33,819 nucleotides of DNA. Source: Clostridiales bacterium. Its GTDB lineage: Bacteria; Bacillota; Clostridia; Oscillospirales; UBA644. Both the position numbers and the translations under genes were made by a program. Position 1 is the first letter of the stretch. Each line of letters begins with the position of its first letter. Under the pieces are notes generated by a model. That model did no database searches. It had not been told where the DNA came from and saw only the letters and a list, made by a program, of their open reading frames with translations. The DNA lies in the NCBI GenBank assembly GCA_016281805.1, contig JAEEJJ010000051.1, positions 1-33,819 of the forward strand, in the 5' to 3' direction. Below are positions 1 through 33,819 of this stretch, one piece after another.

Positions 1-1398
1 CTATTCGAGATAGTCATTGTAAAGCTTATCAAGTGACGCCTGTATAGATGATTCTATAGCGCCCAACGCTTCAGAGGCAACGGCATTGCCTGTTGTGATT
101 TTGGAAAGAACGGCGTTCATATCATTATACGGAATATACGGTGCATAGTCAAAGAAAGCTTCGTCGCGTATTTTACAATAGCATTCAAACGATTCTTTCG
201 AGAAAAAGTTATTTCTTTCAAGAACGTCCTGCCATGTTTCGGTCGTTTCACCGGGAAGAGGCTGAAAAAGGAAGGGGAGAACTATAGAATGCACTTCGGC
301 GTCAGAGTTTGAAGGAGCAAAGTAAAACCTTGAATGATAAGAGTATGCGGTCCTTGACATTGACGGATCGTAGCTCGGACCTGTGGGGAACATTGTCCAT
401 TCATAAGCATCCTGCATACGGTTTGCAAGGTTATTTGGATCTTCGGAGCTGAGTCCCGAATGGGTATACTGAAGGAAAAACGCATTTCTGTTTTCAACGA
501 ATTCCGTAACATCCTGATTATCCGCATTTCTTCTGTTGCCTATCAGTTTTCTGTCCTCAAGGCTTTTGATAAACTCGAGAGCTTCAAGAGTATTGTGAGA
601 ATTCAGAGAGCAATACAGTTTTCCGTCTTCGCATCTTGTTACCGGCCTTGCGCTGTTTGAATACATTGCGGCAAGTTCAAGAAACGGTTCGCTCAATGCA
701 GAAACTGCGTATACATGGTCTTTTGAATCGGGAGACGACGTATCGTGAACAGCTTCACAGATAGACTCAAATGACTGCCATGTCCATTCGCCTTGCTCCT
801 CAAGTTCATGAGGCTGCGGCTGCTGATAAGTTAATAATACAAGCGGATTATACCACATTGCAGGCATTGTATACGGCGAGGGCAGTCCCCAATAATACGA
901 CATTACCGCATAATAATCTCCGTTGAAATAACCTGCGTCGAGCATTCCCTTCGTTCCGTAAATACCGGAAAACAGGTCTATATCCATATCTGAAAAGGGC
1001 TGGAAAAATCCGTTGGGGATATATCTGCCGTTTGCGACTTCTGCCGATTGAGCAATTATAAGATCGGCATATTTCGTTCCGGCGGCATACTGGGTCAGAA
1101 ACATACCCAGATTGCTTTCTCCGATAACTTTCAAAGAAATATTAAATGCTTTTTCCGTATCTTTATAACGCTGTAAAAGTCTGTCACCTCTTACATCTGC
1201 GCCGGGTTCGGGAGCAAGCTGGACCTGCCCTCCGCCGTGCGTGCCTGCCGCTATAATATATTCATAACCGAGCAGATCGGCATCTTCGTTTGTGATTTCA
1301 GAATTGTATTCGGGAATTATTTCTTCCGTCTGAGACGAACATGAAATAATGATTGCACAAAAAACAAGTAAAACAGCTATAAGCCATGAATGTTTCAT
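1..1398 (-). CDS. Extracellular solute-binding lipoprotein (family 1-like, probably ABC sugar transporter)
   Basis: A 465-residue protein that should capture a solute outside the membrane and pass it to an ABC permease. The first ~20 residues form a lipoprotein signal peptide: Lys-His, a hydrophobic stretch, then a lipobox ending ISCSS with the lipidated Cys at about residue 20. The mature part has the acidic, aromatic-rich look of family 1 carbohydrate-binding proteins, including a mid-protein MPAMWYNP segment typical of their ligand cleft. The ORF is complete, with TAG at the window edge. No permease genes are visible; they may lie beyond the left edge. It is downstream of glpK on the same strand with a 161-nt gap. 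The substrate is unknown. The family call is from general sequence feel and the lipobox, not a search. Confidence 0.75.
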   Translation of the reverse strand: MKHSWLIAVLLVFCAIIISCSSQTEEIIPEYNSEITNEDADLLGYEYIIAAGTHGGGQVQLAPEPGADVRGDRLLQRYKDTEKAFNISLKVIGESNLGMFLTQYAAGTKYADLIIAQSAEVANGRYIPNGFFQPFSDMDIDLFSGIYGTKGMLDAGYFNGDYYAVMSYYWGLPSPYTMPAMWYNPLVLLTYQQPQPHELEEQGEWTWQSFESICEAVHDTSSPDSKDHVYAVSALSEPFLELAAMYSNSARPVTRCEDGKLYCSLNSHNTLEALEFIKSLEDRKLIGNRRNADNQDVTEFVENRNAFFLQYTHSGLSSEDPNNLANRMQDAYEWTMFPTGPSYDPSMSRTAYSYHSRFYFAPSNSDAEVHSIVLPFLFQPLPGETTETWQDVLERNNFFSKESFECYCKIRDEAFFDYAPYIPYNDMNAVLSKITTGNAVASEALGAIESSIQASLDKLYNDYLE

Positions 1399-1439
1399 TT
1401 TGTATTCCTTCTAAAATTTGTTTTCAGCTGTGAAACGAT

Positions 1440-1474
1440 CCCCAATATCCGAAGATTTGATTTTCGGATACGGG
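1440..1474. repeat. Inverted repeat between glpK and the lipoprotein gene
   Basis: ATCCGAA at 1447-1453 pairs with TTCGGAT at 1463-1469, and flanking CCCC and CGGG can extend the stem. There is no U-tract on either strand immediately after it, so it is not a classic intrinsic terminator. It may be an RNA-processing or attenuation hairpin between the two minus-strand genes. Confidence 0.45.
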
Positions 1475-1559
1475 TGGGAAAAAATTTCAGTAATATTTTT
1501 TCACATGAAGCGGTATGAACACTGCACATGCGGATTTCTTCGTCAGCAGTATCCGATTA

Positions 1560-3050
1560 TCATGATTCAAAAGAGCGGCACGCCAAAACTGCTCGCTGCC
1601 AGCCGTCAAGAAGTTTTTTCCTTTCAAAGGCATCCATATTCGGCGTATATTTTATGCCTGTGGCGAGTTTTCCCTTTATTTCGTTGCGATCTCTCCACAC
1701 GCCTACAGCCAGACCTGCCAAAAGCGCCGCTCCAAGTGCTGTTGCCTCGGGAGATACAGGCAAAAGAACATCCGTATCCGAAATATCCGCCTGAAATTGC
1801 ATCAGAAAACTGTTCTGAGATGCACCGCCGTCTGCTTTAAGGCATTTGAGAGGAAAACCTGCACTGCGCATTACCCTGATAAGATCATCTGTTTGATACG
1901 CAATCGATTCAAGAGCTGCGCGGCAAAGAATATTTCTGTCGGTTCCTCTCGTCATACCGAAGATTGCGGCTCGTGCCCGCATATCCCAGTACGGAGCCCC
2001 CATGCCGACAAAAGCCGGAACAAGATATACTCCCCCGTTGCTATCGGTCTGCATTGCCATTTCTTCGCTCTGTGCGGAGCTCTTAATAATATGCAGCTCG
2101 TCACGCAGCCACTGAATGACGGCACCGGCTGCGAATATACTGCCTTCCGCCGCATACTGAACAGGTTCGCCTTTACATGCAGCAGCGGCGGTAACGATAA
2201 GCCCGTTTTTCACTTCGGAACGGTGAGTTCCCGTGTTTGCGAGCAAAAAACAACCTGTTCCGTATGTATTTTTTGCTTCCCCCTCTTCAAAGCAGCCCTG
2301 TCCGAAAAGTGCGGATTGCTGATCTCCCGCAATACCGCAAACAGGTATCTGCGCGCCCATGATATCTGTAAAGCCGAACAATTCGCTGCTGCTTCTGACC
2401 TCGGGAAGCATACAGGCAGGGATATCCAGGATATCCAGCATCGTATCGTCCCATTTGTCTGCAGAGAGATCGTAAAGCATGGTTCGTGAGGCGTTTGTTC
2501 GGTCGGTTGCATGAATTTTTCCTCCCGTAAGTTTCCATAAAAGCCAGCAGTCTACCGTTCCGAAAAGAATGTCGCCTTTTTCGGCTCTTTGGCGTGCACC
2601 GGGAACATTGTCAAGTATCCATTTCAGCTTTGTTCCGCTGAAATACGCATCTATTCTGAGACCTGTTTTCTCGGCAACATAATCAGCCACTCCCCTGCTC
2701 TGAAGCTCTTCGCATATATCGGCAGTTCTTCTGCATTGCCACACGATCGCGTTGCATATTGGTTCACCTGTATGTTTATCCCATACTACGGTGGTCTCAC
2801 GCTGATTTGTTATGCCGATCGCCGCGATATCGGATGGGGAAATGCCGCTTTTGGCGACACATTCCGTAACGGATGCAAGCTGCATCGCATATATTTCAAC
2901 GGCATTATGCTCTACCCAACCTTCTTTCGGATAAATCTGGGTAAATTCACGCTGCGCCATAGAAACGACGCGACAGTCGCTGTCGAAAAGAACTGTTCGT
3001 GCGCTTGTTGTGCCTTCATCGAGTGCAAGAACGTATTTTATAAGTATCAC
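1560..3050 (-). CDS. glpK: Glycerol kinase
   Basis: FGGY-family kinase that phosphorylates glycerol to glycerol-3-phosphate in the cytoplasm. The 496-residue length fits the usual ~500. The N-terminal ATP-site motif reads LALDEGTTSAR, followed by GITNQRETTVVWD (the Arg-Glu pair that contacts glycerol), the GIAGDQQSALFGQ segment with the catalytic-type Asp, YGTGCFLLANTG, and GMGAPYWDMRARA near residue 350. The start given by the track is a GTG at 3050. An AGGCGG sequence sits very close to this GTG, so spacing is poor and the exact start is uncertain, but no better in-frame start exists before the conserved ALDEGTTS motif. A good promoter lies 50-80 nt upstream. It is probably an ordinary housekeeping gene outside the defence region. 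Confidence 0.95.
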   Translation of the reverse strand: MILIKYVLALDEGTTSARTVLFDSDCRVVSMAQREFTQIYPKEGWVEHNAVEIYAMQLASVTECVAKSGISPSDIAAIGITNQRETTVVWDKHTGEPICNAIVWQCRRTADICEELQSRGVADYVAEKTGLRIDAYFSGTKLKWILDNVPGARQRAEKGDILFGTVDCWLLWKLTGGKIHATDRTNASRTMLYDLSADKWDDTMLDILDIPACMLPEVRSSSELFGFTDIMGAQIPVCGIAGDQQSALFGQGCFEEGEAKNTYGTGCFLLANTGTHRSEVKNGLIVTAAAACKGEPVQYAAEGSIFAAGAVIQWLRDELHIIKSSAQSEEMAMQTDSNGGVYLVPAFVGMGAPYWDMRARAAIFGMTRGTDRNILCRAALESIAYQTDDLIRVMRSAGFPLKCLKADGGASQNSFLMQFQADISDTDVLLPVSPEATALGAALLAGLAVGVWRDRNEIKGKLATGIKYTPNMDAFERKKLLDGWQRAVLACRSFES

Positions 3051-3101
3051 CGCCTGTTTTAATAACGATCAGTAACAAACTGCAGTTAAAAGCTATTTTA
3101 T

Positions 3102-3130
3102 ATTATAACTCAGAATGGGCATAAAATCAA
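3102..3130 (-). promoter_or_regulatory. Sigma-A promoter for glpK
   Basis: On the minus strand TTGATT (3125-3130) is separated by 17 nt from a perfect TATAAT (3102-3107). Transcription would begin about 45 nt upstream of the glpK start. Confidence 0.7.
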
Positions 3131-3202
3131 TCCCGATTTGTAAATTCGTTTTGAATTTTTGCTGAATATGAAAAGTTTACATAAATTTATCAATTTGACT
3201 GC

Positions 3203-3231
3203 TTGATTTTCTGAGATTAATGTGCTATAAT
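3203..3231 (+). promoter_or_regulatory. Promoter for tRNA-Arg
   Basis: TTGATT (3203-3208), 17-nt spacer, and perfect TATAAT (3226-3231) preceded by TGC, an extended -10. The expected start is near 3238, about 20 nt before the tRNA. Confidence 0.75.
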
Positions 3232-3258
3232 ATACGGGCTTGAAAAAATACAAACAAT

Positions 3259-3335
3259 GCGCTGTTAGCTCAGCTGGATAGAGTGACTGGCTACGAACCA
3301 GTAGGTCGGGGGTTCGAGTCCCTCACAGCGCGCCA
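3259..3335 (+). tRNA. tRNA-Arg (anticodon ACG)
   Basis: A full cloverleaf can be drawn: acceptor GCGCTGT pairs with ACAGCGC, D-arm GCTC...GAGT, anticodon arm ACTGG-CTACGAA-CCAGT with anticodon ACG, five-base variable loop AGGTC, T-arm GGGGG-TTCGAGT-CCCTC, discriminator G and an encoded CCA. The wobble A is expected to be deaminated to inosine, so it reads CGN arginine codons. tRNA genes are common integration sites, but I see no second copy of its 3' end in this window. Confidence 0.97.
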
Positions 3336-3345
3336 CTTTTCAGGC

Positions 3346-3388
3346 TCCCCATAATCAGGTGCAAATGTGCTTGGTTATGGGGTTTTTT
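3346..3388 (+). terminator. Intrinsic terminator after tRNA-Arg
   Basis: CCCCATAATCA pairs with TGGTTATGGGG (one G-T pair) across a loop of about 12 nt and is followed by TTTTTT. It lies 11 nt downstream of the CCA end. Confidence 0.85.
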
Positions 3389-3685
3389 ATATATTCCGAT
3401 GGTCATCGGGGTTTTGAATGTGTGTATTCAAAAAATCTTCTGACTACATAAAATTTAGTCAAAATTTAGTCAGATTGCAGTCAGGCAATTCAAGTGAAAA
3501 CCCGGCGGGGTTTTATTCGGATGAAAAAAAGAGCCCACGTCAAACGATCTCATTATTCAGACACTTGAGTCTCTATAAAAAATATCTCCATGTTACATTT
3601 CGCAGCTATGTAACATGGAGTTTTTTTAATATTTCATTAAGAAGAATCTTTAACGCCAGACTGATGTTTTCTCTTTTTTCAGAAA
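3389..3685. other. Non-coding boundary between tRNA-Arg and the CRISPR array
   Basis: No gene is supported here. The 92-residue ORF in the track (3418-3696, plus) runs through two hairpins and has no recognisable motif. The stretch holds a tandem AAATTTAGTC repeat near 3450-3468, a short GC-rich hairpin AAAACCC-ggc-GGGGTTTT (3497-3514), and the strong terminator listed separately. It probably insulates the tRNA from the minus-strand CRISPR transcript. Confidence 0.6.
3586..3627. terminator. Strong, probably bidirectional terminator downstream of the CRISPR array
   Basis: A perfect 13-bp stem, CTCCATGTTACAT (3586-3598) and ATGTAACATGGAG (3608-3620), is followed on the plus strand by seven T. 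On the minus strand the stem is followed within a few bases by TTTTTT (complement of the A-run at 3577-3582). It is well placed to end the cas12a-crRNA transcript coming from the right. Confidence 0.8.
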
Positions 3686-4361
3686 TGATAGTGTAGCAGC
3701 TATCAGAAGGGGTTATTATTCTTTATAAAAAGCTTTTTATTTACTTAATATCTACAATAGTAGAAATTAGAAGGGGTTATTATTCTTTGCGCTCCCACGG
3801 AAAGCGCATAAAAATCTACAATAGTAGAAATTAGAAGGGGTTATTATTCCGACGGCAAATAAAATAGCTAATTCCGCGGCATCTACAATAGTAGAAATTA
3901 GAAGGGGTTATTATTCACTGATGAAGTTGGCTTCGTAGGAATCATCTACAATAGTAGAAATTAGAAGGGGTTATTATTCTTACGACGCTGTTGCTGGAAG
4001 CGACGGCATCTACAATAGTAGAAATTAGAAGGGGTTATTATTCATCTTCGCCCGTGCCTCTTTCGCCCGCTATCTACAATAGTAGAAATTAGAAGGGGTT
4101 ATTATTCTTTCTGCAAATTTTCCCTATGATATTCCATCTACAATAGTAGAAATTAGAAGGGGTTATTATTCCGTGGAACAGTTTTGCGAAGATCACCCAT
4201 CTACAATAGTAGAAATTAGAAGGGGTTATTATTCGCGGCTCAAAGCGATATCGATAATCTTATCTACAATAGTAGAAATTAGAAGGGGTTATTATTCACG
4301 TAAAGGACATACCTTTCGGGCTGCTATCTACAATAGTAGAAATTAGAAGGGGTTATTATTC
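3686..4361 (-). CRISPR. Type V-A CRISPR array, 10 intact repeats plus one degenerate, 10 spacers
   Basis: Ten identical 36-nt repeats start at 3750, 3814, 3881, 3944, 4008, 4072, 4136, 4199, 4262 and 4326. On the minus strand the repeat ends in AATTTCTACTATTGTAGAT, the classic Cas12a handle that folds TCTAC-TATT-GTAGA, so crRNAs are read right to left, the same direction as cas12a. Spacers are 27-31 nt. An eleventh, degenerate repeat (3686-3721) keeps only the handle-distal part and marks the trailer end. The right-most repeat abuts cas4 coding sequence with no leader between them. The left-most spacer (3722-3749) is very AT-rich and holds a 16-nt perfect palindrome. Mature guides would be made by Cas12a itself. 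Confidence 0.98.
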
Positions 4362-4668
4362 CATATCCGTCAAAAACAGTTTTGATTTTCTTCTTGCGCT
4401 CTGTGAGGATTCCCTTTTGCACATCAAATAAATCTATTTTGCCTAAAAGACCATACTTTTCACAATACACCGCAGTTGCCTGCAAAATTGTTTTGCGGTT
4501 GGAATATCTGCCTGAATCAACCGCATCGTGCGCGGCAGTGCCGTTTATCTGCTCTTCCTGCTGATACGACATTTTTTCTGTATCGTAATCAAGAGAGTGG
4601 AAATAAATAGAAACAGGGCAAAATATGAAATCATTCAGATTTGAAATTGAGAGTGGATTTTCAGCCAT
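4324..4668 (-). pseudogene. cas4: cas4 N-terminal fragment fused to the first CRISPR repeat
   Basis: Cas4 is a RecB-like, Fe-S-containing exonuclease that trims prespacers for Cas1-Cas2. The visible part has the family's N-terminal Cys motif (FIFCPVSIYFHSL), the His motif (NGTAAHDAVD), the metal-binding Asp (GLLGKIDLFD) and the ERKKKIK lysine motif. The reading frame then stops being Cas4 right after VFDGYG and continues into CRISPR repeat sequence until a TAG at 4324-4326. The C-terminal half, with the three Cys that complete the Fe-S cluster, is absent, so the protein should be inactive. I chose the ATG at 4668 because it overlaps the cas12a stop (ATGGCTGA); ATGs at 4680 and 4698 are also in frame. 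No cas1 or cas2 is found in the window. Confidence 0.88.
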
Positions 4669-7600
4669 TGCTTTGCGCATATTCAAGCCATTCGGCATTA
4701 GTCATTGCAATATTTACTGTTTTTAATTCAGTTTCATCCGCGCATAATTTAAACTGATTGATAATCCATAATCCTTTTCTTGCTATATTGAATGCTCCGT
4801 TGGCATCAGCATCAACGGGAAGCGCTGATGATGCCAATCCCTTATAGTCGTTGCTGTTGTAGAAACCGCCGGAAGAATTTCTAACCGGAGAAATCAGATA
4901 ATCGACCTCGGTATTGCCTGTTTCGCTGTTTCTCATTTGCAGCATAAGCTTTAATAGATCAATAAAAGAGATGAAGAAATCAGGAGCTTTTTGCATGAGA
5001 ATTTCAGTTTTCAGATCTTTTTTATAATCTATTGCATATTTATCAAACAGATTTTTAAATTCTTCTGTGAGATTAACAGTATTATTGTCCCATTCGCTGT
5101 TTTTATCTTTGTTTCTAAATGTTTTAATTCTTTGACCATATGAACAAAGCGTCCACTTCTTTCGATAGTCCGCATTGCATTTCGGGAAATTGCTGTAATC
5201 AAACGAAAATTCGAATAAATCGTCTTTGACGTTATATGCAATACTATCAAAACGACTGATAAAATCTTTTGCTGCTTCCACGCCCGTATAACTTGGATGA
5301 AGAAGGTCAACAAAGCCGGTAGTCGGATCAATTTTGCTTGTAAGATATGCGGGAACATAGAAAATAAACCCGTTCTGTTTGCCCATACTTCTGAAGCTTT
5401 CGAATTTATTTGTAAGCTGAAACGCATTAAGGACGCTGCCTATTTCATCAGGAGTTTTCTTTTTGTCAGAAAGATAATTAAGTTTTTCTATGAGCATTTT
5501 TTCGAACTTCTGATATACAGATCTTTCAAACTTACCTCCTCTGACACGCTTAAAGCCGAAATTCAGATCTTCCATAACGATTATAGCATCATATTTTTCA
5601 ACAAGCTGACAAATTTTATGAACTACCTGGCTTATATATCCCTCTTTGAGTTCCTTAATATTCTCAATATTTTTCCAATCTACGCGTGCTTTCTGGCGAT
5701 CCTGTTCACGCTTTTCAAGGAGTGCATGATAATCTGTTCTATATTCATGACCGTTGAACTCACTGAAAATATCGTTTAATGAAAACTGCTCGACAATTTC
5801 ACCATTACCGTTGAGAACGCAAATATAAAGAAGGTTACGTTCTCCCCTATCGATGCCGATAACATAATTGTTCTCACATTCGCTAAGAGCGCTTCTGGTT
5901 TTGAGATTAATATCTTTTCTTCCCTCCGCAGTGAAGTTAAGGGTTATAGGAATATGCATCATAAACTGATCAAGAGTATAACGTCTGTTTTTAATAAGAT
6001 CATACGTGAAACAGCTTGTCTTTTTGGAATTATTCTTGTTTTTATTTTCGACCGGATTATTCTTGGGATGAACTATCATTTCATCCTTTGATATACTTGC
6101 CTTACGATAGAACATTTCTGCTCCGCCATTTAACGCGATAACGCCTGATCTGAGATTCACATCATCGAAAAGCATTTTAAAATATAACGTGTGAAGATTA
6201 GGCGTGCCATTTCCCTTTTTATTCTTTGAAAAGTCCTTATTATAAATCTGGAATAAATAAATCTTTCCTTCTTTTACGAGTGAGTCAATATATTCATTGC
6301 TGACACCAACGAATTGCAGACTGTATGCCTGCTTGTCAACATCAATAAAGAAATCATTTATTGTTTTATAATCTTCCGTCTGCTTGAATTTGAAGTCATA
6401 ATAATTCCTACCGAATTCATCCAACAGCATTGAATAGTTGACGAGAAAATCATTTTTGCAATAATCAATAAATCTGTGTATTTCATCTGAAGATAAAGAT
6501 TTGCTGTCTTTTTTCTTTTTCTCGAGTATATATTTGATATCCTCGGGGGGATTTTGAGGAAGAATCTGTTTGCCGGAAATATACTTTGCCGCATTGGGAA
6601 TCTGTTTGTAAATCATCTTCTGATAAGTATCGCTGCTTGAAGATGAGTAGTAGTTTATGCCCTGAAATACACTTCTGTTTTCGTCATCCATAATAGCGAC
6701 GAAATAATCCTCGCCTTTTCTTAATAATACCGAGGAATAGTCTCTTTCTTTATTTCTGTCCCAGCCGCCAAGAAACTGCGGATTTTGAAAATTAAGCTTG
6801 ATCTTATCAGTTTTATACGGTTTTTGAGTGAGATAATTTCTGACTTTATCATACAATCTGTCAACTTCACTCAGGCGGTCGTATTGTTCATAAAATTCAC
6901 CGTAAAATGCCTCGTCCTTACTCTCTTCTTTTCCTGTGCCAAGCACAAGCCCCATTGTTTTTTCAAGTTCCTTCACAGAATCAAGAGCATTCTTGATTGT
7001 TTCAACAGCATCATCATTATTGTAAAGTTTTTTAGAACAAGTATAATTATCTGAAAGAAGGCTTTCTGCTTTCAGATAGTTTTCCGAAATCTTGCTGCAG
7101 CATTCCGTTATCGAATTTTTGAACCATTCAAAAACATTTCCCGGAGATGTCTGTTTTGATGCTGTGCTACCATATTTTTGTATATCAGCAAAGCTGAAAC
7201 TTTCATTTGATTTAAACGATTTTTTTCTTACATCAAAATATTTGTCAGATTTTTTTTGTTTTTCAGATTTTGACAAGTCGTACTCATCATTCCATGATTT
7301 TTCAACGGCTCCATAATAATCGAATACGCCGGCACAAACAGTTGTAAGATCCAGATTGTTGCGAACAAAAATACCGTTAGGAGAAAATTCAGTTAATCTG
7401 TTAAAAAGCTTGCATATATTTTCAGTACATTTTTTGATTGATATTCCATCTTCTTTTTCTCCGGACAAAAAGTATTTATCGACAGACTGAAGCAATTCAT
7501 TATCAGTCTCGAACTTATCCGGAATAAAAGAAATAGTTTTAGCATTGCTGAGAACCTGCTTGTATAGCTGCTTTAGTTTTGGAATTCTATCTGCTTTATC

Positions 7601-8431
7601 AGCCGTTTGATTGTAAAGATTAATATATTCGTTCAGTCCTTGAATTTTTGTGCCGTCGCTACAGGTATATCCTCCGATAACACAATTGTATTTGTCTATA
7701 CCATTCTGAGACAGAACAAATGGGAAATAGCTGATGCTGAACAAATCTTCAACTGCTGTGCCGTAAATTCCATCGAAGTCATCATCAAGTTTTTTTATCA
7801 TTGCAGCTATTTTTGCCTGAACATGAGGATATATTTTTACATTGTCGAGGAATTTAGGAAGATTTTCATTTATACACCTATATGCTATAGCTGTCGATTT
7901 TTCATCTTCTACATACATATTTTTACGATTATCAAAAAACCCTGTAAAATATGTAGAAAAACCAGAGAATTCCTTCACAATATCAAGGGCATCGAAATCG
8001 TTCTTTTTCTCCAGGTATTCCGGCAAAAGAGTTTCGAGTATGTTTTTGTTATTCAAGCTGCCGTACTCAGGGGCTGTTGTTAACGCAGTTGTAATATATT
8101 TGCGCAGCAAACCTTCTGAAATACGCATAGCCTTTTTGTCATTTTCATCTTTTCCTGATTTATAATAAGCATCTGCATAAGACGATACTTCGTTGATAAA
8201 GCTGTTTATCTCGTTGCTCGATTCAAATCTAACAAAGGAACGATTGATGAAGTCTCTATGATATTCGTCAATGAGTTTTTTTACAATTGCGTAATTGGCG
8301 GCACGTCTTTCGTCTTCTTCGAGCATATTGTTAAACTCAAAATTTTTAAGCGTTTCACCAACAGGAATGAGCTTAAATCTTAGTGTTTTACTTAACGGAT
8401 ACTGACCTATGAAATTGTCAATTTTTTTCAT
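4661..8431 (-). CDS. cas12a: Cas12a (Cpf1) RNA-guided nuclease
   Basis: Effector of type V-A CRISPR: processes its own pre-crRNA and cuts T-rich-PAM dsDNA. The start at 8431 is preceded by AAAAGGAGAA seven bases upstream and begins MKKIDNF, as in other Cas12a; the track's longer start at 8473 lacks a site. Length is 1256 residues (family ~1200-1300). Motifs in order: N-terminal YPLSKTLRFKL, the WED segment KIKLNFQNPQFLGGWDRNKE, crRNA-processing region PNLHTLYFKMLF, RuvC-I IGIDRGERNLLY (Asp ~861), bridge helix region, RuvC-II VMEDLNFGF (Glu ~954), the Nuc-domain WTLCSYGQRI, and RuvC-III DADANGAF (Asp ~1207/1209). All catalytic residues appear intact. It is followed directly by the cas4 remnant and the array, so interference should work even though adaptation cannot. 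Confidence 0.98.
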   Translation of the reverse strand: MKKIDNFIGQYPLSKTLRFKLIPVGETLKNFEFNNMLEEDERRAANYAIVKKLIDEYHRDFINRSFVRFESSNEINSFINEVSSYADAYYKSGKDENDKKAMRISEGLLRKYITTALTTAPEYGSLNNKNILETLLPEYLEKKNDFDALDIVKEFSGFSTYFTGFFDNRKNMYVEDEKSTAIAYRCINENLPKFLDNVKIYPHVQAKIAAMIKKLDDDFDGIYGTAVEDLFSISYFPFVLSQNGIDKYNCVIGGYTCSDGTKIQGLNEYINLYNQTADKADRIPKLKQLYKQVLSNAKTISFIPDKFETDNELLQSVDKYFLSGEKEDGISIKKCTENICKLFNRLTEFSPNGIFVRNNLDLTTVCAGVFDYYGAVEKSWNDEYDLSKSEKQKKSDKYFDVRKKSFKSNESFSFADIQKYGSTASKQTSPGNVFEWFKNSITECCSKISENYLKAESLLSDNYTCSKKLYNNDDAVETIKNALDSVKELEKTMGLVLGTGKEESKDEAFYGEFYEQYDRLSEVDRLYDKVRNYLTQKPYKTDKIKLNFQNPQFLGGWDRNKERDYSSVLLRKGEDYFVAIMDDENRSVFQGINYYSSSSSDTYQKMIYKQIPNAAKYISGKQILPQNPPEDIKYILEKKKKDSKSLSSDEIHRFIDYCKNDFLVNYSMLLDEFGRNYYDFKFKQTEDYKTINDFFIDVDKQAYSLQFVGVSNEYIDSLVKEGKIYLFQIYNKDFSKNKKGNGTPNLHTLYFKMLFDDVNLRSGVIALNGGAEMFYRKASISKDEMIVHPKNNPVENKNKNNSKKTSCFTYDLIKNRRYTLDQFMMHIPITLNFTAEGRKDINLKTRSALSECENNYVIGIDRGERNLLYICVLNGNGEIVEQFSLNDIFSEFNGHEYRTDYHALLEKREQDRQKARVDWKNIENIKELKEGYISQVVHKICQLVEKYDAIIVMEDLNFGFKRVRGGKFERSVYQKFEKMLIEKLNYLSDKKKTPDEIGSVLNAFQLTNKFESFRSMGKQNGFIFYVPAYLTSKIDPTTGFVDLLHPSYTGVEAAKDFISRFDSIAYNVKDDLFEFSFDYSNFPKCNADYRKKWTLCSYGQRIKTFRNKDKNSEWDNNTVNLTEEFKNLFDKYAIDYKKDLKTEILMQKAPDFFISFIDLLKLMLQMRNSETGNTEVDYLISPVRNSSGGFYNSNDYKGLASSALPVDADANGAFNIARKGLWIINQFKLCADETELKTVNIAMTNAEWLEYAQSNG

Positions 8432-8560
8432 TTTACTTCTCCTTTTGATTGAAAGAATTAATGGGTTATGCAAATTGGGACGTGCCTGGTAATTTCAATA
8501 ATTAATATATAGTGAAGCAACATTTTTCCATGCTCGTGTAATGAACTGCAGGGGCTATGA

Positions 8561-9004
8561 TTAGTCTTCCATATAAATTGAAAACGGTAATAAATAGTTT
8601 TCAGTAGATGTACGTGTACGGCGTGCTTCCGTAGCATCTTTAGGCGGCTCAGGTGGTTCATCAACATAAGCATGGAAGACTTTTCCGTAATCCATCAAAC
8701 GGGCAATGGTCTCATTTTTGAATCGGGTAACATATCCCAGTTCTCTGTCATCAGAAGTATAGACAGAGATTGCCCATTTGTCATGCTCATTGTCTGTATC
8801 TCGAAAGAGACAAAGCTCTGTGCCGGGGGTTAAGGATTTCAACAATTTCCTGCCCTCATCGCTGTTTTCGTCCACATGAAAAAATAATCCTGCTACAGCA
8901 GTTTTTAACACAAGAATAGTTCGGCTCTTTTTGCGAAAGGCATCTCTGTCGAAGAAACCGGAGCGCATAGGCTGCTTTCCCTGCTGAATTTGATGATCAG
9001 CCAT
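8561..9004 (-). CDS. HIRAN-domain protein
   Basis: A 147-residue protein whose middle (about residues 33-116) matches the HIRAN fold: GTELCLFRDTDNEHDKWAISV followed by ELGYVTR and a small-helix segment. HIRAN domains bind 3' ends of DNA or stalled/damaged forks in HLTF-type helicases and also occur alone in bacteria. A basic N-terminus and a short acidic tail flank it. Its ATG overlaps the stop of the upstream gene (ATGGCTGA), so it is translationally coupled to the coiled-coil protein. It is the last gene of the three-gene unit; a 129-nt gap then separates it from cas12a. DNA-end recognition is inferred from the family. Confidence 0.82.
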   Translation of the reverse strand: MADHQIQQGKQPMRSGFFDRDAFRKKSRTILVLKTAVAGLFFHVDENSDEGRKLLKSLTPGTELCLFRDTDNEHDKWAISVYTSDDRELGYVTRFKNETIARLMDYGKVFHAYVDEPPEPPKDATEARRTRTSTENYLLPFSIYMED

Positions 9005-9905
9005 CTTTTCTGACCTCCATCAATGATGCGATTTGCGTTTCAAGTTCTCTTTTTTCTCTTTCGCATCGAGCGGAGCGCAAGCGCAATTCTGCCAGATATT
9101 CTTCGGTTTTATTTCTATCATTTAAAGTATCAGCCGCATTGAAAGGAAAACCTGAGCGGATTTGCTCGATTTCGCGTTCAACCTCTTTTCGTTGGACATC
9201 ATATTTGTGAAGCATATCAAGCACAATCTGGTCTTCTTCCAAAGGTGCAAAGGCTTTGTATAACTTTTTGGCAAGATAATAGTCTGTTGATAATTCAGTA
9301 GCAATTTCGAGGTAATCTGCCCGACGTTCATCAACAGAAGAATCTTGATTATCCTGTATAACAGGAATGCCGCTGAGATCTAATGGTTTAAAAAGCATAT
9401 TATAGATTAGCTTCATTGACTCAACATCCTGCATGCTATATGCTTCGACGGCTTTTTGATATAATTCCTTTTGCGTGTCACTCAAACCTGGATTCATAGC
9501 CGGATGAAAAGAAGCAGTTATCTCCCGGTATTGTCTTTGCAATGTATGCAACTGTTGTTCATCTAATTGCGGAAGCTCATTCAATGTCTTATCTGCTTTT
9601 TCCAACGCAGAAATCCGGGCTTGTTTTTCTTCCTCCAGTCGTGCGTCTATAGCTTCAAGGTCTATCGGTTCTCTTCGATTGATTGCAATTTGAATGATTT
9701 CCACTTTTCTGTGCAAAACAGCTACTTCAAGCTCTGCCTGCAAGACGGGTTCCTCATAGATCCCGATTGTATCCATATATTTCTTTCGAAGCTGGGGAGC
9801 TTCTGCATATAGTGCTCTGTCACGACTTTCATATAAATTGATCAATGCCATGCGGCTGGAAGCAATTTCCCGTAACAGCCAATCATAAAAGGTTTGTACA
9901 CGCAT
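8997..9905 (-). CDS. Coiled-coil protein with degenerate J-like motif
   Basis: A 302-residue protein with no clear named family. Long helical, charged segments are seen at about 50-120 and 225-302, suggesting coiled coils. In the middle (about 122-168) is YREITASFHPAMNPG followed by a helix with ELYQKAVEAYSM, which resembles the helix II-loop-helix III part of DnaJ-like domains, but the HPD tripeptide needed to stimulate Hsp70 is HPA. It may therefore be a structural J-like adaptor, not a true co-chaperone. The start ATG shares one base with the TAA of the upstream AAA+ gene, and the stop overlaps the HIRAN gene start, so all three are co-translated and probably form one complex. Confidence 0.7.
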   Translation of the reverse strand: MRVQTFYDWLLREIASSRMALINLYESRDRALYAEAPQLRKKYMDTIGIYEEPVLQAELEVAVLHRKVEIIQIAINRREPIDLEAIDARLEEEKQARISALEKADKTLNELPQLDEQQLHTLQRQYREITASFHPAMNPGLSDTQKELYQKAVEAYSMQDVESMKLIYNMLFKPLDLSGIPVIQDNQDSSVDERRADYLEIATELSTDYYLAKKLYKAFAPLEEDQIVLDMLHKYDVQRKEVEREIEQIRSGFPFNAADTLNDRNKTEEYLAELRLRSARCEREKRELETQIASLMEVRKDG

Positions 9906-11449
9906 TAAGCTAAACCTCCTATTGCTATTATAATGTCATCAGAAGTAATAATCTCTAAATCTGAATCAGAGAAACTGCTTTGTTTTGCTATTCTATCTGC
10001 TTGCGCATTGATAGCTTTTTCAAAGATATTGCGTGCTGTCCGCGCATTTCCGAAATGCTCGTCACGATTTTCGTAAAGCTCGTTGAATTTTGTCATTAAT
10101 CGTTCAGCTGCATTCGAATCTAATTTATAACCACTCTTTTCGCATAAACGGTTGAATATCGCCAACAGTTCTTCGCCTGAATAATCCGGATATTCAAAAT
10201 ATTTACTGAAGCGTGAAGACAAGCCGGGATTAGATTTAATAAACTTGTGCATCAGCTCTGTATAACCGGCGACGATCACCACAAGTTCGTCTCGGTGGTC
10301 CTCCATGGCTTTCAGGATTGTATCGATTGCTTCCCTTCCGTAGCTGTCGTCTGTATCACCTGCAAGAGAATATGCCTCATCAATAAACAAAACCCCACCC
10401 ATAGCTTGTTGAATTACTTTCTGAGTCTTTATTGCAGTCTGTCCCAGATAGCCTGCCACAAGCGCGCTTCTATCTGTTTCGACAAGTTGACCACGAGGCA
10501 GAATACCCATGTGATAGTAAAGTTTTGCAACAAGCCGCGCAACAGTTGTTTTGCCTGTTCCGGGATTTCCGGTAAAGACAAGATGATACGAAATTGTTGG
10601 AACTTTCATTCCCCGTTGCTCACGAATTTTTGTGACCTTAATAAAGTTCATCAGACTATGAATATCTTGTTTGACGTTTTTGAGCCCGACAAGACCGTCT
10701 AATTCAGCAAGCAGACTTTCCATGGTTTCACTTTCATTCGTTACGGGCGTGGCCACAACCGAAGCCTCCTCTGGCGCGACGGACTGTGTATCGTCCTTTG
10801 CAACCGCTGATTCTTCATTTGCAACAAGATTGATGTTGATAGTCATGGGAGCGGTAGAATTTGTTGAAGAATCCATATGCGACTCAGATTCCTTCTGACT
10901 TTTCTTCTTTCTGGCAGCTTCAAGCAATGCTTCATTTTGCAGATAGCTGTTTTCGTTCTTTTCGGTTATTTTTGCCATATTATCGGGTGCGGGAGAAATA
11001 GTTACGCCATTATTTGCAGCGTAATCGACAAGACTCTCTGTGATAGCAGAGACACACGTGGCTTCTTCCGTTGTAAAATCTCCGTTTATCATTGCAGATC
11101 CGACGAGCAGGTCATTCAGTTTTTCAATGAATTGGCTCGAATGACGGCTTGCTGACAATTTATCAAGATCTACAATACGTTTAAAGAAATCCGGAACAAG
11201 AATTTTGCGTTCCGGATCACCACAGCATCCCATTGCAGTAACAACCTGTTCAATTGTATAGTTTTCACCTGATAAACTTGAAAGAAGCGAAGCATAATCC
11301 ATGGAATACAGCAGATTGCTTCCCCAGATCTTCAGCACACTGGCAATGAAGTATGTGGAAAATGATTCATCTGTAGCCTCGGGATCTTTTTCTTTCAAAA
11401 AATCAAGGAAATGGCAGTATTCTGTTTTCAACTCCGCGAATTTGTCCAT
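9905..11449 (-). CDS. AAA+ ATPase of CbbX/CfxQ type with TerB-like N-terminal region
   Basis: A 514-residue ATPase. The start at 11449 (MDKFAEL) has GGAG nine bases upstream; the track start at 11476 lacks a site. Residues ~1-140 are helical and acidic with a GDFTTEE motif like TerB-type stress domains. A low-complexity linker follows. The C-terminal half is a CbbX-like AAA+ module: LVGLKNVKQDI, Walker A GNPGTGKTT (Lys ~300), Walker B VLFIDEAYSL (Asp ~357), sensor region VVIVAGY, arginine-finger-like NPGLSSRF, and a lid with FGNARTARNIFEKA. Such ATPases remodel protein partners (Rubisco activase CbbX, EccA of ESX). Here the partner is probably the coiled-coil or HIRAN protein. Membership in the BREX operon is uncertain because of the 169-nt gap upstream. 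Confidence 0.88.
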   Translation of the reverse strand: MDKFAELKTEYCHFLDFLKEKDPEATDESFSTYFIASVLKIWGSNLLYSMDYASLLSSLSGENYTIEQVVTAMGCCGDPERKILVPDFFKRIVDLDKLSASRHSSQFIEKLNDLLVGSAMINGDFTTEEATCVSAITESLVDYAANNGVTISPAPDNMAKITEKNENSYLQNEALLEAARKKKSQKESESHMDSSTNSTAPMTININLVANEESAVAKDDTQSVAPEEASVVATPVTNESETMESLLAELDGLVGLKNVKQDIHSLMNFIKVTKIREQRGMKVPTISYHLVFTGNPGTGKTTVARLVAKLYYHMGILPRGQLVETDRSALVAGYLGQTAIKTQKVIQQAMGGVLFIDEAYSLAGDTDDSYGREAIDTILKAMEDHRDELVVIVAGYTELMHKFIKSNPGLSSRFSKYFEYPDYSGEELLAIFNRLCEKSGYKLDSNAAERLMTKFNELYENRDEHFGNARTARNIFEKAINAQADRIAKQSSFSDSDLEIITSDDIIIAIGGLA

Positions 11450-11458
11450 ATTATTTAT

Positions 11459-11462
11459 CTCC
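11459..11462 (-). promoter_or_regulatory. Ribosome binding site deciding the AAA+ start
   Basis: GGAG (minus strand) nine bases before the ATG at 11449. It favours MDKFAEL over the upstream in-frame ATG at 11476. Confidence 0.65.
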
Positions 11463-11618
11463 GTCGAACAGATCATTGCAGAACATCATCTTTTCAATAC
11501 TTATACGCTTGTTTATAATATCTCTTTTATATTTTTACATAAGAGCAAGTTAAAGTGCCTTCAATATGTTTTATGCTTTTAAAGGTTGGATTAAGCCATG
11601 TATGGCTCTATTTTTACA

Positions 11619-12776
11619 TTACACTTTCTTTGCAGCGGTCAAGATTTTCATTATGCCGTCTGCGATTGCGTCACAATCTTCAATTGTGTTGTTCTTTCCA
11701 AGTGAAATTCGTATGGTTCCTTTAGCGTACTCCTCATTCAAGCCTATGGCCTTGAGAACATGAGAAACTTGAGTGGTCTTTGTATCGCATGCGGCGCCGG
11801 TTGAAACACATATACCCATTAGATCCAAACGATGAAGTAGCATTTCGCCGTCAGCGCCCTTGAATGATAAGCTTAACAATCCGGGCAAATGGTTTTCGCT
11901 TCCGTTTCTGATAAAATCAAGATTATAGTTTCGCAATTGGGTTACAAGTCTATCCTCCAATGATGAAAGATGCGCCATATTCTCATTCAACTTGACAGTA
12001 TTGTTTTTTAGAGCTACAGCCATTCCAACAATTCCAGCAACATTCTCAGTTCCGGCTCTCCTGCCTTCTTCTTGAGAACCTCCATCATTGTGAGGATAAA
12101 GGTTTCGACCGCGATCATACAGGAAGCCTACTCCCTTAGGGCCATTGAACTTATGAGCTGAAGCGGATAGCAAATCGACGCCAAGCTCCTTAACATCGAT
12201 CGTTATATGACCAACGGCCTGAACAGCGTCTGTATGAAAACATGCTCCCATGCTGTGAGCAGCGGTTGCCAGTTCTTTGATTGGTTGAATAGTTCCTATT
12301 TCGTTATTTGCCAGCATAACTGATGAAAAGAATGTCATACAAGTGCAAATAGGCTTACCGTGCCAATCCAATGATTTTTGCAAATCTTCCGAAGATACAA
12401 CGCCACTTTTGTCAACAGGAAGGTATACGATTGAGTGAAGCTTATCTAAATTCTTACAAGCATTCAATACTGCATGATGCTCAATAGCTGAAGTCACAAT
12501 GACCCTTACATCTCCGGGAGAACCACCATAACACTTTATAGCCCAGTTGTCGCTTTCAGTTCCTCCTGAGGTAAAAAAAATCTGCCCTGGTTCTGCGTTT
12601 ATACATTCAGCAATGGTCTTGCGTGCTTCCATAATTGCTCTTTGAGCTTTTTTCCCAAAGAGATATGGCTGAGAAGGATTACCATACTCTTCAAGTAAGT
12701 ATGGCTTCATCGCTTCAAAAGCATCAATATCAAGTTTTGTTGTAGCCGCATTGTCGGCATATATTAGATGCCTCAT
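11619..12776 (-). CDS. Cysteine desulfurase (NifS/IscS/DndA-like)
   Basis: PLP enzyme that takes sulfur from L-cysteine and carries it as a persulfide to a partner. The start at 12776 (MRHLIYADNAATT) is set by GAGG five bases upstream and by the family's N-terminal YADNAATT motif; the track start at 12824 is unlikely. Length is 385 residues. Visible motifs: GGTESDN, SAIEHHAVL, the PLP-contacting HTDAVQAVG, the Schiff-base Lys in SASAHKFNGPKG (~K209), RRAGTENV, and the catalytic Cys in STGAACDTKT (~C330) followed by SHVL. It is the last gene of the BREX-like operon. In Dnd and Ssp phosphorothioation systems the same enzyme type (DndA/SspA) feeds the PAPS-reductase-like protein, so the likely acceptor here is the BrxP homologue. 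Confidence 0.95.
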   Translation of the reverse strand: MRHLIYADNAATTKLDIDAFEAMKPYLLEEYGNPSQPYLFGKKAQRAIMEARKTIAECINAEPGQIFFTSGGTESDNWAIKCYGGSPGDVRVIVTSAIEHHAVLNACKNLDKLHSIVYLPVDKSGVVSSEDLQKSLDWHGKPICTCMTFFSSVMLANNEIGTIQPIKELATAAHSMGACFHTDAVQAVGHITIDVKELGVDLLSASAHKFNGPKGVGFLYDRGRNLYPHNDGGSQEEGRRAGTENVAGIVGMAVALKNNTVKLNENMAHLSSLEDRLVTQLRNYNLDFIRNGSENHLPGLLSLSFKGADGEMLLHRLDLMGICVSTGAACDTKTTQVSHVLKAIGLNEEYAKGTIRISLGKNNTIEDCDAIADGIMKILTAAKKV

Positions 12777-12783
12777 ATAAACC

Positions 12784-12981
12784 TCATTTGAAGAGTGTGC
12801 AACCCTCTTCTTTGAATTCTTCAATTTTAATCTCTAAGTCTTTGACATCGCATGCAAATGTATCTGCAAGGCAACGAATACATAGAAAAGATTGATCATC
12901 TCGATTCAACAATTTTTTGTGAAGAGCAATCCAATCCTTTTCTAAATGAGTTCCACAATTTCGACATTTTTTATTTTGCAC
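12784..12981 (-). CDS. Small zinc-ribbon protein
   Basis: A 65-residue protein with two CxxC knuckles, CRNC (6-9) and CIRC (34-37), separated by 24 residues, the layout of a treble-clef or zinc-ribbon fold. The start is GTG at 12981, overlapping the end of the brxL-like gene, with GGAG eight bases upstream. It ends 7 nt before the cysteine desulfurase start, and the desulfurase ribosome binding site lies in this gap. The tight coupling on both sides indicates a real gene. The function is unknown; a small metal-bound adaptor between the ATPase and the desulfurase is one guess. Confidence 0.75.
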   Translation of the reverse strand: MQNKKCRNCGTHLEKDWIALHKKLLNRDDQSFLCIRCLADTFACDVKDLEIKIEEFKEEGCTLFK

Positions 12982-14473
12982 GATACTGCTCCTTTATAGT
13001 AATGTCTGGAATTGTTAATCCTCCAAATTCACCTCTATCAATTATACCAAGCTGTGTTTTAATCACTCTTCGCATCTCCAACGCAGGTTCAAGACAATAT
13101 GATTCAAACAGATTAATATCTACTTTGCTTACATCTGTAGCGTTTGGGAACAAAAGTTTCAAGTAACCAGTGCATATTTTTTTTATTGCCTCCGTATCTC
13201 GTGTCGCAGAATTTTTGGGTAGTTGAAGTAATTGATCTACTACTGCCCGATATGACAGTTCTTCTCTTAAAAAGTGCATTATTTCGCCAAAATACTCTGT
13301 ATTCAGAGCCCATCCATTTGCTTTTAAACTCTCTTTCATTTTGGGAATATCCCAGCCTTTGATAAACCCATGGAATCTATCGATCAAAGCTGATTCGTGG
13401 AATATATCAGGCAGATTAATAAACATATTTGTGTTTATATTCATTAGCTCCGAATCAATGTTACCGAGAAGAATAAATCCAGCATCACCGACACCTCGTG
13501 TATCACCTACTCTATATTCACCCGTAGGACTTTCCAAATACCCCTTTAAGGCTCCTTGCATCTCCATAGCATCTGTAAACTTGATGCTTTGTATCTCATC
13601 AAGTGCAACATAATCATAACGTGATACAAGACCAGGAGTTCTTTTACTAATATCATAGAACATTTTTGCCCGAGATATGCTTCCCCCGCTAACCAACCAT
13701 CCGTATTTACTTATTTGAGCATATACATACGATTTACCAGTTTCCTTGGGAGCAAGCTCAATAAGGTTTATCCTTTTTTCAACAAACGGAAGAAGCCTGC
13801 TGATCATTGTCATTTTTTGCTTTGTGCTAATATACCCGTTAGGATTATAGTCTATCGCGCTTAACAATATGTCAAGCCACTCGTCAATAGAAAAGAATTG
13901 TCTTGCGTTTGTATAATAATCTAAATCAATAGTATAAGGACAGAATGGCTGAAAATCGATCAATTTAAATACACTGCTGTTATTCTCCTCTTCAGCGACT
14001 ATTTCAACAATTCCCCAAACTTCTGTAGGAGAAAGCAGATAATCTCTATTTGCCTCAATAACATCCCATTCAACAATTGCCTCTCCTTTTTTTTGAGGTA
14101 CTCCAAAATCTGGTAGAGAAAAAAGGGCCCGTCTGTTTTTAGCATCAAAATCAATCTTAATTTTAGTTAAAAAACGAGCTGCTTGGTTGTTGTGAAGCAT
14201 ATCTACCTGATATTCATTCCACTGCTCTTTATTTGGAATAATTCGTTTAACATAATTCGAAACTTCTTTTTTATCAATTGCCCCATTTGAATCTGAAAAG
14301 CGCATAACAAGCCAGTCTCTCATAAAGGAAGGCAGGCTTAAAGCAGAAAAAAACTTAGAATTTGAAGACGACTTGTATACAAGCATGTCACCAAAGTATT
14401 GTTTAAGTTTTGTTTCATACTCAATGTCTGTCCCAGAATTAGAGGAGGGAAAAATCACCCTGTTTATATCCAT
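12971..14473 (-). CDS. brxL: BrxL-like AAA+ protein lacking the Lon protease domain
   Basis: A 500-residue protein resembling the N-terminal and ATPase parts of BrxL, the Lon-related DNA-binding ATPase of BREX. The N-terminal region (~1-150) includes MRDWLVMRF and an ELAPKETGKS motif follows (241-248), then LVSGGSISRAKMFYD, Walker B YDYVALDEI (~286-294), GYLESPTGEYRVGD, a sensor-like FILLGNID, and a lid with RFHGFIKGWDIPK. The Walker A has Ala where the first Gly is expected. Canonical BrxL continues into a Ser-Lys protease domain to about 670-700 residues; none is visible here. A good site (AAGGAG) precedes the ATG, and the gene follows pglZ by 11 nt. Family call is from motif memory, not a search. 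Confidence 0.8.
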   Translation of the reverse strand: MDINRVIFPSSNSGTDIEYETKLKQYFGDMLVYKSSSNSKFFSALSLPSFMRDWLVMRFSDSNGAIDKKEVSNYVKRIIPNKEQWNEYQVDMLHNNQAARFLTKIKIDFDAKNRRALFSLPDFGVPQKKGEAIVEWDVIEANRDYLLSPTEVWGIVEIVAEEENNSSVFKLIDFQPFCPYTIDLDYYTNARQFFSIDEWLDILLSAIDYNPNGYISTKQKMTMISRLLPFVEKRINLIELAPKETGKSYVYAQISKYGWLVSGGSISRAKMFYDISKRTPGLVSRYDYVALDEIQSIKFTDAMEMQGALKGYLESPTGEYRVGDTRGVGDAGFILLGNIDSELMNINTNMFINLPDIFHESALIDRFHGFIKGWDIPKMKESLKANGWALNTEYFGEIMHFLREELSYRAVVDQLLQLPKNSATRDTEAIKKICTGYLKLLFPNATDVSKVDINLFESYCLEPALEMRRVIKTQLGIIDRGEFGGLTIPDITIKEQYRAK

Positions 14474-14484
14474 TTTTTGTCTCC

Positions 14485-16806
14485 TTAAATATTGAACTTA
14501 TCATTCTGTTTGATGGCTTGATTAACCTGAATCTCAAACTCTCCAAGTATTCTTTCATCGCTAATTTTAACTGTCAAAGTTGTATCCTTTTTATCGGGAA
14601 TGAATAAAAATGAATAGGTTCCGTTATCCCATTCACATTTTGTCACGGTTCCCTTTATTTTAGCAGAAATATTTTTTCTCTTAATACCGCTGATAGTAAA
14701 TTTAACTCTTATTTGTTTAGTACCGAGTTCAGGTGTGTATTTTGTTTCTTGAGGTTTAATAACAACTGTTTCTTCTTTTTTATCCGAAATATATCTTTCA
14801 ATACACACTATTGGAACAAGCCATTCTTCCAATGATGCTCCGCCATGGATTTCGTCTATAGGGGCACCGGTTTGAATAAAACGAGTATAATCTGCGAAGA
14901 TAAGTCTATCATTATAACATATGGCTGTTGGATAATTTAATTCTTCCCCATCGCACTCACAGAACCTGCCATATTTATAAATATTTTTATTCACCGGTTT
15001 TGGCAAGACTTTATCATATTTTGTGTTTCGAATCTTAACTGCCATTCTGCTTGTCCCATGATCCGCAGTGATTATAATGCGATGAATACTACCGACAAGC
15101 AAACATAAAACACGATCTTTCAGCGAGTCGAGGATTTGTAATTGTTTAATAAGACTTTCCGGATGAACATTGTTTGAGTGTTTGAGTTCATCAAGCTCTC
15201 TTATTGGCGGATCAACAGTTTTTCTTCCATCCATGAAATCTTTATTGATCCCAGTAATTGAAGGTAAATTGCAGAAGCCAGCCTCATAAGAAACGATATA
15301 TTCTTTTTCATCCAAATCTGAAAATATATGAGACAGGTAATCAACGTATTCGATTCCAAGTCCGTCAACAAACAAAATTAAGGTGTTATCATCATAATGT
15401 TCATTAACATAGTGATTACGAGGTTTCATTGCAAATACAGATGTGCCTTTTTCGATGGCAATACGATTAACCTTTTCAAGAAAGTCCTCACTTATTGCGT
15501 CGGTGACTTTTAACCATTTATACTCATTGAAGTATTGTTCGTGTAGTGAAGTTAAAGATGTCACATTGGGGTGCTCATCATTCTGAATATAATAGTATAA
15601 ATCAGAATAAACCATCTTTAGGATGGGAAGAACACGGGTACATTCTATATAATTATAGCCTGAAACTATCTCGAATATGGTTTTCCGCTCTATGTCTGTT
15701 AAACAGGTAAGACATGAAAGTGCATCTATTTTATTGAGCACATTGATTTTACCCCAAAAACGTTCTGTTGGGACGGATTTCATTCGAGCAAGAATACTTT
15801 TTCGTTCTTCATATAAAACCGAGAAATTGACTTCTTGAAGATGGAGAATTATGCCGCAGTATAGTTCATCAAGAAATTCAGATAAAGCATGACATGATTT
15901 AGCGGATTTTATCTCATATCTATTTGCTGATTGTTGCCTTGTCCAGAGCCACAAAACCCACTTTTGGAATAAACTGTAATTGCTCCATTGGTTAAATAAG
16001 GATGATGAGTATTTGTTAATTGATAAAATGCTTCGGCAAGCGCTTTCAAATGAGCCTTCTTTCACAATGACCTTCGCCAGCTCATTCCAATTATCTTCAG
16101 TTCCCAATTCTTCATTCATGCTTGTTGGAAGTCCATACTGATATTTGATGAGTTCAAAAGATGTGACGATTACATGAACATCGTCAAAAAAATGATTTTT
16201 CTCAAAATGAATCGCGTTTTTTGTATGAAGAATAAGAGGTTTGTCTGGATTTGATTCCCAATATTCGAGATAATTTTTGAAGCCTTCAATCTCGTTTCCA
16301 GGAAGCTTTACATCAAGTTCTTTCTGTACAATTGTTAGTCTGTAATCACTTTCCTCATTAGTTTCAAAAAGGACAACACACTCTTTAGCTCTCGGATCAT
16401 ATGAAGGCAGAGTTCGAAGCAGGCTCTTCATCCTGTACATCAGAAAATATATTCTTAATGTTCCATTATCATTATTCTGGTAATCAGTCTTGATAAACCT
16501 AAGAATTATACTTTCAGCATATTCTGGAATAATTCTCAAGTATTCAGAAAGCGGGGTGATAAGTTGTGACTGATTTGCCTTTTTCAAAGCAGAACCAAGT
16601 CGATTGATATTGGGAGTTGTATCTGATCCTTCACAGAACTTAGAAAGAGTCATAGATGCATCAGTCAATGAAAGCAATATTTTTTTAACATCAACCCATG
16701 CCTCCATAGAATCGACATTAACGAATCTAATTGGGTTGAGTGATTTACTTTTTGAATCATTTATCAGAAATTGTTCTAAGCTCTCCAAGTTCTTAAATGA
16801 GTTCAT
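14485..16806 (-). CDS. pglZ: PglZ-domain protein (BREX phosphatase-like)
   Basis: A 773-residue protein with an alkaline-phosphatase-superfamily domain in its C-terminal half: LILFVDGLGIEYVDYL (metal-ligand Asp ~481) and IIITADHGTSRM (Asp-His ~582-583). These are the two PglZ signature sites. The N-terminal ~450 residues are helical and unassigned; the last ~100 residues form a beta-rich tail. PglZ is the one component common to all BREX types, and purified PglZ proteins have been linked to phosphodiesterase/nuclease activity. AAAGGAGG stands before the ATG. The gene lies 15 nt after brxC and 11 nt before brxL, fitting BREX order. Confidence 0.92.
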   Translation of the reverse strand: MNSFKNLESLEQFLINDSKSKSLNPIRFVNVDSMEAWVDVKKILLSLTDASMTLSKFCEGSDTTPNINRLGSALKKANQSQLITPLSEYLRIIPEYAESIILRFIKTDYQNNDNGTLRIYFLMYRMKSLLRTLPSYDPRAKECVVLFETNEESDYRLTIVQKELDVKLPGNEIEGFKNYLEYWESNPDKPLILHTKNAIHFEKNHFFDDVHVIVTSFELIKYQYGLPTSMNEELGTEDNWNELAKVIVKEGSFESACRSILSINKYSSSLFNQWSNYSLFQKWVLWLWTRQQSANRYEIKSAKSCHALSEFLDELYCGIILHLQEVNFSVLYEERKSILARMKSVPTERFWGKINVLNKIDALSCLTCLTDIERKTIFEIVSGYNYIECTRVLPILKMVYSDLYYYIQNDEHPNVTSLTSLHEQYFNEYKWLKVTDAISEDFLEKVNRIAIEKGTSVFAMKPRNHYVNEHYDDNTLILFVDGLGIEYVDYLSHIFSDLDEKEYIVSYEAGFCNLPSITGINKDFMDGRKTVDPPIRELDELKHSNNVHPESLIKQLQILDSLKDRVLCLLVGSIHRIIITADHGTSRMAVKIRNTKYDKVLPKPVNKNIYKYGRFCECDGEELNYPTAICYNDRLIFADYTRFIQTGAPIDEIHGGASLEEWLVPIVCIERYISDKKEETVVIKPQETKYTPELGTKQIRVKFTISGIKRKNISAKIKGTVTKCEWDNGTYSFLFIPDKKDTTLTVKISDERILGEFEIQVNQAIKQNDKFNI

Positions 16807-16821
16807 ATTTTCCTCCTTTTA

Positions 16822-19800
16822 TTAACCCTTGAGAATATTGATGCCCAAAACAGGATTATTGTCTATCAATTCATCAAGATACCGTTGAGCTTGCTCTGCA
16901 GTCATCTTTTTGATACGTTCTTTTGCTTGAGAACGATATTTCAGTTGATATCGTTCTGTAGCAAACTGACGGATTGCTGCCTTACAACCGCTTGCCTTTG
17001 CATACCAATCATAGACATTTGTCCCAGCAACAGATCTCAATACATCTCTTAATTCGTCTGCTGAAGTGACTACATATGAATACTCTTCGGCGAAGTACTC
17101 TATAAATGTCTTTGTGCAGCATTCCATATCCTTAAGTGCATTGAGTTTACCGCTGTTAAGAAATTCTATGGCATCATCTGAATCTTTTTCCGTGGGGAGA
17201 TACGAGGTCTTGTTGAGCGCATCAAAGACTTTCTGAGCCTCGAGAATATCATTTGAAAACATACACAAAACAGGAATACCCTTTTTCTTTGACCAATCTG
17301 CAGGATTTAAGGAATCTGTTTGCTTTTCCCAAATATCATACATTTCCCTTATCTTTTTTGATTTGCGGAAATTGGTCAACTCATGTTGCATTTTTGTAGT
17401 AAAGCTGTCAGTTGCCTCAAAAATAGTTCCTGACGGTACTTTGTTAAACAATGCCTCATATTCGTCATTTGATAAGGAAGTATGCAAGGCACGATCAACG
17501 GATTTGCAGAATACATCATACTGGTTATTGAAGAACTCGACAAAATCTTCAGCTAAATTTGCTATAATAGTTGAGACTTCTGTCTTATTAAACTGAACAT
17601 TGTCTTTGATTAGGTTAAACTGATCAACAATCGTAATTAGATCCGGTCTGAACTCTTTTAAAAGAGCATATGGAACCTTAACAATATTGAGCTTTTCGAT
17701 TAGAGCTTTTCTTGCTTCTGCGTATGTTTGATGCTTTGTTGTAAGTACGCGGTTAATATCATAAATGAGTTTCAGATCGATATAGAGATTATCAATTTGA
17801 TGGTTAGTATCTCCAATCTCCCAAAGGTAAGATGAATCATTAGACAGCTTCGAATTAAGCAACTCAAGGTATTCTTTCGCTTCAACTTTAAGATTACTTG
17901 CTATTTGAATCAGTTCCGGTTTGTATTGAGCAATGTAATAATTCATCCCGGCACGAAGATTTTCGGCGGTCAGAGCATTGCGGTAAACTTCTTCAATTGC
18001 ATTGTTCTGTTGATATAACCTGAAAATATCTTCAACTATCTTCGAACGATCCCTGTCGATTTTAGACTCAGGTTTAATAAACTCACAAAGCAAAGTTGTC
18101 AATTCAACCATGGCATCGCAATAATCGTGTTCTGCCAAATCCTCTTCAATGAAATACCTAAATGCCCACATGGGATACTTATTGTTCGTGAGATAAATAT
18201 TGATATTTTTTGCAATATCATCAACAGAATTGCGCTTTTCTTTTGCAATCCTGAATATTTCCCCCGTAATCTGGCAGAATTTCATCTGCTCAGGAGTCTG
18301 TCTGACGATGAATTGCCCATGTGACTTGGGAAGATTTTTTACAGTGCCAAATATCAATTCGCTCAAGTCTGAATAATTCAATGAGACAGTATTATTATTG
18401 ATATCGCGCTTATAGTATGTACTGTCAGCATATTCCGCAAGAAGAAATCCGAGGAGAAAAACTGAGCCGGTGTTGGGCAAAAGACCAAACGGAGGCTTCT
18501 TTAGCTCCTTCCAAATGTCAATAATGCTGACCATTGAGCTTTTTTTAAATGCAATGTCAATTATCTCATTTATTGCAATCTTCATTCTGGATGCAGGATG
18601 ATCCGGATGAACTTCCCAATATTTAGGAGTTGACCAAATCCCATCATTACTAAGGTAATTTGAAATGATTCTCAAATACGAATAATTGTTAGGAACGTCA
18701 ATCTTACCCATTGCCATTTGAGCAACAGTTTCCTTGAAACCGCTTTCTGCAAAGAGCTTGTCGTTTTGCGAGATTTCCTCAAGTCCACATCCATAAAACG
18801 CAGTATTTATTTCCCTGAGCTCTCTTCTCAAATTGGCTCCACCGGTCTTTTGAACAGATTTGTCGGGTGCTGAATATACAAACAACGATGTCGTGATCAG
18901 TTTTCTAACCCACTCGTTCAGAATATCAAGTGAGGTTTTTTTCGCTAAATCAAATTGAGATTTCTGATTTGGAAGTGTAGAGAAATATTTTTCCCTTGCC
19001 TTGCTTTCAATAAACTTATCAAATAGGAAATCAGTAAATGGCAAAGATGTAAAATCGACAACAATACATCTTTCTCCGACCTTTTCAAAAATAGAAGCTA
19101 CGGTTTCTTTGACTTTTCCTTGTTCTGCTTCATTCCTTGCAAAGAGGAAAAATGTAGGGATATGGTTTTCTGATGGCTCAATTTTATCTGCTTCTTGTTT
19201 CGCGTTTACAGGTGAAACATTAACTATTCTCATTCTATACTTGAGAAAATCCGTTGGGAGGAACTGCTTTGCAACGTCATAGGAAGAATCAGAAATCACT
19301 TTCTCAAATGTAATGGATTTCCTTGTTTCTTCAATAATCTGATTCATGCGTTCAGTATCGATCGCAGCAGAGGTCATAACAAAGAGAACTTCTTGGGCAC
19401 TCTCGATTTTGCCCAAGATACCTTTTGAAGCAAAATAATTCAGATCCTGTTCAACCGTTGATTCATAGGGTGTTCCGACAAAACAAGCCTTGATATTTAC
19501 AAGGGTAGGACGCATCAAAGAAGTGGCTCCCGTTTTGGCATCGGCTCCGTTTTTGGTCTGAAGTGCAGCGAGAAGCAAGGCCACCTTTAACACTCTACGT
19601 CTGCGGTCTCCTATCATTTCATTGGATGGGTCATCGCAAAGAGGTGCGTAGTTGTTATAATGACTGATTGTCTGTAAAAAGGTGGAATCAAGATCCACAT
19701 TGCTGGATTTGAAAAAATAGTCCCACAGATAGTCCGCGGTCAAGTAATTCCATTTTCCGAATTCAAAGGCAAAGTGTTCTATAAACCATTTGAAGTTGGT

Positions 19801-21036
19801 TTTGTCCTCATCACCAGAGTAGTCGCCGCTCAAAAACTGGAAAATAGTACGCTGATTTGAGCTGATATCTTTTGCTATGAATTTCAGCAAATATGCAGTA
19901 TACGGGTGCATAGGAAGAAGTTTTTTGAAATCCTCATCCTTAATGTTGTAGTCTTTATTCTTTATGACATCTACACTTCCACGTTTAACGCCAGACCATA
20001 GAGATTCGCTTGTGTGCTCCCACTCATTGGAAAGATCAGGCTCGTGTCTGAGCGCCTGACCAAGCAGCGTAAAGGCCGTGCTCTCTTCAAGTTCAATCGT
20101 ATCAAGCTTGAATCGTGCCTCGATGATTGCCTTGGATCCTTTATCCTGAATAAGCTGACTGGCTGAGCTATGAGTAATCAGGAATAAATAGCAACTGATG
20201 CGCGAAGATGCCTGTGCGATTTCCTGCAATCCGGTTATGTTATTCTGATTGTTTTTGAAATACTCTGTAAACTCGTCCCAAATGAAAACGATAGAATAAA
20301 GATTATTGCCCTTGCGGACGTCTTCCAACCAATCAATCAGTTCTTCAGAAGACATCGACCAATTGAATCCTTCAAGCGCTGCAACCTCAATTATCGTGTC
20401 AAGCAGCCCTAATTTATCTTCTAAATCAAGCTCTTCCAAATCTTTGATTATACTATCCACAGAACTGTATTCAGTGAATTTACCGCGATATTTATTGAAA
20501 GCGCCCTGAAAATTAAATGCAGATGTTTCGGGATGTTTCAGCATTGTAAGGATTTTTTCAGCAAGACTTTGCGCGCCAGTATAGGAAAGACCGACATCTG
20601 AAACGGCTTTTCTTACCGACTCAACAATTGAATTAAAGAGCTTATCCTGAGTGTTAATTCCTGCCGAGGCACTTCTTTGAACAACAAGAATTCGCCCTTT
20701 AGCACGAATGCCTTTCACCCTTGCAAGCAGCGAATCCATTCCGTTTTGAGTGAAATACGGGGTTATAGAGTCTATATCGTCTTCTAAAATATGCTTTATA
20801 ACAAACGATGCATAAGTTTTACCGGTTCCGTAAGCACCGCTCATCCACACACTGCGATCTTTTGTTTCGCTGCTTTTCTCGAGAGTTTCAACGATGTCCT
20901 TGAGGATGTTTTTGAAACTTGCATGAGGATAGAAAGACTGCCATTTATCGGGATATATTCTGTCACTGTTTCTGCTGAATACCGGGATAAAGTTTGGATC
21001 GACTTTAATATACTCACTATACAATCTGACTGCCAT
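16822..21036 (-). CDS. brxC: BrxC/PglY-like large P-loop ATPase
   Basis: A 1404-residue ATPase. Near the N-terminus is WMSGAYGTGKTYASF (Walker A, Lys ~73) and then YSIVFIWDEFTEYF (Walker B, Asp-Glu ~254-255), with LFLITHSS after it as sensor; this spacing and the very large helical C-terminal region are characteristic of BrxC/PglY. It probably couples ATP hydrolysis to DNA loading or scanning by the complex. AAGGAG lies nine bases upstream of the ATG. It follows brxP by 13 nt and precedes pglZ by 15 nt. In the type 4 arrangement the same neighbours are expected. The assignment between BrxC and a general DUF499-like ATPase is from context and size. Confidence 0.88.
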   Translation of the reverse strand: MAVRLYSEYIKVDPNFIPVFSRNSDRIYPDKWQSFYPHASFKNILKDIVETLEKSSETKDRSVWMSGAYGTGKTYASFVIKHILEDDIDSITPYFTQNGMDSLLARVKGIRAKGRILVVQRSASAGINTQDKLFNSIVESVRKAVSDVGLSYTGAQSLAEKILTMLKHPETSAFNFQGAFNKYRGKFTEYSSVDSIIKDLEELDLEDKLGLLDTIIEVAALEGFNWSMSSEELIDWLEDVRKGNNLYSIVFIWDEFTEYFKNNQNNITGLQEIAQASSRISCYLFLITHSSASQLIQDKGSKAIIEARFKLDTIELEESTAFTLLGQALRHEPDLSNEWEHTSESLWSGVKRGSVDVIKNKDYNIKDEDFKKLLPMHPYTAYLLKFIAKDISSNQRTIFQFLSGDYSGDEDKTNFKWFIEHFAFEFGKWNYLTADYLWDYFFKSSNVDLDSTFLQTISHYNNYAPLCDDPSNEMIGDRRRRVLKVALLLAALQTKNGADAKTGATSLMRPTLVNIKACFVGTPYESTVEQDLNYFASKGILGKIESAQEVLFVMTSAAIDTERMNQIIEETRKSITFEKVISDSSYDVAKQFLPTDFLKYRMRIVNVSPVNAKQEADKIEPSENHIPTFFLFARNEAEQGKVKETVASIFEKVGERCIVVDFTSLPFTDFLFDKFIESKAREKYFSTLPNQKSQFDLAKKTSLDILNEWVRKLITTSLFVYSAPDKSVQKTGGANLRRELREINTAFYGCGLEEISQNDKLFAESGFKETVAQMAMGKIDVPNNYSYLRIISNYLSNDGIWSTPKYWEVHPDHPASRMKIAINEIIDIAFKKSSMVSIIDIWKELKKPPFGLLPNTGSVFLLGFLLAEYADSTYYKRDINNNTVSLNYSDLSELIFGTVKNLPKSHGQFIVRQTPEQMKFCQITGEIFRIAKEKRNSVDDIAKNINIYLTNNKYPMWAFRYFIEEDLAEHDYCDAMVELTTLLCEFIKPESKIDRDRSKIVEDIFRLYQQNNAIEEVYRNALTAENLRAGMNYYIAQYKPELIQIASNLKVEAKEYLELLNSKLSNDSSYLWEIGDTNHQIDNLYIDLKLIYDINRVLTTKHQTYAEARKALIEKLNIVKVPYALLKEFRPDLITIVDQFNLIKDNVQFNKTEVSTIIANLAEDFVEFFNNQYDVFCKSVDRALHTSLSNDEYEALFNKVPSGTIFEATDSFTTKMQHELTNFRKSKKIREMYDIWEKQTDSLNPADWSKKKGIPVLCMFSNDILEAQKVFDALNKTSYLPTEKDSDDAIEFLNSGKLNALKDMECCTKTFIEYFAEEYSYVVTSADELRDVLRSVAGTNVYDWYAKASGCKAAIRQFATERYQLKYRSQAKERIKKMTAEQAQRYLDELIDNNPVLGINILKG

Positions 21037-21049
21037 AGTTTTATTCTCC

Positions 21050-23398
21050 TTATATCAACGAAAGAACATCGATAGCGGTCTTGCCTTTTTTTCCGGCAGG
21101 CAAATCAATGTTTTCCATAATCCCTTTGTTAAAATCAACTTGGATATAATCGCTGTAGTTATTCGCAAGCCCCTGAAGGATGGGTTTGAGTGTTTCTCTC
21201 TCTATTCCAAAGATCGATCTCGGGCTGAGACCTTCGCGCTCGTCGCTGTCGTCAAGAAGATCTGATAAGGTGAAACTATACATGCCATCCATTTTCTCGG
21301 CAAATAGATAAAGTGTGTAGAGTATTACAATAGGATCTGCATCATCCCATATTCCTTTGGTAACAGAGGTAACATTTTTTCCTTTAACTTCGCATTCTCC
21401 CTGTAGAAGAAGCCACCCGATTGGAGAAAGCCTCAGCGTTTCCTTAAGTGAACTTAATGCATTCTTTTTTACTGTGGGAGAAAACTCATCTCCAAGCAAA
21501 ATCGGAAGATCATCAGCGAAATATGTTCTTCCAACCTCCAGCTTGGTTGCATACCAATTAACTATCGGTGATTCATAACAAAGGTTGGTGTAAATAATTC
21601 CCCAAGTTGTGGGCGAATCGCTACCAAGCTCCCGAAGTTTTGTGCCCAACACCGTTAAAGCGTTATTTTCGGTTATTCCCGACTCTTTAAGCCACGTTTT
21701 GAAACCGACAATCATATACTTGCCCATTCTCTCGTTTGCCCAAAAGTCATCCAACAGTTCGAAATATAATTCCAACCACTCTTGACGAAACCCGAAATTT
21801 TGATATCGACTAATGTTTTTAACGCTCATGTTATTTCCTCCTCCTGTTATTCCAAGCGATCTTGCTGTAATACAACCTTTACTTGAATCCAAGCACCGTT
21901 CACAATGCTTACACCCTTCTATTGTAATATCATCTTTTGAAATTGATAATGCACCAAATGCGCATTCGGCCATACATTCACCGCAGTTTACGCAATATGC
22001 CGCTTTGCTTAGTGCATTTTTGAACAGATACATAAATCTTACTGATAATGGTGATCTTATCAAAGCAGGAAGAGTAAGCACTGTTGCATTCTTCTCAATA
22101 CGTACAGAAAAATCCATGTTTATATCCTTATAGTGGATAGAGTACATATTATCATCAATCTTTACAACGTCGCCTATTGTTGACATCCACTTATCCCACG
22201 CATAATTGCTGTCGGTAACAATCAACTTGACACTATCTTTTGTTTTTATCTCTGTTATTTTATTGCCGCCGATCATTAGTTCCTTTCCGCCGATGCGTGA
22301 TTTCCAACCACCAGACTGAAGATATTTCTGCCTTTCATTAACTGAAGCAAAGGATTTAGTAATACTTGAAGAAACGATGTTAAGCAAAGGTGCCACTTCA
22401 TCAGGATACACATGGTTGATAACACATTCATACCATTCGGACGCCATAGGGCACAACTTACATCCAACCCTATATGCACCATATCGGTACAGTTTGTTAA
22501 AGAGTAAGTGATACTTGAAGATATACAGGAACAGTTCACATGAGCCCCAATCTAAAATTGGACTACAATTATACTGAACAGCATGTTTGTTTCCGTCAGA
22601 TACCATAGTATATGTAGATCTCGCATCGCTTTCTTCTGCTCTAACTCCATCAAATACCATTACCTTGAACGGCTTGGAATTGTCGGGATATTTCTGACGA
22701 TATATTTCCTTGAGTTTTTTTATTGATGGCGCTGTTTTGTGAACGCTACAACACCAACGTAGCTTTCTTGCAGGAAACCCGATTTTTTTCCACGATTCTT
22801 CAGCATTAAAATCCGCTCTTGCTTCGTGCCACTCAAGAGTGTTCCAACGTTGTTTTGCTTCATTAAGGGCATTGTATGTTGTTTGTAATTCCATTGTTGT
22901 ATCGCCGAATACGACAACAAACTCATCATGAGGAATTGCTCTCTGTACAATGTCAAGCATAACAATAGAGTCTTTTCCGCCGCTGTAAGCAACATAAAAC
23001 ATACTAACTCTGGGTTTGTATTCAAGGTAGTTCTTATATGTCGTTTTTAACGTCTTTTGTACCAGGCCATTCATAATACTCTCGTTTTTGAATAGCATAG
23101 TTTCAACGTCCACTGGTTCTATAACCAAATTTTGAACAACATTCTTCAGAATAGGCATTTCATAAAGGCCACCTCCGCTTGCTTCGCAAACAAGCTCTCC
23201 CTTATAAAAATACCTTCGTGCTTCAGCCCACATCAGTGGTTGTTCGCAGTCTGCAAATTTCCAGCCATAGTCTTTATCCAATCCAAGAAAGCGAAGTTCC
23301 TCAAAAAAGACCGGACGAACTTCCTTTGAAACTCCAGTTATTTTTGTAGGTAGGAGTATATATCCACCTGTCGCTTTATCCCATTCATAGTTATACAT
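21050..23398 (-). CDS. brxP: BrxP-like PAPS reductase + ferredoxin + DUF4007 fusion
   Basis: A 782-residue, three-part protein. Residues ~130-330 are an ATP-pyrophosphatase/PAPS-reductase core: P-loop YSGGKDS (139-144), VVVFGDTTME, RWCCSVHK (Cys 216-217) and RVGCKLCP (Cys 313 and 316). The Cys-Cys ... CxxC pattern matches the 4Fe-4S site of APS reductases. Residues ~465-512 form a ferredoxin-like domain with C469xxC472xxC475xxxC479 and C496xxC499xxC502...C509. Residues ~530-782 look like DUF4007 (FGFRQEWLE, TVLGTKL, PTTWGIIY). It belongs to the DndC/SspD/BrxP group that activates DNA or a carrier for sulfur insertion. The ATG overlaps the stop of the HNH-like gene. The DUF4007 fusion and extra Fe-S clusters suggest a self-contained electron supply. 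Confidence 0.9.
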   Translation of the reverse strand: MYNYEWDKATGGYILLPTKITGVSKEVRPVFFEELRFLGLDKDYGWKFADCEQPLMWAEARRYFYKGELVCEASGGGLYEMPILKNVVQNLVIEPVDVETMLFKNESIMNGLVQKTLKTTYKNYLEYKPRVSMFYVAYSGGKDSIVMLDIVQRAIPHDEFVVVFGDTTMELQTTYNALNEAKQRWNTLEWHEARADFNAEESWKKIGFPARKLRWCCSVHKTAPSIKKLKEIYRQKYPDNSKPFKVMVFDGVRAEESDARSTYTMVSDGNKHAVQYNCSPILDWGSCELFLYIFKYHLLFNKLYRYGAYRVGCKLCPMASEWYECVINHVYPDEVAPLLNIVSSSITKSFASVNERQKYLQSGGWKSRIGGKELMIGGNKITEIKTKDSVKLIVTDSNYAWDKWMSTIGDVVKIDDNMYSIHYKDINMDFSVRIEKNATVLTLPALIRSPLSVRFMYLFKNALSKAAYCVNCGECMAECAFGALSISKDDITIEGCKHCERCLDSSKGCITARSLGITGGGNNMSVKNISRYQNFGFRQEWLELYFELLDDFWANERMGKYMIVGFKTWLKESGITENNALTVLGTKLRELGSDSPTTWGIIYTNLCYESPIVNWYATKLEVGRTYFADDLPILLGDEFSPTVKKNALSSLKETLRLSPIGWLLLQGECEVKGKNVTSVTKGIWDDADPIVILYTLYLFAEKMDGMYSFTLSDLLDDSDEREGLSPRSIFGIERETLKPILQGLANNYSDYIQVDFNKGIMENIDLPAGKKGKTAIDVLSLI

Positions 23399-24122
23399 CG
23401 CAAGTTCTTCCCATCTTTTTCTTTAATTCAGAAATCCTAAAAAACTCGATTTTTGAATGTGCTGCTTTATGACATGTTGGACAAACAAACGAGATTGTTG
23501 AAGGCGAAATCACATCCGGCTTTACACAGTCACACAGAGGAACGTCAATATGGATTTCCATCAGGTCAAATCCGGGAAACAGCTTGTTGACCTCACTGCC
23601 GCACACAGAACAATCTTTCCTTTGAAATTCAAGCGTTTTTTTGACTGTATAAACAACTTTATTGGTTCTTTCTAAATAGCAGTGGTATGAAGGTAGCAAC
23701 ATACCAAAAATACAATCTGAATAAGAGTAGTCGATATAGAATTGCTCTCTTGAAATTCTAATAATCGCTTTTGAAATACTGTGTAAAACATCTTGTTTTT
23801 CAATGTATTCATCGAATACTCTTTTTTGTAGTTTCGATCCATGACCGAACTTTGAGCTATTTTCCGGATCACAATATCCAACATTTGCGATACACATTTG
23901 CATTCCTGCAATCGACCGAAATTCCGGATTATCCTGAAATTCAGGATAAAACGGCAATTGACGCATTGCTTTGCTCAATTCTACAATAAGCTCCTTGCGG
24001 TCTGTTGGTGAAGAGACTTTTTTTAACTGAAAGTAGGTATCGACCAGCAGAAGAACCTCATCTACCATCAGAGGTGGCATACGGTCTTTTCGTGTATTGT
24101 TTAATAAATCAGATTTCTGCAC
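23391..24122 (-). CDS. HNH-like protein with possible modification-reader N-terminal domain
   Basis: A 243-residue protein. Its C-terminal ~75 residues have an HNH zinc framework: CSVC (171-174), MEIHIDVPL (190s) and CPTCHKAAH (214-222). In HNH nucleases the middle motif normally reads H-H; here the second His is Ile, so the usual general base appears lost. The N-terminal ~110 residues (MVDEVLLLVDTYF ... LSKAMRQLP ... FRSIAGMQMCIANVGYCDP) resemble the domain preceding HNH in McrA-like restriction enzymes, some of which sense phosphorothioate DNA. The start is GTG with AGGAG six bases upstream; it overlaps the stop of the giant gene and its own stop overlaps brxP. It may be a nuclease, or an inactive reader that guides BrxP. 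The reader role is inference. Confidence 0.75.
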   Translation of the reverse strand: MQKSDLLNNTRKDRMPPLMVDEVLLLVDTYFQLKKVSSPTDRKELIVELSKAMRQLPFYPEFQDNPEFRSIAGMQMCIANVGYCDPENSSKFGHGSKLQKRVFDEYIEKQDVLHSISKAIIRISREQFYIDYSYSDCIFGMLLPSYHCYLERTNKVVYTVKKTLEFQRKDCSVCGSEVNKLFPGFDLMEIHIDVPLCDCVKPDVISPSTISFVCPTCHKAAHSKIEFFRISELKKKMGRTCDV

Positions 24123-27100
24123 AATGTACTCCTGTTGTATCTACATAAAAATACTTTGAACCTTCGAGGAAATTCGGAAGATTTCTTTCAATGAAACCCT
24201 CTTGCTGAAGCCAGTCACGCATTTCTGATTTTGAAGAAAACATTCCATTTTTTACCTTATCAGTCAATATCTTAATAAGCATTGAATCAAAAGTATCATT
24301 CTTGTATTTGTCAGAGACAAATATCGCTGTCGAACGATTCAAGGGGTTACCAAGAGTGTAAAGTATATTGAATTTGCCGCTTTGAATCATTAGGTTTTCA
24401 AGTAAAAATGTATTCCATTCAATATCAATATTCGGAAACCAAATAAACTCGTCAATCTTCGAACAGATAACATAATCATTAACCTTCAACATGTCTGAAA
24501 TTATGGCAACGGCATCGTTGATTGTTTCTTCAGAAATTCCAGTCAGTTCACGCTTCATAAGATTATTCGCATCAATTCTGACATATTGCGGAGCAAGCAT
24601 TTGAGTTAAATAGAATGGAGATATATACTTAATATTGTTGTCTGTACATATATCAATCAGTTCATTAATATCAATCTGATCATAATCTGTGATATGTTGT
24701 AAAATAACGCTTTTGTTTGTTATGTCATTTACTCCAAGCTTAGCAATATACGGCCGTACAAAACTGAACTCACTACCAAACATATAATTGAGCGCGGCAA
24801 ACAGCTTATTGTGACCATCAAAACCATTTCGATATATAAACTCAGGGAATCTATCAGATATTGCATCGTATACAAAGCGAATATTTACCGGAACCTCAGC
24901 GCAAGCCTCTGTAAGATACTCTCTGATTTGCCTGTAGTCACTGGGTTGAATATCAAACGACGATGCGTGAATATAGAATCCGTTTTCTATATTGAAAACG
25001 GTGGAACTGCGCGCAACTACTGCTCCTAAGTTTTTTTCGTTCAGTGATGTGATTTCGGCAAATATCTCAGACTTATGTACAGCGCCTCTTTCTTCAACAA
25101 AAGCATCAAGTTCATCGACAAGAGAAGCATCGTTTGTTTTTCGCACATAGTCTCTGTTGGTGTTAAACCGACACCCGTATTTTTTCAGCGCACCCTGAAG
25201 CAAATATTTGTTGGTTATTTGTGTGCCATCTAAAACACTTGATAAAGCATCAAATATTTCCCCATAGGTCAGCAAGGCACGAGGAGAGTTCTCAATAAAA
25301 TCGTTGATAGATTCGATAATTTCTTCTTTCACCTGGATATAATCAGGATGTATGTATTTACCTCTGTCACAAAGAATTCCAATGTAACCGACCTTTGCAT
25401 CGATAGCTCGATTTGTTATGGATTTTGCTTTATCGCCGAATAGTTCAATCATATATTCTTTGAAACGGTTCGCTTCAAATGAATCGTTGATCTTGAAGCC
25501 AGCAGGAAATCTATAATGTAAAACATAATCACACATAAAAGTAACAGTAATTGGTATTATGGAATAAAATTGACCTGTGACTTTATAATTATTGAAGAAC
25601 ATATTTTGAACGACTTCAAGCGGTGCATTACATTCTTGAGAGACATTTTCAAGAACTTCGTTGACTTCAGAGGATTCAATTGTATGGGGAAGTCGATTAT
25701 AGGCCATTTTAGCATTGGCAATAATCTGATAACTCGTGCTGCCACTTGAAATGACAATTGAATCGAGTTCCCATGAATAAGAATAAAGCGTATGTTCGGG
25801 AATATGTTTAACTGACTTCCAAAGAATGAGCGCAAAATCTCCAAGTATCTCTTTAAGTTCACTCAAATACAAAAATTTATCGCCATCACGCATTGCATAA
25901 ATAAGCAAAATAAGGTCGTATTTTTGATTTTTGTAATATTTCCAAAAATTTCGAGTTATCCTTGCTTCAACCTGGCGAATTCTTTCACGCGTTAAGTTAA
26001 GACGTGATCCTATTTCTTCAAGGCTTTCCCCTCTTATTCTCGATTCTAAAATCTCAATTCCTCTTTTACTTGATGTTTGAAGTCCGCTGCAGATATTGCT
26101 AACGGTTTGACGAACAGCTTCATCAGGATCGAAGTTGATACAATCAACAAATGCTTTTATAGCCACTGCAACTTCACTATCTGGGGCGATACCCATGCTG
26201 ATTATTAAATTGGGGAGCTGGTATATTCTGGTAGAAGAGTCACACATTGAAATAATAGAAGAAAGCGATTTGCCACTGGTTTTTTCGATTAACAAAACAA
26301 GTGGTATTACTCTCCTATCCTTAACGGATTGTGGAAGATTTCTGACTGATTCGCAAACAGAATCTACAAAAGAATCGTATGTTTCAGTGCGTGAAACATA
26401 TCTTCTAAACAAATCACAAATGACTCGAACATACTGTGGATTGTAAAATGCCTTTGAACAGATTTCAGATCCCACAGTTTCAATTGCCGTTTCTATTGTT
26501 TGAAGATATTTCTTTTGGTCGTCATCAAGATTTTCAATTGAATAAGAGGTACCGTTAAGGAGAGAACCAATTGATTTGATTAAATTGTTATCAATTTTTG
26601 TCACTCGCTGAGTTGATTTGTTTTTCTCTAAGCGATGGGAAGCATCGGAAAGGAAGTCTTTTATTTTTGCAACAATTTCATTTATTGACTTTTCCCCCAT
26701 ATTCCGCATCGACCTTAAATCGCTGATGCTTTTAGTCAACAACTCTTTTACCGTTGTGCACTTAGCAATACTCAAACAATTAAGGGCGCGTGAGCTTAAT
26801 TGAAGCTCAGAAACCGGAATACTGTAATTGTTAGAATCAACTTTAAAAATCGCGTAAAAAGGTATTAATTCATCTGATTCAGAATTATTAATTTCAATGA
26901 TTGCTTCGTTGACAACCTCTGATGGCTTCTGTTCATTTTTATTTTCTTCTTCCCGCATACCAGATGCGACAATAGAATCAATATTAATGTCTTCATTGTT
27001 TGCATTAGGATGCAAAACATTTTCTGATGAAATTTGATGTTCAATGTTTATTCTGCTGGATGGATACGATTTTTCAGGAATACTGTTTTGGTTTTCGCTT

Positions 27101-27303
27101 TTCGAGCTTGACACCGCTTTTTCGATAAACGCTTTTAGATTTGACACATATTCTCTGGAAACATTCATCCTGGTTCTAAAGGCAACGAAATCAACAGTAG
27201 AAAGTTCTGATACAAACACTTTACCTGAGACTTCGCAATACGCACAGAAATCAGGATATTTACTTGAGAGTATATCGTTTATTCTAATCCGGCTCGCATC
27301 CAT
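24109..27303 (-). CDS. Giant protein with RNAP alpha-CTD-like and sigma region 4-like domains
   Basis: A 1064-residue protein I do not recognise as a named family. Residues ~162-218 strongly resemble the alpha-subunit C-terminal domain of RNA polymerase (LSSRALNCLSIAKCTTVKEL ... MRNMGEKSINEI), a helix-hairpin-helix DNA binder. Residues ~412-455 read like sigma-70 region 4 (RIRGESLEEIGSRLNLTRERIRQVEARI). The N-terminal ~60 residues look like a second HhH unit, and the C-terminal half carries winged-helix-like repeats. No nuclease or P-loop motif is visible. It follows the PC4-like gene by 14 nt and overlaps the HNH gene, so it is a part of the operon. It could be a site-specific DNA-binding platform, or a sigma-mimic that reads transcription or phage promoters; both are speculation. 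Confidence 0.7.
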   Translation of the reverse strand: MDASRIRINDILSSKYPDFCAYCEVSGKVFVSELSTVDFVAFRTRMNVSREYVSNLKAFIEKAVSSSKSENQNSIPEKSYPSSRINIEHQISSENVLHPNANNEDINIDSIVASGMREEENKNEQKPSEVVNEAIIEINNSESDELIPFYAIFKVDSNNYSIPVSELQLSSRALNCLSIAKCTTVKELLTKSISDLRSMRNMGEKSINEIVAKIKDFLSDASHRLEKNKSTQRVTKIDNNLIKSIGSLLNGTSYSIENLDDDQKKYLQTIETAIETVGSEICSKAFYNPQYVRVICDLFRRYVSRTETYDSFVDSVCESVRNLPQSVKDRRVIPLVLLIEKTSGKSLSSIISMCDSSTRIYQLPNLIISMGIAPDSEVAVAIKAFVDCINFDPDEAVRQTVSNICSGLQTSSKRGIEILESRIRGESLEEIGSRLNLTRERIRQVEARITRNFWKYYKNQKYDLILLIYAMRDGDKFLYLSELKEILGDFALILWKSVKHIPEHTLYSYSWELDSIVISSGSTSYQIIANAKMAYNRLPHTIESSEVNEVLENVSQECNAPLEVVQNMFFNNYKVTGQFYSIIPITVTFMCDYVLHYRFPAGFKINDSFEANRFKEYMIELFGDKAKSITNRAIDAKVGYIGILCDRGKYIHPDYIQVKEEIIESINDFIENSPRALLTYGEIFDALSSVLDGTQITNKYLLQGALKKYGCRFNTNRDYVRKTNDASLVDELDAFVEERGAVHKSEIFAEITSLNEKNLGAVVARSSTVFNIENGFYIHASSFDIQPSDYRQIREYLTEACAEVPVNIRFVYDAISDRFPEFIYRNGFDGHNKLFAALNYMFGSEFSFVRPYIAKLGVNDITNKSVILQHITDYDQIDINELIDICTDNNIKYISPFYLTQMLAPQYVRIDANNLMKRELTGISEETINDAVAIISDMLKVNDYVICSKIDEFIWFPNIDIEWNTFLLENLMIQSGKFNILYTLGNPLNRSTAIFVSDKYKNDTFDSMLIKILTDKVKNGMFSSKSEMRDWLQQEGFIERNLPNFLEGSKYFYVDTTGVHCAEI

Positions 27304-27317
27304 AGCTTTTCGTCCAT

Positions 27318-27554
27318 CTAAATTTCAAGATTGTTAAGAGCTTTTTTAAGAGTCCTTATTTCTTCCAAAGACAGGGTTACGCCTTTGCCCATTTTTGTAT
27401 TGTCTTCATTCCAGCTTCGAATATCATATTTGGCAATGTTATTTCCCCACTGCACAATATTAAGCTGTTTTCTCCAGCTACCGCTTTCAGAGAGAGTAGC
27501 CAACTCTTCAACAATCGTACATTCAAGTTTCTTGTCTGTTTCCATAGAATTCAT
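27318..27554 (-). CDS. PC4/YdbC-like single-strand DNA-binding protein
   Basis: A small protein (78 residues from the ATG at 27554; ATG at 27545 also possible) with the PC4/Sub1 C-terminal fold signature: WRKQLNIVQWGNNIAKYDIRSW followed by KMGKGVTLSLEEIRTL. Bacterial YdbC homologues are dimers that bind ssDNA. A GAGG lies only three bases from the 27554 ATG and twelve from 27545, so the start is uncertain; the track start at 27596 has no site. It is the first gene of the BREX-like operon, about 130 nt below a strong promoter. It could stabilise melted DNA during modification, or regulate the operon. Confidence 0.82.
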   Translation of the reverse strand: MNSMETDKKLECTIVEELATLSESGSWRKQLNIVQWGNNIAKYDIRSWNEDNTKMGKGVTLSLEEIRTLKKALNNLEI

Positions 27555-27694
27555 ATACCTCAAATCTCTTAAAAATAAAAATGCTGAACTTTGCAATCAA
27601 ATGTTTTTTTGAAACCTATTCAGAAGGCACAAATCCGTTTTCGAATTGGTTATTCCAATATAAAATGCTCAAAGTTTATAATTTTCCATTTATT

Positions 27695-27738
27695 ATTATA
27701 TCACACCTTTCATACAAAAATCAATACCTTTTTGTCAA
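27695..27738 (-). promoter_or_regulatory. Promoter of the BREX-like operon
   Basis: On the minus strand TTGATT (27719-27724), an 18-nt spacer, and TATAAT (27695-27700) preceded by TGA, an extended -10. A second -35-like TTGACA sits at 27733-27738 just upstream. The start would be near 27688, leaving a leader of about 130 nt before the PC4-like gene. Confidence 0.7.
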
Positions 27739-27906
27739 CTTTTTTATCGAGTAATTAAACAGATACTTGGCGTGCAGAGAAGCCTATCGAATTGTATAAT
27801 TGTATAAGCAAATTTTTGTGCAGTCTATACGGCTTATACGAGTCAGGCATATGCCAGAAACTGTTTTGGAGTATGGCATTGAACCGCAGCGAAACCGATA
27901 GATACA

Positions 27907-27948
27907 ATGGCATAGATATCGTTCAAGCGGGAGCTATGCCATTTTTTT
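27907..27948 (+). terminator. Intrinsic terminator in the junction region
   Basis: ATGGCATAG pairs with CTATGCCAT over a loop of about 18 nt and is followed by TTTTTTT. No intact plus-strand gene precedes it, so it is probably the tail of a lost gene. Confidence 0.7.
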
Positions 27949-27967
27949 GCAAATCGGCAGACTAAAC

Positions 27968-28121
27968 AATCCTATTAAATCTGAATCGTCTGAATGCAAC
28001 CACCTTTGAGCATAGAGCAAATGTAAAAGTTGGTGTTGATTTTGAAATCACTTTGCCTGAGAGCAATTCGATTATGGTTTCGGTTAACGGCACGGCTGTA
28101 GTAATAAAAAAAATAGACTGA
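27968..28121 (+). pseudogene. Coding-like 3' remnant, no start codon
   Basis: A plus-strand open frame from just after a TAA to the TGA at 28119-28121 encodes about 50 residues with protein-like composition (for example VKVGVDFEITLPESNSIMV) but has no ATG/GTG near its 5' end. It sits beside the integrase, as expected for the tail of a gene truncated by insertion or deletion. The overlapping minus-strand 60-residue ORF in the track is its shadow. The family is not recognised. Confidence 0.35.
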
Positions 28122-28249
28122 TGAATGTTATATAACTGTAGCAAATAAATAGAGTATGATTTAATCTATAAGCCGATTATATATTTTTTCATAAAACATT
28201 ATAAAGCGACTTAAACAACAATATTACTATAACAGATATGTTTTTTGAT

Positions 28250-29398
28250 TCACTGCTCTTGTTTATCCGATAAAGCGGTTAACTCCGCGACATATTTATC
28301 AAGTTTTTCCGATGCGATTTTCTGTTTGCTGATTCGTATGTCGGTATACACATCAACAGTTGTTCTGATATCTGCATGACCTAAAAACCTCTGGGCTTCT
28401 TCCGGTGATAACCCTGCTTCAAAACAAATTGTTGCAAACGAGTGTCTGAGCTGGTGTGGAGTAAGGTGTATTTCACATTTTCTTTTATGGGGAATCTTTT
28501 GCAACTCCGATAGAGTTGCAAGTCTTTTTCCGTTTTCGTCCACGAAGTATTCTTCTCTGAATCCAACAATGAGTGCATACTGACGCCACCTATGATTAAA
28601 CTCTGTAAATGAAAGCGGCTTGTTGCCCCCAAAGATGAAGTCATCCGGATTTGGATTACATTCTTTTAATATTGATAAAAGTTGTTTTGACAACGGTTCC
28701 ATTAATGGAATCCGTCTTACACCATTGACTGTCTTAGTCTCCTTTATAACAGCCTGATTATGCGGAAATGTGACTGCCTTATCAATGTTTATTACTCTAT
28801 TTTCAAAATCCACATCACGCCATTGTAACGCAAGAGCCTCCTGAGTTCTGCAGCCAGTATTAAGAAGCAGAAATGCGAACAATCCAAACGGTTGATTTAC
28901 AGCTTGCCTGATTGTTTTTTCCTGCTCTGGAGTGGCTGCAGGCTTTTTCTTTTTTGCAATACGTGGATTTTTTGTTGCCATCACAGGATTAATTTTGATT
29001 TTGGCGCCTCGTCTGAGTATTTCGAAATCAAATATCTTTGACATTACAGTTCGATGTGTTTTTACATAACTTGCCGAATAGCCTTTTATTTTAAGATCAT
29101 TAAGAAAGGCTTGTATATTTGCCGGCTCGATTTCATCTATCCGTTTATTACCAAACTGTGCGACAATACGGTCAAAAGCCGGATCATATTGTGAAAGTGT
29201 TTTCGGAGAAACAGTACGCCAGAAACCACTATACCAATCATTCGCAACCTTGTCGAACATAGGGGCAAGATTGTCGGCCTCATGCGCCATAATTATCTTT
29301 TGCTTAAGTTCTGTCTTCGTTTTCCCATAAACGACTTTTCGTTGTCCTCCTGATAATGCTACAGATGCCTGATATCTGCCGTCTTTTCTTTTTTTCAT
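28250..29398 (-). CDS. int: Tyrosine site-specific recombinase (phage/ICE integrase)
   Basis: A 382-residue integrase that would catalyse integration and excision of the element to its right. The N-terminal ~45 residues are basic and beta-like (KKRKDGRYQASVAL), fitting an arm-type DNA-binding domain; residues ~45-140 form the core-binding domain. The catalytic domain shows all six residues: Arg184 in NTGCRTQEALAL, Lys ~222, His315-x-x-Arg318 in HQLRHSFA, His341 in FLGHADIRTT and the nucleophile Tyr351. The start is supported by AAAAGGAG. As the last gene of a leftward module, it marks the probable left end of the element. Confidence 0.95.
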   Translation of the reverse strand: MKKRKDGRYQASVALSGGQRKVVYGKTKTELKQKIIMAHEADNLAPMFDKVANDWYSGFWRTVSPKTLSQYDPAFDRIVAQFGNKRIDEIEPANIQAFLNDLKIKGYSASYVKTHRTVMSKIFDFEILRRGAKIKINPVMATKNPRIAKKKKPAATPEQEKTIRQAVNQPFGLFAFLLLNTGCRTQEALALQWRDVDFENRVINIDKAVTFPHNQAVIKETKTVNGVRRIPLMEPLSKQLLSILKECNPNPDDFIFGGNKPLSFTEFNHRWRQYALIVGFREEYFVDENGKRLATLSELQKIPHKRKCEIHLTPHQLRHSFATICFEAGLSPEEAQRFLGHADIRTTVDVYTDIRISKQKIASEKLDKYVAELTALSDKQEQ

Positions 29399-29459
29399 AT
29401 TATTAAATATCTCCTTTTCATTTATGCGCTATGTCTTGGTAAAGATTTAACAAAAATCA

Positions 29460-30809
29460 TCATTTTAAAGATCTTATTTTTATTTTACTGCGTCGTCTCC
29501 TTTTTTTTGTATCCTGCTTTGAGGTATCCAAGACAGGCTTGACATTATATTCTGTACATACAGACACATTTCGCCCTTCAACGCTTGCTATCCACTCAAG
29601 CAGCAGATTCCGCATCCTTTTGCTTGGAATATATATCCAGATTTCTTTTCCGTCTCGTATCGCTGAACGCCAAATCCACTGCAACATTACAGACAACGCA
29701 TATTCGTTTTCCCTGATATCAATTCCTTGTTGGGAAAGAAATTTCTTTTCATTCGGATTCATAAACACATTAACACAGTAAGCAAGAACATCTCTGTTTC
29801 TGTATTTGTTGGTTGCGCGTTCGTTAAATGCGATGAAATTGCGATAGAAACCCTCAGACCTGAGTATGCCGACACAGTCCTTAAATGTCGCCCAGAGCCT
29901 GCGCTCTGCATTTTTGTCTTTGTTATAATGCTTAAAGAAGTTTGACATGTGGTTTTTTAGAGTTTTGATATCCCCGTTTTTTTCAGCTTTGCTATACCAG
30001 TGGTGTGAAAGTGCATAATAATCTTCACCGATACAGTTAATCTTTTTATTGTCGAAAATATGTATCTTTTGACTGAGATGTAATGTATAATCCGGAATAT
30101 ACTCGGTATGATCACAAAACTGATATGCGCCGTTTTCGTCAAGCTTTATGCCGATTTTTTCAAACTCAACTCCCATAAGATCGAATCCGTACTTCATTAT
30201 TTGACAATCAAACATATATGTAAGAACGTAAACATCCTTGAACGCAAGAAGAAGCTCTTTAGAAAACAGCCAGTAAAACACGGATGAATTGGACTTGGTT
30301 TCTTCAATTTCGATGAGCTGTTTACCTTTTGCAATATCAAAGAATTGCCTAAAATTCCCCCTGCGATATTCGAAATCAGGCGATTTACTGATGAAGTTTC
30401 CTTCTCTCATTACGCACTCTGATTTTTCAAGTATGTTTAAATCCTCTATGGAAATATCAGACGGATACAGAACGTCCACCGTTTCGTCAATAATAAGGAC
30501 ATATTCCCATTTTTTTATATTCTCAATAAGATCATCTGCATACCGCGTAAACATCTGATGTGTACTTGCAATATTTTCGCCATCCGAAATCAACTGCTGA
30601 CTATGAATGATTTTTCTGAAATTGTATTTTGGAATATCTTTTCTCGGTTCTTGAAAATTAAGTCTTGGACAAGCCAAACGGATTCTGGCAGCCTCATCAA
30701 GAAAAGATGATATATAAATAAACTTTTGGTTCGGGTGGTCGTTCATATACTGTATTGCTGCGCTCGACTTGCCTGAACCCATTATTGCATCGCATATTTT
30801 TATGGACAT
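29460..30809 (-). CDS. P-loop NTPase of phage/plasmid replication type
   Basis: A 449-residue protein with Walker A at the very N-terminus (DAIMGSGKSSAAI, Lys ~14), an IYISSFLDEAARI segment, ASTHQMF (~81-87, like a helicase motif Ia/Ic) and Walker B VLIIDET (~104-110). The C-terminus is highly basic (KKRRRRSKIKIR). This layout is common in replication-initiation or origin-binding helicase-like proteins of phages and plasmids, but no complete helicase C-terminal motif set is evident. AAAGGG precedes the ATG. It lies between the integrase and a 1.2-kb repeat-rich non-coding region that could be its target. The function is inferred from P-loop and context only. Confidence 0.7.
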   Translation of the reverse strand: MSIKICDAIMGSGKSSAAIQYMNDHPNQKFIYISSFLDEAARIRLACPRLNFQEPRKDIPKYNFRKIIHSQQLISDGENIASTHQMFTRYADDLIENIKKWEYVLIIDETVDVLYPSDISIEDLNILEKSECVMREGNFISKSPDFEYRRGNFRQFFDIAKGKQLIEIEETKSNSSVFYWLFSKELLLAFKDVYVLTYMFDCQIMKYGFDLMGVEFEKIGIKLDENGAYQFCDHTEYIPDYTLHLSQKIHIFDNKKINCIGEDYYALSHHWYSKAEKNGDIKTLKNHMSNFFKHYNKDKNAERRLWATFKDCVGILRSEGFYRNFIAFNERATNKYRNRDVLAYCVNVFMNPNEKKFLSQQGIDIRENEYALSVMLQWIWRSAIRDGKEIWIYIPSKRMRNLLLEWIASVEGRNVSVCTEYNVKPVLDTSKQDTKKRRRRSKIKIRSLK

Positions 30810-32041
30810 TTTTTTGACCCTTTCTGAATTTAAAATCTGTATTAAATTATATTATACGAAAAATTCTGATGTGTTTTCTTAGCTACAAACAATATGGTAA
30901 ACAATGTGACAAAATCCCGATTGTTCATTTTTTTGTCCAAATCAGACGGACAAAACAGATATTAAACAACTCGATACAACGATGAAATCCGTAGTAGTAA
31001 TCATTATCTTTAAAATAGAAACAATTCTTTGCTGCGTTGTTTATAATTCTGCATTGTTTATTAAAAGTAAAAACAGGTATACCTGCTATCGTTGCATTAA
31101 AGCTACGTTGAAGATCATTTTGCCAATAAAGGAAACAATAGTTGTATTGAAACATAATTAGGCAGCAATGCTACTGATATTGAAAAATAGTATTTGCTGC
31201 AATGTTGATACATCCAAAAGTATAGCTGCATTGTTGCTATTGTTAAAAGCTGTCTTGTTTCTACACCCTATTTATTAACATGGTTGCCAGAATACAAGCT
31301 ACGTTGTAGCCGATTAAAAAGTATTATTAATAAATAGTCTTTAACAGATATACCTTCATTGTAGCTTTTACCGCTACATTGCTGATTGTTTCCTTAAGCT
31401 ACATAGAAGTTATACTAATGATATACCTGCATTGATTCTTAATATGGCTACATTGTTACTATACCATATCCTAAAACTACATTGTTTCCGTGAATAGCTA
31501 CGAAGATGCTGATTGAGGAATATTATTAAATATTTCTTTAGCAGGTATACCTTCAATGTAGCTTTTAAAGCTGCATTGAAGGTATTCATTCTTTTGCTGC
31601 CTTGTAGCAATACCGCTAAAGCTACATTATTCCTCAAAAGCAACATTGTAGCCATACGGTATACAACATTTGTTTTATTAAACAGTATAGTAACAGCTAT
31701 CCCTTAAGCCGTTAAAAAAGCAATAGATACATGAAATCAGCCGATGTAACAATATATCCAATGCTGCATTGGGATATCAGAAACATCAGCATTTCTGCAA
31801 CCTGATTTTATGTGCAATACCTGCATTTTTACTTCGGTATAATTGAGGCTTCAATTTACTGAATTGTCAATAAACCATCACTTTATTCATTAAAAACAAT
31901 ATTTTCTGCGGATATGGCCGGTATACCGTAAGCGGCGCCAATCCCCTCTTTATTAATCTGTTGGCAATTATATCCGCTGCCTCATCTACGGGATTAGCGA
32001 ATCGACAAGTTTGTATAATAATACTATCATTATTTGCTAAG
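30810..32041. repeat. 1.2-kb non-coding region with iteron-like degenerate repeats
   Basis: No convincing gene. Two short words recur with variation. GCTACATTG-like (and its complement CAATGTAGC) occurs at 31102, 31225, 31298, 31357, 31373, 31447, 31476, 31554, 31570, 31621, 31644 and 31763. The palindrome GGTATACC or GATATACC occurs at 31076, 31347, 31420, 31544 and 31920. A near-perfect 16-bp inverted repeat (31547-31585) joins both words around a 7-nt loop. The small ORFs in the track here are simply translations of the repeats. An origin of replication or a protein-binding array is the simplest guess. Confidence 0.7.
31547..31585. repeat. 16-bp inverted repeat inside the iteron-like region
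   Basis: ATACCTTCAATGTAGC and GCTGCATTGAAGGTAT are complementary at 15 of 16 positions across a TTTTAAA loop. Confidence 0.85.
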
Positions 32042-32419
32042 TTAAAAAGGCAGATCATCTCTTTTCAAATCACTGAATGAAAATGGTTCATTAACAGGTA
32101 TATCTTCAAACAGATTATCGGAATTCGTGTCGGTTTCTTTTTCAAAGTCATAAACCTGATACACAACATACTCTTTGTTTGTTTCATTGTTAACCCATGT
32201 TCTTACATTAATATCCGTAAGTTTGATTCTGTCCCCAGGTCTGATGTTGGAGATTTTAAACGCTGCTGTTTTATAAAAGAAGCAGATTGCTGAGAAATCC
32301 TGCTCATATTCGCCTGTCAGTTTATTCTTCTTGCTTGTGGAGAGACGCACTCTCTTGGAATTGTTTTTGCCGTCTTCTATACTCCAGACGGATGCCCAGT
32401 TATCTTTTCTGAAACCCAT
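32042..32419 (-). CDS. SSB-like single-strand DNA-binding protein
   Basis: A 125-residue protein with a probable OB-fold body (WASVWSIEDG ... RPGDRIKLTDINVRTWV) and an acidic, disordered tail ending in DDLPF, the signature tip by which SSB proteins recruit DNA-repair and replication partners. It is more divergent than housekeeping SSB, as is typical of phage or ICE versions. AAAGGAG precedes the ATG. It lies 15 nt after the ERF gene and so is co-transcribed with it; together they form a recombination pair. Confidence 0.8.
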   Translation of the reverse strand: MGFRKDNWASVWSIEDGKNNSKRVRLSTSKKNKLTGEYEQDFSAICFFYKTAAFKISNIRPGDRIKLTDINVRTWVNNETNKEYVVYQVYDFEKETDTNSDNLFEDIPVNEPFSFSDLKRDDLPF

Positions 32420-32434
32420 AATAATTTTCTCCTT

Positions 32435-33199
32435 TTATTCTTTAGATGTTGTTTTCTTTGTTGTTTTGGAAATGGAAACCTCTGTCGGTTTTGTTTCTGT
32501 TTCTATTGAAGCAAACGCAACATTAAGGTCTTCGAGCAGTTGGCTTGCCGTAACGGGGTCTTCTATATCGTAATAATTTGCGCTTGCCTTGCCCGCTTTT
32601 GTTTTGGCATATCTCTTTACGAGGTCGATGACCTTCGGTTTGTCTTCGGGTTTTAGTTCGAGATGAGCCGTGACAAGGGAATGTATCTGTTCGATTATCT
32701 TTGCGGCTATCTCTTTGTCCTCTGCGCTTTCAGCCTCTTTCTGAAGCTTGCGCCAGTTGTCGGGATCGTCGTCTGACGTTGCGACATTGAAATACTTAAG
32801 CATAAAATACCTTGATGAATAAGTCAGTCCTGAGCCGAACGCCTGAGACGCGTCTGCCTGCTGACCGACCATAGCCCACGGGACGACAATAAAGTCTGTC
32901 GGCTCGTCGTTGTTTATCCAGACCCACTCCATATCGCTCGAAACGAGAACCTCGTTTACTTTTTCTTCGTAGATCTTTCCGTCTTTTGTAGACTTTGTTT
33001 TGGTGTAGGCGTAAGGCACGACTTTCATTGAGTCCTTCACGATGCGCGGTATCAAAGACACGCCGAGCTTATCCATAAGCCCCGTTATCTTTGAAAGTAT
33101 AAGGTCTTCGGTTACGTATCTGTAGCCGAAACCCTGTTTGTTTTTCTGCAAGACCTCTACCGGCTTGCGGATTTTTGCCAGCTTCTGATAAATGTTCAC
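32435..33199 (-). CDS. erf: ERF-family single-strand annealing protein
   Basis: A 254-residue recombinase of the ERF group (phage P22 Erf type), which anneals ssDNA during phage or ICE recombination. The diagnostic N-terminal part reads YQKLAKIRKPVEVLQKN, GFGYRYVTEDLILSKI, then the conserved core QQADASQAFGSGLTYSSRYFMLKYFNV and a DDDPD acidic turn. The C-terminal third is charged and variable. The start is GTG at 33199 with GGGAG about ten bases upstream. It probably works with the SSB-like protein downstream. Confidence 0.92.
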   Translation of the reverse strand: MNIYQKLAKIRKPVEVLQKNKQGFGYRYVTEDLILSKITGLMDKLGVSLIPRIVKDSMKVVPYAYTKTKSTKDGKIYEEKVNEVLVSSDMEWVWINNDEPTDFIVVPWAMVGQQADASQAFGSGLTYSSRYFMLKYFNVATSDDDPDNWRKLQKEAESAEDKEIAAKIIEQIHSLVTAHLELKPEDKPKVIDLVKRYAKTKAGKASANYYDIEDPVTASQLLEDLNVAFASIETETKPTEVSISKTTKKTTSKE

Positions 33200-33259
33200 T
33201 GTGTAAAATCTCCCTGTTTAAATTTGAATTTATGTTAAGCCTTTTCGGGCGGTAATTTT

Positions 33260-33400
33260 AGTTCTTATTTCTCTGTGGTATAAACAGCAATTTTGACTCA
33301 CCCCCTGAAACCACCGCATTTCATCGCGGTTTCAAGGGGTAGCCAAATAAAAAAAGTTTGACAAAATTGTAAACTCGGTTTTATTCCGTTTTGTCGATAC
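33260..33400. repeat. Hairpin-bearing repeat, copy A
   Basis: About 120 nt alignable to copy B (33574-33710), including a perfect 27-nt match (33284-33310). Its hairpin pairs CCCCTGAAACC with GGTTTCAAGGGG. The loop contains GCATTTCATC, which is the reverse complement of the same segment in copy B. It lies just upstream of the ERF gene, so a regulatory role is possible. Confidence 0.75.
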
Positions 33401-33509
33401 AGTTTTTTATGACGCGCTCCCTTTCGAGTTCGTCGCTGAAATCAGTCCACGGTTCTGCATCGAAAAGCCCCGTGACGTCGCCTGAGATATCGTATTGTCT
33501 GCCGGATAT
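33381..33509 (-). other. Coding-like small ORF lacking a standard start
   Basis: A minus-strand open frame ending in TAA at 33381 encodes about 42 residues with protein-like composition (QYDISGDVTGLFDAEPWTDF). No ATG, GTG or TTG is in frame; an AAAAGGGGG site stands about six bases before an ATA codon. It may be a remnant, or a gene with a non-standard start. Confidence 0.3.
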
Positions 33510-33573
33510 GCTGAACCCCCTTTTGGGGCAACAACTTTATAAAATCATATAAACCATTTCGGACGGAATTTTT

Positions 33574-33710
33574 CCGTAAATTTCTTATCTGGTATATACA
33601 GCAATTTTGACTCACCCCCTGAAATCACGATGAAATGCGCGGTTTCTAATGGTGCATAAATCGAAAAAGTTTGAAAAATTGTGAACTTGTTTTTATGCGC
33701 TGGGGGGGGT
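33574..33710. repeat. Hairpin-bearing repeat, copy B
   Basis: Homologous to copy A with the same 27-nt core (33598-33624). The stem is weaker (GAAATC and GGTTTC), and the loop segment is GATGAAATGC, inverted relative to copy A. A run of eight G follows at 33702-33709. Confidence 0.75.
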
Positions 33711-33819
33711 TATTTTCACGCAACCACAATCAATCTGGGAAGCACCTTCCCATACCTGAACTGATGTTTCTCTGTGTGAATATTATTTCCAATATTTCCA
33801 AAGAATTGATATGTAAGAA
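33711..33819. other. Window edge, possible 3' end of a minus-strand gene
   Basis: Two minus-strand frames stay open from the edge; one ends with TGA at 33716 and yields about 34 residues (ending in YGKVLPRLIVVA). There is too little sequence to decide. A GGGAAGgtgCTTCCC hairpin lies near 33739-33753. Confidence 0.2.

What the first reader, a model, noticed from the sequence alone, without database searches (positions are those of the whole stretch)
11619..23398. Type 4-like BREX with a complete in-locus sulfur pathway and no methyltransferase
The gene set BrxP, BrxC, PglZ and BrxL fits BREX type 4, in which PglX is replaced by a PAPS-reductase-like protein. Here the operon also carries its own cysteine desulfurase, and BrxP fuses the APS-reductase Cys-Cys...CxxC site, a ferredoxin domain and DUF4007. 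That is a full sulfur mobilisation, activation and electron-transfer chain, suggesting that this BREX marks DNA by phosphorothioation or a related thio-modification and not methylation.
Basis: partly seen in the sequence, partly recalled or inferred. Interest (0 to 1): 0.85.

Follow-up and report, generated by a model that had tools for sequence, protein, structure and literature searches.

The report
Clostridial type 4 BREX phage-defence operon
This is a good example of an already described bacterial anti-phage system, type 4 BREX, which marks the cell's own DNA by putting sulfur into its backbone; the only less familiar part is two conserved extra genes just upstream of it, outside the flagged coordinates.

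Summary
On the minus strand, 11619-23398 encodes a cysteine desulfurase, BrxL, BREX-4-type PglZ, BrxC and BrxP, with no methyltransferase gene. BrxP joins an adenylating PP-loop domain (SGGKDS), an invariant CC...CxxC site, eight ferredoxin-type cysteines and a DUF4007-type C-terminus. Every catalytic motif checked is intact. The interpretation (DNA phosphorothioation, not methylation) is very probably right but not new: Yuan et al. (bioRxiv 2024; Nat Commun 2026) report phosphorothioation by BREX type 4, as cited in PMC11931770, PMC12707154 and PMC13326643, and PMC12839542 reports an in-locus cysteine desulfurase in 56% of type 4 loci and the BrxP-ferredoxin-DUF4007 fusion. So this is a well-preserved new member of a known kind. 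One (24109-27303) carries an RNA-polymerase alpha-CTD and a sigma-70 region-4 helix-turn-helix; it sits upstream of brxP in 8/8 near relatives and in 3 of 5 hits of an independent search. The other (23391-24122) is an HNH-like protein whose BREX-linked copies (5/5) lost the second histidine of the HH motif. In other type 4 loci parts of the two are fused. I propose an accessory DNA-binding or regulatory pair, probably not a nuclease.

The parts
11619..12824 (-). Cysteine desulfurase (DndA/SspA/NifS-like, 401 aa); PLP lysine K225 and catalytic C346
   Evidence: PADLOC DndA 3e-121; K225 and C346 invariant in 10 orthologs; the gene after brxL in 6 of 8 near relatives, a fragment in a seventh, absent in L008
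12971..14473 (-). BrxL, short form (500 aa; N-terminal domain plus ATPase)
   Evidence: PF20442 and PF13337; PADLOC BrxL 9e-203 against a 482-position model
14485..16806 (-). PglZ, BREX-4 type (773 aa)
   Evidence: NF033445 385 bits, cutoff 140; D481, D582 and H583 invariant in 11 orthologs
16822..21036 (-). BrxC ATPase (1404 aa), related to SspC; Walker A GAYGTGKT, Walker B IWDE
   Evidence: PADLOC BrxC 4e-115 and SspC 7e-19; motifs conserved
21050..23398 (-). BrxP (782 aa): PP-loop ATP pyrophosphatase/PAPS-reductase fold (about 133-317), CC..CxxC cysteines, two-cluster ferredoxin-type segment (469-509), DUF4007-type C-terminus
   Evidence: PADLOC BrxP 9e-230; PF01507; invariant motifs in 12 orthologs; DUF4007 hit in one ortholog
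23391..24122 (-). HNH/McrA-like protein (243 aa): helical N-terminal module plus zinc-binding HNH-type domain in which the second His of the HH motif is Ile; overlaps brxP by 8 bp
   Evidence: Alignment with plasmid and viral HNH endonucleases; AlphaFold mean pLDDT 87 with 18 sequences; beside brxP in L005, L007 and L009, decayed in L006, and in L109
24109..27303 (-). Protein of 1064 aa with RNA polymerase alpha-CTD (157-215), sigma-70 region-4 HTH (423-449) and long conserved C-terminal region; overlaps the 243-aa gene by 14 bp
   Evidence: PF03118 1.4e-17, PF04545 2e-6; upstream of brxP in 8/8 BrxP-seeded relatives and in 3 of 5 hits of a search seeded with this protein

Best explanation
It is a type 4 BREX operon. 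The desulfurase takes sulfur from cysteine as a persulfide. BrxP, guided by its DUF4007 DNA-binding part and by the BrxC ATPase, activates a backbone phosphate of host DNA with ATP through its SGGKDS PP-loop and replaces a non-bridging oxygen by sulfur; its iron-sulfur clusters carry sulfur or electrons. This marks host DNA with phosphorothioates. On phage DNA that lacks the mark, BrxC, PglZ and BrxL block replication. The two upstream proteins most likely form an accessory DNA-binding or regulatory pair. Shown here: genes, order, catalytic residues, linkage. Taken from the literature: that type 4 BREX makes phosphorothioates and has antiviral activity. Inferred: the phosphate-activation chemistry, the electron route, how phage DNA is blocked, the role of the upstream pair, and that this copy is active.
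For: Family matches for all five genes, including a BREX-4-specific PglZ model. Invariant PP-loop GKDS, CC...CxxC, ferredoxin cysteines, desulfurase Lys and Cys, PglZ D and DH; conserved BrxC Walker motifs. SspC, SspD and DndC cross-matches of BrxC and BrxP link them to known phosphorothioation enzymes. Same gene order in the near relatives. Published phosphorothioation by brxPCZL (PMC11931770, PMC12707154) and the desulfurase as potential sixth core component (PMC12839542). No methyltransferase match among the window ORFs scanned.
Against: No sulfur in DNA can be measured from sequence. The contig is from an 83%-complete assembly of unnamed origin. Some type 4 loci lack the desulfurase, so it may be dispensable. 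The primary paper on BREX-4 phosphorothioation was not held; I rely on papers citing it.
Confidence: 0.9

Rival explanations
1. The operon uses its sulfur chemistry for another thio-modification, for example of a base, a nucleotide or tRNA, and not for the DNA backbone.
For: PP-loop plus iron-sulfur plus desulfurase sets also serve tRNA and base thiolation (general knowledge). No product is measured here.
Against: BrxP carries a DUF4007-type part and sits with BrxC, PglZ and BrxL; papers name brxPCZL as one of three phosphorothioate-synthesis families (PMC11931770).
Confidence: 0.05
2. The operon is intact in sequence but silent or non-functional in this organism.
For: Decayed or broken genes occur in relatives: L006 has a BrxP-BrxC-desulfurase remnant and L007 a stop in the HNH-like gene. 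The system is sporadic: a BrxP match below 1e-60 in only 2 of 20 genomes of the family, this one and one match with an internal stop.
Against: All operon ORFs are full length and every motif checked is conserved.
Confidence: 0.1
3. The upstream 243-aa HNH-like protein is an active restriction nuclease working with BREX-4, like the auxiliary HNH effectors catalogued in PMC12839542.
For: It belongs to a family of free-standing HNH endonucleases on plasmids, some beside other restriction-modification genes, and keeps the zinc-binding cysteines and final His.
Against: The second His of the HH motif is lost in all five BREX-linked copies (HI, HI, HI, HL, HY) and kept in all 15 viral and 3 plasmid relatives aligned. 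Four of the eight near relatives have no such gene detected.
Confidence: 0.2

Closest known systems
BREX type 4 (brxPCZL), reported to phosphorothioate DNA (Yuan et al. 2024/2026)
   Same: Same four core genes in the same order, a BREX-4-specific PglZ and BrxP in place of PglX
   Different: Adds the linked desulfurase (already reported for 56% of type 4 loci) and two upstream genes not mentioned in the main-text passages I read
Ssp phosphorothioation systems (SspABCD)
   Same: BrxC matches SspC models, BrxP matches SspD, the desulfurase matches SspA
   Different: PglZ and BrxL are present; no SspE or SspFGH match among the proteins scanned; the SspB-type DUF4007 part is fused to BrxP
Dnd phosphorothioation (DndABCDE)
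   Same: Desulfurase matches DndA at 3e-121; weak DndC match of BrxP
   Different: No DndB, DndD or DndE match; BrxP has an extra ferredoxin segment and, per PMC12839542, this family lacks a cysteine dyad unique to DndC
McrA-like HNH endonucleases
   Same: The HNH-type domain of the 243-aa protein's family aligns with E. coli McrA, 6ghc (2.4e-5 with the viral-relative profile)
   Different: Second His of the HH motif lost; different N-terminal module, and no PDB fold match for the model

Membership tests
BREX type 4 | BrxP, a PAPS-reductase-like protein, in place of a PglX methyltransferase | tested here: met
   PADLOC BrxP 9e-230; no methyltransferase match in the window ORFs scanned
BREX type 4 | Type-4 PglZ | tested here: met
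   NF033445 385 bits, cutoff 140
BREX type 4 | BrxC and BrxL in the same operon | tested here: met
   PADLOC BrxC 4e-115, BrxL 9e-203; gaps of 11-15 bp
BREX type 4 | DUF4007 (SspB/BrxA-like) domain, usually fused to BrxP | tested here: met
   Orthologous C-terminus; PF13182 in one ortholog at 1.4e-5, PADLOC 265-aa BrxP model on residues 530-741; not recognised by Pfam in the window copy itself
BREX type 4 | Phosphorothioate in host DNA and phage restriction | not testable with these tools
   Needs LC-MS/MS and plaque assays
Dnd phosphorothioation | DndC, DndD and DndE | tested here: not met
   Only the desulfurase matches DndA strongly; no DndD or DndE among the proteins scanned
Ssp phosphorothioation | SspE or SspFGH effector beside SspBCD | tested here: not met
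   No such match among the window proteins scanned
SBD-HNH phosphorothioate-dependent endonucleases (considered for the 243-aa protein) | Sulfur-binding domain with HK/HR and YP motifs | tested here: not met
   No such motif pair conserved in the alignment; sequence and fold searches of the PDB do not list 5ZMO or 7CC9
HNH endonucleases (243-aa protein) | HH pair in the first HNH strand | tested here: not met
   EIHI in the window against E[C/A]HH or DVHH in free-standing relatives

The most novel reading that the evidence does not exclude
Many Firmicutes type 4 BREX systems have an additional conserved module upstream of brxP: an alpha-CTD/sigma-region-4 protein and a nuclease-dead HNH-like protein, fused in part in other loci, that acts as a reader or controller of the phosphorothioation machinery. 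A member of the same family beside PbeA and PbeC (L113) would tie it to phosphorothioate-based systems more widely.
Probability: 0.35. Interest if true: 0.5.

Novelty: new member of a known kind. Interest (0 to 1): 0.3.

Why it matters
The sulfur-marking idea is correct and independently reached, but published. What remains open and testable is how type 4 BREX controls modification and tells unmarked DNA apart. The conserved upstream pair, with promoter-binding-type domains and an apparently dead nuclease domain, is a concrete candidate for that step.

Tried and rejected
1) I first read the 243-aa protein's N-terminus as the sulfur-binding domain of ScoMcrA, from memory. Rejected: SBD motifs (HK/HR, YP; PMC7461809, PMC6224610) are not conserved in it, and sequence and fold searches of the PDB give no SBD. 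2) A first structure prediction with three sequences was poor (mean pLDDT 50) and was not used; the second, with 18 sequences, reached 87 but has no PDB or viral fold match below E = 0.001. 3) The AAA, 302-aa and HIRAN genes downstream of the desulfurase were considered as operon parts and left out: no homolog in eight relatives, although several of those loci end soon after the desulfurase. 4) BrxP close relatives in viral contigs: none found. 5) The BrxP family search over 391 genomes lists 348 matches, nearly all weak hits to PAPS-reductase or ferredoxin parts; eight genomes besides the window have one below 1e-170. 6) I looked for attachment-site repeats of the tRNA-Arg and found none in the window.

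Full report
Setting. The window lies on contig C85 (bases 1-33819) of a 2.2-Mb, 83%-complete assembly. The operon runs on the minus strand from 27303 down to 11619.

Observation. Family models identify them beyond doubt: BrxP 9e-230, BrxL 9e-203, desulfurase (DndA) 3e-121, BrxC 4e-115, and a BREX-4-specific PglZ model at 385 bits against a cutoff of 140. Spacing among brxP, brxC, pglZ and brxL is 11-15 bp; the desulfurase follows after 146 bp. None of the 18 window ORFs scanned with Pfam matches a methyltransferase family. The rest of the assembly holds one N6_Mtase protein on another contig.

Catalytic residues. In 12 BrxP orthologs (the other 11 are 34-83% identical to the window copy) the PP-loop GKDS, C216C217, C313xxC316 and eight ferredoxin-type cysteines are invariant. 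The best-matching solved PAPS reductase aligns over the same domain but lacks the SGGKDS motif, which suggests ATP-dependent activation of a phosphate and not PAPS reduction; that is inference. The desulfurase keeps K225 and C346 in all ten copies, PglZ keeps D481, D582 and H583 in eleven, and BrxC keeps its Walker motifs. The DUF4007 claim is supported through an ortholog (PF13182, 1.4e-5) and a PADLOC model on residues 530-741, not by a direct Pfam hit on the window copy.

Interpretation. Type 4 BREX is already reported to phosphorothioate DNA. PMC11931770 lists dndABCDE, sspBCD and brxPCZL as the three known families; PMC12707154 and PMC13326643 cite Yuan et al. 2024 (bioRxiv) and 2026 (Nat Commun 17:1717). 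That paper itself was not held. PMC12839542 describes the desulfurase in 255 of 457 taxa (56%) as a potential sixth core component, and the PAPS-reductase, ferredoxin-type and DUF4007 architecture. The desulfurase is the gene after brxL in six of eight near relatives and a fragment in a seventh; L008 (Pelosinus) and the archaeal plasmid L153 show none beside the operon. The assembly has two other full-length Aminotran_5 proteins, so the in-locus enzyme may not be strictly needed.

The upstream pair. The 1064-aa protein has an RNA-polymerase alpha-CTD (1.4e-17) and a sigma-70 region-4 HTH (2e-6). It lies upstream of brxP in all eight relatives found with BrxP. Because that search was seeded with BrxP, I also searched 399 genomes of the phylum with this protein: five matches below 1e-40 besides the window, of which three are directly upstream of brxP (L109, L110, L112), one is beside PbeA and PbeC (L113), and one (L111) shows no BREX gene nearby. 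The 243-aa protein is present in L005, L007 (with an in-frame stop), L009 and L109, decayed in L006, and not detected in L003, L004, L008 and L010. In the more distant type 4 loci L043, L046 and L047 a single protein joins an N-terminal module like that of the 243-aa protein (hhalign E 1.6e-6, probability 90%) to a C-terminal region like that of the 1064-aa protein (E 2.8e-19, alignment also including L045). L041 has an upstream gene that did not match either family, and in L042 and L153 no such gene is seen.

Is the 243-aa protein a nuclease? Its free-standing relatives are annotated HNH endonucleases, and all 15 viral and 3 plasmid ones aligned keep the HH pair. The five BREX-linked copies read HI, HI, HI, HL and HY. 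I infer loss of the general base and a binding or structural role. It does not match the ScoMcrA sulfur-binding domain by sequence or fold. Whether it recognises phosphorothioates is unknown.

Mobility. Of 20 genomes of the same family only two have a BrxP match below 1e-60, one of them interrupted, which fits horizontal spread. An integrase, an ERF recombinase and a full-length Cas12a gene lie in the same window.

Verdict. A well-preserved new member of type 4 BREX, correctly read, with a published mechanism. The upstream pair is the only part that may be new, and that could not be settled because the primary paper and supplements were not readable here.

Noticed in passing
window 3669-8473: Type V-A CRISPR: Cas12a of 1270 aa (4661-8473, minus), an array of ten exact 36-nt repeats at 3750-4361 plus a degenerate one upstream, and a Cas4 fragment (4324-4698; 99 of 178 model positions) that runs into the last repeat. 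No Cas1 or Cas2 found among the ORFs scanned.
   Followed up: partly
window 8561-11476: Three overlapping minus-strand genes downstream of the desulfurase: HIRAN-domain protein (matches PADLOC candidate PDC-M03B), 302-aa protein with no family, and a SpoVK/CbbX-like AAA ATPase. Not found in the BREX-4 relatives; possibly a separate defence candidate.
   Followed up: partly
window 28250-33199: Tyrosine-type integrase, 449-aa protein with a P-loop-like start (GSGKSS) and no Pfam family, weak OB-fold protein and ERF recombinase upstream of the operon: mobile-element or prophage genes. No attachment repeat of the tRNA-Arg (3259-3335) was found in the window.
   Followed up: partly
L113 (G773:C33): A 1327-aa protein of the alpha-CTD/sigma family (3.9e-44 to the profile) directly upstream of PbeA and a PbeC/DndD-like ATPase, i.e. 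beside another phosphorothioate-based defence module.
   Followed up: partly
L003 20707-21240 and L007 21758-22333: An ORF starting just after the desulfurase in two relatives whose start resembles a WYL-type regulator by eye; both reach the end of the locus held.
   Followed up: no
L006 9995-13102: One frame runs from BrxP into a piece of BrxC and the end of the desulfurase: a collapsed type 4 operon or an assembly error.
   Followed up: no
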